DNA of 64,000 nt, taken from positions 1-64,000 of the forward strand of contig CAMCRV010000009.1 of the NCBI GenBank assembly GCA_945877365.1, given 5' to 3'. Of the stretch, positions 1-64,000 are shown one piece after another. Both the position numbers and the translations under genes were made by a program. The notes beneath the pieces are model-generated. The model was given only the letters and a program-made list of their open reading frames with translations. It was not told the origin of the DNA and searched no databases. The first letter of the stretch is position 1, and each line of letters begins with the position of its first letter. The stretch is from an uncultured Clostridia bacterium. GTDB lineage: Bacteria; Bacillota; Clostridia; Oscillospirales; Oscillospiraceae.

Positions 1-55
1 GGAGCACAACCCCTTACACAGGGGAGGCTTTGGGCATCCCCACAAATAACAATTT
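1..55. repeat. Partial copy of the AAATTGGAATTTGGCG-ended repeat element (type A)
   Basis: This is the reverse complement of one end of the elements at 4629-4785 and 21947-22103. It shares the segment reading GGGGATGCCCAAAGCCTCCC on the minus strand and ends with the terminal motif CAAATAACAATTT at 43-55. The rest of the copy lies outside the window. No coding potential is seen. Confidence 0.75.
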
Positions 56-97
56 GTCGCTTTACTGACTGAACCCCATATTCCCAAAAGAGAATAC

Positions 98-135
98 CCC
101 CCGACAGTTACAGCAATCCGGTAACAGGTCGGGGG
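98..135 (-). terminator. Hairpin downstream of the Ntn-hydrolase gene
   Basis: An inverted repeat (CCCCCGAC paired with GTCGGGGG, with an inner TTAC/GTAA pairing) lies 40 bases past the stop codon of the leftward gene ending at 176. On the minus strand it is followed by a mixed, only moderately T-rich stretch, so it is a plausible but not ideal intrinsic terminator. Confidence 0.5.
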
Positions 136-175
136 TTATTTCTGTGTCTTTTGTACGCTCCGATCGGGGCGATTT

Positions 176-1273
176 TTATTGCTTCAGAAAACCGCTGTTC
201 TGCCCCAGCTGAAGGGTGTAGCTGTGGTCAAAGTTTTCTGAAAAGCAGAAGTCGGCGCGTCCCTCCCCGGGGCAGTACACAATGCTCCACATGGTCTTTT
301 CGTAGCTGCCCTCCGTCTGGGGGTAATTTTTCTGCGCCACGGATTCCAGCAGGGTCCGCACCTTCGTTTCATCGGCAGGGCCGGTGTGGGCGGAAAGGGT
401 ATCAAACCGGATATGGGATTGCTCCGAACCGATACCCTGCTTTTCGCTGTCGGCAAGGTAGTGGTTGGTGACCACCTTCGTCTGCGTCACCAGCATTTTC
501 CCATCCACATACTCCACCACCACGCTCTTTCCGCTGGCATCGGCAATGGAGAAATGGTGGGCAGAGCCAATGGAGGAGTTCATGTCATACTGCTCCAGCA
601 GGGCGATTGCCTCCTCCACATTTGCCGCCCGATCCAGCAGCAGACGGATGGCCGTAGTGGTGGTCAGGTTGGCTTTTTCGGTTTGCTGGTGGGTTTCTTC
701 CTGGTCTCCGGCCATCAGATCCGCCACCATCAGTCCCTTTTCGTTCATGCCGTCCAGAGGGACATAAATGGCTGCCAGAGTCTGCATCCTGTCCATCATG
801 GAGCCGTCGGGGGCATAGTCCCCGGAAAAGCCCAGAAAATCCAGGCAGCAGGTGGAAACAGATTCATAGCCGTTTTCGGGGACGGTATGGACAATCATAG
901 CTCGGCATTCTGCCCAGTCGTAATTGCGGCCGAAGAAGGTATTGCCCTTCTCATCCTGCACGCAGATGGTGGAGCAGCCGAACTGCCCGGTCTGGACATC
1001 GCTTTCGATTTTGTAAAAGCCCCGGGATAAAAATGACACCAGATAACCCGCCACTTCGCCGTCACTGGCGGCGCCCCCTTGGGCGAGGAATTCATCAAAG
1101 CCGTAATCGCCGGTGTACTCCATGGCGTACAAGCCGTCCTCCAGCTTTTCAATGCTGTTTGCCGCCGTGATGAATGTGCCGAACAGGGACCATGCCCCTG
1201 CGGCAAGCACTGCCAGCAGAAGCAAAATGGCCGCAAGAATGCCCCACAAAATCTTTCGCTTATTCTTTGTCAT
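176..1273 (-). CDS. Membrane-anchored Ntn-hydrolase of the linear amide C-N hydrolase / acyltransferase (C45) family
   Basis: A 365-residue protein. It opens with lysine/arginine residues and one hydrophobic segment (about residues 8-30), so it is probably anchored in the membrane with the enzyme outside. The motif FGCSTICVQDEKGNTFFGRN followed by YDW (from about residue 98) matches the nucleophile region of the choloylglycine-hydrolase/acyl-CoA:6-APA acyltransferase superfamily, in which a self-exposed Cys (here probably Cys100) cleaves linear amides such as bile-salt or N-acyl amino-acid bonds. The substrate cannot be deduced. In this family the active Cys is normally freed by cleavage of the preceding peptide. 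The start at 1273 was chosen because GGAGGAAG lies just upstream; a longer reading frame to 1459 overlaps the next gene and lacks such a site. It is monocistronic, with a terminator-like hairpin downstream. Confidence 0.72.
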   Translation of the reverse strand: MTKNKRKILWGILAAILLLLAVLAAGAWSLFGTFITAANSIEKLEDGLYAMEYTGDYGFDEFLAQGGAASDGEVAGYLVSFLSRGFYKIESDVQTGQFGCSTICVQDEKGNTFFGRNYDWAECRAMIVHTVPENGYESVSTCCLDFLGFSGDYAPDGSMMDRMQTLAAIYVPLDGMNEKGLMVADLMAGDQEETHQQTEKANLTTTTAIRLLLDRAANVEEAIALLEQYDMNSSIGSAHHFSIADASGKSVVVEYVDGKMLVTQTKVVTNHYLADSEKQGIGSEQSHIRFDTLSAHTGPADETKVRTLLESVAQKNYPQTEGSYEKTMWSIVYCPGEGRADFCFSENFDHSYTLQLGQNSGFLKQ

Positions 1274-1362
1274 GGTCTTCCTCCTGCATGATTTTCTGCA
1301 TCCAGTATACCATACCTTCGTTCGGCGGAATAGGGTCATTTTATAGACCCTTGTGTCTTTTT

Positions 1363-1728
1363 TCAGGAAACAGCTTTCCATAGCAGCAGCGCCGCCAGAA
1401 GCCATGCTCCCACCACCGGCAGGGCAAAATACCATTTCTTCGGCCTGCCGTTCTGCCACATTCCCTCCGCCCGTTCCCGGCAGGAGGCCAGCACCTCCGG
1501 TGGAATCCGGCGCACCGTCAGGGCGATCAGCGCCGGCAGCACCAGCACATCGTCCAGATACCCCAGCACCGGGACAAAATCCGGAATCAGATCCACCGGG
1601 GACAGGGCGCAGGCCACCGTAACCGCCGCCAGAATTTTGGTGAAAACCGGGGTTCTTTCATCCCTCAGCGCCAGAAATACCGCCGGGATCTCCCGTTTCA
1701 GGGAAGATGCCCGCTCCTTCAGAGTCAT
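1363..1728 (-). CDS. DUF1232 (YkvA-like) small membrane protein
   Basis: 121 residues. The central segment VTVACALSPVDLIPDFVPVL followed by GYLDD is the signature of the DUF1232/YkvA family, small proteins of unknown function with a hydrophobic hairpin. A second hydrophobic segment ends the protein (about residues 100-118). The start at 1728 follows AAGGAGGC at good spacing; upstream in-frame starts lack one. It is transcribed leftward, 89 bases before the hydrolase gene, and might be cotranscribed with it. The function is unknown; the family call rests on the SPVDLIPD motif. Confidence 0.75.
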   Translation of the reverse strand: MTLKERASSLKREIPAVFLALRDERTPVFTKILAAVTVACALSPVDLIPDFVPVLGYLDDVLVLPALIALTVRRIPPEVLASCRERAEGMWQNGRPKKWYFALPVVGAWLLAALLLWKAVS

Positions 1729-1933
1729 GGATGATGCCTCCTTGCGGCGGCGAGTCGCCGCTGACAATGCGTTACGGACTGCGGGTGGACAATCCACATC
1801 CTTTGGGCCCCTCGACCGGAACTGCGTAGGTTATATAGAACAGACCACCACCGCAAAAACGAACCGGGCGTGCAGCGGATGGAAAGATTACCACCCGGGC
1901 GAAGGCTCGCATTGCCCGTGGGGGCATCCCCAC

Positions 1934-4516
1934 TCATTCTTCCTTTTTCCACAGGCAGCAGTGACCCTTCTCCTCGCGCTTGGCGCGGTACATGGCCTGA
2001 TCCGCCCGTTCGATCAGCTCCATGGAGGGCACCTCCTCCGTGGTGCACAGAACAACGCCTGCCGAACAGGAGGCGCGGAAGTTCTCCCCGGCATAGGCGT
2101 TCCGGAAGTCCCTGCAAATATCCTCGCCCTTTTTGATGGCGGTATCCCCTTCCCGCAGCCGTTTCAGCACCACCAGGAATTCATCCCCGCCGTAGCGGCA
2201 GAGGATATCCCCGTTCCGGGTGCTGCGGCGCAGCAGATCCGCAAAGGCACAGATCATCTCATCTCCAACCCTGTGGCCGCAGCCATCGTTTACCGCTTTC
2301 AGGTCATCCAGATCAAACAGGTACAGCGCCAGAGGCAGCTCCTCCTTCCGGATGCTGGACATGGCCACCTGCAAGCCCCGGCGGTTCAGCAGCCCCGACA
2401 GGAAGTCCCGGTTGGCCTCGTCCTGCAGGACGCTCTCCCGCTCCCCGGAGGCAAACATCTCCGCCAGCCGCTGAATCCGTTTGCCCAGATCAAAGATGGG
2501 ATGGCATTTGCACAGGAAATCATCCGCCTCCAGAGCCAGCGGTGTTTTTTCCACCCAACTGCCACCGGGCACCAGCGCCAACACCGGCGATTTCCAGTAC
2601 AGCGGATCCTGCCGCAGGAACTTCATCACCTTCCCGGCGCCGCTGTCCGGCAGGGTCATGCTCAAAATCACCACCATCTCCCCGGGGCAGTCGCGAATGC
2701 AGGCAATCGCCTCCCGGTCATCGGCGGCCTCCAGAATCCGGTACTGTGTACAGAAGGCCTCCCGGACTTTTTCCCGATAGCCTCCGTTTTCGTCCACGAT
2801 CAGCAGCGTGTACCGGGCTTCTCTCCTCCGGACTGTCTCCGGGGCAGGCCGGGGCTCCAGCAGCCGGGAGGAACTCAGCAGCTTCTCAAACTCCCGGGCC
2901 GGCATGGGCTTGGCAAAATAGAAGCCCTGCACATAGTCGCAGCCCACAGCCCGGAGCCGCTCCAGCTGGCTTCGGGACTCCACACCCTCGGCAACCACAG
3001 CAAGACGCATTCTGTGCGCCATATTGACAACATCGTTGAGGATGCTCAAATCCATGATCTTGCTGGTTTCATGGATGACAAAGTTTCTGTCCAGCTTCAG
3101 CACATCCAGCTCCATCTGGCTCATCATACTCAGGGACGAATAGCCGCTGCCGAAGTCATCCATCTCCACCACAAAGCCCAGAGAACGCAGCTTGCCTACA
3201 AGCGCCGTGATGGTGCCTGTGTTCTCCGTGTAGGCGCTTTCCGTGACCTCCAGATGGAGGTACTCGGGCTTGATGCCATAGCGCGCCGTGAGGTCGGGCA
3301 GCAGCTTCACCGGATCCCCCTGGAACATATCTGCACGGGACACATTGACAGACACCGGCACCATAGGATACCCCTTCAGCTTCCAGCTGCGCAGCTGGGC
3401 GCAGACCTGTTCCCAGACAAACTGATCCAGCTTGGAAATAAAGCCGTTCTTTTCAAACAAAGGAATGAATTCTCCGGGGGAGACAATGCCCCATTCCGGA
3501 TGAATCCACCGCACCAGAGCCTCGGCACCTGCCAGACACTCCTCGTTGAGGTTGTATTTCGGCTGATAATATACCGAAAACTGCCCCTGATTCAGCGCCT
3601 CCTGCATGGCATCGGTGATGGCCTTCTCCCGCAGCAGCTTGCCCCGCAGGGAATCGTCATACACGGCAAAGAACTGGTTGTACTGTCCCCGGATGCTGTT
3701 GGCAGCCAGCAGCGCCCGGTCGCACATCTGCTCCACGGGAATGCTGGGGTCGGTGATTTCGTAGATGCCCCAGCGCATCACAATGCTCTTCATCAGCGGG
3801 GACAACTCTATCTCCGGATGGGAGCCGAAGTTCTTCCGATCCAGCCGCTCCTGCTCCCGTCTCTGCAGGCAGAGGAAGCGATCCGCACTGAACCGTCCGC
3901 AGAAGCCCTCCTGTCCCACCATGGATCTGGTGATATCGGCCACCTCCCGAAGCAGATGATCGCCTGCCTGAGTCCCGAAAACATCATTCACCAGCTTGAA
4001 ATTTTCAATGTTGGAGCATACAATGCTGTAGTCGCCCTCCGGATCCTCCTGCAGCCGCTCCCGCACCTTCCGAAAGAAGAATTCCTTGCTGTACAGTCCG
4101 GTGAGCCGGTCAAACTGGAACTGGTTCACCATGGCGGCGGTCTCCCGCAGCTTGATCAGGCTGGCCACCCGGTGCAGAATCACCTGGGGCCGGTAGGGCT
4201 TGGGCACAAAGTCCGTAGCTCCGTGAGACAGCGCCGCAACCTCGTCCTCCTCGCTGCCGCTCTGGGTGGTAACGATCACCGGAATCAGGGACAGCTGGGG
4301 ATCCTGACGCACCAGATCCAGAAAGGCGTAGCCGTCCATCACAGGCATCATCACATCCAGCAGGATCAAAGCCACTGTATCTCCGAAGTGGGCCAGAATA
4401 TCCAGAGCCTCCTGTCCGTTCTCCGCCTCCAGAACCTGATACTCCTCCGACAGAATCTCGCAAAGCATGGCACGGTTCAGTTCGTTATCCTCAACAATCA
4501 GGATCTGTTTTCCCAC
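1934..4516 (-). CDS. REC-GGDEF-EAL-REC-GGDEF cyclic-di-GMP signalling protein
   Basis: 860 residues with five domains. (1) A receiver (about 3-118) with the phospho-acceptor in LILLDVMMPVMDGY. (2) A degenerate GGDEF (about 135-285) in which SADRF replaces GGDEF. (3) An EAL phosphodiesterase (about 300-540) with AEALVRW, EVTES, DDFGSGYSSL and AEGVES, so the metal-binding and catalytic residues look intact. (4) A second receiver-like domain (about 555-680) in which the acceptor Asp appears replaced (VVILSMTLPDSG), hence a pseudo-receiver. (5) An intact GGDEF (CRYGGDEFLVV, about 795) preceded by an RNGD inhibitory-site motif. It should both make and degrade cyclic di-GMP under phosphorylation control. 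The GTG start at 4516 has AGAGGG seven bases upstream; the TTG frame extension to 4558 runs over a promoter and Spo0A-box pair. A shorter paralogue lies at 50112-51779. Confidence 0.92.
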   Translation of the reverse strand: MGKQILIVEDNELNRAMLCEILSEEYQVLEAENGQEALDILAHFGDTVALILLDVMMPVMDGYAFLDLVRQDPQLSLIPVIVTTQSGSEEDEVAALSHGATDFVPKPYRPQVILHRVASLIKLRETAAMVNQFQFDRLTGLYSKEFFFRKVRERLQEDPEGDYSIVCSNIENFKLVNDVFGTQAGDHLLREVADITRSMVGQEGFCGRFSADRFLCLQRREQERLDRKNFGSHPEIELSPLMKSIVMRWGIYEITDPSIPVEQMCDRALLAANSIRGQYNQFFAVYDDSLRGKLLREKAITDAMQEALNQGQFSVYYQPKYNLNEECLAGAEALVRWIHPEWGIVSPGEFIPLFEKNGFISKLDQFVWEQVCAQLRSWKLKGYPMVPVSVNVSRADMFQGDPVKLLPDLTARYGIKPEYLHLEVTESAYTENTGTITALVGKLRSLGFVVEMDDFGSGYSSLSMMSQMELDVLKLDRNFVIHETSKIMDLSILNDVVNMAHRMRLAVVAEGVESRSQLERLRAVGCDYVQGFYFAKPMPAREFEKLLSSSRLLEPRPAPETVRRREARYTLLIVDENGGYREKVREAFCTQYRILEAADDREAIACIRDCPGEMVVILSMTLPDSGAGKVMKFLRQDPLYWKSPVLALVPGGSWVEKTPLALEADDFLCKCHPIFDLGKRIQRLAEMFASGERESVLQDEANRDFLSGLLNRRGLQVAMSSIRKEELPLALYLFDLDDLKAVNDGCGHRVGDEMICAFADLLRRSTRNGDILCRYGGDEFLVVLKRLREGDTAIKKGEDICRDFRNAYAGENFRASCSAGVVLCTTEEVPSMELIERADQAMYRAKREEKGHCCLWKKEE

Positions 4517-4540
4517 AGCGATACCCTCTTTTTTCCTGGT

Positions 4541-4557
4541 TTTGACAAAAGTCGACA
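4541..4557 (-). promoter_or_regulatory. Tandem Spo0A-box pair (7-3-7)
   Basis: On the minus strand TGTCGAC, three bases, then TGTCAAA, just downstream of the -10 box at 4569-4574. The first box matches the 0A consensus TGTCGAA at 6 of 7 positions and the second also at 6 of 7. The spacing equals that known for the abrB promoter of Bacillus. The same arrangement occurs at 35342-35358 and 50065-50081. Confidence 0.55.
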
Positions 4558-4568
4558 AATCTAATCTT

Positions 4569-4597
4569 ACTATATCAGATATCTATCCTGTCTTCAA
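4569..4597 (-). promoter_or_regulatory. Promoter of the five-domain cyclic-di-GMP gene
   Basis: Minus strand -35 TTGAAG (4597-4592), a 17-base spacer and -10 TATAGT (4574-4569). The expected start of transcription falls immediately before the tandem Spo0A-box pair. Confidence 0.6.
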
Positions 4598-4628
4598 TGG
4601 GTTTTCCTGAAAAACTTTTTATATAGAA

Positions 4629-4785
4629 AAATTGGAATTTGGCGGGATGCCCAAAGCCTCCCCTGTGTAAGGGGAGGTGGCAAAAATCTATTGATTTTTG
4701 CCGGAGGGGTTGTCAATCCCCCAGTCAGCTTCGCTGACAGCCCCCTTTACACAAGGGGGCCTTTAACCTCGCCAAATTCCAATTT
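4629..4785. repeat. Type A repeat element with 16-bp terminal inverted repeats
   Basis: Bounded by AAATTGGAATTTGGCG (4629-4644) and its exact reverse complement (4770-4785). The interior is almost identical to 21947-22103 and folds into stacked hairpins (CCTCCCC/GGGGAGG, TTTTTGCC/GGCAAAAA, GTCAGC/GCTGAC, CCCCCTT/AAGGGGG). At 157 bp with no reading frame it resembles a MITE or a large REP-type element. It occupies the gap between two divergent genes. Confidence 0.8.
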
Positions 4786-4910
4786 ATCATTTCAGACGGC
4801 TACGGCATTGCCGCCGGATATGTTCAAAATTTTTTAACCATTCGTTCATCTTCAGTTGAGACAAAATTTGTAAAATTCTGTCTGAGAATAGAGTGAAGGA
4901 GACTGCCGTT

Positions 4911-5645
4911 ATGAGCATTTTTCTGACTTTGGCCTACCTGTTTTTCGTTGGAAGCGTCCTTGGCTGGGTGCTGGAGCTTCTGTTCCGGAACCTGACCCAG
5001 CGCCATGAAAAATGGGTCAACCCCGGCTTCTGCACCGGGCCGTATCTGCCCATCTACGGCTGCGGCCTGTGCGTGCTGTTTCTGCTGGCAAGCCTGGAGC
5101 AGTACAGCCTGATTGCAGCTCCGTTCTGGAACAAGGCCTTCCTGTTTCTTTCCATGGCCGTGGGCATGACCCTCATTGAATATCTGGCAGGTCTGTTCTG
5201 CCTGAAATTTTTCAAGGTGCGGCTGTGGGATTACTCCGGCCTGTGGGGAAATGTGCAGGGCATCATCTGCCCCCTGTTCTCCTTCTTCTGGGCGGTGCTG
5301 GGGGCCATCTATTATTTCTTCATCCACCCCTATATTCTGGGTGGGCTTGCCTGGCTGTCCCGGAATCTGGCCTTCTCCTTTTTCATCGGAATGTTCTTCG
5401 GAGTTTTTCTCATTGATGTTGCACATTCCGGCAACCTTGTGGTAAAATTGAAGCGCTTTGCCGAGGAGAATCAGGTCATCGTCCGCTACGAAGCCCTGAA
5501 AGACCACATTTTGCAGCTGCACCAGCGCAACCAGGCAAAGTACCGCTTCTTCCGTCCCTTCCGGGAGGTGCAGCCTCTGGGTGAGATTCTGAAGGAAATG
5601 CAGGAATCTCTGGAAAGCCGCATCAAGCACCCCACAAAACCATAA
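4911..5645 (+). CDS. Polytopic membrane protein of the putative ABC-transporter type IV (DUF1113/CmpB-like) family
   Basis: 244 residues with about six hydrophobic segments in the first 175 residues (for example LTLAYLFFVGSVLGWVLELL at the N-terminus) and a charged, probably cytoplasmic tail. The N-terminal glycine-tryptophan-glutamate pattern followed by NPGFCTGPYLPIYG is characteristic of the family annotated as putative ABC transporter permease (PF06541), whose role is not established. The start at 4911 follows GAAGGAGAC. It is 34 bases ahead of the giant activase gene and may be cotranscribed with it. No ATPase is next to it, so a transport role is not supported by context. Confidence 0.75.
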   Translation: MSIFLTLAYLFFVGSVLGWVLELLFRNLTQRHEKWVNPGFCTGPYLPIYGCGLCVLFLLASLEQYSLIAAPFWNKAFLFLSMAVGMTLIEYLAGLFCLKFFKVRLWDYSGLWGNVQGIICPLFSFFWAVLGAIYYFFIHPYILGGLAWLSRNLAFSFFIGMFFGVFLIDVAHSGNLVVKLKRFAEENQVIVRYEALKDHILQLHQRNQAKYRFFRPFREVQPLGEILKEMQESLESRIKHPTKP

Positions 5646-5679
5646 CCGTTTCCATTGACATATAAGGAGAGAAATCCAT

Positions 5680-8600
5680 ATGAACACCTACCGCGCCGGT
5701 ATTGATATCGGCTCCACCACCGTCAAGCTGGTGATTCTGGATGACGACGGGCAGCTCCTTTTCGGAGACTACCGGCGGCATCATGCCCACACCCAGGAAA
5801 CCCTCCACTCCCTGCTGATGGAGGCCAAAGGGAAGCTGGGAGACTGCGTGCTCCGCACCGGCATCACCGGCTCCGGCTCCATCAATCTGGGCGATGCCCT
5901 GAACATCCCCTTCGTGCAGGAGGTGGTGGCGGTTGCCGCCGCCCTGAAGGCCGCCGAGCCCAGAACCGATGTAGCCATCGAGCTGGGGGGCGAGGACGCC
6001 AAGATCATCTATTTCACCGGCGGGTTGGAGGAGCGGATGAACGGCGTCTGTGCCGGCGGCACCGGCTCCTTCATCGACCAGATGGCCGCCCTCCTGCAGA
6101 CCGATGCCCCCGGGCTCAACGAGGCGGCAAAGGAGTACAAACAGATCTATCCCATCGCCGCCCGGTGCGGCGTGTTTGCCAAGACGGATATCCAGCCCCT
6201 GATCAACGAGGGGGCCACCAAGGCCGATCTGGCTGCCTCCATTTTTCAGGCAGTGGTGAACCAGACCATCTCCGGGCTTGCCTGCGGCAAGCCCATCCGG
6301 GGCACCGTGGCCTTTCTGGGAGGCCCTCTGCACTTCCTGACGGAGCTGAAAGCCGCCTTTATCCGCACCCTGCATTTGACGGAGGAAACCGCCGTTGACC
6401 CGGAGAATTCCCACCTGTTCGCCGCCATGGGCGCGGCACTGGAGACCCCGGATGCCGAGGGCGTAGCCCTGTCCTCTCTGGTGGAGACCCTGCGCAGGGG
6501 TGTCTGCGGCTCCTTTGAGATGCCCCGGCTGGAACCCCTGTTCCGGGACGAAGCAGAATATCAGGCCTTTTGTCAGCGTCACGGCAAGGCTGTGGTGAAC
6601 AAGGCGGAGCTTTCCTCCTATCAGGGGCAGTGCTATCTGGGCATTGATGCCGGCTCCACCACCACCAAGCTGGCGCTGATCGGGCAGGCCGGGCAGTTGC
6701 TGTGGCAGTTCTACGCCAACAATCAGGGCAACCCCATCCGCACCGCCCAGTTTGCTCTGGGTCAGCTTCAGCGGCAGCTGCCGGATTCCGCGGTGATCAC
6801 CCGAGCCTGCTCCACCGGCTACGGCGAGGCTCTGATGCAGGCCGCCTTCCATCTGGACGAGGGGGTGGTGGAGACCATCGCCCACTGCACCGCTGCTTCC
6901 TTCTTTGATCCGGAAGTGGACTGCGTGCTGGACATCGGCGGTCAGGACATGAAGTGCATCAAGCTGAAGGACGGCACCGTGGATTCCATTCTGCTGAACG
7001 AGGCCTGCTCCTCCGGCTGCGGCTCCTTCCTGGAAAACTTTGCCGTCTCCCTGGGCTACACCGCCGAGGGCTTTGCCAGGGAAGCTCTCTTTGCCCCCTC
7101 TCCCGTGGATCTGGGAACCCGGTGCACCGTGTTTATGAATTCCAATGTGAAGCAGGCGCAGAAGGAGGGCGCTTCCGTGCCCGATATCTCCGCCGGGCTT
7201 GCCTACTCCGTCATCAAAAACGCCCTGTACAAGGTCATCAAGCTGGCCAGCGCACAGGACTTGGGCAAGCACATCGTGGTGCAGGGCGGCACCTTCCACA
7301 ATCAGGCCGTACTGAGAGCCTTTGAGAAAATCTCGGGGGTGGAGGCCACCTGCCCGGATATCTCCGGCCTCATGGGTGCCTTTGGCGCGGCTCTGGTGGC
7401 CAGAAGCCACAGCGACGGCACCATAAGCGCCATGCTCTCTCTGGAGGAAATCCAGCATCTGTCCTACACCACCAAGAGCGTCCGCTGCGGCGGCTGCTCC
7501 AACAACTGTATGCTCACCGTCAACACCTTCTCCGGTGGGCGCAGGCACATCAGCGGCAACCGCTGCGAAAAAGGTGCCGGAAAAGCCGGTGCCGGAGAGA
7601 AGGCACCCAACATGGTGCTCTACAAGCGCAGCCGCATCTTTGACATTCCTTCTCTGGATGAAAAGGACGCTCCCCGGGGCACCATCGGCATCCCCCGGGT
7701 GCTGAATATGTATGAGAATTATCCCTTCTGGGCCACCTTCTTCCGGGAGCTGGGCTTCCGGGTGGTGCTATCCCCCTTCTCCACCCGGAGCATCTATCAG
7801 CTGGGCATGGAGTCCATCCCCTCCGAATCGGAGTGCTACCCTGCCAAGCTGTCCCATGGCCATGTACAGTGGCTCATTGATCAGGGCGTCAAAACCATCT
7901 TCCACCCCTGCGTGTTCTATGAGCATCAGGAGACAAAGGGCGCCCAAAACCACTACAACTGCCCCATCGTGGTATCCTACGCGGAAAACCTGAAGAACAA
8001 TGTGGAGGCCATCGGCAACGGCTCCGTCCACTACATACGCCCCTTCATCGCCTTCACCTCGGAGCACACCGCCGCAGACCGGCTGGTGAAAACCGCTGCC
8101 GAGGAATGGAACATTCCCGAAGGCGAGGTTCGCAAGGCAGTTTCCGCCGCGTGGAAGGCGCAGCAGCAGGCCAAGGCGGATATTCGCGCCGAGGGCGCCC
8201 GGCTGCTGGAGCAGATGCAGCGTGAGGGGAAACGGGGCATTGTGCTGGCAGGCCGCCCCTACCACATCGACCCGGAGATCAACCACGGCATTCCGGAGCT
8301 GATTGCCTCCTACGGCCTGTATGTGTTCACCGAGGACAGTCTGCCCTACGACCAGAAGGAGGAGCTCTCCCTCCGGGTAGTGGATCAGTGGGTGTACCAC
8401 TCCCGGCTGTACAAGGCCGCCAAATTTGTGGGAAGCCGGGACGATCTGGAGCTGATTCAGCTGAATTCCTTCGGCTGCGGTCTGGATGCCGTCACCACGG
8501 ATCAGGTCAGCGAAATTCTGGAACAGAACAACAAGCTCTACACCCTGCTGAAAATCGATGAGGTCAGCAATCTGGGAGCCGTGCGCATCCGTATCCGCTC

Positions 8601-9918
8601 CCTGCTGGCAGCCATGGATATGCGCCGGGAAAAGCACATCCATGCCGTCCCCAACAACACTCCTTTCTGCCGCCCGGAATTTACGAAGAAAATGCGCCGG
8701 GAGGGCTACACCATTCTGGCACCCCAGATGAGTCCCATCCACTTCGCCCTGCTGGAGCCGGTGTTCCGCAGCCACGGCTACAACATGGTGCTGCTGGACA
8801 ACGACAGCCGGGAGGCCATCGACACCGGCCTGAAATTCGTCAACAACGATGCCTGCTTCCCCTCCATCACCGTGGTGGGGCAGATCATGCAGGCGGTGCT
8901 GTCGGGAAAGTACGACACTGACAAGCTGGCAGTGATGATGACCCAGACCGGCGGCTGCTGCCGCGCCAGCAACTATGTGGCCTTCATCCGCCGGGCGCTG
9001 GAAAAGGCATCCTTAAGCCATATTCCCGTGATCTCCCTGAACCTCAACGGCATGGAGAAGAACGAGGGCTTCCAGATCAAGCCCTCCCTGCTGATGGATG
9101 CCGCCCAGGCTGCGGTATGCGGCGACCTGCTGATGCGCTGCCTGTACCGGGTGCGCCCCTACGAGCAGAAATCCGGCTCCGCCAATGCCCTCCATCAGAA
9201 ATGGCAGGAAATCTGCATCGAAACCCTGACCCGGAAGCACACCGTGGGGGACTACGCCAAGCTCTGCGCCGGAATTGTGGCCGCCTTCGATGCCTTCCCC
9301 ATTGACGAGACTCTGCGCAAGCCCCGGGTTGGCGTGGTGGGCGAGATTCTGGTGAAGTATATGCCCCTTGCCAACAACCATCTGGTGGAGCTGCTGGAAC
9401 GGGAGGGTGCCGAAGCCGTGGTGCCGGACCTCATGGACTTTTTGAACTACAGCCTGTACAACGCCACCTACAAGGCAGAATTCCTGGGCACCAGCAAATC
9501 CGGCAGTGCCTTCTCCGAGGCTGGAATTTCGCTGATTCAGCGCATCCGCAAGCCTGCCCTGAAGGCTCTGAAGGCATCCCGGCGGTTTGAGCCTCCCATG
9601 CCTATTGAGGCCATCGCCCAGCAGACCAAGCCCTTCCTGTCCATCGGCAACCAGTACGGCGAGGGCTGGTTCCTGGCCGGAGAGATGATCGAGCTGCTGA
9701 AGTCCGGGGTTCCCAATATCGTGTGCATCCAGCCCTTCGGGTGCCTGCCCAACCATGTGGTGGGCAAAGGTGTCATCAAGGCTCTGAAAAAGCAGTACCC
9801 CCAGGCCAATATCGCCGCGGTGGACTACGACCCCGGCGCCTCGGAGGTCAACCAGCTCAACCGCATCAAGCTGATGCTGGCAGCCGCCCGCCTTGCCGAA
9901 GCCGAAGAAGTGCACTGA
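5680..9918 (+). CDS. Giant 2-hydroxyacyl-CoA dehydratase activase-related protein (two ASKHA domains plus DUF2229 and dehydratase-like region)
   Basis: 1412 residues. Two tandem BcrAD/BadFG-type ATPase domains are visible: RAGIDIGSTTVKLVI (about residue 5) and YLGIDAGSTTTKLALI (about 320). Each carries the Cys pair that holds the [4Fe-4S] cluster between subunits in HgdC-type activators (VCAGGTGSF and ARCGVF; ACSSGCGSF and TRCTVF). A cysteine-rich linker (CGGCSNNCM) follows, then a DUF2229 region (GIPRVLNMYENYPFW) and a C-terminal half resembling the dehydratase or double-cubane-cluster protein family. Such proteins use ATP to drive low-potential electron transfer. No separate dehydratase subunits, CoA-transferase or acyl-CoA dehydrogenase genes are nearby, so the electron acceptor is unknown. 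The start is set by AAGGAGAG eight bases upstream. Confidence 0.88.
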   Translation: MNTYRAGIDIGSTTVKLVILDDDGQLLFGDYRRHHAHTQETLHSLLMEAKGKLGDCVLRTGITGSGSINLGDALNIPFVQEVVAVAAALKAAEPRTDVAIELGGEDAKIIYFTGGLEERMNGVCAGGTGSFIDQMAALLQTDAPGLNEAAKEYKQIYPIAARCGVFAKTDIQPLINEGATKADLAASIFQAVVNQTISGLACGKPIRGTVAFLGGPLHFLTELKAAFIRTLHLTEETAVDPENSHLFAAMGAALETPDAEGVALSSLVETLRRGVCGSFEMPRLEPLFRDEAEYQAFCQRHGKAVVNKAELSSYQGQCYLGIDAGSTTTKLALIGQAGQLLWQFYANNQGNPIRTAQFALGQLQRQLPDSAVITRACSTGYGEALMQAAFHLDEGVVETIAHCTAASFFDPEVDCVLDIGGQDMKCIKLKDGTVDSILLNEACSSGCGSFLENFAVSLGYTAEGFAREALFAPSPVDLGTRCTVFMNSNVKQAQKEGASVPDISAGLAYSVIKNALYKVIKLASAQDLGKHIVVQGGTFHNQAVLRAFEKISGVEATCPDISGLMGAFGAALVARSHSDGTISAMLSLEEIQHLSYTTKSVRCGGCSNNCMLTVNTFSGGRRHISGNRCEKGAGKAGAGEKAPNMVLYKRSRIFDIPSLDEKDAPRGTIGIPRVLNMYENYPFWATFFRELGFRVVLSPFSTRSIYQLGMESIPSESECYPAKLSHGHVQWLIDQGVKTIFHPCVFYEHQETKGAQNHYNCPIVVSYAENLKNNVEAIGNGSVHYIRPFIAFTSEHTAADRLVKTAAEEWNIPEGEVRKAVSAAWKAQQQAKADIRAEGARLLEQMQREGKRGIVLAGRPYHIDPEINHGIPELIASYGLYVFTEDSLPYDQKEELSLRVVDQWVYHSRLYKAAKFVGSRDDLELIQLNSFGCGLDAVTTDQVSEILEQNNKLYTLLKIDEVSNLGAVRIRIRSLLAAMDMRREKHIHAVPNNTPFCRPEFTKKMRREGYTILAPQMSPIHFALLEPVFRSHGYNMVLLDNDSREAIDTGLKFVNNDACFPSITVVGQIMQAVLSGKYDTDKLAVMMTQTGGCCRASNYVAFIRRALEKASLSHIPVISLNLNGMEKNEGFQIKPSLLMDAAQAAVCGDLLMRCLYRVRPYEQKSGSANALHQKWQEICIETLTRKHTVGDYAKLCAGIVAAFDAFPIDETLRKPRVGVVGEILVKYMPLANNHLVELLEREGAEAVVPDLMDFLNYSLYNATYKAEFLGTSKSGSAFSEAGISLIQRIRKPALKALKASRRFEPPMPIEAIAQQTKPFLSIGNQYGEGWFLAGEMIELLKSGVPNIVCIQPFGCLPNHVVGKGVIKALKKQYPQANIAAVDYDPGASEVNQLNRIKLMLAAARLAEAEEVH

Positions 9919-9983
9919 AATTTTTCTGGATTTTTCTTCCAAACCGTACTATAATGCAGAAAACAGCAGACAGGAGGCAGATC

Positions 9984-10454
9984 ATGAGACGACGGGACCG
10001 GGAAGTCACAGACCACCAGGCCATTGAGGCCTTTCTCCGCCGGGAGCAGATTCTGCGGGTGGCCTTTTATGACCAGGGGGATATCTACATCGTCCCCGTG
10101 AACTACGGCTTCACCTGCGATGGAGGTGGCTTTACCTTCTATTTCCACGGCGCACAGGCCGGACGGAAATATGCGCTGAGCCGGGAATGCCCCACCGTGG
10201 GCTTTGAAATTGACGGCGGCTACCGGCCTGTGGCCGGAAACACCGCCTGCGAATTCACCGCGCAATTCCAGAGCGTCATCGGCACCGGAGTCCTCCGGCT
10301 TCTGTCTGACCGGCAGGAAAAGATCGCCGGGCTGAACGCCGTAATGCGCCAGATTTCCGGCAAGGACGGCTGGGACTACCCTGATGCCATGGTGGACAGC
10401 ACCGCCGTGTACTGCCTGCAAGCAAAGGCTCTGTCCTGCAAGGCAAAGCAATAG
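9984..10454 (+). CDS. Pyridoxamine 5'-phosphate oxidase-like flavin-binding protein (NimA-type)
   Basis: 156 residues with the split-barrel fold pattern of the PNPOx-like family: MRRRDREVTDHQAIEAFLR, then RVAFYDQGDIYIVPVNYGF, FYFHGAQAGRKYALSREC and VGFEID. This is typical of the FMN-binding group that includes 5-nitroimidazole reductases (Nim). It probably binds FMN and reduces an unknown small molecule; resistance to nitroimidazoles cannot be inferred from sequence. The start at 9984 has AGGAGG six bases upstream. A -10-like TATAAT lies at 9950-9955. The EamA-type gene follows 24 bases later and is probably cotranscribed. Confidence 0.82.
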   Translation: MRRRDREVTDHQAIEAFLRREQILRVAFYDQGDIYIVPVNYGFTCDGGGFTFYFHGAQAGRKYALSRECPTVGFEIDGGYRPVAGNTACEFTAQFQSVIGTGVLRLLSDRQEKIAGLNAVMRQISGKDGWDYPDAMVDSTAVYCLQAKALSCKAKQ

Positions 10455-10478
10455 AAAACGAAACAGGAGGCTTCCGTT

Positions 10479-10892
10479 ATGTGGATGATTCTGGCAATTC
10501 TTTCCGCCGTGTTTGCGGCTCTGACCTCTATTCTGGCCAAGGTGGGCATTGAGGGGGTCAGCTCCAATCTGGCCACCGCCATCCGTACCTGCGTGGTGCT
10601 GGTGATGGCATGGGGCATGGTGTTCCTGACGGACGCTCAGGGCGGCCTCTCCTCCATCTCCCGGAAGAGCTGGATCTTTCTGATTCTCTCCGGCATGGCC
10701 ACCGGCGCATCCTGGCTGTGCTATTACAAAGCTCTGCAATTAGGGGATGCCTCCAAGGTGGTGCCCATTGACAAGATGAGCGTGGTCATCACCTTGATTC
10801 TGGCCTTCACCTTCCTCCACGAAAAGGTGACCCTGAAATCCGTGCTGGGCTGTGTCCTGATTGCCGGCGGCACATTGCTGATGGTGCTGTAA
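10479..10892 (+). CDS. Single-domain EamA (drug/metabolite transporter) membrane protein
   Basis: 137 residues with four to five hydrophobic segments and the C-terminal pattern VPIDKMSVVITLILAFTFLH followed by EKVT, typical of one EamA repeat. Most EamA transporters have two such repeats in one chain; single-repeat forms of about 140 residues exist and are thought to dimerise. A good AGGAGG site lies upstream and a strong terminator follows, so it looks like a complete gene rather than a fragment. The substrate is unknown. Confidence 0.85.
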   Translation: MWMILAILSAVFAALTSILAKVGIEGVSSNLATAIRTCVVLVMAWGMVFLTDAQGGLSSISRKSWIFLILSGMATGASWLCYYKALQLGDASKVVPIDKMSVVITLILAFTFLHEKVTLKSVLGCVLIAGGTLLMVL

Positions 10893-10907
10893 CAGAGAAA
10901 AGAATTT

Positions 10908-10948
10908 CCCTCCCTCAGCGGCAAATGCCGCCGGGGGAGGGTCTTTTT
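10908..10948 (+). terminator. Intrinsic terminator after the Nim/EamA pair
   Basis: CCCTCCC pairs with GGGGGAGGG around an inner GCGGC/GCCGC stem (10908-10941), followed by TCTTTTT. Confidence 0.85.
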
Positions 10949-10955
10949 ATACTGA

Positions 10956-11112
10956 TATTCAATTAAAATGTTTCATTCGGTAGAATGGAACATTTTTATA
11001 GGAAGATCATAATGAGACGGGTTTCCATGATTTCTGATTCCAGAAATCATGGAAACGACAACGCCGTCAGGCGGTGTCTTCTCAATAGAATGAAACCATT
11101 CTATTGAGAAAT
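10956..11112. other. Multi-hairpin element, copy 1 (candidate structured RNA or hairpin mobile element)
   Basis: Four predicted hairpins in a gap between convergent genes: 10965-10997 (imperfect), 11021-11056 (15-bp perfect stem, six-base loop), 11062-11073 (CGCC-GTCA-GGCG) and 11079-11110 (14-bp perfect stem, loop AAAC). The joining segment CAACGCCRTCAGGCGGTRTC is shared with copy 2 at 40475-40600, while the two long stems differ in sequence yet stay perfectly paired. The element has no reading frame. The transcribed strand, if any, is not known. Confidence 0.6.
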
Positions 11113-11119
11113 CGTATTA

Positions 11120-11668
11120 CTATGAAAGCTCCAGGCGCATCAGCACCAGCTCCTGCCAGCCGGTTTCCCGGGAGCGGAAGCCCCTGGGGTTGCGTCCGTA
11201 TTCCCGGAAGCCTACACTTTCGTACAGGCCGATGGCACTGCGGTTGTCCGCCACCGCCTGCAGTTCCAGCTGGGTGTAGCCTGCCTCTTTTGCCAGACGA
11301 ATGCAGCTTTCCGTCAAAGCCCGGCCGATGCCCAGCCCCCAGAACGCCTTGGCTACGCTGATGCCGAAATCCGCCCGGTGGCGCACCTTGTATTTGCTGC
11401 CCACCGCATCGATTCCGGCGGTTCCCACCACCTGTCCGTCCACAATAGCCAGCAGCTCCAGTTCGTTTTCCGATTCCTCCAGCTTCCGCAGAAACGCCTC
11501 CTCCCCGGTCAGGTCAAAGGCGTTCTCATCGGGGTAGGACAGCAGAAAGTCCGTCTCCCCGTGGGTCAGCTGGAATACCTCCAGCACCGCCTGAGCGTCC
11601 GCTGCCGTGCCGTTTCGCAGGATACATTCCCTGCCGTCTTTCAATAGAATTGTCTCAAAATAGCGCAA
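11120..11668 (-). CDS. GNAT-family N-acetyltransferase
   Basis: 182 residues. The acetyl-CoA-binding motif A appears as GISVAKAFWGLGIGRALTES (about residues 105-125), followed by the usual GYTQLELQAVADNRSAIGLY pattern and ESVGF near the C-terminus, as in RimI-like and phosphinothricin-type acetyltransferases. The acceptor is unknown. The start is a TTG at 11668, preceded by GAGGTGA that overlaps the end of the upstream gene, which argues for translational coupling in a three-gene leftward operon (11120-13134). Confidence 0.85.
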   Translation of the reverse strand: MRYFETILLKDGRECILRNGTAADAQAVLEVFQLTHGETDFLLSYPDENAFDLTGEEAFLRKLEESENELELLAIVDGQVVGTAGIDAVGSKYKVRHRADFGISVAKAFWGLGIGRALTESCIRLAKEAGYTQLELQAVADNRSAIGLYESVGFREYGRNPRGFRSRETGWQELVLMRLELS

Positions 11669-11679
11669 ACCAAGTCACC

Positions 11680-12432
11680 TCATTTTTTCTTCAGAAGTTT
11701 TTCCACTCCGGCGGCGTCCAGCTGGTTCACCGTGACAAACTTTCCCCCATAAAACACCGCCCAGTTGTTGAACACACAGGGTAAGTTTTTGGCCTGTTCC
11801 AGAGACTGCACATGGATGAATTCCGCCGGGATTTCGGTTTCTGCGCAGAACCTGCGCAGCTTTTCCACCCGATCCGGAATGAAGGGGCACTGGTCATCGT
11901 AGTAAATCGTCAGCTCCTGCCGGTCTATGGATTGTCTTTTGGCGTTTTCCCGGAAACGGGGAAGGCTACCGTCAAAGGACAGCGCCAGCAGCTCATAGCC
12001 ATCGGCGGTGGTATCCACGGTCTGAAAGCCGAATTTCCGGGCAAAGCTCTGATCAGAAAGCCACGCCTTCTGCTTCTGCGCCCCCAGCATACACACCCCG
12101 GATTTTCCCTTTGCTCTGGCATCTGCCAGACAGGATTCCATGAGCCGCCGTCCGTAGCCGTGACCCTTGGGCTCTCCCTGCACCCACAGGCAGTAGATGT
12201 ACAGATAATTCTTCCCCTCCACCGGCACCCACGCGGTTTCCAGAGGGGCGTACTCCACAAAGGCGCATCCGTTTCCCGGCAGCTTCCGGAACACATGACC
12301 CTCCTGCAGCCGCGATGCCAGCCAGCGGCGCTTGGCCTCCACCCCGGGGTGGGGCTTCTTGGTGCGGACGATGCAGCACAGCTGCTCCTGCGCCAGATTT
12401 TCCGGACTTAGATCGATAAACTCTATATCCAT
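11680..12432 (-). CDS. GNAT acetyltransferase with C-terminal YoaP-like domain
   Basis: 250 residues. The N-terminal half has a GNAT fold with the CoA-binding segment EPKGHGYGRRLMESCLADAR (about residues 87-106). The C-terminal part (about 170-250; ELTIYYDDQCPFIPDRVEKL onward) is a thioredoxin-fold-like module as in YoaP proteins, with a conserved Cys-Pro (QCPF). Proteins of this architecture are common in Firmicutes and their substrate is unknown. The start at 12432 follows AAGGTGAG. It is the middle gene of the leftward operon with the flavoprotein and the second GNAT gene. Confidence 0.78.
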   Translation of the reverse strand: MDIEFIDLSPENLAQEQLCCIVRTKKPHPGVEAKRRWLASRLQEGHVFRKLPGNGCAFVEYAPLETAWVPVEGKNYLYIYCLWVQGEPKGHGYGRRLMESCLADARAKGKSGVCMLGAQKQKAWLSDQSFARKFGFQTVDTTADGYELLALSFDGSLPRFRENAKRQSIDRQELTIYYDDQCPFIPDRVEKLRRFCAETEIPAEFIHVQSLEQAKNLPCVFNNWAVFYGGKFVTVNQLDAAGVEKLLKKK

Positions 12433-12441
12433 GCGCTCACC

Positions 12442-13134
12442 TTATTTCCAGGGTCTGCCGCCCCGGTGCCAGCCCTGCTGTTCCCAATAGCTGTAGTCCG
12501 GCTCCATGGGTGGGAAGTGCTTCTGGGCAAAGCCCATCAGGGCAAACCAGAATTTGCCCCGGCTGTTGCAGCCCTGCTGTCCGGCATGACTCAGAATTTT
12601 CCGAGCCAGTACATCGGTCTTTTTGTGAATCTTCTTTTGAATTCCCGGAGGAATTTCCCCGGGCTTGGTGGCCTGCACTCCCAGCCCCAGCTTATAGACT
12701 CTGTGGATGCCCCACATTTCCAGACTGTCCGCCATGTCCCGCACCGTGGACTTCATGCCGCCCCCGGCGGCGGTGGCGATGGAAACCGCCTGCTTTTGGC
12801 TCATCTCCGGTCTGGGGCGGTGAATCATCCACCAGGTGCCAAAGTGATCCAGAAAGCTCATCATCTGCCCCGTGGCGTGGTACACATACACCGGGCTTTC
12901 CAGAATGATGAGATCCGCCTCCAGCATGGCATTTGCCAGCGGTTCCAGCTGGGCATAGTGGGGGCAATGGGTCAGATCCTGCTGAAAGCAGGTGAAGCAG
13001 CCCAGACAGGGCTTGTCAAAATCTCTGGGCAGAAAAAACTCCTGTGTCTGCCAGCCCACCTTCTGCGCCAGCTCCCGCGCCACCATGCAGGTGCTTCCGG
13101 CATGGCTCTGCCCGTGGATAATCACTGTTTTCAT
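12442..13134 (-). CDS. NAD(P)H-dependent flavodoxin-like oxidoreductase
   Basis: 230 residues. The opening MKTVIIHGQSHAGSTCMVAR is the FMN phosphate-binding loop of the NADPH-dependent FMN reductase/flavodoxin-like family. CLGCFTCFQQDLTHCPH (about residues 43-59) is the cysteine motif seen in iron-sulfur flavoproteins and related reductases, and ILESPVYVYHATGQMMSFLD is the conserved second loop. It is probably a cytoplasmic FMN-dependent reductase of quinones or other small electrophiles. The long C-terminal tail (QKHFPPMEPDYSYWEQQGW) is a less common extension. The start at 13134 has AAGGGAG eight bases upstream; a GTG at 13158 gives a longer but less likely form. Confidence 0.82.
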   Translation of the reverse strand: MKTVIIHGQSHAGSTCMVARELAQKVGWQTQEFFLPRDFDKPCLGCFTCFQQDLTHCPHYAQLEPLANAMLEADLIILESPVYVYHATGQMMSFLDHFGTWWMIHRPRPEMSQKQAVSIATAAGGGMKSTVRDMADSLEMWGIHRVYKLGLGVQATKPGEIPPGIQKKIHKKTDVLARKILSHAGQQGCNSRGKFWFALMGFAQKHFPPMEPDYSYWEQQGWHRGGRPWK

Positions 13135-13225
13135 TTCCGGCACTCCCTTCTTTTTCACGTCTAAAATAATAGTATGTGCTTATCGGTTTTACACAGCCGC
13201 TTGATAAATACTATCGGCTTTGCGG

Positions 13226-13368
13226 AATTGACAATTGACAGTTGACAATGGACAATTGAGGAATCCCTTCGGGATGAATGAAAAAATGTGCTGATATCTA
13301 CAGAAATATTTTTAAATCGTCCCGAAGGGACACCATAATTGTCATTTTTCAATTTTCAATTGTCAATT
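13226..13368. repeat. Type D repeat element (AATTGACAATTGAC ends), copy 1
   Basis: The ends are AATTGACAATTGACAG-like and its approximate reverse complement. Internal arms carry GAATCCCTTCGGGAT and GTCCCGAAGGGACACC. Related copies lie at 44604-44752 and 57266-57415. It is non-coding. Confidence 0.75.
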
Positions 13369-13530
13369 TGATAAATAACAATTTGTCACTTTGCTGACTG
13401 AAACCGATATGTACACAATAGTATATATCTTTTTGGTGCAAATGGATAGAGCCAATCTTTCGGCAGATGTGTCAGTTTTTCAGCTGGTTTCCTGCCTACC
13501 CTGGTCGCGGCAAGCACCGCAAAACAATGC

Positions 13531-13801
13531 AGCCAGAAACGGGAGGAGCCTCCCATTTCTGGCTCAATGTGTCAAAAAAGCCTCGCAGAGTTTGCCGCCT
13601 ATGCGGCAAAGAAGATCTAAAGCCGTTTTGTGTCAGGGCGTGTACCTGACACAAAACACATCTCAGGCTGCAAGTGTGGAATATGTTCGCCTACAGCGAA
13701 CATATTCTGCGCGCGGCAGACTGCAAAAAACTGTCGAAAAGCCCCGAAGGGGATTTTCGACAGTCTGAGCCAGAAACGGGAGGAGCCTCCCATTTCTGGC
13801 T
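13531..13801. repeat. Array of six long hairpins downstream of adhE
   Basis: Six inverted repeats in 271 bases: 13531-13564, 13591-13610, 13626-13656, 13679-13707, 13730-13764 and 13768-13801. The first and last are the same 34-base hairpin (AGCCAGAAAC...TTTCTGGCT); the others have unrelated stem sequences. Several are followed by short T- or A-runs, so parts could terminate transcription, but the number is far above what a terminator needs. An ATG-opened frame across this region is a chance reading through the hairpins. Confidence 0.75.
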
Positions 13802-13829
13802 GATGGTGTGTCTGATGTCCTGAAGGAGA

Positions 13830-16520
13830 TCAACGGGACCTCTTGGATGTCTTCTGCCAGGCTGCCGAAATGATAACAGAAGATTCTGTCACAGAAGGCA
13901 CGCTGCTGTCTGCGTAATAGGCGTTGAGGTACATCTGCCGGATTTCCGACATCAGGGGATAACGGGGATTGGCGCCGGTGCACTGGTCGTCAAAGGCTTG
14001 CTCCACCATCTCGTCCAGACGGTTCAGGAAGTCGGCCTCGTCAATGCCATAGGCCCGGATGCTCTTGCGGATGCCGATGCGCTGCTTCAGCTCCTCAATC
14101 ATGGCAATCAGCCCTTCCAGCTTCTCCTCATCGGTGTTCCCCTTCACCCCCAGATAGTCGGCAACCTCGGCATACCGGGCAAGGGTGTGGGGGTGGTCAT
14201 ACTGGGGGAAGGTGCCCATCTTGGCAGGAGCCGGGTCGGCATTGAACCGAAGCACCTCGGTGATCATCAGGGCGTTGGCAACGCCATGGGGCAGGTGGTG
14301 GAAGGCACCCAGCTTGTGGGCCATGGAGTGGCACACACCCAGAAATGCGTTTGCGAAGGCCATACCGGCCATGGTAGCGGCATTGGCCATCTTCTCCCGA
14401 GCCTCAGGATCCTTGGGGCCGTTGTCGTAGGCCCGGGGCAGATACTGGAAGATCATCTTCAGGGAGCGCAGGGCAAGGCCGTCGGTGTAATCCGTAGCCA
14501 TCATGGAGGCATAGGCCTCCAGCGCATGGGTTACAGCATCGATACCGGAGGCGGCGGTGAGTCCCTTGGGGGCATCCATCATCATGTCCGCATCCACAAT
14601 GGCCATCTTGGGCATCAGCTCATAGTCTGCCAGCGGGTACTTGACACCGGTGGTTTCATCGGTGATGACAGCGAAGGGGGTGACCTCGGAGCCGGTACCG
14701 GCGGTGGTGGGAACGGCGATGAAGTAGGCCTTTTGACCCATCTTGGGGAAGGTGTATACACGCTTGCGGATGTCCATGAACCGCATGGCCATATCCATGA
14801 AATCTACCTCGGGATGCTCGTAGAGCACCCACATGATCTTGCCGGCATCCATAGCAGAGCCGCCGCCCACAGCGATGATGCAGTCGGGCTGGAAGGCGCG
14901 CATCTGCTCTGCACCGGCCTTGGCACAGGCCAGGGTGGGATCGGGAGCCACATCGTAGAAGCAGGTATGGCGGATGCCCATTTCATCCAGCTTCTTCTCC
15001 ACAGGCCGGGTGTAGCCTGCGCTGTAGAGGAAGCTGTCGGTGACGATGAAGGCCTTCTTCTTGCCCATCACGGCTTTCAGCTCGCTGAGGGCAACCCCCA
15101 GACAGCCCTTCTTGAGATACACCTTCTCAGGAGCCCGGAACCAGAGCATATTCTCCCTTCTTTCCGCAACAGTCTTGATGTTCAGCAGGTGCTTGACACC
15201 CACATTTTCCGAAATGGAGTTGCCGCCCCAGCTGCCGCAGCCAAGGGTCAGGGAGGGGGTCAGCTTGAAGTTGTACAGGTCGCCGATGCCGCCCTGAGCG
15301 GAAGGTGTGTTCACCACAATCCGGCAGGCCTTCATTTTCTGGCAGAAGGCCTCCAGCTTTTCGGGCTGGGTCAGGGTGTCCAGATAGACGGAGGCAGTGT
15401 GTCCCACGCCGCCGTCCCGAACCAGCCGATCGGCCTTGTTCAGGGCATCGGCAAAGTCCTTTGCCCGGTACATAGCCAGCACGGGGGACAGCTTTTCATG
15501 GGCGAAGGGCTCGTCGGGTTCCACGCTCTGAACCTCGCCAATGAGAACCCTGGCGGATTCGGGAATCTCCACCCCGGCCAGTGCAGCGATGGTGTGGGCG
15601 CGCTGACCCACAATCTTGGCGTTGAGGGCGCCATTGATCAGAATCACCTGCCGCACCTTTTCGCACTCCTCCGGGGAGAGGATGTAGCAGCCCCGGGCGA
15701 TAAACTCTGCCTTGACTGCCTCGTAGATGTCGTCCAGCACCACCACGGACTGCTCGGAGGCGCAGATCATGCCGTTGTCGAGGGTCTTGGAGTGGATAAT
15801 GGAGTTCACTGCCAGCTTCAGGTTGGCGCTGCTGTCGATGATGGCAGGGGTGTTGCCCGGGCCCACGCCCAGAGCAGGCTTGCCGGAGGAGTAGGCCGCC
15901 TTTACCATACCGGGGCCGCCGGTGGCGAGGATCAGGTCGCATTCCCGCATCACCATGTTGGTCAGCTCCAGGGTGGGGCTCTCCACCCAGCGGATGATGC
16001 CCTCGGGAGCACCGGCAGCCACGGCGGCGTCCAGCACCAGCTTGGCGGCGGCGACGGTGCTCTTCTTTGCCCGGGGATGGGGGGTGATCATCATGCCGTT
16101 TCGGGTTTTCAGAGCCAGCAGGGTTTTGAAGATGGCGGTGGAGGTGGGATTGGTGGTGGGAATCACCGCAGCCACAATGCCCACAGGCTCGGCGATTTTC
16201 TGAATGCCATAGGCTTTGTCCTCCTCCACCACGCCGCAGGTTTTGGTGTCCTTATAGGCGTTGTAGATGTACTCGCTGGCATAGTGGTTCTTGATCACCT
16301 TATCCTCCACCACACCCATGCCGGTTTCCTCCACGGCCATCCGGGCCAGAGGAATCCGGGCCTGATTGGCGGCGGTGCAGGCTGCCAGAAAAATCCGGTC
16401 TACCTGCTCCTGGGTGTAGGTAGAATACTGCTCCTGTGCCCGGCGAAGCTCTGCCAGAGCCTGAGCCAGCTCCTGCTCATTGGTGATGGGATTCATGGTC
16501 TGTGTTTCTGTCTTTTTCAT
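13830..16520 (-). CDS. adhE: Bifunctional acetaldehyde-CoA/alcohol dehydrogenase
   Basis: 896 residues, the normal AdhE length. The N-terminal CoA-acylating aldehyde dehydrogenase domain (1-450) has the catalytic Cys in NGMICASEQSVVV. The C-terminal iron-dependent alcohol dehydrogenase domain (460-880) shows GGGSAMDAGK and the iron-binding histidines in DAVTHALEAY and HSMAHKLGAFHHLPHG. It reduces acetyl-CoA to ethanol in two NADH-using steps, disposing of fermentation electrons. The start has AAAGGAAG upstream. About 370 bases of untranslated upstream sequence separate it from potD, enough for redox control, though no convincing Rex operator was found. The last 40 residues (after NAYYADSSVPSVTES) look like a non-conserved tail. 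Confidence 0.96.
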   Translation of the reverse strand: MKKTETQTMNPITNEQELAQALAELRRAQEQYSTYTQEQVDRIFLAACTAANQARIPLARMAVEETGMGVVEDKVIKNHYASEYIYNAYKDTKTCGVVEEDKAYGIQKIAEPVGIVAAVIPTTNPTSTAIFKTLLALKTRNGMMITPHPRAKKSTVAAAKLVLDAAVAAGAPEGIIRWVESPTLELTNMVMRECDLILATGGPGMVKAAYSSGKPALGVGPGNTPAIIDSSANLKLAVNSIIHSKTLDNGMICASEQSVVVLDDIYEAVKAEFIARGCYILSPEECEKVRQVILINGALNAKIVGQRAHTIAALAGVEIPESARVLIGEVQSVEPDEPFAHEKLSPVLAMYRAKDFADALNKADRLVRDGGVGHTASVYLDTLTQPEKLEAFCQKMKACRIVVNTPSAQGGIGDLYNFKLTPSLTLGCGSWGGNSISENVGVKHLLNIKTVAERRENMLWFRAPEKVYLKKGCLGVALSELKAVMGKKKAFIVTDSFLYSAGYTRPVEKKLDEMGIRHTCFYDVAPDPTLACAKAGAEQMRAFQPDCIIAVGGGSAMDAGKIMWVLYEHPEVDFMDMAMRFMDIRKRVYTFPKMGQKAYFIAVPTTAGTGSEVTPFAVITDETTGVKYPLADYELMPKMAIVDADMMMDAPKGLTAASGIDAVTHALEAYASMMATDYTDGLALRSLKMIFQYLPRAYDNGPKDPEAREKMANAATMAGMAFANAFLGVCHSMAHKLGAFHHLPHGVANALMITEVLRFNADPAPAKMGTFPQYDHPHTLARYAEVADYLGVKGNTDEEKLEGLIAMIEELKQRIGIRKSIRAYGIDEADFLNRLDEMVEQAFDDQCTGANPRYPLMSEIRQMYLNAYYADSSVPSVTESSVIISAAWQKTSKRSR

Positions 16521-16850
16521 AACGCTCTTCCTTTCTTTTATCGGCTTAAGCGGATACGATATTTTTGTATCGATAACTTAGCACAGATATATCCAGCTGT
16601 CAAGTAATATTTCTCATGCTTCCTTTCCTTTGAAAATGATAAATTTTCAAAAATAAAAGGATTCCTCCGAGTTTCAGAGAAATCCTAAATCATTATATCC
16701 GATAAAGTTGGAATTTGTTCCTGCAAATTTTTTCAAAAAATTTTATGCACTTACAACAAAATTAGATTTCCGGTTTTAGTCATATCTAACAGCGTACCGA
16801 TTTTCACCATTGAAATTTGTGCAATTTCACAAATCATTCAAAATGGCAAG
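16521..16850. other. Upstream region of adhE
   Basis: AT-rich gap of 330 bases between the adhE start and the potD terminator. A minus-strand -10-like TATAAT lies at 16692-16697 without a clear -35. An imperfect palindrome ATTTGTG-6-CACAAAT is at 16815-16834. No reading frame or stable fold was recognised. Confidence 0.4.
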
Positions 16851-16880
16851 AAAATTGCCCTCCCGAAGGAGGGCAATTTT
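16851..16880 (-). terminator. Terminator of the potABCD operon
   Basis: A perfect stem, AAAATTGCCCTCC pairing with GGAGGGCAATTTT around TTCG on the minus strand, starts 14 bases past the potD stop codon and is followed by a weak T-rich tail. Confidence 0.85.
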
Positions 16881-16893
16881 GGCGGTACAGAGG

Positions 16894-17997
16894 TTAGTTG
16901 ATCTTCACATTCTCCCAGAGGGTGTTCAGGTAGTTCAGCATATCGGCATCCAGATTGCGGTAGGCCTCCCGGTTGTAGGCCTCAGCGAAGCTGCCCAGAT
17001 TGGGGTACAGGATCTCCATGGCATCTCCCATCTCCTCGATATAGCCCTCGTTGGTGTAGACAACGCTGTTGGGGGTGGCGTAATAGGTGTACAGCGCATT
17101 GGCCACGGCAGGCTCCTCGGAGAGCATATAGTTGATGAAGATTTCAGCCAGCTCCTTGTTCTGGGCGCAGGAGGGAATGCACATGGCGTCCACATACAGG
17201 TTGGTGCGCTCGGGGTAGTAGAACTGCAGATCCACATTCTCCGCCTGAGCATCCACCATGGTGAAATAGTCACCGGCATAGTAGGCGCCGATGGCAGCCT
17301 CGCCGGACTCCATCATGTTGTAGATTTCATCCATGACATAGCTGTAGACCATGGGCCGCTGGGCCACCAGCTCCTCATAGGCCAGATCCCAATCTGCCTT
17401 GTTGGAGGTGTTCACATCCAGCCCCAGCTTGTACATAGCGGTGCCGAAGGCATCCCGGGAGTTGTTGAACTGCAGAATCTGACCTGCGTACTTCTGATTC
17501 CACATCAGATCCCAGCTGCCGATGTCGGCTGCATCCACCACATTGGCATCGTAAATCACGCCCACAATGCCGTAGGTGTAGGGGACGGAGTACTGGTTCT
17601 GGGGGTCGTAGTACAGGCCCTTGAAGGTCTCGTCGATATACTGGTAGTTGGGGATATTGTCGAAGTTCAGGGGCAGCAGCAGACCCTCCTGCGCCATTCT
17701 GGCGATCATGTAGTCGGAGGGAACGATGACATCGTAGCTGACGGCACCGCTGGAAATCTTGTTGTACATATCCTCGTTGGAGGCGAAGGTGCTGTAGTTG
17801 ACGGTCACCTTCTGGTTGTAGGTCTTTTCATACCATTTCTCAAATTCCCGAACGGTGTCAAAGCTGCCCTCGCTGCCGTCGGAGATATACTCGCCCCAGT
17901 TGTAGACATTCAGGGTCAGGGTGTCTTTCTTGCCGCAGCCGGTAAGGCACAGCATCAGCAGCACCAGTGCTGCCAAAAGGGTCACAATCTTTTTCAT
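16894..17997 (-). CDS. potD: Spermidine/putrescine ABC transporter substrate-binding lipoprotein
   Basis: 367 residues. A lipoprotein signal peptide ends at the lipobox LCLTGC (Cys about 21). The mature protein matches the PotD/PotF family: LTLNVYNWGEYISDGSEGSF, then YDVIVPSDYMIARMAQEG and VPYTYGIVGVIYDANVV, and the typical C-terminal IEEMGDAMEILYPNLG. Acidic and aromatic residues in these segments bind polyamine amino groups in known structures. It is the last gene of potABCD, separated from potC by 205 bases that hold a repeat element, so its expression may be set apart from the other three genes. Confidence 0.95.
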   Translation of the reverse strand: MKKIVTLLAALVLLMLCLTGCGKKDTLTLNVYNWGEYISDGSEGSFDTVREFEKWYEKTYNQKVTVNYSTFASNEDMYNKISSGAVSYDVIVPSDYMIARMAQEGLLLPLNFDNIPNYQYIDETFKGLYYDPQNQYSVPYTYGIVGVIYDANVVDAADIGSWDLMWNQKYAGQILQFNNSRDAFGTAMYKLGLDVNTSNKADWDLAYEELVAQRPMVYSYVMDEIYNMMESGEAAIGAYYAGDYFTMVDAQAENVDLQFYYPERTNLYVDAMCIPSCAQNKELAEIFINYMLSEEPAVANALYTYYATPNSVVYTNEGYIEEMGDAMEILYPNLGSFAEAYNREAYRNLDADMLNYLNTLWENVKIN

Positions 17998-18051
17998 TCT
18001 CTTTTCCTCCTGTTTTCAGTTTTTTCGTTTGGTTTTGGTTTGCGTTTTATA

Positions 18052-18196
18052 AAATTGGGATTTGGCGATTTCTTGGCTCCCCCTCTGGGGGAGCTGTCAC
18101 GGCCTTGGCCGTGACTGAGAGGGCCCTCTCCGCCCCCTTCGGGGGCACCTCTCCCAAAGGGAGAGGCAAGTGCGACTGCCTGAAAAATTTCAATTT
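18052..18196. repeat. Terminal-inverted-repeat element (type G) between potC and potD
   Basis: It starts with AAATTGGGATTTGGCG (18052-18067) and ends with an AAATTTCAATTT-type end near 18196. The interior holds several perfect hairpins (GGCTCCCCC/GGGGGAGC, GTCACGGC/GCCGTGAC, GCCCCC/GGGGGC, CCTCTCCC/GGGAGAGG). It shares the ends of the type A elements but not the interior. It sits inside the pot operon. Confidence 0.7.
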
Positions 18197-18202
18197 CTCC
18201 AC

Positions 18203-19033
18203 TCAGTCTTTCTTTCCCTTTTTTTCTTTTCTGGCCTGTCTCAGCCGGGCCTGATCCTCGTTGTCCACAAAGTTGCTGATGAGCAGCAGGGACAGCGTCA
18301 CCAGGAAAATAATGGTAGCCAGCGCGTACATCTTGGGGGTCACGGTCTTTTTGGTCATGCCGTAGATCCGGATGGGCAGGGTCTCGAAGCCGTTGCCGGA
18401 GGTGAAGTAGCTGATGACGAAGTCATCCAGCGACAGGGTGAAGGCCATGATCGCGCCGGTGATGATGCCGGGCATGATCTCCGGAATCTCCACCTTCAGG
18501 AAGGCGCGCATGGGGGTGCAGCCCAGATCCATGGCGGCCTCGTGGAGGGACTTGTCCATCTGCTGCAGCTTGGGCAGCACCTGCAAAATCACATAGGGGG
18601 TGCAGAAGGTAATGTGGGCGATGAGCATGGTGAAGAAGTTCAGGCTGGTGGAGGCTCCAAACAGCCGCCCCACAAACACGAACATCAGCATCAGGCTGAT
18701 GCCGGTGATGATATCCGGGTTGGACATGGGGATATCGGTGACGGTGTTCATAGCCGCCCGGTACCATTTGGAGCGGAGCTTGTTGATGCCCACCGCCGCC
18801 ATGGTGCCCATCACCGTGGAAATTGCCGTGGCAGAGGCCGCCAGAACCAGAGTATTCTTCACCGCCTCCAGGGTATTCTTATCCCGGAACAGCTCCTGAT
18901 ACCATTTCAGGGAAACCCCGGAGAACACGGAAAGGCTCTTGGCCTCGTTGAAGGAAAACACAATCAGCACCAGAATGGGGGCAAACAGAAACCCGAAGAT
19001 AATGGCGCTGTAGATTTTTGCAGACAGCTTCAT
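18203..19033 (-). CDS. potC: Spermidine/putrescine ABC transporter permease
   Basis: 276 residues, six predicted membrane segments, and the cytoplasmic EAA loop LHEAAMDLGCTPMRAFLKVE followed by IPEIMPG that contacts the ATPase. It closely resembles PotC/PotI (KWYQELFRDKNTLEAVKNTL near the N-terminus). The start at 19033 has GGAGGGGAG in front; the longer frame to 19069 overlaps potB. It follows potB with one base between stop and start, so translation is coupled. Confidence 0.95.
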   Translation of the reverse strand: MKLSAKIYSAIIFGFLFAPILVLIVFSFNEAKSLSVFSGVSLKWYQELFRDKNTLEAVKNTLVLAASATAISTVMGTMAAVGINKLRSKWYRAAMNTVTDIPMSNPDIITGISLMLMFVFVGRLFGASTSLNFFTMLIAHITFCTPYVILQVLPKLQQMDKSLHEAAMDLGCTPMRAFLKVEIPEIMPGIITGAIMAFTLSLDDFVISYFTSGNGFETLPIRIYGMTKKTVTPKMYALATIIFLVTLSLLLISNFVDNEDQARLRQARKEKKGKKD

Positions 19034-19034
19034 G

Positions 19035-19919
19035 TTACTCCCCTCCGTAGACATAGCGTGTGGTGACATACTTCATAACCGTCATGCCCACCAGCAGAAT
19101 CAGCATCAGAATAAAGGCGATGGCTGCGGCAAAGTGGAGGTTATTGGCCACATACTGTCCCTCGATGGCATCGCCGATGAGGAAGAACTTGCCGTTGCCC
19201 AGCTTCTGGGAGATATAGAAGGTGCTGATGGAGGGAATCAGAACCATGGTCATGCCGGAGATGACACCGGGCAGGCTCAGGGGGAACACCACGCGTCTGA
19301 GCACCGACAGGGTGCCGCAGCCCAGATCCCGGGCAGCCTCCAGCAGCTTCCCATCTAGCTTGGCAAGGATGGAGTAGATGGGCAGCACCATGTAGGGGAA
19401 GTAGTCGTAGACCATGCCGATGATCACCGCAGTCTCCGTGCCGATGATATGGATGGGGGAAATTCCGAATTTCCCCAGAATGCCATTGATGATGCCGGTA
19501 TCCTGCAAAATGGTCATCCATGCGTAGGTGCGGATCAAAAAGTTCATCCACATGGGAATCATAATCAGGGTGACCATGGTCTTCTGAGCCTTTTCCCCGG
19601 CTCTGGCCATGATATAGGCGATGGGGTAGCCCATCAGCAGGCACACCAGCGTGGAGATCACCGCCAGCCTCAGGGAGCGCATGAAGATCAGCAGGTAGGT
19701 GCGAACCTCCCGGGTGGAGCCGTCCTCCTGCACCATGTTGCTGGTGGCCGTGAAGAACCGGGTGATATTCTCCGTAGTAAAGGAAAAGCTGTTATCCGTA
19801 AAGGCGTAATAGGCAATGAAGATCAGGGGCACCAGCACAAAGAGAAAAGACCACACGGAGTAGGGAGCCAGCGCAGCCCGGTAGGTGCCTGCCATTTGGG
19901 TATTGCGGGAAGTTTTCAT
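19035..19919 (-). CDS. potB: Spermidine/putrescine ABC transporter permease
   Basis: 294 residues, six membrane segments. The EAA loop is [20 protein letters not shown] followed by FPLSLPG. The PotB/PotH signature [19 protein letters not shown] is present. It pairs with PotC to form the channel of the polyamine importer. The start overlaps the end of potA by four bases, the usual arrangement for coupled translation. The loop between segments one and two ([20 protein letters not shown]) is as in close homologues. Confidence 0.95.
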
Positions 19920-21034
19920 GCCTCTTCCCCCTCATCCGGGTTCGACAGCTCATCCAGCTCGTTGGAGAAGGAGGAGTAGTCGCCGAACATACCGGAGTAT
20001 TTGGATTTCTTCATAATGTGGATGGCATCCGGCTCCAGGGTGATGCCGATATAGGCGCCCTCCTCCACCGGGTCGGTGGTCTGAATCATCCACTTGAAGC
20101 CCCGGATATCCACAATGGCCTCGTTGTGGACGCCCATGAAGGTAACGGAGGTGACGGTGCCGCAGAGCATACCCTTCTCCGGGGGGACGATGTCCACATC
20201 CTCGGGACGGATTACCACATCCACAGGCTCGTTCTTTCCGAAGCCGGTATCCAGGCAGTTAAAGGTGTGCCCGGCAAAGCTGACCCGGTAGTCTGCCAGC
20301 ATCACGCCGTCCACAATATTGCTCTCGCCGATGAAGTCCGCCACGAAGGCGTTCACCGGCTCGTTATAGATGTCCGTGGGGGAGCCGATCTGCTGAATCT
20401 TGCCCTCGCTCATCACCACGATGGTGTCGGACATACTCAGAGCCTCCTCCTGATCGTGGGTGACGAAGATGAATGTGATTCCGGTGTTCTTCTGGATTTT
20501 CTTCAGCTCCTGCTGCATATCCTTGCGCAGCTTCAGATCCAGAGCCCCCAGAGGCTCGTCCAGCAGCAGCACCTTGGGCTCGTTCACCAGCGCCCGGGCG
20601 ATGGCCACTCTCTGCTGCTGGCCGCCGGACAGGCTGTTAACCCTGCGGTCGGCAAAGCCGGAGAGCATCACCATCTTCAGCATCTGCTCCACCTTTTCCT
20701 GAATTTCCTTCTTGGGCACCTTCCGCTCCCGCAGGGGGAAAGCCACATTTTCAAATACATTCAGGTGGGGAAACAGGGCGTATTTCTGGAACACGGTGTT
20801 GACATGACGCTTATGGGGCGGCACATCGTTGATCCGCTCTCCCATGAAAATCACATCACCCTCGTCCGGGTACTCAAAGCCGCCGATAATCCGCAGAGTG
20901 GTGGTTTTTCCGCAGCCGGAGGGACCCAGCAGGGTGATAAATTCATTGTCGTGGATGTCCAGACTGATGCCGTCCAGCACCGTTTCCCCGTCAAAGGCTT
21001 TGCTGATGTTCTTCAGCTCGATTATTTTTTTCAT
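19916..21034 (-). CDS. potA: Spermidine/putrescine ABC transporter ATP-binding protein
   Basis: 372 residues. Walker [13 protein letters not shown], signature [15 protein letters not shown], Walker [17 protein letters not shown] and the H-loop [10 protein letters not shown] are intact. A C-terminal TOBE regulatory domain follows (about 290-365). It powers polyamine uptake with PotBC and PotD. The start at 21034 has GAGGAGAAA upstream; a longer frame to 21106 has no ribosome site. It is the first gene of the operon, about 470 bases from a strong promoter (21507-21535), leaving an unusually long untranslated leader. Confidence 0.95.
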
Positions 21035-21349
21035 GGGCGTTTCTCCTCTTTCCTTGATGGCTACTCTGCCGTGGGCAAAACAAAAAAGTGGTATGCGCTG
21101 CGGCATACCACTTGCAAAATTCTATCTGCGACTGACTTCCCGTATCGGAGATTCCCCACCGGCTGGCAGAAAAACACCCGTTTTTCGACAGGAAACGCCC
21201 CGGTATCTGCACCTTCCCGGTACAGGTATCCATCGAATCACAATTAGATCAGAGTCTATATAGCAAAGATTACTTTTACCACTCTTATTGACCATTTCAC
21301 AAGTTTATGCCCAAAGACACTTTCGGTTATAAAGGAACCAACTTATAAA

Positions 21350-21501
21350 ACTGAGCTTTTAACTCAATCAATAAGGCAACAGAAGTTGCCAACCGCCGCG
21401 GGCGGTTTTCGGCATTCGACCCGGCTGTCCGTATGGCCTTGGCCGGCTCTCACCGGCGGTCATTCAATCCTGCTTCGGAAACACTGTTCCAATTGAGATC
21501 G
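21350..21501 (-). ncRNA. Candidate structured leader or small RNA upstream of potA
   Basis: Transcription from the promoter at 21507-21535 would begin near 21501. The first 140 bases fold compactly: a closing pairing CTCAAT (21497-21492) with ATTGAG (21368-21363) encloses hairpins GCCGG-loop-CCGGC (21442-21457), AACCGCC-CGC-GGCGGTT (21391-21407) and GGCAAC-TTCT-GTTGCC (21375-21390). It matches no riboswitch class I can recognise. It could be a polyamine-responsive leader, or a separate small RNA with potA using a nearer promoter. Confidence 0.4.
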
Positions 21502-21506
21502 CACTC

Positions 21507-21535
21507 AGTATAATATACTATTTCCCAAATGTCAA
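21507..21535 (-). promoter_or_regulatory. Promoter upstream of the potABCD operon
   Basis: Minus strand -35 TTGACA (21535-21530), a 17-base spacer and -10 TATACT (21512-21507). The -35 overlaps the stop codon of the upstream EamA-type gene. Confidence 0.75.
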
Positions 21536-21894
21536 TCCTGTGAAAAGCCTTTTTCTCCCTTTCCTACCGAAGTTTTTCCCTTCTGATGCATTTTTTCCGA
21601 AGCCGGAACGGAATCCCCGTTCTTCCCGGCCTCCATGGCGTCCCGGATCATCAGGACAGTGGCCGCCAGCATCACCGTCAGTCCGATATAGAACTGGAAC
21701 CCCGGCCGTTCCCCCAGCAGCACCATGCCGAAAGCAGCGCCCAGAAACGGAGCCACGGAATAATAGGCGCTGGTTTGTGCCGCCCCCAGGTCCTTCTGCG
21801 CCTTGATATACAGATGAATGCTCATGCCATAGGACACAAAGCCCAGCGCCGCAGCCGCCAGCGCATAGCCCACAGCTATCCATTTTGTTTTCAT
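21532..21894 (-). CDS. Single EamA-repeat membrane protein
   Basis: 120 residues containing four hydrophobic segments that match the C-terminal half of a drug/metabolite transporter (YSVAPFLGAAFGMVLLGERP, then IGLTVMLAATVLMI). The start at 21894 follows AGGAGGCAG, so it is translated as a separate protein. It could be a half-size transporter working as a dimer, or what is left of a two-repeat gene after loss of the first half. The tail (about 95-120) is lysine-rich. It is bounded upstream by a type A repeat element. Confidence 0.65.
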   Translation of the reverse strand: MKTKWIAVGYALAAAALGFVSYGMSIHLYIKAQKDLGAAQTSAYYSVAPFLGAAFGMVLLGERPGFQFYIGLTVMLAATVLMIRDAMEAGKNGDSVPASEKMHQKGKTSVGKGEKGFSQD

Positions 21895-21946
21895 ACTCTG
21901 CCTCCTGAAGGTTTTTTCAGTATACCACGAGTTAATCAACTGCGTC

Positions 21947-22103
21947 AAATTGTTATTTGTGGGGATGCCCAAAGCCTCCCCTGTGTAAGGGGAGGTGGCA
22001 AAAATCTATTGATTTTTGCCGGAGGGGTTGTCAATCCCCCAGTCAGCTTCGCTGACAGCCCCCTTTACACAAGGGGGCCTTTGGGTGCGCCAAATTCCAA
22101 TTT
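21947..22103. repeat. Type A repeat element, full copy
   Basis: Near-identical interior to 4629-4785. The right end is CGCCAAATTCCAATTT (22088-22103); the left end is the variant AAATTGTTATTTG (21947-21959). It fills the gap between two divergent genes. Confidence 0.8.
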
Positions 22104-22160
22104 GCCCCACTGCTGCGTGAATCCGGCAGACATAGTCCCTTTTTTCAGAAAAGTCAAGTC

Positions 22161-22188
22161 TTGTTCTTATTTTCTTTCGTGGTATAAT
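22161..22188 (+). promoter_or_regulatory. Promoter of the 105-residue hypothetical gene
   Basis: TTGTTC (22161-22166), 16 bases, TATAAT (22183-22188). Confidence 0.5.
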
Positions 22189-22221
22189 CTGGGACAGCGT
22201 CTACGAGATAGGAGAGATACC

Positions 22222-22539
22222 ATGTCTATTGCCATTCTTCAGCCCCACACCCTTCAGCAGTACTGGGATCTGGCCATGCCTGTATTCCACGCCATTCCCG
22301 GCATGGATGTGCTGATGCACACCAGCGGTGCCGCCTATGAGGATGCCTCCGCCCGGTACCCGGATGCCGCCTTCGCCCTGATGACCGCCAACAACCTGTT
22401 CGCCCACGACACCGATCTGGCTGCCATTCACCAGCAGGCCTTCTTCTCCATTCTGGAGGGCAATGCCATCCCCAGCGTCCGGGTTCGTTACGACCGGCAG
22501 ATGGACACCTATCTGCAAAAGCACCTGTGGGACGACTGA
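22222..22539 (+). CDS. Hypothetical protein, 105 residues
   Basis: It opens MSIAILQPHTLQQYWDLAMP and is soluble and acidic, with no membrane segment or signal peptide. I do not recognise a family. A convincing AGGAGAG site lies ahead of the ATG and a promoter is 34 bases further upstream, so it is probably expressed. The ZIP transporter gene follows after 72 bases with its own promoter. The pattern of alternating hydrophobic residues (AAFALMTANNLFAHDTDLAA) suggests a small alpha/beta fold. Confidence 0.65.
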   Translation: MSIAILQPHTLQQYWDLAMPVFHAIPGMDVLMHTSGAAYEDASARYPDAAFALMTANNLFAHDTDLAAIHQQAFFSILEGNAIPSVRVRYDRQMDTYLQKHLWDD

Positions 22540-22556
22540 TCCATCGAAACAACTGT

Positions 22557-22585
22557 TTGACAACCCCCCTTCTCTGTGCTACCAT
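22557..22585 (+). promoter_or_regulatory. Promoter of the ZIP transporter gene
   Basis: TTGACA (22557-22562), 17 bases, TACCAT (22580-22585). Confidence 0.55.
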
Positions 22586-22611
22586 ATCCCTCAGAGAAAG
22601 AGGGAATGAAT

Positions 22612-23466
22612 ATGCAAATTCTTTGGAGCATTATCGGCATCACCGTACTGGCCGGCATGGGCGGAACAGGATTGGGCGGCGTGGTCTCCTGCCTGTTCCG
22701 GAAGGATTCCAGCAAGACCGTCAGCCTGCTGCTGTCCTTCGCCGCCGGAGTCATGACTTCCGTGGTCTGCTTTGACCTGCTGACGGAGGCACTGCATCCC
22801 AAGGGAGCGAGCATCAGCGTGTTCCTGGTGGTTCTGGGACTGGGCATCGGCTATATTGTCATCGCCGCCCTGAACGCATGGATTGACCGGGAAACCAACC
22901 ATGAGGTGGCTCACATCGACAGCGACCACCCCAAAACCGCCGACTCTCTGGAAGAGCTGACCCACGCCAACCACTATCACGAGCACCGGCATGGCTCTCA
23001 GCCCCGCAGCGGCCTGTTTCTGGCCGGCATCGTCATGGCTGCCGCCATCGCCCTGCACAATGTGCCGGAGGGCATGGTCATCGGTGCTTCCTTTGCCCGG
23101 GATCCGGGAGAAATTCTGGCCAACCGGGGCGGCCTGACCATGGCTATGGTCATCGGCCTGCACAACATCCCCGAGGGCATGGCAGTTGCCGTACCTCTGA
23201 TTTCCGGGGGAATGCCCAAATCCCGGGCGGTGCTGGTCACTGCCCTTTCCGGTTTCCCCACGGTGCTGGGCGCTGTGCTGGGATATCTGGTGGGCGCCAT
23301 GGGGCCTCTGGCTCTGGCACTGTCTCTCAGCTTTGCCTCCGGAGCCATGCTGTATGTGGTGTTCGGTGAACTGCTGCCGGAGTCCATCCTCATGTGGCGT
23401 TCCAAGGCACCTGCCGCCGCTGCCGTCATCGGTATCATCACCGGTTTGATGATTATTTATGTATAA
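22612..23466 (+). CDS. ZIP-family metal transporter (GufA/ZupT type)
   Basis: 284 residues with about eight membrane segments. The metal-path motif HNxPEG occurs twice (HNVPEGMVIG about residue 144; HNIPEGMAVA about 184), and a histidine-rich loop (HANHYHEHRHG, about 120-130) lies between segments three and four, as usual for zinc-transporting ZIP proteins. It probably takes up Zn2+ or another divalent cation. The start at 22612 is favoured over an ATG six bases earlier because AGAGGG is then at proper spacing. A strong terminator follows. Confidence 0.9.
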   Translation: MQILWSIIGITVLAGMGGTGLGGVVSCLFRKDSSKTVSLLLSFAAGVMTSVVCFDLLTEALHPKGASISVFLVVLGLGIGYIVIAALNAWIDRETNHEVAHIDSDHPKTADSLEELTHANHYHEHRHGSQPRSGLFLAGIVMAAAIALHNVPEGMVIGASFARDPGEILANRGGLTMAMVIGLHNIPEGMAVAVPLISGGMPKSRAVLVTALSGFPTVLGAVLGYLVGAMGPLALALSLSFASGAMLYVVFGELLPESILMWRSKAPAAAAVIGIITGLMIIYV

Positions 23467-23477
23467 GCAGGCAAAGC

Positions 23478-23508
23478 CCCGGCAGCGGTTCGCTGCCGGG
23501 ACTTTTTT
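23478..23508 (+). terminator. Terminator after the ZIP gene
   Basis: CCCGGCAGCG/CGCTGCCGGG hairpin (23478-23500) followed by ACTTTTTT. Confidence 0.88.
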
Positions 23509-23578
23509 GACGGAAGGGGTTTTCTTTTTCCGGGGGCTGTGCTATGATGAAGAAAATAAAACCAAGGAGGAATGCATT

Positions 23579-24196
23579 ATGAAAGTTCTGCTGCTGAACG
23601 GAAGCCCCCATGCCCAGGGAAATACGGCTCTGGCTCTGGAGGAAATGGCCAGGGTCTTTGCTCAGGAGGGCATCGAGGCGGAAATCATCCCCGTGGGCAA
23701 ACAGCTCATCCGGGGCTGCGTGGCCTGCGGCGGCTGCAAAAAGCTGGGCAAGTGCGTCTTTGACGACGCGGTGAATGAAATCGCCGAGAAATTCCGGGAT
23801 GCCGACGGCCTGGTGGCTGCCAGCCCGGTGTACTACGCCTCTGCCAACTCCACCCTCACCGCCGCCCTGGACCGGCTGTTCCACAGCACTTCCTTTGACA
23901 AGACCATGAAGGTGGGCGCCAGCGTTGCCGTTGCCCGCCGGGGCGGCTGCTCCGCCACCTTTGACCAGCTGAACAAGTACTTCACCATCAGCGGTATGCC
24001 TGTGGCCTCCAGCCAGTACTGGAACAGTGTCCACGGCTGTGCCCCCGGGGAGGCCGCTCAGGATGCCGAGGGGCTGCAGACCATGCGCACCCTGGCACGG
24101 AATATGAGCTTTCTCATGAAGTCCATCGCTCTGGGCAGGGAAGCCTACGGCCTGCCCCAGCCGGAGCCCCGCCAGTCCACCAATTTCATCCGCTGA
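23579..24196 (+). CDS. NADPH-dependent FMN reductase / iron-sulfur flavoprotein-like protein
   Basis: 205 residues. MKVLLLNGSPHAQGNTALAL is the FMN phosphate loop. CVACGGCKKLGKCVFDD (about residues 47-63) is the compact Cys motif of iron-sulfur flavoproteins, though one-cluster binding cannot be confirmed from sequence. VAASPVYYASANSTLTAALD is the second flavin loop. It is probably a cytoplasmic NAD(P)H-dependent reductase. AAGGAGGAA precedes the start. It is monocistronic, with a strong terminator downstream shared with the convergent ribF gene. Confidence 0.85.
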   Translation: MKVLLLNGSPHAQGNTALALEEMARVFAQEGIEAEIIPVGKQLIRGCVACGGCKKLGKCVFDDAVNEIAEKFRDADGLVAASPVYYASANSTLTAALDRLFHSTSFDKTMKVGASVAVARRGGCSATFDQLNKYFTISGMPVASSQYWNSVHGCAPGEAAQDAEGLQTMRTLARNMSFLMKSIALGREAYGLPQPEPRQSTNFIR

Positions 24197-24203
24197 GCGC
24201 AAA

Positions 24204-24245
24204 TCCCCCTGACGCGGCTGCTGCCGCATCAGGGGGATATTTTTA
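24204..24245 (+). terminator. Terminator after the flavoprotein gene
   Basis: ATCCCCCTGACGCGG pairs with a matching CCGC...CAGGGGGAT arm (24204-24239), followed by ATTTTTAT. Confidence 0.8.
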
Positions 24246-25145
24246 TGCTTTCATCCGGGATACCACCTGATCCATATGGTTCTGTACCGCCAGCACATCC
24301 TTATCGATCTGCTTACGGACTTCATCAAGGCCATTGAATTTACATACGCCCCGGATATAGCTGTGCAGCTCCAGTGTGAAGCGCTTGCCGTAAATATCCC
24401 GGTTGAAGTTCAGAAGCCAGGTTTCAATGGTGGCGATGGGAATATCGTCATCCGAGGGACGGAAGCCCACGCTGGTCATGCCCCGGAAGAAGGTGCCGTC
24501 CAGATACGCCAGAGACCCATACACCCCATGGGGCGGGAACAGCTTATTCTCTGCCACGCCCAGATTGGCTGTAGGCATACCGTGCTTCCGCCCGGCAGCC
24601 TTTCCGTGAACCACAGTTCCCTGCATAATGTAGGGGTGACCCAGCAGGGCATTCATTTTCTGGAAGTCACCGTCTGCCACAGCCTTTTTGACTTCTTCTG
24701 TGGTGACAGGCTTTCCCTCGAATGTAACGGTGGGGACAACCTCTACGGAGAATCCGAATTCCTGCCCCAGGGCAATCAGGTCTGCCGTTCCTTTTCTGTC
24801 GGAGCCAAAGCACAGGTTCTCACCCACAACCACGGATTTTGCCCGCAGCCTGCTCCACAGGATCTTTTTGCAGAACTCCTCAGCAGTCAGGGTATCCACC
24901 ATTGCCCTGCTTAACGAGATCATCACCTCAACAGACATCCCGGCCAGAAGATATTCCTTCTCGCTCTCGGTGTAGATAACAGGATTCACCTCATCAAAGA
25001 AGCTGACCACAACCGGGGTCTCGCCTTCATATCCCCGGAGCTTTTGAATCACCGCCTGATGACCCAGGTGCAGGCCGTCAAATGTGCCAAAGGCAACCCG
25101 CGTGGAGTTGGGCACCACACCGTTTAAATCGTAAAAATGTTTCAT
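24243..25145 (-). CDS. ribF: Bifunctional riboflavin kinase / FAD synthetase
   Basis: 300 residues, the standard RibF length. The N-terminal nucleotidyltransferase domain has VAFGTFDGLHLGHQAVIQKL (residues 17-36) and VVVGENLCFGSDRKG. The C-terminal riboflavin-kinase domain has HGKAAGRKHGMPTANLG (about 180-196). It converts riboflavin to FMN and FMN to FAD. The location is unusual: it is the last gene of the selenoprotein-reductase cluster rather than next to truB/rbfA, so it may be a second copy supplying flavin to that pathway, or a housekeeping gene that happens to follow it. An 18-bp perfect hairpin (25184-25221) separates it from the permease gene and could lower read-through. The start is set by GGAGGGCAA. 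Confidence 0.9.
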   Translation of the reverse strand: MKHFYDLNGVVPNSTRVAFGTFDGLHLGHQAVIQKLRGYEGETPVVVSFFDEVNPVIYTESEKEYLLAGMSVEVMISLSRAMVDTLTAEEFCKKILWSRLRAKSVVVGENLCFGSDRKGTADLIALGQEFGFSVEVVPTVTFEGKPVTTEEVKKAVADGDFQKMNALLGHPYIMQGTVVHGKAAGRKHGMPTANLGVAENKLFPPHGVYGSLAYLDGTFFRGMTSVGFRPSDDDIPIATIETWLLNFNRDIYGKRFTLELHSYIRGVCKFNGLDEVRKQIDKDVLAVQNHMDQVVSRMKA

Positions 25146-25183
25146 TTCAAATTGCCCTCCTAAAAGATGGATCCGAAATTGCA

Positions 25184-25221
25184 GTTCTGCGGCAGTGCGG
25201 CAAGCCGCACTGCCGCAGAAC
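25184..25221 (-). other. 18-bp perfect hairpin between permease gene and ribF
   Basis: GTTCTGCGGCAGTGCGGC (25184-25201) is followed after two bases by its exact reverse complement (25204-25221). There is no T-run after it on the minus strand, so it is more likely a transcript-stabilising or attenuating structure than a terminator. Confidence 0.7.
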
Positions 25222-25256
25222 CTCTGGGGAAGAAAAAAGAGGAGGAAGGGTAGATT

Positions 25257-26579
25257 TTAGTTAGCCTTCTTCTTGTAGTACAGCATAGCGATCAGGCCAA
25301 GGCCGTAGATCACTGCGGTGAACAGCCACATCTGCATATCACCGCTGGTGAGCTTGGGAATATAGGTACTCAGAATAACCACAACCGTGATGATGGAGAG
25401 CACATTGCCGCCGGGGGCAACAAATGCGCCCTCTTCCAGAGTGGTCTTTTTACGGGCATAGACAGCTGCAATAATAACCATGGAGATGTTCACGGCGGCC
25501 ACCAGAGAGCCCAGGTTCACCAGCAGCTCCGTATACTTGGGCAGGCAGCTCAGCAGGCAGGCAGCAACCGTGGTAATCCAGATGGCAGTGCTGGGGGATT
25601 CGCTCTTGTTCAGCTTTTTGCACACAGCAGGGAATCTGCCGTCATCGGCCATGGCCTTCATAGCGTTTGCCGTCAGATTCAGAACCACCAGCATGGTGGT
25701 GACCAGTGCGATAACGGCAGAGATGGCGATCAGCTTGGGCAGCCAGGGGATATTGCTCATGGAGGTAAAGGCAGCAGCAAACATGGGGATGAAACGCATA
25801 CCAGGGTTATCGATGAGGAACTGGGCGGTAACATGACCCATGGTGGCGGCGATCATCAGGACATACAGCAGAACCACCAGACCCAGAGCAACCAGCGTAG
25901 CCAGGGGGACATTCTTTCTGGGATTTGCCACCTGACCCACCAGGAATGCAACGGCAACGATGGAGCCGAAGCCCGTCATGGCGTTGGGAACAGCCTCAAT
26001 CCAGCCGGTGCTGCCCTTGCAGCCCTGACCGAAGAAATTGCTGAAGTTGGCAGGGTTGAAATTGGGATGGGTAAATGCAACGATCACATAGGTCAGCATG
26101 GTGATAATCAGCACGGAAACCAGAATGTTGTTGATTTTACCGGCGGTGGAGATTTTATTCAGGCACATCCAAGTGCAGAACAGAATGGAAATGATTGCCA
26201 GAGGAATCTGCAGGCTGGAGAAGATCTGCCAGCCGACACCCAGATAGGTGCCCACATAGATGGCGGCAAAGGCAACCGCAATGATGTTGGAAACCAGATA
26301 TCCCCATGCCGTAAGGAAGCCGGCATCCTTGCTGATGGCCCGGGAGGGGAAGGTGTAAACGCCGCCGGACTTGGGATAGCGAATAGACAGCTCAGCTGCC
26401 TGCAGTCCGTAGCAGCCACAGATCGCAGCTGCAATAATCCAGCTGAGGATGGCTGCAGGGCCTGCATAGTACATAGTCATACCGGAAAGGGAGAAGATGG
26501 AGCTGCCAATGCAGCCGCCTGCCAGCATGGTAATACATGCGATCAGGCCAAGTTTACCAGTGTCGGTTTTGTTAGACAT
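25257..26579 (-). CDS. APC-superfamily amino acid/amine permease
   Basis: 440 residues with about 12 membrane segments. The first segment carries the substrate-binding pattern GGCIGSSIFSLSG, and KSGGVYTFPSRA near the second loop is typical of the amino acid-polyamine-organocation superfamily. The cluster it belongs to contains a glycine-reductase-like selenoprotein, so its substrate is probably an amino acid, N-methylated amine or amino-alcohol fed to that enzyme. This is inference from context. AAGGAGGAA lies before the ATG. It is 149 bases downstream of the alcohol dehydrogenase gene, with nothing recognisable in the gap. Confidence 0.88.
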   Translation of the reverse strand: MSNKTDTGKLGLIACITMLAGGCIGSSIFSLSGMTMYYAGPAAILSWIIAAAICGCYGLQAAELSIRYPKSGGVYTFPSRAISKDAGFLTAWGYLVSNIIAVAFAAIYVGTYLGVGWQIFSSLQIPLAIISILFCTWMCLNKISTAGKINNILVSVLIITMLTYVIVAFTHPNFNPANFSNFFGQGCKGSTGWIEAVPNAMTGFGSIVAVAFLVGQVANPRKNVPLATLVALGLVVLLYVLMIAATMGHVTAQFLIDNPGMRFIPMFAAAFTSMSNIPWLPKLIAISAVIALVTTMLVVLNLTANAMKAMADDGRFPAVCKKLNKSESPSTAIWITTVAACLLSCLPKYTELLVNLGSLVAAVNISMVIIAAVYARKKTTLEEGAFVAPGGNVLSIITVVVILSTYIPKLTSGDMQMWLFTAVIYGLGLIAMLYYKKKAN

Positions 26580-26728
26580 TGTTTTTCCTCCTTGTTTTTG
26601 ATGAATATGCTTTGCTGTTTCTCACAGATCGCGGAAAACCCTTTTCTTCCTGTTTCCCGGCGATTGCTACGGATGGATATCCCCGGATTCCGGGAACTTT
26701 TGGCACACCGTCACCTGGGTGCCGCGGA

Positions 26729-27775
26729 TCAGTCGGTAATGATAACGCGGAAGGTTCCGGGAACAATGGCAGCCTCGAAAGCATCCTGCGCCTGGGCAAA
26801 GGGGAAGGTTCTGGCAATCATGCTCTTGCAGTCGATGATGCCGCTGCTCAGCAGCCGGTTTGCCACGAAGAAATCGTGACCATCGGGGCTGATGGAGCCG
26901 GTCAGTACGGTTTCGGTGCCGTGGAGCATCTGCGGGCTCACCGGGGTAGGCGCATCGGGGTGCATGGAGCTGTACTGAATCATGCGTCCAGCCTTGCCGG
27001 TCATGGCAATGGCCTGGGGAACCACAGAAGGAATGGCCGTGGTATTAAACACCACATCTGCGCCCCGTCCTTCGGTGACGGATTTGACGAACTCCACGGG
27101 GTCAACCTCCATGGGGTTGAATACCATATCCGCACCCAGCTTCTTTGCCAGCTCTGCCCGTGCGGGATCCACCTCACTGAGAATAACCCGTGCGCCTCTG
27201 CGCTTTGCCAGCATCACATGGTACTGACCCATGATGCCGCCTCCGATCACCACAACATCTTCACCCAGCTGAATGTTTGCACGGCCGACGGAGTGAACAA
27301 CGCAGGCCAGAGGCTCGGTCAGGCAGGCCTCCTCATAGGTAAGGGTGTCGGGAATTTTAAACAGGGACGCGGTGTCCACGATCACATAGTCGCACAAACC
27401 GCCGGGGCCCACCAGCAGACCCTCCCGGGTGGGCTTCTTCTGGGCACGCTCACACATATTGGTATGTCCGGTACGGCAGTAGTAACACTCTCCGCAGCTG
27501 TACAGCAGGCGGACGGCAACCCGGTCACCAACCGCCCACTTTTTCAGATTGACGCCGGGGCCAAAGGCGGCAATCTCGCCGGAGACCTCATGGCCGCCGG
27601 TGCAGGGCAGAGGCATCTTCACCTCGCCCCGGAAAATCCGCTGCTCCAAAGTACACAGCGCAACCGCATGAACCTTAACCAGTGCCTCGCCGGGGCGGAG
27701 ATCCGGCGTTTCCAGGTTCAGAATCTCACATTTCTTCAGGCCGGTTACGGCGGCGGTTCTGATCTGAATAGACAT
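26729..27775 (-). CDS. Zinc-dependent medium-chain alcohol/polyol dehydrogenase
   Basis: 348 residues. GHEVSGEIAAFGPGVNLKKW holds the GHE metal ligand. The structural-zinc cysteines occur in CGECYYCRTGHTNMC (about 93-107), and the NAD-binding Rossmann motif is VVVIGGGIMGQYHVML. The first catalytic-zinc Cys is in VALCTLEQR. It belongs to the sorbitol/threonine dehydrogenase-like branch and probably oxidises a secondary alcohol of the pathway substrate. AGAGGG precedes the start. It lies 26 bases after the aldolase gene in the leftward cluster. Confidence 0.88.
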   Translation of the reverse strand: MSIQIRTAAVTGLKKCEILNLETPDLRPGEALVKVHAVALCTLEQRIFRGEVKMPLPCTGGHEVSGEIAAFGPGVNLKKWAVGDRVAVRLLYSCGECYYCRTGHTNMCERAQKKPTREGLLVGPGGLCDYVIVDTASLFKIPDTLTYEEACLTEPLACVVHSVGRANIQLGEDVVVIGGGIMGQYHVMLAKRRGARVILSEVDPARAELAKKLGADMVFNPMEVDPVEFVKSVTEGRGADVVFNTTAIPSVVPQAIAMTGKAGRMIQYSSMHPDAPTPVSPQMLHGTETVLTGSISPDGHDFFVANRLLSSGIIDCKSMIARTFPFAQAQDAFEAAIVPGTFRVIITD

Positions 27776-27801
27776 TTTTGATACCCTCTTTCCTCGACCG
27801 T

Positions 27802-28587
27802 TTATTTACCAAGCATCGCCATGGCCTCTTCCACGGAGGCATCCTCGTGGATGATGGCTGCAATGGCGGAGCAGACCTGTGCAACATTTTCGTGGCGGAC
27901 AATATTCCGACCCATGATGACGCCCTTTGCGCCGCAGTCAATGGCTGCGCGGATATTGGCAAAGATATCCTCCTCGGCCTTTGCCTTGCCGCCGCCCAGA
28001 ACCAGAATGGGAGCGTAGCAGTTGGCGCAGACTTCCCGGAAGGCTTCCCCTCCGACGAACTCGGACTTAATGAAATCAGCGCCCAGATCCACGGACTGGC
28101 GGCAGGCAAAGCTCATCAGATCAATGGCGCGGGTATCGATGCCTTCGGGGCGCTCAAAGCCATAGGGCAGAGCCTCGGAGCAGACAGGGAGATTGTAACG
28201 CTCACAGTCCGCTGCCAGCCTTGCCAGATACTTCAGAGAGTGCTCGTTGTTCTGGGAGCCGGGCAAGCCCATACACAGCATGGCATCGGCTCCCACACGG
28301 ACAGCGTCCTCGGCGGTGTACAACAGCTCCAGGGGGGATTGGGGCTTACGGATCATGGAAGCGCCGCCATCGGCGCGCATGATAATGCCGGCATTTCCAA
28401 AATCATCGGAAAAGTTCTTGATAATGCCATAGGTGGTGAGGAACGCATCCACTCCGCCGGCAACACACTCCCGGATAATATGGCCGGGATCCTTCAGATC
28501 GGGGGAGTACATCTGTGCGGAGTGGTCCATTGCCAGCACGAAGGACTTTCCATCCTTTTTGAAGATATTGTTCATTCTGCGTTTCAT
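27802..28587 (-). CDS. Class I (Schiff-base) aldolase of the FbaB/LsrF/DeoC-like family
   Basis: 261 residues forming a TIM barrel. KSFVLAMDHSAQM near the start, GADFIKSEFVG (about 172-182, with the probable Schiff-base lysine), ILVLGGGKAKAEEDIF and GAKGVIMGRNI (phosphate-binding end) match archaeal-type class I fructose-bisphosphate aldolases and LsrF thiolases. In this cluster it probably cleaves or condenses a sugar-phosphate or keto-acid intermediate, giving an aldehyde for the nearby aldehyde dehydrogenase. The exact substrate is unknown. AAAGGATC precedes the ATG. Confidence 0.85.
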   Translation of the reverse strand: MKRRMNNIFKKDGKSFVLAMDHSAQMYSPDLKDPGHIIRECVAGGVDAFLTTYGIIKNFSDDFGNAGIIMRADGGASMIRKPQSPLELLYTAEDAVRVGADAMLCMGLPGSQNNEHSLKYLARLAADCERYNLPVCSEALPYGFERPEGIDTRAIDLMSFACRQSVDLGADFIKSEFVGGEAFREVCANCYAPILVLGGGKAKAEEDIFANIRAAIDCGAKGVIMGRNIVRHENVAQVCSAIAAIIHEDASVEEAMAMLGK

Positions 28588-28613
28588 GGTAATCAGATCC
28601 TTTCAGTTTTTTA

Positions 28614-29936
28614 TCAATAGGCAACGCAGGTCATCTTGCTGTATGCACACTGATTTCCGCCCATATACATATGGGTGCGGGTACCGATGGTGACCTCCCC
28701 GGTTGCAGGCGGGAACCAGCCTCCGGACTCCTTATTCAGGCGGAAGGTATCGCCGCCCACGGCCCGATCCACTGCCGGCAGGGTAATGGGCCGCTCAATG
28801 GAGCCGCCGGAGCACACTGCATCGGCTTCCGGTACATCGTCCACCAGCAGCAGACCCTCGGTGCCGTCCTTGCCGCCGAACTCGAAGGTCAGCGTGGAGG
28901 CCCGGATGCCATGCTGCTCCGCCGTCTGAATGGTGAGCATTCCGTCGGTGCAGGCATTGCCGCCTCCCGTCCAGACCATGACCAGCCCCTTTGCCCCCAG
29001 CATCTGCGCCAGCTTCACATTCTGGCTGGCGGAGCGCTGCTTGTGCCAGTTGCTGGGCTCATGGCTGCGGCTGAAGATAACCCCCTTGAAGTTCAGATCC
29101 TTGCCATGGCGGCGGTACAGCTCCAGCAGCACCGGGTGGTTCACATGGCAGTAGGTAGGCACCTTGAACGCCGGCCACACATAGTTTCCACTGACCACGC
29201 AGCCGTCCAGCATCTCATTGGGATGCAGCACCGTGGGGAACAGGTTGTCAATGGGCAGGCCATAGAGCAGCGTATTGGAGTAGGGTCCCTGATTCTGGCA
29301 CTGCCAGACCATGACCACACCGGGCAGCTCCGGATGCTCCTCGTCCAGAGAAAACTGTTCGCTGTCGTCCGGCGTCAGCCCCCGGGTCAGCTCAGCCAGA
29401 TAGGCAGAAATCTTCATGGCGATGAGCCGGATGGCATCGTCGTACTCGATGGAGGAGAATCCCTCCCCCAGCTCATAGACGATCACCAGGTTGTGCATCC
29501 CGGCAAACGGCGTATAGCCTGCGGCAAAGCCGCTGAGCTCAATGATGGCATCCCGGGGATACAGCAGGCCGCTGGAAGCATTGGCGCTGTCCCAGGGCAG
29601 AGCCGCGCTCTCGATTACGGAGAAGCCTCGGTACAGGTTGGTAACTCCCCGGCCGGCCGTATAGGGCGTGCTGAAGAAGCCGGGGTACTGCTGGCTCTCT
29701 CCCTCCACCTTTACCATGGGCTGCACGGCATCCAGCACATGGACGATCCGGGCGTTTTCTCCGGGTTTGGTAATCTCCAGATGAAATCCCGTCACGGCCT
29801 TGAACAGGTGCTTTGTCAGCGCCACAAGCTCTTCCTCGTTCACTGTCAATACCCCATGGGCAAAGGCACATTTCTCTCCGAATACCACATCTTTTACATC
29901 GTAGTACTGTCGGGTAAGCTTCATATCCATCATCAT
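28614..29936 (-). CDS. GrdE/GrdG/GrdI-like subunit of a glycine-reductase-type complex (component B proprotein family)
   Basis: 440 residues. The protein matches the component B alpha/beta proprotein of glycine, sarcosine and betaine reductases, with FPTVLHPNEMLDGCVVSGNY (about 233-252), NHPVLLELYRRHGKDLNFKG and the C-terminal FEFGGKDGTEGLLLVDDVPE. In the known enzymes this chain is cut at a Cys that becomes a pyruvoyl group holding the substrate amine. From recall of the family that Cys follows VSGNYV at the third position (V-A-C-D pattern); here the segment reads VSGNYVWPAFKVPTYC, with Ala instead, so processing may not occur. The gene starts one base before the stop of the GrdB-like gene, so translation is coupled. 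Which of the clustered ATG codons is used (29936 or 29933) is uncertain. Confidence 0.85.
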   Translation of the reverse strand: MMMDMKLTRQYYDVKDVVFGEKCAFAHGVLTVNEEELVALTKHLFKAVTGFHLEITKPGENARIVHVLDAVQPMVKVEGESQQYPGFFSTPYTAGRGVTNLYRGFSVIESAALPWDSANASSGLLYPRDAIIELSGFAAGYTPFAGMHNLVIVYELGEGFSSIEYDDAIRLIAMKISAYLAELTRGLTPDDSEQFSLDEEHPELPGVVMVWQCQNQGPYSNTLLYGLPIDNLFPTVLHPNEMLDGCVVSGNYVWPAFKVPTYCHVNHPVLLELYRRHGKDLNFKGVIFSRSHEPSNWHKQRSASQNVKLAQMLGAKGLVMVWTGGGNACTDGMLTIQTAEQHGIRASTLTFEFGGKDGTEGLLLVDDVPEADAVCSGGSIERPITLPAVDRAVGGDTFRLNKESGGWFPPATGEVTIGTRTHMYMGGNQCAYSKMTCVAY

Positions 29937-31268
29937 TTAACCCTCCTTTGCCGCATCCACCGTGAAGATGGTAGGCCCGGACACTTCCGTCTGCAGAACC
30001 TCCAGCGCCTTGTCGATGATTTTGCGGCGGTAAACCTTCTCCCGATCGGGGGGAAGGTCAGGATTGCCTGTGGGAGCGGTAAAATCACCGCCAAAGACGA
30101 TCCGGTTGGAGCCCACATTTTTTGCAATGGACAGAAATGCATTGATATGCACATTGGGAATTCCCACACGGTCCATTTCCTTGGAAATCGTTGCACCGCA
30201 ACGCGTGCAGGTGCCTCATGTGGAGGTGAGAATCGCCGCTGTGACCCCGGCATCCTTTAATCTCTTTGCCCAGTCCGCACCCATCTTCTGTCCGGAGGCC
30301 ACATTGGTGCCAACACCGCAGGTGGAGCCAAAGAAGGGATACAGCTGCCCGATGACACCCTCCTCCACGCAGTCCTTCACCACATCCATGGGCACCAGCC
30401 GATGGGGGTCGTTGCTGACAAAGGTGGTATCGTAGCCTCCGTGGATGGACTCAAATTCGCCCTTCTTCAGGGCATCCAGGCCGGTCATATCGTATACGCC
30501 GTAGCTCACGGCGAAGGCCTGCTTGATCTTATCCGGATTGCCCACAGGCACCAGTCCGCCTGTGGTGAAAAGCGCAATCTTTGCCCTGCTGATATCCCTG
30601 ACCGGAGGCGCAGGGGGCACCTGCTCAAAGCCCCGGTGGGGAACCTCGGTCTGATAGGGTTTTCCGTAGAGCTTGGCAACCACCATATCCACCACACGCT
30701 CCGCGCCGGATTTGGCAACATACGCATTGTTGCGGTGGCCGGTTTCCAGATAGCCCTCCACCCTGGCGGGGCCGATTTCCTCACCCTTTGCCAGCTTCAG
30801 CGCCAGCGCCGCCATCACCGGCAGAGCCTTGCGCATACCGGTTGCCGTTTCGGGCGTGGAGATGATGTAGTTGTCCTTTACATACATTCCCACGGCAGGG
30901 TTCTCCCACCACATACCCGTCAGGCTGGGAACACCCAGCTCCCTGCGGACAAAGTCGCAGACCTTGGCGCAGGCCACGCCGTAGCGCCCAGCGTTAAAGG
31001 CCGGACCGGCAAGAAACACATCCGGCTTTTCCTCTTCGATAACCTTCCGGATCTGTTCCTGTATCCCGGGCCAGTTTTCATCGGTATTGACATAATTGTC
31101 CCCGCAGTAGACCACTTTGGTGATGGTCATTTCCCCCTTGAACAGAGGTTCCAGACCAGCCGCAGGGCCTTTTTTCTCGGAAATCACCGTAAAGGGCGTA
31201 TCCGCCATGGTTTCGCCGCCAACACCGGCATAGAACTGATTGATGTACTGTACTGCTTTCAATCCCAT
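29937..31268 (-). CDS. Selenoprotein B of a glycine/sarcosine/betaine reductase-type complex (GrdB family), UGA read as selenocysteine
   Basis: 443 residues with one in-frame TGA at 30216-30218, decoded as selenocysteine 351. Reading through gives ILTST-U-GTCTRCGATISKEM, the U-x-x-C-x-x-C active site of GrdB/GrdF/GrdH, and the following 92 residues (VGIPNVHINAFLSIAKNVGS and GGDFTAPTGNPD) continue the family alignment to a TAA stop at the usual total length. Upstream, MGLKAVQYINQFYAGVGGE, CAKVCDFVRRELGVPSLTGM and FFGSTCGVGTNVASGQKMGA are family hallmarks. A 7-bp hairpin with a GUU loop begins six bases after the UGA and could be the SECIS. The enzyme family cleaves C-N bonds of amines by selenol attack, making a Se-carboxymethyl-type adduct. 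The start at 31268 has AAGGAG at a long 13-base distance. Confidence 0.92.
30190..30218 (-). promoter_or_regulatory. Selenocysteine codon and candidate bacterial SECIS hairpin
   Basis: The UGA (30218-30216) is followed on the minus strand by GGCACC, then TGCACGC-GTT-GCGGTGCA, which pairs as seven base pairs with one bulged G and a GUU apical loop. A G at the start of the loop close behind the UGA is the general requirement for SelB recognition. selA, selB, selC and selD are not in the window. Confidence 0.65.
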
Positions 31269-31320
31269 AACATTCTTTCAACTCCTTTTCCTTGTTCCGG
31301 GTCGATCAGGAACCCGTATT

Positions 31321-31890
31321 TCAGTCAACGCTCTGTCCGTAGGGAGGACTGGAAATAATCACAAATGCCGCAGGCTGCTCTTCCGTGCAGATCAGATGCT
31401 CCACATCTGCCTCAAACACTATGCTGTCACCCTGCTCCAGCAGATATCGATCCTCCTGCACATACACACAGACGCAGCCAGACAGCGTGAGGATCATCTC
31501 CTGACCCTGACCGTGCTTGTGAATATGCCGCTCTGCCGGAGATCCGGGGGGCATGTATACATAGCTGGCCTGAAGGAAATTGGAGTCGGCCGGTGTCACA
31601 ACTCTGTACGAAATATCGCCAAAGGTGCTGGAATCCTGATACAGGTCTTTCATCCGAATCACCCTGGGAATCTGTCCCGCAGGCTGCAGAAAATAAATCA
31701 TGTCCACCTTGAAGAAAGCGGCAACACGCTGCAAATTCGTAATGGATACAGAATGCTTGCCATTCTCCAGCCCGGACAGATAGGAGTAGCTCATTCCCGT
31801 TTCTGCAGCCATCTGCTGCAGGGAGATTCCGCGGATTTTTCGCAGTGCGCGGATCTTCTTTCCAATTTCCGCATTGGTCTGTTCTTCCAA
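31321..31890 (-). CDS. XRE-family regulator with C-terminal cupin domain
   Basis: 189 residues. The helix-turn-helix (about 8-62) reads IGKKIRALRKIRGISLQQMA followed by ETGMSYSYLSGLENG. A cupin sensor domain (about 110-185) shows MPPGSPAERHIHKHGQGQEM and LEQGDSIVFEADVEHLICTE. This architecture is that of PuuR-like regulators of amine and amino-acid catabolic operons, where the cupin binds the small-molecule inducer. It most likely controls the selenoprotein cluster it sits in, perhaps through the palindromes at 33542-33560 and 33619-33632. The start is a TTG at 31890 preceded by AGGAGGGG at ideal spacing, the only well-supplied start in the frame. Confidence 0.88.
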   Translation of the reverse strand: MEEQTNAEIGKKIRALRKIRGISLQQMAAETGMSYSYLSGLENGKHSVSITNLQRVAAFFKVDMIYFLQPAGQIPRVIRMKDLYQDSSTFGDISYRVVTPADSNFLQASYVYMPPGSPAERHIHKHGQGQEMILTLSGCVCVYVQEDRYLLEQGDSIVFEADVEHLICTEEQPAAFVIISSPPYGQSVD

Positions 31891-31915
31891 GGGATTCCCC
31901 TCCTTATTTCTGTTT

Positions 31916-33403
31916 TTACAGAGGCGGAAGTGTTCCCTCTACCGTTTCTACAAAGACGGTTTTGGAGATCATGTACTTCTTCATGCCTGCGACACCCAGG
32001 CCGCTTTCCTTCCAGCCCGTTCCGGGAGACTCAATCATTCCCTTCGAGAAATAGTTGTTCACATAAATCTGTCCGCCCTTGATTCCATTGGCAACCCGCA
32101 GACCCCGCTTCAGATCCTTGGTAAACACTGCGCCGGCCAGTCCGAAGGAGGTTCCGTTGGCCAGAGCCAGCGCCTCTTCTTCCGTGTCAAAGGGTGTCAC
32201 GCAGGCTACGGGTCCGAAGATTTCCTCCTGGAAAATGGTCATATCCGGGGTGACATCTGCAAAAATGGTTACGGGAACAAAGTTGCCCCTGGCCAGCACG
32301 GGGTCGGTATAGCGCTCCCCGCCCAGAACCAGACGGGCGCCCTCGTCCTTGCCCTTCTGGATATATCTCCAGACGCTTTCCGCATGGGTTTTGGAAATCA
32401 TGGGGTCCAGATTGGTGCTGAAATCGAAGGTATCGCCGGGGACGAACTTCTCCGCTGCGAATCTGCACATTTCTTCCACAAACTCGTCGTAAATGCTGCG
32501 CTGCACCAGAACCCGGGTGCCGGAAACGCAGACCTGTCCGGAATGGTTGGTAAAGCCCCAGACAGCCCACTGTGCAGCGGATTTGATATCCACATCCTCA
32601 AAGAAGATATTGGGGCTCTTGCCGCCCAGCTCCAGAGCAATATCCTTGACCCGCTCCGCACTGTTGCGGATGATTTCCCGACCGGTTTCGATTCCACCGG
32701 TCATGGCCACCATATCCACATCCGGATGCTTTGTCAGATAGGCGCCGACCGTGCCGCCGGAACCGGTAACCACATTAAACACGCCTGCAGGCAGGCCGGC
32801 CTCCTCGTAAACCCCCGCCAGCTGCAGCAGCGTCAGAACACCCCAGGAGGGTGGCTTGATGACACAGGCATTGCCTGCGGCCAGAATGGCGTTGATCTTC
32901 TGACAGCCCATGAGATACGGCCCGTTCCAGGGCAGGATTTCCGCAACAACACCCACCGGATTCCAGGTGACATAGTTCAAAGTGCCGTAATCCGAGGGAA
33001 CCACAGAGCCTTCGCACTCCCGGGCCTTGCCTGCAAAGAACTGGAAGGAATCCACCGCCATGGGAACGCAGTAGTATCTGGCGGAACCGTAGTGATAACC
33101 ACACTCCAGAGCCTCCAGCGTTGCGAACTCGTCAGCACGGCGCTCCATGATCTGAGCGGCCTTCATCAGAATCTTTGCTCTGTCACGGGCAGCCATGCGG
33201 CCCCATGGGCCTTCGTCAAATGCCTTGCGTGCGGCGGCCACTGCTTTGCGGGCATCCTCCACATCTCCGTAATAAGCCTTCGCGAACACCTCATTGTTGG
33301 CAGGGTTTACACAGTCCTGCATCCTCCCGGAAGCCGAAGGCACATACTGGCCGTCAATGTACAGCCGATAGGGCTCCTTACTTACCAAGTCCATGGGATT
33401 CAT
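31916..33403 (-). CDS. NAD(P)-dependent aldehyde dehydrogenase
   Basis: 495 residues, standard ALDH length. The catalytic Cys is in NHSGQVCVSGTRVLVQRSIY (about 285-304), the general base Glu in DIALELGGKSPNIFFEDVDI, and the NAD motif near VTGSGGTVGAYLTKH. It is related to betaine aldehyde and gamma-aminobutyraldehyde dehydrogenases. It is the first gene of the leftward cluster and would oxidise the aldehyde produced by the pathway to an acid. The start at 33403 has AGGAGG nine bases upstream. Confidence 0.93.
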   Translation of the reverse strand: MNPMDLVSKEPYRLYIDGQYVPSASGRMQDCVNPANNEVFAKAYYGDVEDARKAVAAARKAFDEGPWGRMAARDRAKILMKAAQIMERRADEFATLEALECGYHYGSARYYCVPMAVDSFQFFAGKARECEGSVVPSDYGTLNYVTWNPVGVVAEILPWNGPYLMGCQKINAILAAGNACVIKPPSWGVLTLLQLAGVYEEAGLPAGVFNVVTGSGGTVGAYLTKHPDVDMVAMTGGIETGREIIRNSAERVKDIALELGGKSPNIFFEDVDIKSAAQWAVWGFTNHSGQVCVSGTRVLVQRSIYDEFVEEMCRFAAEKFVPGDTFDFSTNLDPMISKTHAESVWRYIQKGKDEGARLVLGGERYTDPVLARGNFVPVTIFADVTPDMTIFQEEIFGPVACVTPFDTEEEALALANGTSFGLAGAVFTKDLKRGLRVANGIKGGQIYVNNYFSKGMIESPGTGWKESGLGVAGMKKYMISKTVFVETVEGTLPPL

Positions 33404-33757
33404 ACCGGAATACCTCCTCAAGCGTAGTAATAATCCATTTCCGAAATCGATTGGTTTCGCAGATCTGCATCGGAAGGATTATTCTATTAATAGTATATTG
33501 TCTGATTTCCATTTTTTCAATAGCTTTGCGGCAGAAAATAACTGAAATCAAATATTTCAGATATACCAACAAAAATCAAACAGAATATCTGTATGATATC
33601 ACCAGATAAATATTTATGTCGATATATATCGATTTCCATTTCTTCCTATTAATTTTCTCTATATACTATATTTCGTCTTTTTCCATCTTGACGGAACAAG
33701 TTCTGCAGATATATAATATTGGCAAAGCCAATTATAGGATGAAAGGATGATGCTCCC
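33404..33757. promoter_or_regulatory. Divergent control region between the selenoprotein cluster and the esterase gene
   Basis: A 354-base AT-rich gap with two palindromes, CTGAAAT-5-ATTTCAG (33542-33560) and TCGATATATATCGA (33619-33632), which are candidate operators for the XRE-cupin regulator. On the plus strand TTGACG (33688-33693), 18 bases, TATAAT (33712-33717) form the esterase promoter. On the minus strand a -10-like TATAGT lies at 33665-33670 with no good -35, as expected for an activated or tightly regulated promoter. Confidence 0.5.
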
Positions 33758-34552
33758 ATGGCCATTATGCATATGAACCTGACCTCCCGCAGTCTTACCA
33801 GGAAAACAGATGTGTATGTAGGCTTTCCCACCCCCACCCTTCAGGACATGATTCAGCATAAGGATCACTATGACCCCGAAAAGCAGTGGCCGGTTGTCTA
33901 TCTGCTTCACGGAGCCGGCGGCGACGGCTTTGAGTGGATTCAGAAAGCCGACATCGAGGCTCTGTGCTGCCAATATGGGTTTATCGCCGTTATTCCCAAT
34001 GGCGACCTCAGCTTCTACTGCAATACCCCCGACGGAAGAAACTACTACAGCTTCATTGCAGAAGAGCTTCCCGCAATCATCGAGTCCACCTTCCACGCCT
34101 CCTCCCGGCCGGAGGATCGTTACATTATGGGCTATTCCATGGGCGGCTTCGGCGCCGTAAAAATCGGCCTGACAAATCCCCACCGCTACCATAAAATCGC
34201 CTCTCTTTCCGGCTGCATGGATGTTGCCGGCTTTATCAACGGATTTGAAAGCGGCAGCATTTTCCGTATCCACCGCAACCTGCCCGGATGGCCTGATATT
34301 CAGGGCACCGAGAACGACATGATGCACCTGTTGGATCTGTCCATTGCCCGGAAAGAACAGGGCGGTTATGTCCCTGCCATATACCACACCATCGGAAAAC
34401 AGGACTTTATCTACAGCTTCAGCCAGGAATGGCGAAAAAAAGCCCAGTCCTCCTGTCTTGACTTCCTTTACACCGAGGATGACGGTATGCACAACTTTGA
34501 TTATTGGAACCAGAAGATCAGATCCGAGGTTCTCCCCTTCTTCTTTTGCTAA
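33758..34552 (+). CDS. Alpha/beta-hydrolase esterase (tributyrin/FrmB-like)
   Basis: 264 residues. The nucleophile elbow is GYSMGGFGAVKIG (Ser about 129), the oxyanion segment VVYLLHGAGGDGFEW, and the C-terminal catalytic His lies in DDGMHNFDYWNQKI. This is the putative esterase family that includes acetyl-xylan, tributyrin and S-formylglutathione hydrolases. There is no signal peptide, so it acts in the cytoplasm. Divergent from the selenoprotein cluster, it may cleave an ester form of that pathway's substrate, but this rests only on position. GAAAGGATG lies upstream of the ATG. Confidence 0.88.
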   Translation: MAIMHMNLTSRSLTRKTDVYVGFPTPTLQDMIQHKDHYDPEKQWPVVYLLHGAGGDGFEWIQKADIEALCCQYGFIAVIPNGDLSFYCNTPDGRNYYSFIAEELPAIIESTFHASSRPEDRYIMGYSMGGFGAVKIGLTNPHRYHKIASLSGCMDVAGFINGFESGSIFRIHRNLPGWPDIQGTENDMMHLLDLSIARKEQGGYVPAIYHTIGKQDFIYSFSQEWRKKAQSSCLDFLYTEDDGMHNFDYWNQKIRSEVLPFFFC

Positions 34553-34600
34553 AGCCAATGGATATGGATTCGGCGTTTCCCCGGGTCTATGCAGCGTAGG

Positions 34601-34629
34601 TTGCAGCCAGGCGCTCCATCTGTTATGAT
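34601..34629 (+). promoter_or_regulatory. Promoter of the XRE-desulfoferrodoxin gene
   Basis: TTGCAG (34601-34606), 17 bases, TATGAT (34624-34629). Confidence 0.6.
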
Positions 34630-34656
34630 GGCAAAAACAAGAAAGGAGCACCTGTT

Positions 34657-35241
34657 ATGGACAACTATATCACCGCAGCCGCCATCCGCTCCCTCCGGGA
34701 AAAACGGGGCATGACCCAGCAGGCACTGGCGGACAGGATCGGCGTATCCGCCAAAACCGTCTCCAAATGGGAGACAGCCCGGGGTCTGCCGGATATCTCC
34801 CTGCTGCAGCCTCTGAGTCAGGCGCTGGGGGTCTCCCTGCCGGAGCTGATGAACGGCGAGCACATCATCAACCGCAACACCTGCGCCAATCTGCTGCGCT
34901 CGAAGTTCTATGTCTGCCCCCTGTGCGGCAACATTCTCCACAGTACCGGCGATGCCCTCATCAGCTGCTGCGGCATCCGGCTCCCCCCGCTGGAAGCGGA
35001 GGATGTGGACAGGGAACACACGATTGCCGTGGAAAATGTGGAGGATGAGCAGTTTCTCACCATCTGCCATCCCATGACCAAGGAGCACTTTATCTCCTTT
35101 ATGGCTTTCGTCACCTGTGACCGGGTGCAGCTGGTGAAGTTCTATCCCGAGGGAAATGCCGAGACCCGGATGCAGCTGCGGGGGCATGGAACTCTCTTCT
35201 TCTATTGCAACCGCCATGGCCTGTTCCGGCTGAAGCGGTAA
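34657..35241 (+). CDS. XRE DNA-binding domain fused to a complete desulfoferrodoxin (superoxide reductase)
   Basis: 194 residues. The N-terminal helix-turn-helix (about 5-60) reads IRSLREKRGMTQQALADRIG followed by VSAKTVSKWE. The rest is a two-iron desulfoferrodoxin. The desulforedoxin centre has all four cysteines (CPLCG at about 87 and SCCG at about 104). The superoxide-reductase centre has four His and one Cys ligand positions (EHTI, CHPMTKEHF and CNRHGLFR). This suggests a regulator that senses superoxide or redox state through its own iron centres, or an enzyme tethered to DNA. AGAAAGGAG precedes the start. It has its own promoter and no obvious partner gene. Confidence 0.88.
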   Translation: MDNYITAAAIRSLREKRGMTQQALADRIGVSAKTVSKWETARGLPDISLLQPLSQALGVSLPELMNGEHIINRNTCANLLRSKFYVCPLCGNILHSTGDALISCCGIRLPPLEAEDVDREHTIAVENVEDEQFLTICHPMTKEHFISFMAFVTCDRVQLVKFYPEGNAETRMQLRGHGTLFFYCNRHGLFRLKR

Positions 35242-35312
35242 TATACGCAGCAAGGCTGCCCGCCGGAAGAATCCGACGGACAGCCTTCTTCTGTTTTTGG
35301 GCAACATTTCTG

Positions 35313-35341
35313 TTGCCAAAGCTCCCAACAAATTGTATAAT
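35313..35341 (+). promoter_or_regulatory. Promoter of the hybrid histidine kinase gene
   Basis: TTGCCA (35313-35318), 17 bases, TATAAT (35336-35341). The upstream 18-base segment AACATTTCTGTTGCCAAA is repeated at the promoter at 37767. Confidence 0.7.
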
Positions 35342-35358
35342 AGTCGAAAAATGTCGAA
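35342..35358 (+). promoter_or_regulatory. Tandem Spo0A-box pair (7-3-7)
   Basis: AGTCGAA, three A, TGTCGAA, directly after the -10 box. The second half is a perfect 0A box, the first differs at one base. Binding here would overlap the transcription start, so repression by Spo0A~P is expected. Confidence 0.65.
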
Positions 35359-35398
35359 AAGACGCGGCTTGCCGCCCCCTGACAGAAAGGAGCTCTGT

Positions 35399-37576
35399 AT
35401 GTCACCGTCTGCACAAACCGGTTCCTACCGTCTGCGGTTTCGAATGGGGATTTCCCTGTCCATCGTCCTGCTGATTCTGATACTGTTTCTCATACAAGCC
35501 TCTTTTATCTTTCTGGGCAACCGCAATCTGGCCTACCGCTCTGCGGATACGCTCATTGACCGCACGGCAGAGGTGCTTCTGTCCAATCTGGCAAACCGGG
35601 ACAGCCTTGTATCCGCCCTGAAGGAGGACTACATCGTCCGCTGCACCGCCGCAGCCTATATCCTCCAGCACAGCCCCGAAATTGCCCACGATCTGGAGGA
35701 GCTGCGCCGGGTAGCCGCCTATTTGCAGGTGGATGAGCTGCACCTGTTTGACAGCCGCGGCACCATTGTCTCCGGCACCAATCCGGAATACTATGGAATT
35801 TCCATGGAGGACGGGGAGCAGATTGGCTTCTTCCGACCCATGCTTTCCCACCGGGACATGACCCTGTGTCAGGATGTCACCCCCAATACCGCCAGTCAGC
35901 GGCCCATGATGTACGCCATGGTCTGGCAGGAGAACGGAAAGTATCTGGTTCAGGTGGGTCTGGAGCCCAAGCGGCTTCTGGAGGATATGCAGGCCAGCCA
36001 GGAGTCCATCCTGATTCAGAATATGCCTGTGGAGAAAAAATCCGCCATCATTGTGGCAGATTCCGGCACCGGAGAAATTCTGGGCGCCAGCTATCCGGAG
36101 CTTCTGGGGCGAAACCTTTCCGTACTGAATATCGCCATGCCGGAGTCCGGCACCACGGCATACACCTCTGCGGTTTTCCGGGAAAAGTCGTGCTACTGCG
36201 CCGTTCGCGTAACCGAGCCGTACTGCATCTGCGTTCTGCAGGGAGTGGATCTGGTCAACGAGCCTCTGATCCCTGTGCTGTGGATCATGGCTGTTTATCT
36301 GTCTCTCAGCGCCATAGCGCTGATTCTGGTGCTGTGGAAATCCTCGGATGCCCTGTCCCGGGAGCGGGAACTGCACCTGCGGGAGCAGCAGGATCGCAAC
36401 GCCCTTCTGCAGGCCGCCCTGACGGAGGCCGAGGTAGCCAGCCGGGCCAAGACCACCTTCCTGTTCAATATGTCCCATGACATCCGCACCCCCATGAACG
36501 CCATTCTGGGCTTCACCGATCTGGCGCTGCGCCACTGCCAGGAGCCGGAACAGGTGTGCGGCTATCTGGAAAAAATCCGTCAGTCCGGCAATTTGCTGCT
36601 GCAGCTGATCAACGATGTGCTGGATCTGGGACGCATCGAAAGCGGAAAGACCCAGTTGTCTCCTGCGCCCTTTGACCTGAACAGCACCGTCAGCACGGCA
36701 CGGGATCTGTTTTCCGAGAGTATGGCAGAAAACGGTCTGACCTTCACCGTCGACTCCCATCTGCAAAACCCGGATGTGGTCTGCGACGGACTGCGGCTGG
36801 ATCAGATCGTCACCAATCTGCTGAGCAACGCCCAGAAATTCACCCCCCGGGGCGGCACCGTAGAATTCAGTCTGAATCAGGTTGGCAAAACAGAATCCAC
36901 TGCCCGCTTTGTCCTCACCGTCCGGGACAACGGCATCGGCATGGCCGAGGATTTTGTCCCCAAGGCCTTTGACAGCTTTGAACGGGCGCAGACCTCTACC
37001 GTCACCGGCATTCAGGGCACCGGACTGGGGCTGAGCATTGTCAAGCGGCTGGTAGATGCCATGGGCGGAGAGATTTCTCTCACCTCCGCACCGGGGAAGG
37101 GCACCACCTTCCGAATCCAGCTGACCTTCCCTCTGGCTCCCCATCCGGAACCCCGGCAGGAGCTCTCCGGCAGCCGTCCCTTCCGCCCGGAAGACTGCCC
37201 CCTGCTGCTGGTAGAGGACAACGCCCTGAACCGGGAGATTGCCGAGGAGCTGCTGACCGCCAAGGGCTTCCCTGTGGTAACCGCCGCCAATGGGCAGCAG
37301 GCCGTTGACCGGGTGGCCTCCAGCCGCCCCGGAGAAATTCAGCTGATCCTGATGGATATCCAGATGCCGGTGATGGACGGCTACGCCGCCGCCCGCGCCA
37401 TCCGCGCCCTTGCCGATCCCCGGCTTTCTCAAATTCCCATTCTGGCGCTCACCGCCAACGCCTTTGAATCCGACCGCAAAAATGCCCTTTCCGCCGGAAT
37501 GAACGGCCATGTCTCCAAGCCCATCCAGGCCGACCGGCTTTATGCCGCCATCCGCGACGCCCTGCTGCACCGATAA
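35399..37576 (+). CDS. Membrane-bound hybrid histidine kinase with C-terminal receiver
   Basis: 725 residues. A membrane segment (about 18-40) and a second (about 298-318) enclose an extracytoplasmic sensor domain of the Cache type. A coiled-coil stretch precedes the His-phosphotransfer helix NMSHDIRTPMNAILGFTDLA (His about 360). The ATPase domain has NLLSNAQKFTPRGG, DNGIGM and GTGLGLSIVKRL. A receiver domain ends the protein (LLLVEDNALNREI; LILMDIQMPVMDGY, about 600-720). The phosphate probably passes from His to the attached Asp, then to an unknown partner. The start at 35399 has AAAGGAG. No response-regulator gene with a DNA-binding domain is adjacent. Confidence 0.92.
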   Translation: MSPSAQTGSYRLRFRMGISLSIVLLILILFLIQASFIFLGNRNLAYRSADTLIDRTAEVLLSNLANRDSLVSALKEDYIVRCTAAAYILQHSPEIAHDLEELRRVAAYLQVDELHLFDSRGTIVSGTNPEYYGISMEDGEQIGFFRPMLSHRDMTLCQDVTPNTASQRPMMYAMVWQENGKYLVQVGLEPKRLLEDMQASQESILIQNMPVEKKSAIIVADSGTGEILGASYPELLGRNLSVLNIAMPESGTTAYTSAVFREKSCYCAVRVTEPYCICVLQGVDLVNEPLIPVLWIMAVYLSLSAIALILVLWKSSDALSRERELHLREQQDRNALLQAALTEAEVASRAKTTFLFNMSHDIRTPMNAILGFTDLALRHCQEPEQVCGYLEKIRQSGNLLLQLINDVLDLGRIESGKTQLSPAPFDLNSTVSTARDLFSESMAENGLTFTVDSHLQNPDVVCDGLRLDQIVTNLLSNAQKFTPRGGTVEFSLNQVGKTESTARFVLTVRDNGIGMAEDFVPKAFDSFERAQTSTVTGIQGTGLGLSIVKRLVDAMGGEISLTSAPGKGTTFRIQLTFPLAPHPEPRQELSGSRPFRPEDCPLLLVEDNALNREIAEELLTAKGFPVVTAANGQQAVDRVASSRPGEIQLILMDIQMPVMDGYAAARAIRALADPRLSQIPILALTANAFESDRKNALSAGMNGHVSKPIQADRLYAAIRDALLHR

Positions 37577-37594
37577 CTCCCTCTTCCGGGTGTT

Positions 37595-37735
37595 AAATTG
37601 GAATTTGTACCTCTGTTGTCATCCTGAGCGAGCGAAGCGAGTCGAAGGATCTTCGCACTCGGTTTCTGCCTTTCAGTAGGTAAATGCGAAGATCCTTCGA
37701 CTTCGCGCTACGCGCTTCGCTCAGGATGACAGGGT
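37595..37735. repeat. Type B repeat element (one shared end plus GTCATCCTGAGCGAGCG arms), copy 1
   Basis: It starts with AAATTGGAATTTG (37595-37607). A long inverted repeat follows, with arms containing TCATCCTGAGCGAGCGAAGC and GAAGGATCTTCGCA; the right arm ends near 37735. The right terminal motif seen in copy 2 (40274-40442) is missing here. It is non-coding. Confidence 0.75.
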
Positions 37736-37766
37736 TTATCTGTTTCTGACAGAGGTAACATTTCTG

Positions 37767-37795
37767 TTGCCAAAATCCCCAACTGACGGTATAAT
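37767..37795 (+). promoter_or_regulatory. Promoter of the EamA transporter gene
   Basis: TTGCCA (37767-37772), 17 bases, TATAAT (37790-37795). Confidence 0.65.
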
Positions 37796-37851
37796 GGGCA
37801 GGATGCAAAAAAGCATCGCAAAGAAAGATTTTGCCGCAGGAGGCTAATTAC

Positions 37852-38700
37852 ATGGTTCATTCCGAAACCGCTCTGCGCCGCCGGGGCATCCTCTGTGTAT
37901 TCCTGGCCGCTGTGCTTTACAGCATCGGTGGCCTGTGCATCAAGGTCATTCCCTGGGGCGGCATGAGTATCAACGGCGCCCGCACCGCCATCGCCGTGGT
38001 GGTCATCGGCGCATATCTGCTGCTCACCCGTCACCGTCTTCGCTTCAACCGCTACATTGCCATCGGTGCGGTAAGTGTCTTCTTCACCAATACCCTGTTC
38101 ACCCTGGCCAACAAGCTGACCACCGCCGCCAACACCATTGTTTTGCAGTTCACCTGTCCCATTTTCGTGATTCTGCTGTCCATGATTTTCTGGAAAAAGC
38201 GGCCGAAAAAGCTGGACATTCTGGCAAGTCTTCTGGTACTGTCCGGCGTGGTGTGCTTCTTTCTGGACTCTCTGGAGCCGGGGGGAATTCTGGGCAATAT
38301 TCTGGCTCTCTTCTCCGGCCTGGCCTACGCCGGGGTGTTCCTGCTGAATGATCTGCCGGACTGCGACCCCATCAGCTCCGTGTTCTGGGGAGATGTGCTG
38401 AGCATGGTCATCGGCCTTCCCTTCCTGCTTCAGGAGACGGTATTCACCGGCACCGCCATCCTCAGCGTGGTGATTCTGGGCGTGTTTCAGGTGGCTCTGG
38501 CCTACATTCTCATGTGCATCGGCCTGAAATCCACCCCTGCCGTCACCGCCAGCCTGATTTCGGGCATCGAGCCCATCCTCAACCCCGTACTGGTAGCTCT
38601 GTTTTACGGAGAAACCATGGGTCCCATGGCTCTGGTGGGCAGCGTCATTGTCATCGTGGGCGTGGTGGGCTACAATGTGATTCAGGCGAAAAAAGGGTAA
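37852..38700 (+). CDS. Two-domain EamA drug/metabolite transporter
   Basis: 282 residues, ten membrane segments, two EamA repeats (about 10-135 and 150-278). Typical elements are TTAANTIVLQFTCPIFVILL in the first and GIEPILNPVLVALFYGETMG in the second. It is probably an exporter or importer of a small metabolite; the substrate is unknown. AGGAGG lies upstream of the ATG. It is monocistronic, and the terminator of the convergent PHP gene is next to its stop. Confidence 0.9.
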   Translation: MVHSETALRRRGILCVFLAAVLYSIGGLCIKVIPWGGMSINGARTAIAVVVIGAYLLLTRHRLRFNRYIAIGAVSVFFTNTLFTLANKLTTAANTIVLQFTCPIFVILLSMIFWKKRPKKLDILASLLVLSGVVCFFLDSLEPGGILGNILALFSGLAYAGVFLLNDLPDCDPISSVFWGDVLSMVIGLPFLLQETVFTGTAILSVVILGVFQVALAYILMCIGLKSTPAVTASLISGIEPILNPVLVALFYGETMGPMALVGSVIVIVGVVGYNVIQAKKG

Positions 38701-38730
38701 AAAATGGGCGCACTCCTGGCAGTGCGCCCA
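38699..38730 (-). terminator. Terminator of the PHP-domain gene
   Basis: Minus strand GGGCGCACT/AGTGCGCCC hairpin followed by ATTTTTT, starting seven bases past the gene's stop. Confidence 0.85.
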
Positions 38731-38735
38731 AACTG

Positions 38736-39581
38736 TTACATTGTTTCCGAGGCTTCCTCCAGCCGCTCCAGCCACTGCATGGGGATTTGCAGATTTCCCC
38801 TGCCCACCCCCAGCCCGATGTCCGGCTTGATGGTGCCGTGGAAGTCGCTGCCGCCGCTGGGCAGCAGCCCGTAGTGCTCCGCCATGGCCTGTGCGGTCTG
38901 GGTTGTCCGGCTGTCATAGGTGGAGTAAAAAACCTCCATACCCATCAGTCCCCGTTTCTTTGCCTCCGGGAGGAACTCCGACAGCTGCCGGGGCATCAGG
39001 CTGAGGAAGGGATGCGCCAGCACCGGACAGATCTTCAGATCCCGGAGCATTTCCAAAACCGGAAGGCTCTGGGGGCAGTGGGGCGGATGATAAAACTCGC
39101 CATCCGGGCGCAGAATGGTACGGAAGGCCTCCTCCGGGGAGTGGATATAGCCCGCCTTCGTCAGCGCGGCAGCGATGTGCGCCCGGTTCATCCGGCCCAT
39201 GACCTGATGCCGCAGCTGCTCCCAGGAGATCCGGTACCCGGCCCGGTTCAGGGCGTCCACCAGCTCCCGGTTGTTTTCCTCCTTCTCCTGCTCGAATACC
39301 TTCAGATGCTCTGCCAATTCCGGTCCGGTCTTCGGGGTCAGGAACAGCCCCACGATATGCACCTCGTGCCCTTCATACTCCGTGGAGACCTCAATTCCCG
39401 GGATCGGTCTCACCGCGGCTCCCTGAGCTGCCTGTACAAATTCCGACAGCCCCGCTAGGGTGTTGTGATCCGTCAGAGCCACGGCTCCCAGGCCGATGTT
39501 CCGGGCTTTTTCCACCAGTTCTTTCGGAGAAAATGTACCGTCAGAGGCAGTGGAATGGGTATGCAGATCACAAAAGGCCAT
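38736..39581 (-). CDS. PHP-domain phosphoesterase (RNase AM/TrpH-like)
   Basis: 281 residues. The PHP metal-binding motifs are complete: CDLHTHSTASDGT at the start, LTDHNTLAGL, PGIEVSTEYEGHEVHIVGL, CPVLAHPF and the C-terminal SGGSDFHG. Members of this branch remove phosphate from 3',5'-bisphosphates or trim RNA 5' ends. The start at 39581 has AAGGAGG. A longer frame to 39614 enters the promoter of the divergent lipoprotein gene. Confidence 0.9.
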   Translation of the reverse strand: MAFCDLHTHSTASDGTFSPKELVEKARNIGLGAVALTDHNTLAGLSEFVQAAQGAAVRPIPGIEVSTEYEGHEVHIVGLFLTPKTGPELAEHLKVFEQEKEENNRELVDALNRAGYRISWEQLRHQVMGRMNRAHIAAALTKAGYIHSPEEAFRTILRPDGEFYHPPHCPQSLPVLEMLRDLKICPVLAHPFLSLMPRQLSEFLPEAKKRGLMGMEVFYSTYDSRTTQTAQAMAEHYGLLPSGGSDFHGTIKPDIGLGVGRGNLQIPMQWLERLEEASETM

Positions 39582-39637
39582 AGTGGATTCCTCCTTCCCA
39601 CTGGTTGTAAACATTTCTTAAATTATAGCAAAATCCG

Positions 39638-39666
39638 TTGCATTTGGCAAGACAGCGCAGTATACT
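39638..39666 (+). promoter_or_regulatory. Promoter of the GerMN lipoprotein gene
   Basis: TTGCAT (39638-39643), 17 bases, TATACT (39661-39666). Confidence 0.6.
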
Positions 39667-39716
39667 GGCGGTGTAGAATTATCGAAACGCCCCCGTTTCC
39701 AGATTGGAGAAATTAT

Positions 39717-40235
39717 ATGAAAAAGATGGCTTTTCTGCTCATTTTCTGCCTGCTTCTGGCAGGCTGCGCCCCCTCCCGGACTGCTCCGCAGGCCGTTCCC
39801 TCCACTGCCGCGCAGGAGGAAACCACTTCAGCCCCGGCGCAGATGCGCATTACTCTGTATCTGCCCAACGACAACGCCGACGGCTTCGTCACCCGGGAGG
39901 TCACCCTTCCCCGTGAGGCTCCGGGGGATATCACGGAGCAGCTGATTCAGATGGACGCTCTGGCGGAGGATATCCTGGAGCAGCTGGTTCAGGCCGGCGC
40001 GCTGCCGGAGGGTGTCCGGGTGCTTTCCATGGATAACGGCGTGCTGGATCTGAACAGTGCCTTCCTGTCCTTCCTGAACACCATGGGCACCAGCGGAGAA
40101 TATGTGGTGATGGGCAGCGTGGTCAACACCTACCTCACTGCCTTTGGTCTGGATCGCATCACCATCACCGTGGAGGGCAATGTGCCGGAAACCGGCCACA
40201 GCATCTATGACGAACCCTTGAGAATGTATGAATAA
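39717..40235 (+). CDS. GerMN-domain lipoprotein
   Basis: 172 residues. The signal peptide ends at the lipobox LLLAGC (Cys about 16), followed by a Thr/Ser/Pro-rich linker and one GerMN domain (about 45-165): MRITLYLPNDNADGFVTREV, then VLDLNSAFLSFLNTMGTSGE and VNTYLTAFGLDRITITVEG. Such domains occur in spore-germination protein GerM and in LpqB. The protein is anchored outside the membrane and its binding partner is unknown. TTGGAGAAA is the ribosome site. Confidence 0.85.
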   Translation: MKKMAFLLIFCLLLAGCAPSRTAPQAVPSTAAQEETTSAPAQMRITLYLPNDNADGFVTREVTLPREAPGDITEQLIQMDALAEDILEQLVQAGALPEGVRVLSMDNGVLDLNSAFLSFLNTMGTSGEYVVMGSVVNTYLTAFGLDRITITVEGNVPETGHSIYDEPLRMYE

Positions 40236-40273
40236 AGACTTTTGTGCATATCGGTATAGGTCAGCAAACCAAT

Positions 40274-40442
40274 AAATTGGAATTTTTACACCTGTGTCAT
40301 CCTGAGCGAGCGCAAGCGAGTCGAAGGATCTTCGCACGAACCAGCTGCACAGTAAACCCCAAGTGGGAAGATCCTTCGACTTCGCACTTCGTGCTTCGCT
40401 CAGGATGACAGCGTGGGTGGTTAACTCGCCAAATAACAATTT
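40274..40442. repeat. Type B repeat element, copy 2, with both terminal motifs
   Basis: It starts AAATTGGAATTT (40274) and ends CGCCAAATAACAATTT (40427-40442). The interior is a long inverted repeat with arms GTCATCCTGAGCGAGCG and CGCTCAGGATGAC around CGAAGGATCTTCGCA-type cores. Confidence 0.75.
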
Positions 40443-40474
40443 ATCATGGGGCTGAGCAAAGCCGATAAGCAGAA

Positions 40475-40600
40475 AACATTTTATTAGAGAATCCTATAAG
40501 ACGGGAATATGTGATTTTCTATTCCGAAAATCACATATTCGGCAACGCCATCAGGCGGTATCTTCTTGATTAAAATAAAAGATTTTAATTAAGAAATAGT
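40475..40600. other. Multi-hairpin element, copy 2 (candidate structured RNA or hairpin mobile element)
   Basis: Hairpins at 40505-40540 (15-bp perfect stem, six-base loop TATTCC; copy 1 has GATTCC), 40546-40557 (CGCC-ATCA-GGCG) and 40563-40595 (14 bp with one G-U, A-rich loop). The linker CAACGCCATCAGGCGGTATC matches copy 1 at all but two positions, both purine changes, while the long stems are unrelated in sequence. It lies between convergent genes, as does copy 1. Confidence 0.6.
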
Positions 40601-40693
40601 ATCCACATCCCCAGGAGGAACGCCGATTTCCGTTATATTCTACCACATATCGGACGATTGCTCATCCGCTGTCCCCCGGATGAAATCGCAGAC

Positions 40694-40733
40694 AAAAAAT
40701 GACCGTCCCGCTTCTGTGACTGAGGCGGGACGG
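40694..40733 (-). terminator. Terminator of the DUF4349 lipoprotein gene
   Basis: Minus strand CCGTCCCGC/GCGGGACGG hairpin (40733-40703) followed by TCATTTTTT. Confidence 0.85.
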
Positions 40734-40776
40734 CCTTTGTTATCTATGAGGATGCGAAACCCGATAGCGGATTTGC

Positions 40777-41727
40777 CTATGATTCTTCGCCTTTTTCTTC
40801 CTTTTTCTTCCGGCGGAAGAGCTTGATCTTCTTCTTTTTGAAAATAATGATCACCACAGCCAGCACAGCACCCCAGATGACGAGATAGGGCAGGCTGACA
40901 ATGACCCACACAAAGAAATCCACAATGCCTTCGCCCACGGACTTCAGGCTGCCCATGAAGCCGCCGCTGATCCGCTGCCACAGGGTTTCCTCCTCCACGG
41001 GGGTGTACTCCTGCACCTGCTCGATGCTCAGATGGATGGTGGCGTAGTCCACCTGATTGCTGTAGACCCGAAGCTGGGAGGTGGTGCTTTCCAGCTCATA
41101 GCGGACATCCGTCAGCCGGGCTTCGATTTCCAGCAGGTCGGACATGGTTTCCGCCTTCTCCATCAGCTCCAGCAGCCGGGCTTCCTCGGTTTGCAGAGCC
41201 AGCATCCGGCTTTCCGTGGAGACATACTGCAAGGTAATATCCTCCAGCTCCCGGCGGTTGGAAACCACATTGGCCATGCCGGAAACAGCCTGGGTGAATT
41301 CGTCCACCCGGTCGGCAGGTACCCGGATGGTGAGATCCGCGCTGCGGTAGCGGCGCTGGTCATAGCGGCTGCCGTTGCGGATGCTCTGATCCTCCAGATA
41401 CCCGCCCAGCTCGGTCATCTGCTGGTTCAGGGCTTCCAGAAGGCTGTCCAGATCCTCCGTCTCCGTGTTGAGATAGACGGTGATAATCCACTTGCGGCTT
41501 TCCGGCAGGGACGCTTGGGACTGGCTTGCGCCGGAATCCATCACGGCGTTTTCGTAGGCCACTTCCTCGGCTGCCGCCATATCCATGCCTGCCTCCGCCT
41601 TCATGGCAGGAGCCTCAGCATAGGACATACTGCTGCCCGAGGATTTGGCGGAGCTGCCGCAGCCGCAGAGCAGGGAGGCGGTCATCAGCGCTGCCAGAGC
41701 CAGACAGATCAGCTTTTTCATTTTCAT
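40777..41727 (-). CDS. DUF4349 lipoprotein with C-terminal membrane segment
   Basis: 316 residues. The lipobox is SLLCGC (Cys about 21). A low-complexity linker rich in Ser, Met and Ala follows, then the DUF4349 domain (about 75-250; RKWIITVYLNTETEDLDSLL, then LTIRVPADRVDEFTQAVSGM), a coiled coil (LLELMEKAETMSDLLEIEAR) and a transmembrane helix (about 270-295) before a very basic tail (KKKKIKLFRRKKK). The function of the family is unknown; the layout suggests an envelope protein spanning from outside to the cytoplasm. AGGAGG precedes the start at 41727. Confidence 0.85.
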   Translation of the reverse strand: MKMKKLICLALAALMTASLLCGCGSSAKSSGSSMSYAEAPAMKAEAGMDMAAAEEVAYENAVMDSGASQSQASLPESRKWIITVYLNTETEDLDSLLEALNQQMTELGGYLEDQSIRNGSRYDQRRYRSADLTIRVPADRVDEFTQAVSGMANVVSNRRELEDITLQYVSTESRMLALQTEEARLLELMEKAETMSDLLEIEARLTDVRYELESTTSQLRVYSNQVDYATIHLSIEQVQEYTPVEEETLWQRISGGFMGSLKSVGEGIVDFFVWVIVSLPYLVIWGAVLAVVIIIFKKKKIKLFRRKKKEEKGEES

Positions 41728-42061
41728 TTCCGGTTCCTCCTGAGTTTTTTTGGTCAATTTCAGTATACCAGCGGAAGGAACAGGATGCAATGACCGGATT
41801 GTTAATTTTGCATGAATTATGCCTTTGGGGGTTCCGGCAGTCTGGCAAGCCATCGGGAGTGGCTGTTACCTGTTGCGCTGCCGGTGTCAGGGATTGCGGT
41901 TATCTTCTCAGCCATACGAATTTCACCATTGGATTTGCAAGCATCGAACCCCATGATTCTGATCCCGGATGATTTTCCGGTTGAATTGTCCAAGGCTGTT
42001 GGACATAGTTTGGCGTTCCCTTTCAGAATGCGTGCCCTTTGGTTTGGACATCCGCGGATGC

Positions 42062-42235
42062 TCAGAACCAGCCCTGTGTCCGATTCGCAATTCTTACCAG
42101 AAACAGCACCACCGACAGGATCAGGGTATCCCACGGAACGGAAACATTGGACATACCCAGCACCATACAGATTGCCACCCAAAGTGTCAGATACCGCTAA
42201 AAAAAGCTGATACCCGGATTGTTTTCCTGTTTCAT
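42062..42235 (-). pseudogene. Remnant of an Acr3 arsenite efflux pump (stop codon plus internal deletion)
   Basis: Translating from the ATG at 42235, which has AGGAGG in front, gives MKQENNPGISFF, a TAG stop, RYLTLWVAICMVLGM, then NVSVPWDTLILSVVLFLV and a stop at 42062. The first part equals the N-terminus of Acr3 pumps (GISFFERYLTLWVALCMVAG type, Glu to stop), and the second matches a segment that normally lies well over a hundred residues further on (VPWDTLLLSVVLF type). So there is a nonsense mutation and a large deletion. The region 41790-42061 may contain further unrecognisable debris. Family identity is from recall of Acr3 sequence. Confidence 0.7.
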
Positions 42236-42256
42236 GTTCCATATCCTCCTGAATCT

Positions 42257-42652
42257 CTATTTTTGGAGCCGGTCTCTCAGATCCAGCACCTTTTCCTCGA
42301 TGCGGCGGATGGTTTCCAGAAAGGCTTCCTCCGGCTTCCCGGTGGGGTCATCCAGCCCCCAGTCCTCCCGCCACTGGCAGGGCAGGAAGGGACACCGGAC
42401 ATTGCAGCCCATGGTCACCACCACATCCACCTCCGGAATGTCCGACAGGAGCTTGCTGTGCTGTCCCTCGGCTTCCATGTCGATGTGGTGTACCTGCTTC
42501 ATCAGGCGCAGGGCATCGGGATTGATCTGGGGCTTGGTTTCCGTTCCTGCGGAATAGCTTTCAAACACATCCCCTGCCAGATGCCGCCCCAGAGCCTCGG
42601 CAATCTGACTGCGGCAGGAATTGTGGACACAGATAAAGGCTACTTTTTTCAT
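42257..42652 (-). CDS. arsC: Arsenate reductase, low-molecular-weight phosphatase type
   Basis: 131 residues. The catalytic loop CVHNSCRSQIAEAL (Cys8-Arg14) is that of thioredoxin-coupled ArsC. The VVVTMGCNVRCPFLPC segment carries the further Cys pair used in the disulfide relay (about residues 82 and 86), and WGLDDPTGKPEEAF holds the acidic catalytic residue. It reduces arsenate to arsenite. GGGAGG lies ahead of the ATG. With the downstream Acr3 gene broken, arsenite made here would need another exit route, unless a second pump exists elsewhere. Confidence 0.92.
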   Translation of the reverse strand: MKKVAFICVHNSCRSQIAEALGRHLAGDVFESYSAGTETKPQINPDALRLMKQVHHIDMEAEGQHSKLLSDIPEVDVVVTMGCNVRCPFLPCQWREDWGLDDPTGKPEEAFLETIRRIEEKVLDLRDRLQK

Positions 42653-42710
42653 TCCAACCTCCCGATTTTATATATCGTTAAATGGAAATTTTTCGATATT
42701 TATTGTGGCT

Positions 42711-42738
42711 TGTAAGCCGTGTAAAAACACGGCTTACG
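42711..42738 (-). other. Hairpin between arsR and arsC
   Basis: GTAAGCCGTG/CACGGCTTAC around a run of A/T, directly after the arsR stop, without a T-run on the minus strand. It probably affects relative expression or stability of the two genes. Confidence 0.5.
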
Positions 42739-42740
42739 GA

Positions 42741-43040
42741 TTAACAGCAGATGCATTCTTCTCCGCCGGTTACGGTTGTCAGCTCTGTCAGCAGCTCCTT
42801 GGCAGTCTGCGCCCCATCAGAGGAGATGCTGTAGTGCATCCATGTGCCTTCCTTGCGACTGGCTACGATTCCGGAATCACACAGAATCTTCATGTGGTGG
42901 GACAGAGTTGACTGGCTGATGTTCAGCTCCTCCAGCAGCTTGCAGGCACATTTTTCGCCGCCGCAGAGCAGCTTCAGAATCCGGATTCGGTTTTCATCGC
43001 AAAGCGCCTTGAAAACCAGAGCTGTCCGTCGTTCGTCCAT
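42741..43040 (-). CDS. arsR: ArsR/SmtB-family arsenite-responsive repressor
   Basis: 99 residues. The winged helix has NISQSTLSHHMKILCDSGIV as its recognition helix. Cysteines in GGEKCACKLLEE (about 27-38) are in the position of the ArsR metalloid site, and an extra CICC at the C-terminus may add ligands. It should repress the ars operon until arsenite binds. It has a strong promoter with a TCGAT-4-ATCGA palindrome between the -10 and the start codon. GGGAGC is the ribosome site. Confidence 0.9.
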   Translation of the reverse strand: MDERRTALVFKALCDENRIRILKLLCGGEKCACKLLEELNISQSTLSHHMKILCDSGIVASRKEGTWMHYSISSDGAQTAKELLTELTTVTGGEECICC

Positions 43041-43052
43041 ACTATGCTCCCT

Positions 43053-43066
43053 TCGATGTTTATCGA
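43053..43066 (-). promoter_or_regulatory. Candidate ArsR operator
   Basis: Inverted repeat TCGAT-GTTT-ATCGA between the -10 box and the arsR start codon. Confidence 0.4.
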
Positions 43067-43067
43067 T

Positions 43068-43096
43068 ATTGTATGCAATCTGTTATCATTTGTCAA
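43068..43096 (-). promoter_or_regulatory. Promoter of the ars operon
   Basis: Minus strand TTGACA (43096-43091), 17 bases, TACAAT (43073-43068). Confidence 0.75.
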
Positions 43097-43157
43097 TATG
43101 CGTTTTCCGCATTGCTTCTATCGTCCTTCCGGCAGACAGAGCGGCAGCGTTGGTCTT

Positions 43158-44564
43158 TTATTCACATTCTCTCAGAATCACATCGGTGAACATGGCGCCG
43201 CTCTGCATCAGGCGGCGGATGGAGGTGCGCTCATTGGCGGAGTGGAGGTTTGTGGGGGGATCGCCGGGGAAGCAGCAGCCGAAGGCCACCGCCCCGGGGA
43301 TATCGTGGGCGTAGGTGCCGCCGCCGATGGCGATGCAGTGCGCCTCCTGTCCGGTGTGCTCGCCGTAGACCTTCAGCAGGGTCTGGACAAAGGGACTTTC
43401 CTCGGGGGTGTAGTGGGGCGGCGTCATCTCCTCTTCCTCCACCCGGATTCCGGCGCGGCTCAGGGCGGCATCGGAAACCTCCTTCATATTCTCCCGATTT
43501 CCGCACACCGGCACCCGGCTGTCATACCGGGCAGAGAAGCCCTCGGGATTCCAGTTGCAGATGCTGAAATTCAGAGTCAGAGGGCCAGACAGGTCGTCCT
43601 CCATGGCAACTCCCAGTGCCTTGCCCTGCCAGTCCCCGTGGGGGAACAGCCGGATCAGAGCTTCCAGATAGCCTTTGCTGACAGTATCGGACAGGGGGAG
43701 CATCCCCAGCATTTGCAGCAGGGCGGTGAGGGCGTTGTTGCCCTCCCATGGCAGGGAGGCATGGGCATCCATGCCCCGGGCGGTGATGTGGGCAGTATCC
43801 CCCTCCATCTCCCACCGGAAGGCGACTCCCGTCCGGGCGGCAGCGGCTTCACAGGCGGCAGCAAGGGCTGCTTCCTCCACCCCGCGCACGGTGGCAGTGG
43901 CCTGCTTGGGCACCACATTGGCCACCTGGCCGCCCCGGATTTCCAGCACCACGGCTCCTTCCTCCGGCATCCAGTTCGCGCCGAAGGCCGGGCGATAGGC
44001 GCCCTTTTCCAGATTGATCACCGGGTAATCCGCATCCGGGGAGAAGGTCTTGGGGGGACAGGTGTGATGCTCCAGATAATACTCCATGTCGTGGCTGCCG
44101 ATCTCCTCCGCGGAGCCCAGGATGGTGCGGCAGCCCTTTTTCAGATTAGGATTGATGGAAATTGCCGCGTTCATGGCGTGCAGCGCCAGCACGGCAGGCC
44201 CCTTGTTGTCGTCCGCGCCCCGGCCGTAGAGGTAGCCGTCCCGAATCTGGGGATCATAGGGGGGCGTATCCCAGCCGTCTCCCTCGGGAACCACATCCAG
44301 ATGGGCAAGAATTCCCACCTCGCTTTCCGCGCTGTTCATATCCACCTCCAGCACATAGCCCTCCAGAATCCGGGGTTCAAACCCCAGCTCCCGGGCAATG
44401 GCGGCGGCCTCCTCCACAGCCCGGCGGCACTCAGGGCCGAAGGGCGCACCGGGGGCAGCCAGCTCCGGCTTTGCCACGCTGGGAATCCGCACCAGACGCT
44501 GGATGTGGGAGAGGATCAAATCCTGATTCTCCTGAAAATAGGCCTCGACTTGAGAACGATACAT
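43158..44564 (-). CDS. pepV: M20 metallopeptidase, dipeptidase PepV
   Basis: 468 residues. Metal-binding motifs are VGILAHLDVVPEGDGW, YGRGADDNKGPAVLALHAMN, GSAEEIGSHDM and the C-terminal CIAIGGGTYAHDIPGAVAFG. PepV cleaves dipeptides with two zinc ions. The N-terminus YRSQVEAYFQENQDLILSHI matches family members. The start at 44564 has AGGAGG; a longer frame to 44633 runs into a repeat element. Confidence 0.93.
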   Translation of the reverse strand: MYRSQVEAYFQENQDLILSHIQRLVRIPSVAKPELAAPGAPFGPECRRAVEEAAAIARELGFEPRILEGYVLEVDMNSAESEVGILAHLDVVPEGDGWDTPPYDPQIRDGYLYGRGADDNKGPAVLALHAMNAAISINPNLKKGCRTILGSAEEIGSHDMEYYLEHHTCPPKTFSPDADYPVINLEKGAYRPAFGANWMPEEGAVVLEIRGGQVANVVPKQATATVRGVEEAALAAACEAAAARTGVAFRWEMEGDTAHITARGMDAHASLPWEGNNALTALLQMLGMLPLSDTVSKGYLEALIRLFPHGDWQGKALGVAMEDDLSGPLTLNFSICNWNPEGFSARYDSRVPVCGNRENMKEVSDAALSRAGIRVEEEEMTPPHYTPEESPFVQTLLKVYGEHTGQEAHCIAIGGGTYAHDIPGAVAFGCCFPGDPPTNLHSANERTSIRRLMQSGAMFTDVILRECE

Positions 44565-44603
44565 AGTTACCTCCTGTAAAAATGACAATAGCGAACTATA
44601 GTT

Positions 44604-44752
44604 AATTGACAATTGACAATGGAAAATTGACAATTAAGGAATCCCTTCGGGATAAATAAAAAAGAAATAACGGCTGAAATCTACAGGAAATATTTTGAAA
44701 TTGTCCCGAAGGGACACCACAATTGTCAAGTGTCAATTATCAATTGTCAATT
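44604..44752. repeat. Type D repeat element, copy 2
   Basis: AATTGACAATTGACAATGG-type left end and TCAATTATCAATTGTCAATT right end, with CCCTTCGGGAT and TTGTCCCGAAGGGACACC arms inside. It fills the gap between pepV and the amidohydrolase gene. Confidence 0.75.
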
Positions 44753-44762
44753 CAATATTCCT

Positions 44763-45557
44763 TTAGATCCCCAGCAGCTTCCGGGCATTTCCGCAGAAAA
44801 TGGCTTCCTTTTCCGCCTCCGTAATGGGAAGGCTGCGGATGGAATTGATCTCCCGGTCGGCGGGGTTCCAGGGGGCATCGGTGCCGAAGAGGAGCTTATC
44901 CGCCCCGTGGAGCTTCAGAATCCGCATAAACCGCTCCTTGCCGTACCGGCCAAAGCCTGCGGAGGTGTCCAGATAGATGTCCAGACCGCAGAGGTATTTT
45001 TCCACATCCGGCCACATATTGATACCCCCAAGGTGGGCGGCGATGATGGTGGCTCCGGGGAATTCCTTCACCAGCTGGGCAAACATCCTGGGATGGCTGT
45101 GGTAGGGTGGGGGATAGGCCGGGTCATCCCCGGCGTGGAACAGGATCATCAGCCCCCGGGAGAAGGCGTATTCGTAAATGCGCATCATTTTCGGCTCATT
45201 CAGGGTGAATCCCTGATATTCCGGGTGGAGCTTGATGCCCTTCAGCCCCAGCTCGCAGATAAAATCAATATCTCCCTTGTAATCCTGGGTATCCGGGTGG
45301 ATGCCGCCAAAGCTGCGGATCCGGTCGCTCTGCACCTCTTTGGCCCAGAGATTTACGCTGTGAAACTGCTTGGGATTGGTAATCACCGGCTGCAACAGGG
45401 AAATATCAATATTCCATTTGTCCATGGTTCCCAGCAGGCCGGAAACCGTTCCGTCGCTCTGGGGGATGTAGTCGGCAGGGCTGAGTGACATGAGCCGGGA
45501 CACGGCGCGGTCAGCCACCTTGTCCGGGAAGGCGTGGGTGTGAAAGTCAATGATCAT
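44763..45557 (-). CDS. Amidohydrolase-family protein (amidohydrolase 2 / TIM-barrel metal hydrolase)
   Basis: 264 residues. Metal ligands are in IIDFHTHAFPD at the start, IKLHPEYQGF, ILFHAGDD, AAHLGG and LFGTDAPW near the end, the pattern of the aminocarboxymuconate-semialdehyde decarboxylase-like group of amidohydrolases. The reaction is unknown (hydrolysis or decarboxylation). It is divergent from the FMN-riboswitch operon and might be related to it, but no shared control is visible. The start at 45557 has only a weak AAGAAGAGA site. Confidence 0.85.
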   Translation of the reverse strand: MIIDFHTHAFPDKVADRAVSRLMSLSPADYIPQSDGTVSGLLGTMDKWNIDISLLQPVITNPKQFHSVNLWAKEVQSDRIRSFGGIHPDTQDYKGDIDFICELGLKGIKLHPEYQGFTLNEPKMMRIYEYAFSRGLMILFHAGDDPAYPPPYHSHPRMFAQLVKEFPGATIIAAHLGGINMWPDVEKYLCGLDIYLDTSAGFGRYGKERFMRILKLHGADKLLFGTDAPWNPADREINSIRSLPITEAEKEAIFCGNARKLLGI

Positions 45558-45690
45558 TCTCTATTTCTCTTCTTTCCTGAAAGAATCCGGGGCAGCCTCC
45601 TTCTGCCTCCGGAATGTGTCCGCGTGTGGGCAACATTTGTTCTTAGTATTGTACCATTCTCTATCCCGTTCGTCAATTCTTTTTTCCGGC

Positions 45691-45719
45691 TTGACACCAC
45701 GGGGCAACTGCGCTATAAT
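45691..45719 (+). promoter_or_regulatory. Consensus promoter of the FMN-riboswitch operon
   Basis: TTGACA (45691-45696), 17 bases, TATAAT (45714-45719): both hexamers are perfect. Confidence 0.88.
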
Positions 45720-45740
45720 AATTTGCAGAAAAATAAAAGA

Positions 45741-45847
45741 ATCTTCAGGGCAGGGTGCAATTCCCTACCGGTGGTACAGCCCACGAGCCGCAAGGCATGA
45801 TTCGGTGAAACTCCGAAGCCGACAGTACAGTCTGGATGAAAGAAGAT
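45741..45847 (+). ncRNA. FMN riboswitch (RFN element)
   Basis: The closing stem ATCTTC (45741-45746) / GAAGAT (45842-45847) encloses the strongly conserved RFN blocks AGGGCAGGGTGCAATTCCCT, ACCGGTGGTACAGCCCACGA, GCATGATTCGGTGAAACTCC and GCCGACAGTACAGTCTGGAT. It binds FMN and in known cases shuts off riboflavin synthesis or transport genes. It lies 20 bases after a consensus promoter and 105 bases before the first gene of an ABC transporter operon. GCAGAT (45857-45862) can pair with ATCTGC (45887-45892), which would occupy the 5' side of the terminator, so it is the likely antiterminator. Confidence 0.96.
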
Positions 45848-45890
45848 TTTTCCGCCGCAGATGGGATTTTCCCTCTGGGGCGCCTTATCT

Positions 45891-45927
45891 GCTCTGATGT
45901 GCATGGTCATGTCAGGGCTTTTTCTTT
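45891..45927 (+). terminator. Riboswitch-controlled intrinsic terminator
   Basis: An 11-bp stem GCTCTGATGTG/CATGTCAGGGC (with G-U pairs, loop CATGGT, 45891-45918) followed by TTTTTCTTTT. The expected logic is that FMN binding allows this stem to form and stops transcription before the transporter genes. Confidence 0.88.
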
Positions 45928-45951
45928 TGCCCAAAAGGTGGAACCGTAACT

Positions 45952-46824
45952 ATGAAGCTCAATGCAAAACAGCAAAAAAACTTAAAAATTCTTGGATTTC
46001 TCGCCCCCATCCTGATATTTTCCATTCTGTTTGTCTATTATCCCTTCTGCCGGAATCTGATAAACAGCCTGTATGCCGTGAGTGATAAGGGGGAGCTGCT
46101 GCGGTTCGTGGGGCTTGACAACTTCCGCTCCGTGTTCAGCCGTCGGGATTTCCGGCAGTTTTTCGCCAACACGCTGCTGCTTACCGCCATCAATGTGCCC
46201 GTTACCCTGTTTCTCACCATTTTGCTGGGGCGGCTGGCCATGAAAAAGCGGCGGCTCAGCCCGGTATATGAGACCATGTTCGCCCTTCCCATGTCCATCT
46301 CCATGTCCGCCGCCGCCATGATCTTCAAATCCATGTTCAGCCCCACTCTGGGCTGCGTCAACGCATGGCTGGGGCTGAAGCTGGGCTGGTTTGAAAGCCG
46401 GGACACCGCCCTGTATACCTGCGTGATTCTCACCGTCTGGATGGGCATCGGCTTTGACTATCTGCTGTTCCAGTCTGCCTTCCGGGGCATCCCCAGGGAA
46501 ATTCTGGAGGCCGCCGATCTGGACGGCACAGGCTTTTTCACCCGTCTTTTCAAAATCGAGCTGCCCCTGATCTCCCCCACGGTGTTCTATGTGCTGTGCA
46601 CCAACGCGGTGCTGGCGCTCATGACCTCCGGCCCCATGATCCTCATCACCCAGGGCGGCCCCTCCCGCTCCACCGGAACCCTGATGTATATGATGTACGC
46701 CTCCGGCTTCGGCAGCAGCAACTATTCTCTGGCGGCGGTGGTGAGCCTTGTGGCTTTCTGCCTTACCTTCGGTTTGACCCTGCTTTCCTTCCTGTTTGAA
46801 CGAAAGAAGGTGTTCTATCAGTGA
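45952..46824 (+). CDS. Sugar-type (CUT1, MalF/UgpA-like) ABC permease under FMN riboswitch
   Basis: 290 residues, six membrane segments. The EAA loop is FRGIPREILEAADLDGTGFF followed by TRLFKIELPLISP (about 180-212). N-terminal FLAPILIFSILFVYYPFCRN is typical of carbohydrate-uptake permeases. It is the first gene after the FMN riboswitch, so the imported solute is probably riboflavin, another flavin, or a breakdown product, not an ordinary sugar. The start at 45952 has AAGGTGG ten bases upstream. Its stop overlaps the next start by four bases (GTGA). Confidence 0.92.
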   Translation: MKLNAKQQKNLKILGFLAPILIFSILFVYYPFCRNLINSLYAVSDKGELLRFVGLDNFRSVFSRRDFRQFFANTLLLTAINVPVTLFLTILLGRLAMKKRRLSPVYETMFALPMSISMSAAAMIFKSMFSPTLGCVNAWLGLKLGWFESRDTALYTCVILTVWMGIGFDYLLFQSAFRGIPREILEAADLDGTGFFTRLFKIELPLISPTVFYVLCTNAVLALMTSGPMILITQGGPSRSTGTLMYMMYASGFGSSNYSLAAVVSLVAFCLTFGLTLLSFLFERKKVFYQ

Positions 46825-47654
46825 AACGATACACGAAAGAACGCCTTTGGGACGCCCTGGTCTCCTGCATCGCCATTTTTCTCGGGCTGATCATCGTGTT
46901 TCCGGTGATCTACTGCATCCTCGGGGCCTTCAAGACCCCGGCGGAGTTTGCCTCCCCGGTGCTGCTGCCCAAGAGCTTTGCCTATCTGGAGAATTTCCGC
47001 AACGCTCTGCATCAGGCTCCCCTGCTGCGCTACATGGTCAACTCCTTCATCACCGCCTTTGCCGGCTCCTTTATCCGGCTGGCTATGGCTGTCTGCGCCG
47101 CCTTTGCCCTGACCCACTACGATTTCCGAGGGAAAAAACTGTGCTTTTTCTTCCTGCTGGGCACCATGATGATGCCCGGTGACACGCTGCTGATGGCAAA
47201 CTATGCCACCGTATCCCGGCTGGGACTTCTGAACTCCTATCTGGGCATGATCATCGTCTCCTTCGTCAGCGCCAGTCAGATGTTCCTGCTGCGGCAGAAA
47301 TTTCTGTCCTTCCCCAAGGCTCTGCGCCACGCCGCCATGCTGGACGGCTGCGGCGACCTGCGGTATCTGCTGACCATTCTGCTGCCCCTGTGCCGGGGCA
47401 CACTCACCACCCTCTTCGTCCAGAGCTTCCTGTCCCTGTGGAACGCCTATCTCTGGCCCCTGATGGTCACCGCCAGCGCCCCGGATATGCGCACCATCAT
47501 GGTGGGCATCACCAAGCTCAACTCCTGGGAGGATACCAACTATGAGCTGGTGCTGGCCGGGGTCACCATTTCCCTCATCCCCTCCTTTGTTCTCTTCGCC
47601 CTGATGCGGCGGAACCTGAACAAAGACAATACAGATGGCAGCCTCAACGGCTAG
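46821..47654 (+). CDS. Sugar-type (CUT1, MalG/UgpE-like) ABC permease under FMN riboswitch
   Basis: 277 residues, six membrane segments. The EAA loop is FPKALRHAAMLDGCGDLRYL followed by LTILLPLCRG (about 172-202). GTMMMPGDTLLMANYATVSR corresponds to the conserved stretch before segment three of MalG-type permeases. It forms the channel with the preceding permease. The start is a GTG overlapping the previous stop; AAGGTG lies upstream. No ATP-binding gene is in the operon or in the next genes, so the pair must borrow an ATPase encoded elsewhere, as MsmK-type shared ATPases do for other CUT1 systems. Confidence 0.92.
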   Translation: MKRYTKERLWDALVSCIAIFLGLIIVFPVIYCILGAFKTPAEFASPVLLPKSFAYLENFRNALHQAPLLRYMVNSFITAFAGSFIRLAMAVCAAFALTHYDFRGKKLCFFFLLGTMMMPGDTLLMANYATVSRLGLLNSYLGMIIVSFVSASQMFLLRQKFLSFPKALRHAAMLDGCGDLRYLLTILLPLCRGTLTTLFVQSFLSLWNAYLWPLMVTASAPDMRTIMVGITKLNSWEDTNYELVLAGVTISLIPSFVLFALMRRNLNKDNTDGSLNG

Positions 47655-47679
47655 CCCCAAATTTCAGGAGGTAAAAGCC

Positions 47680-49059
47680 ATGAAAAAGCTGTTTTCCCTG
47701 GTCCTCGTTCTGTCCCTGCTGCTTTCCGGCTGCGGCGGCGCTGCCCCGGCGGAGACCGCCCCTGTCCAGACCGCTGCACCCGAAACCACCGAGGCCGCTG
47801 CCACGGAGCCTGTCCTTGGCTCTGCGCCTGTGAACCTCACCTTCTGGCACAGTGCCTCCGACGAGGCTGGCGTGCTGATGGACAAATACATCGCCGAATT
47901 CAACGCCTCCAATCCCTACGGCATCACCGTCAAGGGCATTTATCAGGGTCAGTATTCCGATGCCACCACATTGCTGAAAACCCTGCTGTCTGCCGAAAAC
48001 TACAGCGAGCTTCCCGATGTGATGCAGATGGATGCCACCGGCAAGATGGCCTATGTGAACTCCGGCAAGGCCTTCACCACCCAGGATGCTCTGGCAGCCT
48101 ACCCCCAGCCCGGTTTTCTGGAGGATTACCTGCCCACTGCCCTGACCAACTGGCAGTTCGCCGGAACCCAGCTGGGTTTGCCCTTCGCCACCTCCACCAC
48201 AGTCACCTACTATAATGCCGATCTGCTCTCCGCCGCCGGGTGGGACAAGGCTCCCGACACCTTTGCCGACATTTCCGCCCTGTATGCCGACCTGACCGCC
48301 GCCGGACGGACGGAGAAGGTTCTGCAAACCATCCCCAACAGCCCCACCCTGGCCAACTGGCTGGGTCAGCTGGGCAGCTACCTTGTAAACAACCGCAACG
48401 GTGCGGACGGCGTTGCCACCGCTCTGGACTGCGTGGACAGCGGTGCGCTGGAAACCTTCCTGACCGCGTGGAAGGCCATGTACGACAGCGGAGCCCTGCT
48501 GAACGAGGGCAGCTCCTCCGACCTGTTCATCTCCGGGGGCGTGGCTGTGATGACCGGCTCTTCCTCCAATGTCCACTCCATTCTCACCAAGGTGGACGGT
48601 GCCTTTGAGGTGGGAGTCGCCCCCTACCTTCGGGTGAATGCGGATGCCGCCTACGGTGCCGGTGTCTCCGGCTCCTGCGTGGTGATGTTCGACTCCGGCG
48701 ACAGTCTGCGCAAAGCCGCCGCATGGGAGTTTGTGAAGTACCTCACCAGTGCCGAGGTGCAGGCGGACTTTGCCGCCGGAACCGGCTATATCCCTGCCCA
48801 CAAGGGTGCCATGGACACCGCCGTATATCAGGATTTGATTGCCCAGTATCCCCAGTACGCCGTGGCCTATCAGCAGCTGATGGACACCCCGGAAACCATC
48901 ACCTCCGTCACCGTGGGACCTTCCAAGGACTTCTACTACGCCGTGATGCAGGGCGTGTCCGATATGCTGGAGTATGACCAGACCCCGGCAGAGGCCGCCG
49001 AAATTCTGGAGGATGAGCTGACCATGCTGCTGGAGGACTACCTGCGCAGCAACAGCTGA
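47680..49059 (+). CDS. Extracellular solute-binding lipoprotein (UgpB-like, CUT1 family) under FMN riboswitch
   Basis: 459 residues. The signal peptide ends at the lipobox LLLSGC (Cys about 18), followed by a Thr/Ala/Pro linker. The mature domain opens VNLTFWHSASDEAGVLMDKY, and has GLPFATSTTVTYYNADLLSA and AAAWEFVKYLTSAEVQADFA, typical of family 1 binding proteins such as UgpB and sugar binders. UgpB recognises glycerol-3-phosphate; a ligand with a ribityl chain or phosphate would therefore be plausible, but this is inference. AGGAGG precedes the start. It is third in the FMN-controlled operon, 25 bases after the permease gene. Confidence 0.92.
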   Translation: MKKLFSLVLVLSLLLSGCGGAAPAETAPVQTAAPETTEAAATEPVLGSAPVNLTFWHSASDEAGVLMDKYIAEFNASNPYGITVKGIYQGQYSDATTLLKTLLSAENYSELPDVMQMDATGKMAYVNSGKAFTTQDALAAYPQPGFLEDYLPTALTNWQFAGTQLGLPFATSTTVTYYNADLLSAAGWDKAPDTFADISALYADLTAAGRTEKVLQTIPNSPTLANWLGQLGSYLVNNRNGADGVATALDCVDSGALETFLTAWKAMYDSGALLNEGSSSDLFISGGVAVMTGSSSNVHSILTKVDGAFEVGVAPYLRVNADAAYGAGVSGSCVVMFDSGDSLRKAAAWEFVKYLTSAEVQADFAAGTGYIPAHKGAMDTAVYQDLIAQYPQYAVAYQQLMDTPETITSVTVGPSKDFYYAVMQGVSDMLEYDQTPAEAAEILEDELTMLLEDYLRSNS

Positions 49060-49073
49060 TGGAGGAAGAAGCT

Positions 49074-49952
49074 ATGGAACTTTCCACCTCCACCAATCTG
49101 GTGTCCTTTCAGCCCGGGAAACAGCGCAACAACCTGCTGTTTTGCATCCCGGAATGCGCCCGGGGCGGCTACCGGGTGCTGGATCTCAACTTCTGCGAGG
49201 CCATGAATCCCACCTCCCGGCTCCGGGAGGATCGCTGGGAGGACTATATCCGCCAGATTGCCCAGCTGGGGCAGCAGTGGGGCGTTTCCTTCCATCAGTG
49301 CCACCTACCCTACTACGACATTTTCCGGCAGGATACCCTTGATCCCACCATGGAAATTCTGATTGACCGGTGCCTTCAGGCCTGCGCCATGCTGGGCATC
49401 CGATGGGCGGTGACCCACCCCGGCACGGTGTACGGTGCCGACAAGTCGGTGTGTCTGGAACGAAATCTAAGCTACTACCGCCCCCATCTGGAAACCGCCG
49501 CCGCTCTGGGGGTGGGGATCTGTCTGGAAAACGACTTCTCCTGCCGCCCCGGGGAAACCCTGTACTGCTCCCACATCCCGGATCTGGTGGAGCTGACGGA
49601 CAGCTTTGGCGACCCGGAGCATCTGGCCATCTGCTATGACTTTGGTCACGCCAATCTGGCCAATCCCGGCCACACCCGGGAGGATCTGCTGGACATCGGC
49701 CAACGGCTGAAGGCTGTCCATGTCAACGACAACCAGGGCACCGCCGACGAGCACCTGATGCCCTTCCACGGTACCGTGGACTGGAAGGCAGCCATGGCAG
49801 CTTTGGCGGAAATCGGCTACACCGGCGACCTGACCTACGAAATTCAGGAATTCGGCCGGTATCTTCCCAACGATCAGAAGCAGCTGGTGGTGGAATACTC
49901 CCAAAAAATCGGCGCTGTCCTTTTGGACTACTACAACAAAGCGTTTTCCTGA
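49074..49952 (+). CDS. Sugar-phosphate isomerase/epimerase-type TIM-barrel enzyme, last gene of the FMN-riboswitch operon
   Basis: 292 residues. The xylose-isomerase-like barrel has probable metal ligands in CLENDFS (Glu), CYDFGHANL (Asp, His), HVNDNQG (His, Asp) and TYEIQEFG (Glu). Relatives are tagatose epimerases, inosose isomerases and endonuclease IV. Its presence with a transporter under FMN control suggests that it acts on the imported compound, perhaps its sugar-alcohol part. The start at 49074 is preferred, as GGAGGAAG lies eight bases upstream; an ATG at 49059 overlapping the previous stop has none. A terminator follows. Confidence 0.88.
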   Translation: MELSTSTNLVSFQPGKQRNNLLFCIPECARGGYRVLDLNFCEAMNPTSRLREDRWEDYIRQIAQLGQQWGVSFHQCHLPYYDIFRQDTLDPTMEILIDRCLQACAMLGIRWAVTHPGTVYGADKSVCLERNLSYYRPHLETAAALGVGICLENDFSCRPGETLYCSHIPDLVELTDSFGDPEHLAICYDFGHANLANPGHTREDLLDIGQRLKAVHVNDNQGTADEHLMPFHGTVDWKAAMAALAEIGYTGDLTYEIQEFGRYLPNDQKQLVVEYSQKIGAVLLDYYNKAFS

Positions 49953-49959
49953 TTCCTTT

Positions 49960-49992
49960 CAAACAGCCTCCCCCTCAGGGAGGTTGTTTTTT
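49960..49992 (+). terminator. Terminator of the FMN-riboswitch operon
   Basis: CCTCCC/GGGAGG stem with outer AACA/TGTT pairing followed by TTTTTTT. Confidence 0.82.
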
Positions 49993-50023
49993 TCCAAAAT
50001 TTCCCTGTTCCTTTTGGATGCTG

Positions 50024-50052
50024 TTGACTAATTTTTGGACTTTTGCTATAGT
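50024..50052 (+). promoter_or_regulatory. Promoter of the second cyclic-di-GMP gene
   Basis: TTGACT (50024-50029), 17 bases, TATAGT (50047-50052). Confidence 0.7.
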
Positions 50053-50064
50053 TATATTGTGTTC

Positions 50065-50081
50065 TGTCGAAAAAAGTCGAG
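50065..50081 (+). promoter_or_regulatory. Tandem Spo0A-box pair (7-3-7)
   Basis: TGTCGAA (perfect 0A box), three A, AGTCGAG, beginning 12 bases after the -10 box, hence across the transcription start. Confidence 0.62.
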
Positions 50082-50111
50082 GAAAAACAGGAACTGACGA
50101 GGTATGTTGTT

Positions 50112-51779
50112 ATGATGCGGCCAAAGACCCTGCTGGTGGTAGAGGACAATGCTCTGAATCGGGAGATTCTTGTGGATATTCTATGCAGCCAGTACCATGT
50201 GCTGGAAGCGGAAAACGGGCAAATCGCGCTGGAGCTGCTTGCTGAGCACAAAAATCAGATTGCCCTGATTCTGCTGGATATGCATATGCCGGTGATGGAC
50301 GGCATTACCTTTCTGGATCACCTCCGAACCGATCCCGACCTGTCCCTGATTCCCGTGATTGTCACCACCCAGAGCGACACCGAGGCAGACGAGATTGCCT
50401 CCCTGAGCCATGGCGCAGCGGACTTTGTTCCCAAGCCCTATCGTCCCCAGATTATTCTGCAGCGGGTCGCCAACCTGATCTCCCTGCGGGAAAACGCCTC
50501 CCTGAGCAATCTTTTGCGCTATGATCCCCTCACCGGGCTTTTCACCAAGGAGTATTTCTATCAGCTGGCCCGGGGGGAAATTGAGGCCAACCCGGATCTG
50601 GAATACAACATCGTGGTCTCCAATTTAGAGAACTTCAAGCTTTATAACGACCTCTACGGCGTGACAGAGGGCGACCGGCTGCTGAAGGCCGTGGCCAGAA
50701 TCGCCGTGGATGCTCTGGGTCCCGATGTGATCATGGCCCGGATTCGGGCTGACCGGTTTGTGAATCTGGCGGTGAGAACCAACCGCTACTGCAACGAGTA
50801 CTTTTCCGGCTTCAACGAGCGTCTGAACCAGATCCATGGAATGTCCCATGTCAGCCAGAAGTGGGGTATCTACGAAATTCACGACCGCTCCATCCCCATT
50901 GCCCATATGTGTGACCGCGCCCAGCTGGCCGCCGACCGGGTCAAGGGGGTATACGGCCAGTATTACTCCGTCTACGACGATGTGATGCGTGCCCAGATGA
51001 TCCGGGAGCAGAGCATCATCGATGCCATGACACAGTCCCTGATGGACGGGGAATTCCAAATCTACTATCAGCCGAAATACGCTCTGGCGGACGACTCCCT
51101 CTCCGGCGCGGAGGCGCTGGTGCGCTGGGTGCACCCGGAGCTGGGCTTCCTGTCCCCGGCGGAATTCATTCCCCTGTTTGAAAAGAACGGCTTTATCACC
51201 CAGATGGATCGGTACATCTGGAAGCGCGCCTGTCAGGATCTGAGCAGGTGGCAGGCTCAGGGGCTTCGCCCCGTGCCCATCTCTGTGAACATCTCCCGCT
51301 CCGATTTTTACCGGATGGATCTGGTGAAGGAGTTTGTGGAGCTGGCGGCAGCCTACGAGCTGGATCCCTCCCTGCTGCATCTGGAGGTCACGGAAAGCGT
51401 ATATGTGGAGAATCCTCAGCTGATCTTTGCCACCGTCCGCCAGCTGCAAAAGGCCGGCTTCTGCATAGAAATCGATGATTTCGGTGCCGGCTACTCCTCC
51501 CTGTCCATTCTGGGCGATTCCCATGTGGATGTGCTGAAGCTGGACATCAAGTTTGTCCAGAACGAAACCGCCAAGCCCGAGGATCAGAGTATTCTGCCCT
51601 ATGTGGTTTCCATGGCTCGCCAGCTGAATATGAAGGTGGTTGCCGAGGGTGTGGAAACCGTTGCCCAGCGGGAGCGGCTGCGCTCCATCGGCTGCGACTA
51701 CGGTCAGGGATATTTCTTCTCCAAGCCTATGACCCTGATGTCCTACGAGAAGCTGCTGGCATCCCATGCTCTGAGATAA
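50112..51779 (+). CDS. REC-GGDEF(degenerate)-EAL cyclic-di-GMP phosphodiesterase
   Basis: 555 residues. The receiver (about 5-120) has its phospho-acceptor in LILLDMHMPVMDGI. The GGDEF-like domain (about 135-285) has RADRF at the active site, so it cannot make cyclic di-GMP. The EAL domain (about 305-550) has AEALVRW, SVNISRSDF, LEVTES, DDFGAGYSSL, KLDIKF and AEGVET, so hydrolysis is likely. It aligns along its length with the first three domains of the 1934-4516 protein, and the two genes share the tandem Spo0A-box arrangement at their promoters. Ribosome site GAGG lies nine bases upstream. Phosphorylation by an unlinked kinase presumably controls activity. Confidence 0.93.
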   Translation: MMRPKTLLVVEDNALNREILVDILCSQYHVLEAENGQIALELLAEHKNQIALILLDMHMPVMDGITFLDHLRTDPDLSLIPVIVTTQSDTEADEIASLSHGAADFVPKPYRPQIILQRVANLISLRENASLSNLLRYDPLTGLFTKEYFYQLARGEIEANPDLEYNIVVSNLENFKLYNDLYGVTEGDRLLKAVARIAVDALGPDVIMARIRADRFVNLAVRTNRYCNEYFSGFNERLNQIHGMSHVSQKWGIYEIHDRSIPIAHMCDRAQLAADRVKGVYGQYYSVYDDVMRAQMIREQSIIDAMTQSLMDGEFQIYYQPKYALADDSLSGAEALVRWVHPELGFLSPAEFIPLFEKNGFITQMDRYIWKRACQDLSRWQAQGLRPVPISVNISRSDFYRMDLVKEFVELAAAYELDPSLLHLEVTESVYVENPQLIFATVRQLQKAGFCIEIDDFGAGYSSLSILGDSHVDVLKLDIKFVQNETAKPEDQSILPYVVSMARQLNMKVVAEGVETVAQRERLRSIGCDYGQGYFFSKPMTLMSYEKLLASHALR

Positions 51780-51781
51780 AC

Positions 51782-51820
51782 AAAATGCCCTTCGCACGCA
51801 ATCCCTGCGAAGGGCATTTT
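51782..51820 (+). terminator. Terminator of the second cyclic-di-GMP gene
   Basis: AAAATGCCCTTCGCA pairs with TGCGAAGGGCATTTT, giving a 15-bp stem that ends in its own T-run. Confidence 0.88.
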
Positions 51821-51857
51821 CCGGCTCTATGTCAATGGTTGGAGAAAGGGTTATTTA

Positions 51858-52067
51858 GTTGACAGTTGAAAGTGGACAGTTGACAGTTAAGGTATCCCCT
51901 TCAGGGATGAAAAACACCAAATATTTCATTGCTCTCGTAGGGGCGGCCATTGGCCGCCCGATACCCTCGATGCGGAACTTCCCGATTCGGGCGGCCGATG
52001 GCCGCCCCTACGAAAGAAGTGGAAGAATTTACTCACTCCTAACTCCTAATTCCTAACTCCTAACTCC
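51858..52067. repeat. Type E repeat element, copy 1
   Basis: The left end is GTTGACAGTTGAAAGTGG-like, the centre is a large inverted repeat (GTAGGGGCGGCCATTGGCCG with its complement around CCGATTCGGG), and the right end is a run of TCCTAACTCCTAA units. An inverted copy lies at 54101-54295. It is non-coding. Confidence 0.75.
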
Positions 52068-52084
52068 GCTAAAGTCCGCTTTTT

Positions 52085-52843
52085 CTACACAATTCCCACA
52101 ACCTTCAAAAACAGCAGCGCCAGCACCAGCAGAATCACCGGGCGGGTGACCCGGCTGCTTTTCTTCAGTGCCAGGGTGGAGCCCAGATAATTGCCCGCCA
52201 TATTGCACGCCGCAGCCGCCAGACCCAGCAGGAATATCGCCTGCCCCCGGGAAATGAAAATCGTCAGGCTGACGACATTGGAGGTGAGATTGATCACCTT
52301 GGCATGGGCATTGGCCCGGCGAAGCTCCAGCTTTCCCAGCATGGTAAAGGCGATAATCAGGAAGGTGCCGGTGCCGGGGCCGTAAAAGCCATCGTACATT
52401 CCCACCAGAAAGCTGCTGATCAGCACCGCAGCCCAAAGTCCGGGGGTCAGCGGTGCCGGCTCCGGGTCTTCCCGGAAGCTGCCGGGGCGAAGCACCACCA
52501 GTGCCACCGCCGGCAGCACCACCAGCAGGATCTTCTCCATCAGCCCCTCCTGCATGGCAAGGGAGAGATTGGCTCCCACTGCACTTCCCACCAACGCCGC
52601 CGCCACGGTAGGCAGGGCGATTTTCCAATCCACCAGTCCCTGCCGGATGAAGCGCAGGGCGGTCAGGCCGGTGCCGCAGGTGGAGGACAGCTTGTTGGTG
52701 GCAATGGCCTGATGAATGGGCACTCCGGCCAGCACATACCCCGGCAGGGAGATCAGGCCGCCGCCGCCCCCGATGGCATCCACAAAGCCCGCCAGAAACA
52801 GCAGCGGACAGACGATCAAAAACATTTTTGGTGTCAGCTCCAC
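52085..52843 (-). CDS. TauE/SafE-family membrane permease
   Basis: 252 residues, seven to eight membrane segments. The two repeats each hold the family's glycine-rich motif: AGFVDAIGGGGGLISLPGYV near the N-terminus and VGMYDGFYGPGTGTFLIIAF in the middle, with NKLSSTCGTGLTALRF after the first. The family exports sulfite, sulfoacetate or related organic anions, or takes up sulfur compounds; the substrate is unknown. The start is a GTG at 52843 with GAGAGGTGG in front; the frame continues upstream to 53074 without any ribosome site. Confidence 0.88.
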   Translation of the reverse strand: MELTPKMFLIVCPLLFLAGFVDAIGGGGGLISLPGYVLAGVPIHQAIATNKLSSTCGTGLTALRFIRQGLVDWKIALPTVAAALVGSAVGANLSLAMQEGLMEKILLVVLPAVALVVLRPGSFREDPEPAPLTPGLWAAVLISSFLVGMYDGFYGPGTGTFLIIAFTMLGKLELRRANAHAKVINLTSNVVSLTIFISRGQAIFLLGLAAAACNMAGNYLGSTLALKKSSRVTRPVILLVLALLFLKVVGIV

Positions 52844-53068
52844 AGCCGCACCACCTCTCTTTCCTCTCCAATCGTACCACTTTTTTTCAAAAAGTAAAGG
52901 CATCACCGCATAATGGGGCAAGGAGATTCGGCGAGGGATTTTGGCCCAGGCGAAAGTATGGAAAATGTGGGAATACTGGATGTATTTCCCATTTTTCATA
53001 CTGCACGATTGGGGCAAAAGATCCGCCGAAGCCCGCGGCTCCCATTGTGTGGTGTTGCCTAAAGTTTT

Positions 53069-53097
53069 TTGCATTTTCCTGTCGGCTGTGCTATACT
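53069..53097 (+). promoter_or_regulatory. Promoter of the 323-residue hypothetical gene
   Basis: TTGCAT (53069-53074), 17 bases, TATACT (53092-53097). Confidence 0.6.
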
Positions 53098-53128
53098 GTC
53101 AGAAACATCCCATGCAAGGAGGAAAACC

Positions 53129-54100
53129 ATGTCGCTTCCCCTGTTTTTTCAAAACCTTATCCGTCAGAAGCTGCTCACCTCCGAATCCATCCACAGCACC
53201 CCTGACGGTTTTTTTGCCGCCGATACCTCCATCGCGGATATTCTGAAGCAGCGCAATATTCTCACCTTTCCCAACGATCAGGGGGAGCCTCGGCTGTGCC
53301 AGCGGTTCTATGACGACTGGTATCTCTACGCCGTCCCTGCCGGGGAGGATTTTGTCTACAGTCTCTTCAAAATGCGGGAGCAGGAATTTGATGCCCAGGA
53401 GGGCGTACCCGGGGATGGGGACACCCCCGGCGTCACCGTGTGCTTCATCGCCCTGAACCCAGCCCCCCTTCAGGTCTGTCTGGACAACCCCACGGAGGAA
53501 AACCGTCAGGCCTGGAACCGGGAGCTGAACCGGGTGGTTTCCGTCTCCGGGCAGAGTCACCATCCGGTGCTGAAGGACTATTTCATCCGGGCGGAGGCCG
53601 ACGGCTCCTATCTCATCGCCAGGCTCTATATCCGTTTTCTGACCTCTCTGTCAAAGGGCGGTCAGCTGCCTGTGCCGCTGCATTACGCCGAAATCTACCG
53701 CCAGAGCCAGCTTCCCGGCGCATCCGCCAAGTGCCGCCGGCTGCCGGATTTTCTGGAGGCTAACAACGCCGCCGCGGGGCGCACTGTCTGCGACCATCGT
53801 TTTATCTATCTTCAGAACCCGGAGCAGCCGACCCCCTTCGAGCAGAAGGCCATTCTGGCCACCCACGCCGCCAACACCTCCTTCCACTCCTTTGCCGCCG
53901 AAATTCGCTACCACGCCTGGTTTCTCTTCCCCATGGCGAAGCTCCCCCTGCCCATTGTCGGGCATTCCGTCTACGCCAGTGCCATCCGGGCGGACATGAC
54001 CATTGATGACACCGAGTTTGAAGGCCCAGCCCCCTTCCACCGGGAGGACAGCCGCTGGCTCCGGGAGCAGGAGGAATGCCATCCGGAATACTCTCTGTGA
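53129..54100 (+). CDS. Conserved-looking hypothetical protein, 323 residues
   Basis: It begins MSLPLFFQNLIRQKLLTSES and is soluble, with no signal peptide or membrane segment. I recognise no family. Notable features are a central YFIRAEADGSYLIARLYIRF segment and a His-rich C-terminal part (HAANTSFHSFAAEIRYHAWF followed by LFPMAKLPLPIVGHSVYAS). A strong AAGGAGGAA site and a clear promoter make expression likely. It stands alone between a TauE-type permease gene and the tryptophan/tyrosine-type transporter, and a type E repeat begins right at its stop codon. Confidence 0.75.
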   Translation: MSLPLFFQNLIRQKLLTSESIHSTPDGFFAADTSIADILKQRNILTFPNDQGEPRLCQRFYDDWYLYAVPAGEDFVYSLFKMREQEFDAQEGVPGDGDTPGVTVCFIALNPAPLQVCLDNPTEENRQAWNRELNRVVSVSGQSHHPVLKDYFIRAEADGSYLIARLYIRFLTSLSKGGQLPVPLHYAEIYRQSQLPGASAKCRRLPDFLEANNAAAGRTVCDHRFIYLQNPEQPTPFEQKAILATHAANTSFHSFAAEIRYHAWFLFPMAKLPLPIVGHSVYASAIRADMTIDDTEFEGPAPFHREDSRWLREQEECHPEYSL

Positions 54101-54295
54101 TGAGTGAGGAGTGAGTAAATTTTTCCACTTCTTTCGTAGGGGCGGCCATCGGCCGCCCGAATCGGGAAGTTCCGCATCGAGGGTATCGGGCGGCCAATGG
54201 CCGCCCCTACGAAATTGATGAAAGGCCTTAATCAAGACATTTTGTTTTCTATCCCCGAAGGGGATACCACAGCTCCTAACTCCTAACTCCTAACT
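54101..54295. repeat. Type E repeat element, copy 2 (inverted relative to copy 1)
   Basis: Reverse orientation of 51858-52067, with the same GGCGGCCATCGGCCGCCCG arms and the TCCTAACTCCTAACT run at its right end. It starts immediately after the stop codon of the preceding gene. Confidence 0.75.
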
Positions 54296-54297
54296 GA

Positions 54298-54336
54298 AAA
54301 ATCTGCCAGAGGAAAACCTCTGGCAGATTTTTTATG
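54298..54336. terminator. Bidirectional terminator at the end of the tryptophan/tyrosine-type ABC operon
   Basis: AAATCTGCCAGAGG/CCTCTGGCAGATTT stem with A-run and T-run on either side, so it can work on both strands. Confidence 0.85.
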
Positions 54337-55126
54337 ACAGAACCATCTTGTCGTCCACTTCGTCGGAACCGGAGGCCTTGCTGAACAGTCCCAGCAGCTG
54401 CTCCACCGTCAGGTTCTTCTTCTCCTCCCCGGCCACATCCACCACCACATGACCGTCGTACATCATGATCAGGCGGTTGCCGTAGGTAATGGCATCACGC
54501 ATATTGTGGGTGATCATCAGGGTGGTGAGGTTGCTGCGGGTGACGATCCGCTCCGTAACCTCCAGAACCTTGGCGGCGGTCTTGGGGTCCAGCGCCGCGG
54601 TGTGCTCATCCAGCAGCAGCAGCTTGGGCTGCTGCAGGGTGGCCATCAGCAGGGTCAGTGCCTGCCGCTGGCCGCCGGAGAGCAGACCCACCTTGGTGGT
54701 GAGGCGATCCTCCAGACCCAGATCCAGAATCTTCAGCTGCTCCCGGTAGCTCTCCCGTTCCGTCCGGGTGATGCCGGGGCGGAGGGTGCGCTTCTGCCCC
54801 CGACGGGCAGCCAGTGCCAGATTTTCCTCAATCTGCATGGTGGCTGCGGTACCCATCATGGGGTCCTGAAACACCCGACCCAGATAGGCGGCGCGCTGGT
54901 GCTCCGGCAGACGGGTGATGTCCTTGCCGTCCAGCAGGATCTGACCCTCGTCCACAAGGAAAGTACCTGCAATGGCGTTGAGCATGGTGGACTTACCGGC
55001 GCCGTTGCCGCCGATGACGGTGACGAAATCCCCGTCATTCAAAGTCAGATTCAGGCCGTTCAGCGCCGTTTTGGCATTGACGGTGCCGGGGTTAAAGGTC
55101 TTGCGAATGTTTTTCAGTTCAAGCAT
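54332..55126 (-). CDS. ABC transporter ATP-binding protein (tryptophan/tyrosine-type system)
   Basis: 264 residues. Walker A is GGNGAGKSTMLNAIAG, the signature LLSGGQRQALTLL, Walker B LLLLDEHTAALDPKTA, and the H-loop MITHNMRDAITYG. This LSGGQRQALTLLMA variant is typical of the TrpXYZ-like uptake family that pairs with ABC_sub_bind binding proteins. The gene overlaps the end of the permease gene by eight bases. The start at 55126 has GGAGGTGA. Confidence 0.92.
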   Translation of the reverse strand: MLELKNIRKTFNPGTVNAKTALNGLNLTLNDGDFVTVIGGNGAGKSTMLNAIAGTFLVDEGQILLDGKDITRLPEHQRAAYLGRVFQDPMMGTAATMQIEENLALAARRGQKRTLRPGITRTERESYREQLKILDLGLEDRLTTKVGLLSGGQRQALTLLMATLQQPKLLLLDEHTAALDPKTAAKVLEVTERIVTRSNLTTLMITHNMRDAITYGNRLIMMYDGHVVVDVAGEEKKNLTVEQLLGLFSKASGSDEVDDKMVLS

Positions 55127-56039
55127 TGCCGTCACCTCCCACACGCTGCTTCTTGGGCTTTACCAGAGACTGCCAGTAGGGAACGGCCAGGAACAGAGCC
55201 ACCACCAGAGCGGTGAGGAGCTTCAGGTCGTTGGTATTCAGACCCATCTGCAGCACAATCTGGATCACCAGATAGTAGACCACAGCACCCAGTGCCACTG
55301 CCACCAGCTTCAGGGCGAAGTTACGGAACACCTTGCCGAACAGCACCTCGCCCACGATGACGGCAGCCAGACCGATGACGATGGCGCCGCGACCCATGTT
55401 CACATCCACTGCGCCCTGATACTGGGCAAGCAGTGCGCCGGACAGAGCCACCAGGCCGTTGGAGACCATCAGGCCCACGGTGATGCCGATTTTGGTGTCG
55501 ATGCCCTGTGCCCGGGCCATGTTCTGGTTAGCGCCGGTGGCCCGCAGTGCGCTGCCATACTCGGTGCCGAAGAACCAGTAGAGGATACCTACCACCACTG
55601 CCAGAATGATCAGCACCAGCAAAATGGGGTTTTCCAGAGTCAGATCCCGGACATACCGCTGGGAAACCAGCAGGTCATACTTATCCACACCAATGGGCTG
55701 GTTGGCCTTGCCGCTCATAATCCGCAGATTGACGGAGTACAGGGCAAGCTGGGTGAGGATACCGGACAGGATGGCGGGGATGTTGCACCGGGTGTGGAGC
55801 AGACCGGTGATCAATCCTGCCAGCATACCTGCCAGAAAGGCGCACAGCAGTGCAATCCAGGGGTTGCAGCCGGCGCGCATCAGCATGACACACACCGCGC
55901 CGCCGGTGGCCAGAGAGCCGTCCACCGTCAGGTCGGATACATTCAGAATCCGGAAGGTCAGGTAAACGCCGATGGCCATGATGCCCCAGAGCATACCCTG
56001 TGTCACCGCGCCCGGCATGGCGTTGAGAAGTGATAGCAT
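55119..56039 (-). CDS. ABC transporter permease (tryptophan/tyrosine-type system)
   Basis: 306 residues with eight to nine membrane segments and the family pattern VYLTFRILNVSDLTVDGSLA followed by TGGAV, related to branched-chain amino acid and simple-sugar permeases (BPD_transp_2). GANQNMARAQGIDTKIG is the cytoplasmic contact region. The start at 56039 has GAGG nine bases upstream; a TTG-opened longer frame to 56054 lacks a site. Middle gene of the binding protein-permease-ATPase operon. Confidence 0.92.
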   Translation of the reverse strand: MLSLLNAMPGAVTQGMLWGIMAIGVYLTFRILNVSDLTVDGSLATGGAVCVMLMRAGCNPWIALLCAFLAGMLAGLITGLLHTRCNIPAILSGILTQLALYSVNLRIMSGKANQPIGVDKYDLLVSQRYVRDLTLENPILLVLIILAVVVGILYWFFGTEYGSALRATGANQNMARAQGIDTKIGITVGLMVSNGLVALSGALLAQYQGAVDVNMGRGAIVIGLAAVIVGEVLFGKVFRNFALKLVAVALGAVVYYLVIQIVLQMGLNTNDLKLLTALVVALFLAVPYWQSLVKPKKQRVGGDGNA

Positions 56040-56112
56040 ACAAAAATACCTCAAACAGCAGATTTTGGCAGGACAGGGATAAGCCCTGCCCTGCCAATAT
56101 TTTCAGGAAATG

Positions 56113-57066
56113 TTACTCCATGGGGGTGTAGTCGGCAGGAACGGTGATGCCCAAAGCCTCACAGTTGGCAGCATTGTACTGCTTGGTGAACTCGGGTGCG
56201 TACTGCACAGGCATCTCGGAAATCTTGGCCTCGCCCTTCAGCACCTTGGCAGCCATCTCGCCGGTGGCATAGCCCAGATCGTAGTAGCTGATGGACAGGG
56301 TAGCCACGCCGCAGCCGCCGCAGATACCAGCCTCGCCGGCCACCACGGGCACCTTGGCAGGCAGCACCACATTGGCAATGGCCTCGGTGTTGGAAGCGGC
56401 GGTGTTATCGGTGGGGATGTAGATGACATCGCTGGCGTCGCAGGCGGCCTGGGTCACGGAAGCGACATCATTGGTGTCGGTGAAGCTGTAGGGGGTGACG
56501 GTGAAGCCCATTTCCGTCAGGTAACCGGTGATCACATCCACCTGATACTGGCTGTTGGCCTCGCTAGAGCAGTACAGGATGCCCACGGTCTTGGCATCGG
56601 GGAACAGCTCCTTGATCATAGCTGCCTGACCGTCCAGAGGAGCCAGGTCAGAGGTACCGGAGACATTGCCGCCCACGGTGCCGGTCCAGCCCTCGATCTC
56701 CAGAGCGGAGGCGTAGTCGGTGACGGAGGTGCCCAGCACGGGGATATCCTTGGTGGCCTGCACAGCTGCCTGCAGGGCAGGGGTGGCGTTGGCCATAATG
56801 AGATCCACCTTGGAGGACACGAACTTGTTGACGATGGTGGTGCAGTTGGTGGGCTCGCCGGAGGCGTTCTGGACATCAAAGGCAACCTTGTCCTCGCCCA
56901 GAGCCTTGGTCAGTGCATCCTGGAAGCCCTGAGTAGCGGCATCCAGTGCCGGGTGCTGCACCAGCTGGCAGATACCGACAGTGTATTTGCCGCTGCCGGA
57001 GCCGCCGCAGGCAGCCAGAGAAACCAGCATCAGAGCTGCCAGTGTCAGCGCAACGATTTTTTTCAT
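56113..57066 (-). CDS. ABC transporter substrate-binding lipoprotein (ABC_sub_bind family, TrpX-like)
   Basis: 317 residues. The lipobox is VSLAAC (Cys about 20). The mature protein begins YTVGICQLVQHPALDAATQG and has IMANATPALQAAVQATKDIP, GILYCSSEANSQYQVDVITG and YDLGYATGEMAAKVLKGEAK, all typical of PF04392 binding proteins, some of which bind tryptophan or tyrosine. The exact ligand is unproven. AAGGAGAG precedes the start. First gene of the operon, with its promoter at 57132-57161; no T-box leader is present in the 65-base leader. Confidence 0.92.
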   Translation of the reverse strand: MKKIVALTLAALMLVSLAACGGSGSGKYTVGICQLVQHPALDAATQGFQDALTKALGEDKVAFDVQNASGEPTNCTTIVNKFVSSKVDLIMANATPALQAAVQATKDIPVLGTSVTDYASALEIEGWTGTVGGNVSGTSDLAPLDGQAAMIKELFPDAKTVGILYCSSEANSQYQVDVITGYLTEMGFTVTPYSFTDTNDVASVTQAACDASDVIYIPTDNTAASNTEAIANVVLPAKVPVVAGEAGICGGCGVATLSISYYDLGYATGEMAAKVLKGEAKISEMPVQYAPEFTKQYNAANCEALGITVPADYTPME

Positions 57067-57131
57067 TTCTTATCTCTCCTTCGTTTTTACTCCGCGGACT
57101 TTTGTACGCCTACGAAGTATTCGGTTGTCTT

Positions 57132-57161
57132 AATATACCACTACCACCCCGGGATTGTCAA
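57132..57161 (-). promoter_or_regulatory. Promoter of the tryptophan/tyrosine-type ABC operon
   Basis: Minus strand TTGACA (57161-57156), 18 bases, TATATT (57137-57132). Confidence 0.65.
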
Positions 57162-57212
57162 TCTAAAAATTGTGGAAATCCAAATTATTTTGTCAGAATT
57201 TCCCACCCATGG

Positions 57213-57236
57213 AAAAGGGCGCACCAAAGTGCGCCC
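57213..57236 (-). terminator. Terminator of the citrate-isocitrate operon
   Basis: Minus strand GGGCGCAC/GTGCGCCC hairpin followed by TTTTCC. Confidence 0.75.
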
Positions 57237-57265
57237 GGTTTTCGCAGGAATTTCGTACTTTAGTG

Positions 57266-57415
57266 AATTGACAATTGAGAATTGACAATTGACAATTGTG
57301 GTGTCCCTTCGGGACGATTTCAAAATAATCCCTGTAGTTTTCAGATGGAATTTCTTTTTTATTTCATCCTGAAGGGATTCCTTCATTGTCAATTTTCCAT
57401 TGTCAATTGTCAATT
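57266..57415. repeat. Type D repeat element, copy 3
   Basis: Inverted orientation relative to copy 2: GTGTCCCTTCGGGACGATTT arm on the left, GAAGGGATTCCTTCATTG arm on the right, with AATTGACAATTGA-type ends. Confidence 0.75.
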
Positions 57416-57425
57416 AAATAATCCT

Positions 57426-58538
57426 TTACAGCATCTGCATCAGGGCATCTGCATACTGCGCAGCCGTGGCGCCGGTGCCGTCGGAGCGAACCTCCACGGT
57501 GCATTCGTCCATGGCCTTCTCCAGTCTGGCGGCGGCCTCGGGGCGGCAGATGTGCCGCAGGAGCATGGCGGCTGCCTTGATGATGGAGGCAGGGTTAGCG
57601 TAGTCCCCCATGCCCCGTTCGATCATTCTGGGAGCGGAGCCGTGGATGGCCTCAAACATGGCGTACTTGTCGCCCACATTGGAGGAGCCTGCAGTGCCCA
57701 CGCCGCCCTGAATCTGGGCAGCCTCGTCGGTGATGATGTCACCGTAGAGGTTGGGCAGCAGAACTACCTGGAACTTCTCCCGCAGAGGCTCCTTCAGGAG
57801 ATTTGCGGTCATGATGTCGATGTAGTAGTCCTCCACCTCGATGCCGGGGTAGTCCTTGGCAACCTCATGAGCCAGGGCGGTGAACTTGCCGTCGGTCTTT
57901 TTCATGATGTTGGCCTTGGTGACAATGGACACATGGGTCTTGCCGTTGTTCTTGGCGTACTCGAATGCTGCCCGGGCAATCCGCTTGGTGCCCAGATCCG
58001 TGGTGACCTTGAAATCCACAGCCATGCCGTCAAGCTCCACGCCCCGGCTGCCCAGCACATACTCACCCTCGGTGTTCTCCCGGAAGAACATCCAGTCGAT
58101 GTTCTTCTCCGGCACGCAGACAGGGCGGCAGTTGGCATACAGATCCAGCTCCCGGCGCATGGCCACATTGGCAGACTCCATTGTGCCGCCGTGGGGTGTG
58201 GTGGTGGGGCCTTTCAGCAGCACATCGCAGGACTTGATCTCCGCCAGTACATCGTCGGGGATGGCCTTGCCGCAGGCGATGCGGTTTTCGATGGTCAGGC
58301 CGTTGATCTGCTTGAGCACAATGGAACCGGCAGCAATCTCGTCGGCCAGGAGCTTGTTCAGCACCCGGTAGGCCTGCGCGGTGATGATGGGGCCGATGCC
58401 GTCGCCGTCAATGACGCCGATGGTAACACACTTCTTTGTGGTAAAATCCGTCTTTTCCGTGGACATGGCTGCGATTCTGGCAGCCTGTTCCTCCAGCAGT
58501 GTCTTAAAAGCCTCACAGGCCTGTTCGATATTCATCAT
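57426..58538 (-). CDS. icd: Isocitrate dehydrogenase (isocitrate/isopropylmalate dehydrogenase family)
   Basis: 370 residues. VTIGVIDGDGIGPIITAQAY, CVPEKNIDWMFFRENTEGEY (substrate-binding Arg/Glu), VTKANIMKKTDG (catalytic Lys) and NLYGDIITDEAAQIQGGVGT followed by AGSSNVG (metal and cofactor region) define the family. The aconitase gene overlaps its start, so isocitrate rather than isopropylmalate is the likely substrate, with 2-oxoglutarate as product for glutamate synthesis. Cofactor preference is not certain from the sequence. GGGAGGG lies upstream of a double ATG. Confidence 0.93.
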   Translation of the reverse strand: MMNIEQACEAFKTLLEEQAARIAAMSTEKTDFTTKKCVTIGVIDGDGIGPIITAQAYRVLNKLLADEIAAGSIVLKQINGLTIENRIACGKAIPDDVLAEIKSCDVLLKGPTTTPHGGTMESANVAMRRELDLYANCRPVCVPEKNIDWMFFRENTEGEYVLGSRGVELDGMAVDFKVTTDLGTKRIARAAFEYAKNNGKTHVSIVTKANIMKKTDGKFTALAHEVAKDYPGIEVEDYYIDIMTANLLKEPLREKFQVVLLPNLYGDIITDEAAQIQGGVGTAGSSNVGDKYAMFEAIHGSAPRMIERGMGDYANPASIIKAAAMLLRHICRPEAAARLEKAMDECTVEVRSDGTGATAAQYADALMQML

Positions 58539-60466
58539 TATTGACCACCCTCCCTGGTGTAATTCAGAAGTCCACCAGCCAGCAGAATGGCTCTCTGCCG
58601 GTCGGTGAGATTACATACGACTTGGAATGCAAAACCGGTTTCATCGGTCACTGTCAGCTTGCCTTCTTCCATACCCTTGACGATATTGGAAATGGTAAGA
58701 TTGCCGCCCTGCTCCAGACGGTCATAATCCTCGGGGTTGGCGAAGGTCACCGGCAGAATGCCTGCGTTGATGAGGTTTGCCACATGGATCCGGGCAAAGC
58801 TCTTGGCGATGACGCATCGGATTCCCAGATACATGGGTACCAGCGCGGCGTGCTCCCGGGAGGAGCCCTGTCCGTAGTTGCTGCCGCCGATGACAATCCC
58901 GTCCCCGGCAGCCTTGGCACGCTCCGCAAAGGTGGGATCGCAGACCTCGAAGCAGAATTTGCTGAGGTAGGGGATATTGGAGCGGTAGGGCAGGATTTTC
59001 GCACCGGCAGGCATGATGTGATCGGTGGTGATGTTGTCGCCAACCTTCAGCACCAGCTGGGCGGAGAGGGTATCGGCAAAGGGCTTGCTTTTGGGGAATT
59101 CCTTGATGTTGGGGCCACGAAGAACTTCGGCGGTCTTTGCCTGCTCCGGGGGCAGGGGCATCAGGACGGCGGAGTCATTGACCTTGAACTTCTGGGGCAT
59201 GGTGACGGTTACGCCCTCGCCCAGAGTGGTGGGGTCAGTGATGTAGCCGGTGAGGGCGGAGGCCACGGCAGTCTCCGGGGAGACCAGGTAGACCTGACCG
59301 TCCCGGGTGCCGCTGCGGCCCAGGAAGTTGCGGTTGAAGGTTCGCAAGCTGACGCCACCGGAGTTGGGAGAGAAGCCCATGCCGATGCAGGGGCCGCAGG
59401 CGCATTCCAGCACCCGGGCGCCGCTGGCCAGAATGTCGGACAAGGCTCCGCAGTCGGACAGCATGGTCAGCACCTGCCGGGAGCCGGGGGAGACGGACAT
59501 ACTGACGGAGGGATCCACGGTTTTGCCCTTCAGCATGGCAGCAACCTTCAGCATATCATACAGGGAGGAGTTGGTGCAGGAGCCGATGCACACCTGATCC
59601 ACCTTCACATCCTTCAGGGAAGCCACCTCCACCACATTGTCGGGGCTGTGGGGGCAGGCGATCATGGGCTTCAATGTGCTCAGGTCGATGTCGATGATCC
59701 GGTCGTACTGCGCATCCGGGTCACTGGACAGGGGGACGAAGTCCTCCTCCCGTCCCTGCGCCGCCAGAAACTGACGGGTGATTTCATCGGAGGGGAAGAT
59801 GGAGGTGGTGGCTCCCAGCTCGGTGCCCATATTGGTGATGGTGCCCCGCTCGGGAACGGACAGGGTGGCAACACCCTCGCCGCCCCACTCGATGATGGCT
59901 CCCACGCCGCCCTTGACGGACAGAATCCGCAGCAGCTCCAGGCTCACATCCTTGGCGGTGACATAGGGTCTGAGCTTTCCGGTGAGGTTCACCTTGAACA
60001 TCTTGGGCATGGTGATATAGTACGCGCCGCCGCCCATGGCCACCGCCACATCCAGTCCCCCGGCGCCGAAGGCCAGCATACCCAGACCGCCGCCGGTGGG
60101 GGTGTGGCTGTCGGAGCCGATGAGGGTCTTGCCGGGCTTGCCGAACCGCTCCAGATGCACCTGATGGCAGATGCCGTTGCCAGGACGGGAGAACCGCACG
60201 CCGTACTTGGCGGCGACGGTTTGCAGATAGCGGTGGTCGTCGCTGTTTTCAAAGCCGCACTGCAGGGTGTTGTGATCCACATAGGCCACACTCAGCTCGG
60301 TGCGCACCCGGTCGATGCCCATGGTCTCAAATTCCAGATAGGCCATGGTGCCGGTGGCATCCTGCGTCAGGGTCTGGTCGATTCTCAGGGCGATTTCGCT
60401 GCCGGGGGTCATGTCGCCCCGAACCAGATGGGATGCGATGATCTTCTGTGCGATGGTCTTACCCAT
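58538..60466 (-). CDS. acn: Aconitate hydratase
   Basis: 642 residues, as in short clostridial aconitases. Cluster-binding cysteines are in VCIGSCTNSSLYDML and CACGPCIGMG. Other hallmarks are IGSDSHTPTGGGLGMLAFGA and the C-terminal swivel-domain motif GGSNYGQGSSREHAAL. It interconverts citrate and isocitrate through a [4Fe-4S] cluster. It starts eight bases inside the end of the GntR gene and ends overlapping the isocitrate dehydrogenase start, so the genes are tightly coupled. Confidence 0.95.
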   Translation of the reverse strand: MGKTIAQKIIASHLVRGDMTPGSEIALRIDQTLTQDATGTMAYLEFETMGIDRVRTELSVAYVDHNTLQCGFENSDDHRYLQTVAAKYGVRFSRPGNGICHQVHLERFGKPGKTLIGSDSHTPTGGGLGMLAFGAGGLDVAVAMGGGAYYITMPKMFKVNLTGKLRPYVTAKDVSLELLRILSVKGGVGAIIEWGGEGVATLSVPERGTITNMGTELGATTSIFPSDEITRQFLAAQGREEDFVPLSSDPDAQYDRIIDIDLSTLKPMIACPHSPDNVVEVASLKDVKVDQVCIGSCTNSSLYDMLKVAAMLKGKTVDPSVSMSVSPGSRQVLTMLSDCGALSDILASGARVLECACGPCIGMGFSPNSGGVSLRTFNRNFLGRSGTRDGQVYLVSPETAVASALTGYITDPTTLGEGVTVTMPQKFKVNDSAVLMPLPPEQAKTAEVLRGPNIKEFPKSKPFADTLSAQLVLKVGDNITTDHIMPAGAKILPYRSNIPYLSKFCFEVCDPTFAERAKAAGDGIVIGGSNYGQGSSREHAALVPMYLGIRCVIAKSFARIHVANLINAGILPVTFANPEDYDRLEQGGNLTISNIVKGMEEGKLTVTDETGFAFQVVCNLTDRQRAILLAGGLLNYTREGGQ

Positions 60467-61112
60467 TGTTCTTCATTCCTTTCATCATGTGGGCTTTCGC
60501 GTTGGAAATATGCTTCGCCGTCAGCTCCTCCGCCAGCGGGGCGTTGCCGGAGACAATGGCCTGATAGATGGCGTAGTGCTCCTGCTTGGTGTTGGAGGTG
60601 CGGTCCCAGTTCTCCAGCGAGAGCTTGCGGTAGCGCCGGGTCTTGCGCAGCAGGGGCAGCAGGGTGTCGATGAGCACATTGCGGTTGCTGAGCTGGCAGA
60701 TGGCATCGTGGAACCGGTCGTCCACCTGATGCAGGTGCGCCGCATCCTTCCGGGAGAAGTAGAACTCCTGTAAATCCACAATGTCGGACATCTCCTTGAT
60801 GCCCTCGGGGGTGATATTCTGGGCGGCGTAGTAGGCAGCAACGCCCTCCACCCGCTCCCGGATGGTCATGATATCCAGCAGGTCGGTCTCCGTGATGCCC
60901 AGCACCACACTGCCCTTTCCGGCACTTTCAATGAGCCGCTCCTGCTCCAGCCGCCGCAGAGCCTCCCGGATGGGGGTGCGGCTGACCCCCAGCTCCTCCG
61001 CCAGACGCAGCTCCGTGAGAATCTCTCCTCTGGGGTAGACCCCCTGAATAATATCATTCTCCAGGCGTTCAAAAATCTGATCCGCCAGAGATGTGGTTTT
61101 AAACTGATTCAT
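60459..61112 (-). CDS. GntR-family (FCD) transcriptional regulator
   Basis: 217 residues. The winged helix has DIIQGVYPRGEILTELRLAE followed by ELGVSRTPIREALRRL, and the C-terminal FCD domain (about 80-210) has the metal-binding histidines in VDDRFHDAIC and KHISNAKAHM. FCD regulators bind small carboxylates, so citrate or 2-oxoglutarate would be a sensible effector. It lies inside the operon it probably controls, and the palindrome TGTATACA at that operon's promoter is a plausible site. AGAAAGG precedes the start. Confidence 0.9.
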   Translation of the reverse strand: MNQFKTTSLADQIFERLENDIIQGVYPRGEILTELRLAEELGVSRTPIREALRRLEQERLIESAGKGSVVLGITETDLLDIMTIRERVEGVAAYYAAQNITPEGIKEMSDIVDLQEFYFSRKDAAHLHQVDDRFHDAICQLSNRNVLIDTLLPLLRKTRRYRKLSLENWDRTSNTKQEHYAIYQAIVSGNAPLAEELTAKHISNAKAHMMKGMKNNG

Positions 61113-61126
61113 AGCCTTTCTCCTTA

Positions 61127-62503
61127 TTACGGTCTGCGGAAACGGCCGGGAGCCAGCTGCTCCAGCTTTTCCTCCAGCTCGTGATCGGTCATCACCGTCT
61201 GACGGCCGTCCTCATACTGGGTATCCACCCATTCCTTCATGGCAACCACCAGATCGGACTTCTTATCCAGCTTGTCGTCCCCCTCCAGCCGGTAGGTCTG
61301 GTTGATCCAGTAGGCGATACCGGCAAGGCCGGAGGTCTTACTGATCTGCACCGTGGGGGGCTTGTTCAGGATTTTCCGGGTGTCGAAGATGGTGTAGATC
61401 TCCTCGTCCTTCATCAGACCGTCGGCGTGAACGCCTGCCCGGGTGACATTGAAGGCAGAGCCCACAAAGGGGGTCATGGGGGGAATCTTGTAGCCGATGT
61501 CACGCTGGAAGAAGTCCGCAATCTCGGTAATCACCGTGGTATCCATGCCGTCCAGAGAGCCCCGGAGGGAGGCATACTCAAACACCATAGCCTCCAGCGG
61601 CACATTGCCGGTGCGCTCGCCGATGCCCAGCAGAGAGCAGTTGACGGCACAGGCACCGTAGAGCCATGCGGTGGAAGCGTTGGCAACGCCCTTGTAGAAG
61701 TCGTTGTGTCCGTGCCATTCCAGATATTCGCTGGGAACATCGGAGTAGTGCTGCAAGCCGTAGATGATACCGGCCACGCTTCGGGGCATGGCGGCCTCGG
61801 TGTAGGGCACGCCGTAGCCCATGGTGTCGCAGGCGCGAATCTTCACAGGGATTCCTGCCTCCCGGGACAGCTCCTGCAGCTCATTGACGAAGGGCACCAC
61901 GAAGCCGTAGAAATCGGCGCGGGTGATATCCTCCAGATGGCAGCGGGGCACAACTCCGGCGTCAAAGGCATCCTTCACCACCCCAAGGTAGTGCTCCATG
62001 CACTGGCGGCGGTTCATCTTCATCTTATTGAAGATGTGATAGTCGGAGCAGGACACCAGAATACCCGTCTCCCGGATGCCCAGATCCTTCACCAGCTTGA
62101 AGTCCTCCTTGCTGGCGCGAATCCATGTGGTGATCTCCGGGAACTTCAGATCCAGAGCCATGCACCGTTCCAGAGCCTCCCGATCCTTCTTGCTGTAGAT
62201 GAAGAACTCCGTCTGGCGGATGATGCCATAGGGGCCGCCCAGCCGGTTCAGCAGCTGGTAGATCTTCACGATCTGGTCTGCGGTGTAGGGCTCCACGGAC
62301 TGCTGGCCGTCCCGGAGGGAGGTATCGGTGATCCAGATCTCCTCCGGCATGGCCATAGGCACCCGGCGGTGGTTGAAGGCCACCTTGGGAACGGTGCCGT
62401 AGGAATACACATCCCGCTGCAGGTTGGGCTCGGCCACATCCTGCAGAGAGTATTTATAGGATTTCTTTTCCAGCAGGTTGGTCTTTCTGGAAATTTCAAG
62501 CAT
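61127..62503 (-). CDS. Re-type citrate synthase (homocitrate synthase-like)
   Basis: 458 residues. The fold is that of the isopropylmalate/homocitrate synthase family: TDTSLRDGQQSVEPYTADQI at the start of the barrel, RCHLEDITRADFYGF, RACDTMGYGVPYTEAA, EWHGHNDFYKGVANA (metal His pair) and LLGIGERTGNVPLEAM. The extended N-terminus and the neighbouring aconitase and isocitrate dehydrogenase match the Re-citrate synthase known from Clostridium kluyveri, used by anaerobes that lack the usual Si enzyme. It joins acetyl-CoA and oxaloacetate. First gene of the operon. The start at 62503 has GAGAGGGG. Confidence 0.88.
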   Translation of the reverse strand: MLEISRKTNLLEKKSYKYSLQDVAEPNLQRDVYSYGTVPKVAFNHRRVPMAMPEEIWITDTSLRDGQQSVEPYTADQIVKIYQLLNRLGGPYGIIRQTEFFIYSKKDREALERCMALDLKFPEITTWIRASKEDFKLVKDLGIRETGILVSCSDYHIFNKMKMNRRQCMEHYLGVVKDAFDAGVVPRCHLEDITRADFYGFVVPFVNELQELSREAGIPVKIRACDTMGYGVPYTEAAMPRSVAGIIYGLQHYSDVPSEYLEWHGHNDFYKGVANASTAWLYGACAVNCSLLGIGERTGNVPLEAMVFEYASLRGSLDGMDTTVITEIADFFQRDIGYKIPPMTPFVGSAFNVTRAGVHADGLMKDEEIYTIFDTRKILNKPPTVQISKTSGLAGIAYWINQTYRLEGDDKLDKKSDLVVAMKEWVDTQYEDGRQTVMTDHELEEKLEQLAPGRFRRP

Positions 62504-62533
62504 ACAAAACGCCCCTCTCCGGTTCTCGGTTTT

Positions 62534-62546
62534 AATGTATACAATT
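62534..62546 (-). promoter_or_regulatory. Candidate GntR operator
   Basis: AATGTATACAATT, a near-perfect palindrome around TGTATACA, overlapping the downstream edge of the -10 box of the citrate operon. Confidence 0.5.
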
Positions 62547-62571
62547 ATACGCAAGCTCTCACATTTGTCAA
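62544..62571 (-). promoter_or_regulatory. Promoter of the citrate operon
   Basis: Minus strand TTGACA (62571-62566), 16 bases, TATAAT (62549-62544). Confidence 0.8.
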
Positions 62572-62596
62572 CACAAAAATTCCCATTCGCATATAC

Positions 62597-62642
62597 AAAA
62601 AAACGCCGCTCTGAACCGGATTTTTTGTCGGTTCAGAGCGGC
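62597..62642 (-). terminator. Terminator downstream of the tetratricopeptide protein gene
   Basis: Minus strand GCCGCTCTGAACCG/CGGTTCAGAGCGGC hairpin (62642-62605) followed by GTTTTTTT. It stands 240 bases past the gene's stop, with a repeat element between. Confidence 0.8.
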
Positions 62643-62671
62643 AAAACTCGCTGTGTCAGATTCAGGCAGGG

Positions 62672-62871
62672 AAATTGAGATTTGGTGAGGCAATGCCTTC
62701 CCCTTTGGGGAAGGTGCCCCAGTGCGCACACTGGGGCGGAAGAGGGCGGTGAAGCGTAAATCATTTCTTATGTTTCGGCGAAACGATAGGAGCCTCTCCC
62801 GACCTCGCTTACGCTCGGCCACCCTCCCCGAAGGGGAGGGCTTTGGCAGACACACCGCCAAATTCCAATTT
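62672..62871. repeat. Terminal-inverted-repeat element (type F)
   Basis: It starts AAATTGAGATTTGG (62672) and ends CGCCAAATTCCAATTT (62856-62871). The interior has CCTTCCCC/GGGGAAGG, GTGCGCAC and CCTCCCC/GGGGAGG hairpins and about 60 bases between them, different from types A, B and G. Confidence 0.7.
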
Positions 62872-62881
62872 CCCGCGTTTC

Positions 62882-64000
62882 TTATTCCGCATTCAGCAGG
62901 GTCATCAGCACTTCGGTGTGGTCGCTGTGCAGGCCGGCGCGTGCCTGCGCCTCCAGATCCAGGCGAATGGCATCCACCTGCCCATCCCCCAAACCGGCAA
63001 CCCAGCCAAGGAGGGTGTCGCAGTCCTCATAGTAGCCTGCATACAGGCAGGCGTAGCCCAGATTGAGGTTGGCCAGCACACTGGCCGGCTGAAGCTGCAC
63101 CGCTGCAACGCCGTAATCCACGGCGGTTTCATAATCCCGCGGAAATATCAGGGTGTAGTAGGAAGCCCAGGCATAATACTGGGCGGTATGGTAGTCCCCC
63201 ATTCCCGAAAGAGCCTGCTCATAGATTTTCAGGCCTTCCTCAAATTTCTCTCTGGAATGGTCATAGATTCCGGCTTTGAAGGCGTTTTCCCCGGTGTTCA
63301 GCAAAGCCGCGGCATATTGCGCCGCATCCGTGGGCGTGCCGGTGCGGTCATAGACTTTCCCGTACAGCTCCGCTGCGGCGCTGTAGTACTGGTCTGCATC
63401 CCCGAACCAGCCCTGTATGTTCAGGCAGAGGCCGCAGTTATTATAGAGTGCGGCCAGGGTGGTCATGGCATCCGTATTCTCGCCATCGGCGGCCAGCTCC
63501 TCGGAGATGGCGATTGCCTTCTGGTACTGGCTTACTGCCTGATCATATTGCCCCTCGTTGGACAGGCACAGCGCCAGACTGGAAATCGCCCTTGCCCAGA
63601 GGTTGCGGTTCTGGGGGGAATCCACCCGCTCACAAAGCCCGGCGTAGGCATCCGCCGCCACACCCAAACGCTGCCGTGCCTGTAAAAATTCTCCCTGCCG
63701 GTACAGCAGAACACCGTAGTTATAGGCATTACCCGCCTGAATGGACAAAACGCCGTATTCACTGCTGTCCTGATCTTCCAGAAGGGTTTCGCACTCCCGG
63801 AAAAACTCCGCAGCCTCCGCATCCTGCCCCAGATCGATGGCATTGGCTCCCGCATTGGACAGCATGGCCGCCAGGGTCACCGGGTCATCCGCAGACTGCC
63901 GCTGCCATGAGATGGCAGCCTCAAAGGCCTGCGCCGCCTGCTGATACTGGCCTGCGGCGTTGAGAACCTTGCCGTAGTTGTTCTCCGCGGAAGCCAGAGG
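62882..64000 (-). CDS. Tetratricopeptide-repeat protein, 5' end beyond the window
   Basis: The frame is open without a stop up to the right edge, so at least 372 residues are present and the start is missing. The sequence is a chain of helical repeats of about 36-44 residues (for example YDQAVSQYQKAIAISEELAA, YDHSREKFEEGLKIYEQALS and the edge-proximal YGKVLNAAGQYQQAAQAFEA), typical of TPR scaffolds. A GTG at 63880 could open a shorter protein but is inside a repeat. Function depends on the missing N-terminal part; such proteins often carry a sensor, helix-turn-helix or kinase domain there. Confidence 0.85.
   Translation of the reverse strand, partial: PLASAENNYGKVLNAAGQYQQAAQAFEAAISWQRQSADDPVTLAAMLSNAGANAIDLGQDAEAAEFFRECETLLEDQDSSEYGVLSIQAGNAYNYGVLLYRQGEFLQARQRLGVAADAYAGLCERVDSPQNRNLWARAISSLALCLSNEGQYDQAVSQYQKAIAISEELAADGENTDAMTTLAALYNNCGLCLNIQGWFGDADQYYSAAAELYGKVYDRTGTPTDAAQYAAALLNTGENAFKAGIYDHSREKFEEGLKIYEQALSGMGDYHTAQYYAWASYYTLIFPRDYETAVDYGVAAVQLQPASVLANLNLGYACLYAGYYEDCDTLLGWVAGLGDGQVDAIRLDLEAQARAGLHSDHTEVLMTLLNAE

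Follow-up and report, generated by a model that had tools for sequence, protein, structure and literature searches.

The window, that is, the whole stretch of 64,000 nt analysed here, carries on its minus strand a cluster of eight genes (24243..33403) in the order ALDH-XRE-GrdB-GrdE-aldolase-ADH-APC-RibF, with a widest intergenic gap of 149 bases. Family profile matches verified all eight and agree with the gene types named in a sequence-only reading of this DNA:

31916..33403, minus strand: aldehyde dehydrogenase (ALDH; FinG-like; Aldedh, 518 bits)
31321..31890, minus strand: XRE-cupin regulator (HTH_3 and Cupin_2)
29937..31268, minus strand: GrdB-type selenoprotein, read through the UGA (Pfam GRDB, PF07355, 455.6 bits, cut-off 22; TIGR01918, 496.6 bits, cut-off 65.45; own clade, support 98/94)
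30216..30218, minus strand: in-frame UGA (selenocysteine) in UxxCxxC
30178..30215, minus strand: candidate SECIS_4 element (Rfam model, 36.8 bits, gathering score 38, E 2.9e-7)
28614..29936, minus strand: GrdE-type partner with SGNY in place of SGNC (PF09338, 424 bits; site comparison)
27802..28587, minus strand: DhnA-type class I aldolase (DeoC/LacD family; Lys and loop residues)
26729..27775, minus strand: Zn-dependent medium-chain alcohol dehydrogenase (ADH_N and ADH_zinc_N)
25257..26579, minus strand: APC-superfamily permease (AA_permease_2; kept across related clusters)
24243..25145, minus strand: RibF paralogue (FinB-like; Flavokinase, 116.5 bits; motif comparison)

All of these genes except the XRE regulator occur together in the related loci L004-L009, L011 and L012, and four of them in L010, whose contig is cut. 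The seven-gene set recurs in Muricomes intestini and Faecalicatena contorta; comparison of the window with M. intestini (L012) revealed identities of 38-64% for the seven genes, those of the aldolase, ADH, RibF and APC proteins lying at 38-49%. According to the accessible part of a bioRxiv preprint of February 2026 (PMC12934955), M. intestini carries a neighbourhood like the fin neighbourhood of Clostridium scindens, which is induced by riboflavin in a strain that makes lumichrome. The window cluster belongs to the fin type by gene content, as RibF-like, class I aldolase, ADH and ALDH genes and two homologues of the glycine reductase family are found together, and also by orthology to the named M. 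intestini neighbourhood (RibF clade support 1.000; GrdB clade 98/94). The earlier view that the pathway is undescribed is thus not supported. However, the window differs from the fin neighbourhood in gene order, in its diverged ribityl-module genes and in its XRE-cupin gene, which takes the place of a SorC-like regulator. In the accessible text of the preprint, the link between the fin genes and lumichrome is one of expression; mutants, reaction steps and selenium do not figure there, the authors also weigh flavin overflow or metabolic damage, and growth of a Blautia strain with fin homologues was not aided by riboflavin. The riboflavin scheme given below had been set down before this preprint came to light.

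The grdB frame is split by a TGA (30216-30218) in the context U-G-T-C-T-R-C and continues beyond it to a TAA immediately before the ATG of grdE. The motif and the family scores obtained upon read-through bear out the proposal of a GrdB-type protein with an in-frame UGA in U-x-x-C-x-x-C. Every one of the 12 rows of the window's GrdB type (11 genes), and the sister sequence L013 too, has this UGA within UxxCxxC, so that it is not a chance occurrence. Directly past the UGA, the Rfam SECIS_4 model scored above gathering in each of the 11 other loci searched (ten of the window type, L004-L012 and L057, and the sister L013). As the 61-base stretch around the UGA of the window folds weakly better than its shuffles (z -1.48; equalled by 19 of 200), the SECIS assignment depends on the Rfam model.

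In a tree of those GrdB matches for which a locus was fetched, the window type forms a separate clade (support 98/94); duplicate loci (L001, L002, L025) were omitted from the GrdB and GrdE sets, and L026 and L057 represent one gene. GrdB scored below the cut-offs of the models for glycine reductase (TIGR01917, 461.3 vs 602.2), sarcosine reductase (NF040794, 493.1 vs 800) and betaine reductase GrdH (NF040795, 427.2 vs 775), and so did GrdE against sarcosine GrdG (NF040793, 251.1 vs 780) and fluoroacetate FarE (NF053623, 138.2 vs 675). On these scores, identity with any of the four reductases was rejected, and the suggestion that the pair falls outside the characterised enzymes is upheld. A sequence search matched GrdB to no solved structure. 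GrdE carries SGNY where the pyruvoyl-forming Asn-Cys site (SGNC) is expected. SGNC was present in 26 of the 42 GrdE rows compared, none of them fin-type, and the site is missing in 11 of 11 fin rows (10 genes; GrdE of L010 lies off its contig and has no row). The pair resembles GrdB/GrdE, GrdF/GrdG and GrdH/GrdI in combining a UxxCxxC selenoprotein with a partner expected to feed GrdA and GrdC/D, but differs in its own clade, its scores and the lost pyruvoyl Cys. Loss of this site has likewise been reported for betaine GrdI and for FarE of the Cloacibacillus fluoroacetate reductase (PMC10838667). FarB/FarE is further alike in being a pair for a non-amine substrate that uses common GrdA/C, whereas FarB lacks the CxxC that the window GrdB keeps.

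Absence of GrdA, GrdC, GrdD and thioredoxin genes, as noted earlier, holds for the cluster but not for the organism, since contig C13 of the same genome has them. The genome check that the sequence-only reading had advised covered these three Grd components, SelA, SelB and tRNA-Sec, and all of them were recovered. Contig C13 separately encodes a glycine-type GrdB (667.9 vs cut-off 602.2). GrdA is present in 10 of the 11 cluster-bearing genomes; unlike in the other ten, it was not found in that of L011.

By family, the aldolase is a class I enzyme of DhnA/archaeal type. Its Lys aligns with the Lys at the Schiff-base position of MJ0400 and LsrF and is kept, along with the GGxK and GRN loops, in 10 of 10 copies; we take these residues to have the corresponding roles here. 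It scored below its nearest NCBIfam models, which describe 2-amino-3,7-dideoxy-D-threo-hept-6-ulosonate synthase (NF005556, 176.8 vs 241; TIGR01949, 158 vs 299.45). Among solved structures, the Zn-ADH matches L-threonine 3-dehydrogenases best; sorbitol and galactitol-1-phosphate dehydrogenases rank lower. A 47% identical copy of the XRE-cupin protein is found in genome G078, and the M. intestini-type clusters carry a SorC-like sugar-binding regulator (PF04198 matched in L005; other loci judged by eye). Neither the window cluster nor any of the 12 related loci searched (L004-L013, L057, L094) has an FMN riboswitch at the gathering score; the sole one of the genome lies 12 kb from the cluster, ahead of another operon.

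Like bifunctional RibF, the cluster RibF has two domains, but only its kinase half keeps the motifs. GRxxGxPTAN and its Glu are present in all 11 cluster copies, whereas all 11 have lost the FMN-adenylyltransferase (FAD-synthetase) motif SS[ST]xIR. Each of the 29 other RibFs of the family that were compared, a non-random set of top-scoring or fetched sequences, retains the latter motif. Presumably, the positions of both motifs are catalytic. In the window TTEEVK replaces SS[ST]xIR; the Arg is still present in L010 and L094, where the motif is otherwise lost, and a further segment of the FAD-synthetase half is deleted in 9 of the 11 copies. Among the matches listed, 30 loci were fetched, the matches without a fetched locus scoring at most 140.5 bits. 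The cluster copies form a clade with support 1.000 (ten rows) in a tree that left out L009, L066, L072 and L077 for a stop in the extracted sequence (motifs of L009 were read separately) as well as the duplicates L024, L058, L060, L061, L095 and L096. From its motifs, we propose that the cluster RibF is a riboflavin kinase. PF01687 matches nothing else in the assembly, which is 97.3% complete, and the truB-linked RibF of this genome (truB being a by-eye identification) no longer has a kinase domain. A role as the cell's riboflavin kinase, suggested by this reciprocal loss, is weakened by three genomes of the same genus without a PF01687 match (G428, G440, G443), which also have a kinase-less RibF. 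That is, loss of the kinase seems to be tolerated without a cluster-type kinase, and the reciprocal loss proves nothing. The sequence-only reading had rightly listed RibF, a real paralogue, but left it unused when deducing the substrate. Read as the kinase of the substrate side chain, RibF favours riboflavin over an amino sugar; the former general idea of C-N cleavage in a larger substrate whose skeleton is cut by the aldolase seems broadly correct, an amino sugar being the less likely substrate.

Taken together, the cluster probably encodes an anaerobic breakdown of the riboflavin side chain, riboflavin being the most likely substrate. Computed here are the genes of the cluster, their orthology to those of fin-type clusters, the motifs lost or retained and the presence of the shared parts; all reaction assignments and the step order we infer as follows. 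The RibF paralogue would phosphorylate riboflavin to FMN, and the Zn-ADH would oxidize its 4'-OH, yielding 4'-keto-FMN with a DHAP-like end. Retro-aldol cleavage at C2'-C3' by the class I aldolase would release DHAP and 10-formylmethylflavin, which ALDH may convert to 10-carboxymethylflavin, an N-substituted acetate. GrdB/GrdE would then act as substrate-specific component B, whose selenocysteine breaks the N10-CH2 bond to give lumichrome, while the two-carbon unit would pass to the shared GrdA, GrdC/GrdD making acetyl phosphate with electrons from thioredoxin. The APC permease may take up or export a product or a flavin; sensing of a pathway compound may fall to the XRE-cupin protein. Faecalicatena fissicatena, which according to the accessible preprint text has no Grd genes and produces hydroxyethylflavin (PMC12934955), behaves as would be expected if formylmethylflavin were the branch point of this scheme. 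Aerobic riboflavin catabolism in Microbacterium and Devosia likewise converts riboflavin to lumichrome, but RcaE is an O2-dependent monooxygenase that frees ribose (PMC12934955, accessible part), whereas phosphorylation, retro-aldol cleavage and selenium-dependent reduction are proposed for the window.

In 12 of 12 aligned loci, ALDH and GrdB are neighbours, separated by no more than the XRE gene. These include G078, in which RibF and GrdB lie on two loci ~1 Mb apart, the ribityl genes being away from ALDH-GrdBE; of 400 family genomes, the same two (the window's own and G078) have both cluster-type RibF and fin-type GrdB among the matches listed. In L013, a sister-branch ALDH-GrdB-GrdE has molybdenum hydroxylase and amidohydrolase genes as its neighbours; no ribityl genes were found near it within the 15.5 kb fetched of its 28.9-kb contig, so that ALDH-GrdBE may act on other substrates too. 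As no ribityl genes were seen close to it in L013 and it occupies a separate locus in G078, ALDH-GrdBE may represent a portable unit converting X-CH2-CHO to X-H and acetyl phosphate for several nitrogen-linked substrates.

For Grd chemistry, a leaving group in the alpha position of a carbonyl compound suffices. Hence, GrdB/GrdE might attack an earlier flavin intermediate, e.g. a keto flavin, to yield lumichrome and a reduced deoxysugar, leaving ALDH and aldolase to act on the released chain. Every cluster gene would still find a use, but we regard this order as unlikely: hydroxyethylflavin formation without Grd genes in F. fissicatena implies that the C2'-C3' cut precedes N-C cleavage, at least on the accessible account, and ALDH remains with GrdBE where the ribityl genes are elsewhere. 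Less probable still is a substrate close to the earlier proposal, that is, another N-alkyl polyol or amine such as an Amadori product, an N-substituted glucamine or carboxymethyl-lysine. Aldolase, ADH and ALDH would suit any nitrogen-attached polyol, and amines as well as amino acids are substrates of APC permeases; however, the conserved riboflavin-kinase paralogue and the riboflavin induction of the orthologous neighbourhood, as described in the accessible preprint text, would be left unexplained, and the site on which glycine reductase relies is missing from GrdE. Citing colourless cultures and the RibF-like gene, the accessible part of PMC12934955 puts forward a role in flavin overflow or damage control, where FinB would cleave FADH2 to yield FMN and the remaining enzymes would clear reduced flavins. 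This role appears slightly more improbable still, as the FAD-synthetase half, expected to be necessary for pyrophosphorolysis, is without its motif in 11 of 11 copies and has the deleted segment in 9, in a set that does not include C. scindens FinB. Component B of one of the usual reductases, for glycine, sarcosine or betaine, standing among unrelated genes would fit membership of the GRDB and Gly_reductase families, but is very improbable in view of scores below all equivalog cut-offs tested, the separate GrdB clade and the glycine-type GrdB on C13.

For the riboflavin pathway, we lean towards a joint reading in which GrdB/GrdE is a carboxymethylflavin reductase and a new class of component B, and vitamin B2 serves gut anaerobes as a Stickland-type electron acceptor, being converted to DHAP, acetyl phosphate and lumichrome; selenium would decide between lumichrome and hydroxyethylflavin or carboxymethylflavin, and ALDH-GrdBE would possibly be portable. 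The window permease belongs to an amino-acid transporter superfamily, which we count against the riboflavin reading, together with the window SECIS score slightly below gathering, the 38-49% identities to M. intestini, the GrdA not found for L011 and the ribityl-free surroundings fetched for L013. If true, the pathway would account for lumichrome production by gut microbes, extend the glycine-reductase family by a substrate that derives from a vitamin, and speak against FinB being an FAD pyrophosphorylase, as has been suggested. Reports of hydroxyethylflavin formation by a gut anaerobe date from around 1970, and unidentified gut strains have been reported to form lumichrome (PMC12934955, accessible part); the portions of the literature searched name no proven enzyme for the formation of either, and another computed candidate cluster for hydroxyethylflavin, in Sutterella, is described in the accessible part of PMC8877437. 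With its named genes, the stepwise scheme predicts that the supply of selenium determines in which form degraded riboflavin reaches the gut. Lumichrome and formylmethylflavin are both reported MR1 ligands, according to the accessible parts of PMC12650265 and PMC12338742.

Gene calls and profile matches confirmed all eight leftward genes that the sequence-only reading had listed:

31916-33403, minus strand, aldehyde dehydrogenase (ALDH)
31321-31890, minus strand, XRE-cupin regulator
29937-31268, minus strand, GrdB, with an in-frame TGA at 30216-30218
28614-29936, minus strand, GrdE
27802-28587, minus strand, aldolase
26729-27775, minus strand, zinc alcohol dehydrogenase (ADH)
25257-26579, minus strand, APC permease
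24243-25145, minus strand, RibF

In the window sequence, the ATG of GrdE directly follows the end of GrdB. The SECIS_4 match 3' of the UGA reaches 36.8 bits versus a gathering score of 38, and this score is exceeded in 11/11 other loci (L004-L013 and L057, from other genomes or contigs).

This kind of cluster is already known, as it was described in 2026 as the flavin-induced neighbourhood (fin) of Clostridium scindens. This organism converts about half of the supplied riboflavin to lumichrome in six hours without oxygen, and its riboflavin-upregulated genes almost all lie in one neighbourhood, finA-K, which encodes a RibF-like protein (finB), an aldolase (finC), an ADH (finD), an ALDH (finG) and glycine-reductase-family proteins (finHI) (PMC12934955). 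Muricomes intestini is classed as C. scindens-like; F. fissicatena, which is without finHI, is a reported hydroxyethylflavin producer; ribose and ribitol had no growth effect, and a Blautia strain with fin homologues gained no help from riboflavin (PMC12934955). The sections of this preprint that were examined assign no steps to the fin enzymes, and its main text contains none of the terms seleno, selenium, acetyl, dihydroxyacetone, carboxymethyl and retro-aldol. Going by titles, a literature search returned no other paper that makes such a connection between lumichrome and either glycine reductase or selenoproteins, and a term search of a 2026 selenoproteome review found neither riboflavin nor aldolase (PMC13188914). 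Judged by its gene content, the window cluster is a predicted riboflavin-degradation cluster of the fin type in which the genes are newly arranged; a selenium-dependent last step and a stepwise chemistry are proposed for it here.

A single scan of genome contigs with the window GrdB yielded 11 loci (L004-L014). The window gene order is kept at 68-89% identity in Faecalicatena contorta ET51 (L004), the XRE protein match being absent from this locus. Seven complete loci (L005-L009, L011 and L012, the last from M. intestini DSM 29489) have the order aldolase-ADH-APC-RibF-ALDH-GrdB-GrdE, and a cut contig (L010) carries APC-RibF-ALDH-GrdB. Compared with the seven, ALDH, GrdB and GrdE of the window show 60-69% identity and the ribityl genes, that is aldolase, ADH, APC and RibF, 38-49%, so that the window's ribityl genes differ considerably from their M. 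intestini counterparts. L014 has a glycine-type GrdB/GrdE only (GrdB 747.7 versus a cut-off of 602.2). Of the cluster genes, L013 has ALDH-GrdB-GrdE alone, showing that this set can exist without nearby ribityl genes. There (1145-12659), the sister-type genes adjoin amidohydrolase and molybdenum hydroxylase genes, with an amino acid kinase family gene downstream, and probably serve another nitrogen-linked substrate.

Some GrdB (E-value 1e-40 or better) occurs in 28 of 400 genomes of the same family, the window's own included, and a fin-type GrdB only in the latter and in G078 (68% identity; next match 49%). Cluster-type RibF is found in the same two, no other family genome exceeding 162 bits. 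In G078, the pathway is split between L057, with ALDH-XRE-GrdB-GrdE beside an iron-containing ADH, and L094, about 1 Mb away, with aldolase-ADH-regulator-RibF-APC. Joint retention of two unlinked modules, a rare combination, argues for a single pathway, G078 being the lone informative genome for module co-occurrence since the window's genome is the selected case. The iron-containing ADH of L057 (1078-11782), where amidohydrolase, membrane dipeptidase and peptide-binding protein genes are nearby, could oxidise hydroxyethylflavin. By eye from reading frames, L094 (5147-14885) holds two aldolase-like and two ADH-like genes, an apparent duplication.

The sequence-only reading had further asked whether such GrdBs form a separate clade. 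Indeed, in a tree of 43 rows the 12 fin-type rows, among which L026 and L057 are one gene, group into a single clade (98/94), next to which L013 branches; L050-L052 are without the motif as extracted, and the tree tool issued a long-branch warning that includes L013. Against the curated models of glycine, sarcosine and betaine reductase, the window GrdB scores far under the cut-offs, and so does M. intestini GrdB (441.9, 450.5 and 418.7, respectively); the window GrdE likewise misses the cut-offs of sarcosine GrdG and of fluoroacetate FarE.

In glycine GrdE, the processed chain begins with a Cys from which the pyruvoyl group derives (peptide of residues 242-266; PMC9908766), and the processing cysteines are absent in FarE and betaine GrdI (PMC10838667). 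The SGNC site is present in 26 of 42 GrdE rows; 11/11 fin rows and L013 have SGNY, and SGNC is also absent from L050-L052 and from L049, whose GrdB is betaine-type (776.2 versus 775). With a fully substituted substrate nitrogen, Schiff-base help would not be expected. Site loss may fit such a substrate, which is consistent, not decisive, because the pyruvoyl role itself is under debate (PMC10838667, PMC9908766).

Of the Sec and grd genes that the earlier reading proposed to seek elsewhere in the genome, SelA, SelB, GrdA, GrdC and GrdD were located on another contig, C13, the GrdA match also being obtained by whole-genome search. C13 additionally encodes a glycine-type GrdB (667.9 versus 602.2), a GrdE with an SGNC site, TrxB, GrdX, the YedE selenium transporter (GrdX, SelA, SelB and YedE all above their cut-offs), a TrxA-like protein slightly below its cut-off (136.6 versus 140), tRNA-Sec and a glycine riboswitch. 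Since the remaining reductase parts are encoded there, the window cluster supplies component B only; in many bacteria, several substrate-specific B complexes feed one common reductase system (PMC10838667). GrdA was detected in 10 of 11 genomes with cluster genes (the window's own, G078 and 8/9 from the GrdB contig scan), the search of L011's genome being the sole miss.

Conservation of RibF in the cluster suggests riboflavin as substrate, and we consider it very probable that riboflavin or FMN is degraded. The ribityl chain of riboflavin is a polyol on nitrogen. A retro-aldol reaction to formylmethylflavin would need a carbonyl at C4' and would cut the C2'-C3' bond; with a 5'-phosphate present, the other half would be DHAP, a partner usual for aldolases of this class. 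Acting in turn, the kinase, the ADH, the aldolase and the ALDH would thereby yield 10-carboxymethylflavin. This product has the X-CH2-COO- form shared by glycine, betaine and fluoroacetate and is as such the proper kind of substrate for GrdB/GrdE. By atom count, carboxymethylflavin (C14H12N4O4) plus 2H gives lumichrome (C12H10N4O2) and acetic acid (C2H4O2). Three observations fit the scheme: lumichrome formation by the strain that has the Grd genes, hydroxyethylflavin formation by the strain without them, and the absence of a growth effect of ribose and ribitol. In full, including GrdB and GrdE acting on carboxymethylflavin, the scheme is likely to be correct.

All 10 aldolase copies retain the aligned Lys as well as the GGxK and GRN loops. 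A RibF used for its kinase activity alone might lose its FAD-synthetase half. As a whole motif, SS[ST]xIR is gone from 11/11 cluster RibFs (window, L004-L012 and L094; the Arg survives in L010 and L094), and it is present in the truB-linked housekeeping copy of the window's genome and in 29/29 further RibFs of the family that the tree includes. The FxFG segment is deleted in nine of the 11, the exceptions being window and L004, and the kinase motif with its Glu is retained in all; the ten cluster RibFs included in the tree form one clade (support 1.000). Motif loss speaks against the preprint's idea that FinB is an FADH2 pyrophosphorylase (PMC12934955), in a compared set made up of cluster RibFs other than C. 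scindens FinB. A housekeeping RibF with intact FAD-synthetase motif and degenerate kinase domain was observed in the window's genome (L023 1231-1950) and in G440, G428 and G443 of the same genus (L097, L098 and L099). That the two RibFs of the window's genome have lost opposite halves does not decide the matter, because these three genomes are without any flavokinase match.

Elsewhere in the window, an FMN riboswitch (45737-45851, plus strand, 117 bits), the only one matched in the genome, lies directly 5' of a glycerol-3-phosphate-type (Ugp-like) ABC transporter operon (45952-49952, plus strand), which includes a TIM-barrel gene (AP_endonuc_2; weak CbiR similarity, 28.4 bits versus 105). As ribH has no match in the window's assembly and the truB-linked RibF is without kinase domain, this operon could encode an FMN or FAD uptake system. 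The minus strand at 21409-21462 matches SpF59 (RF02440), an sRNA family of streptococci (67.8 bits versus 37.2).
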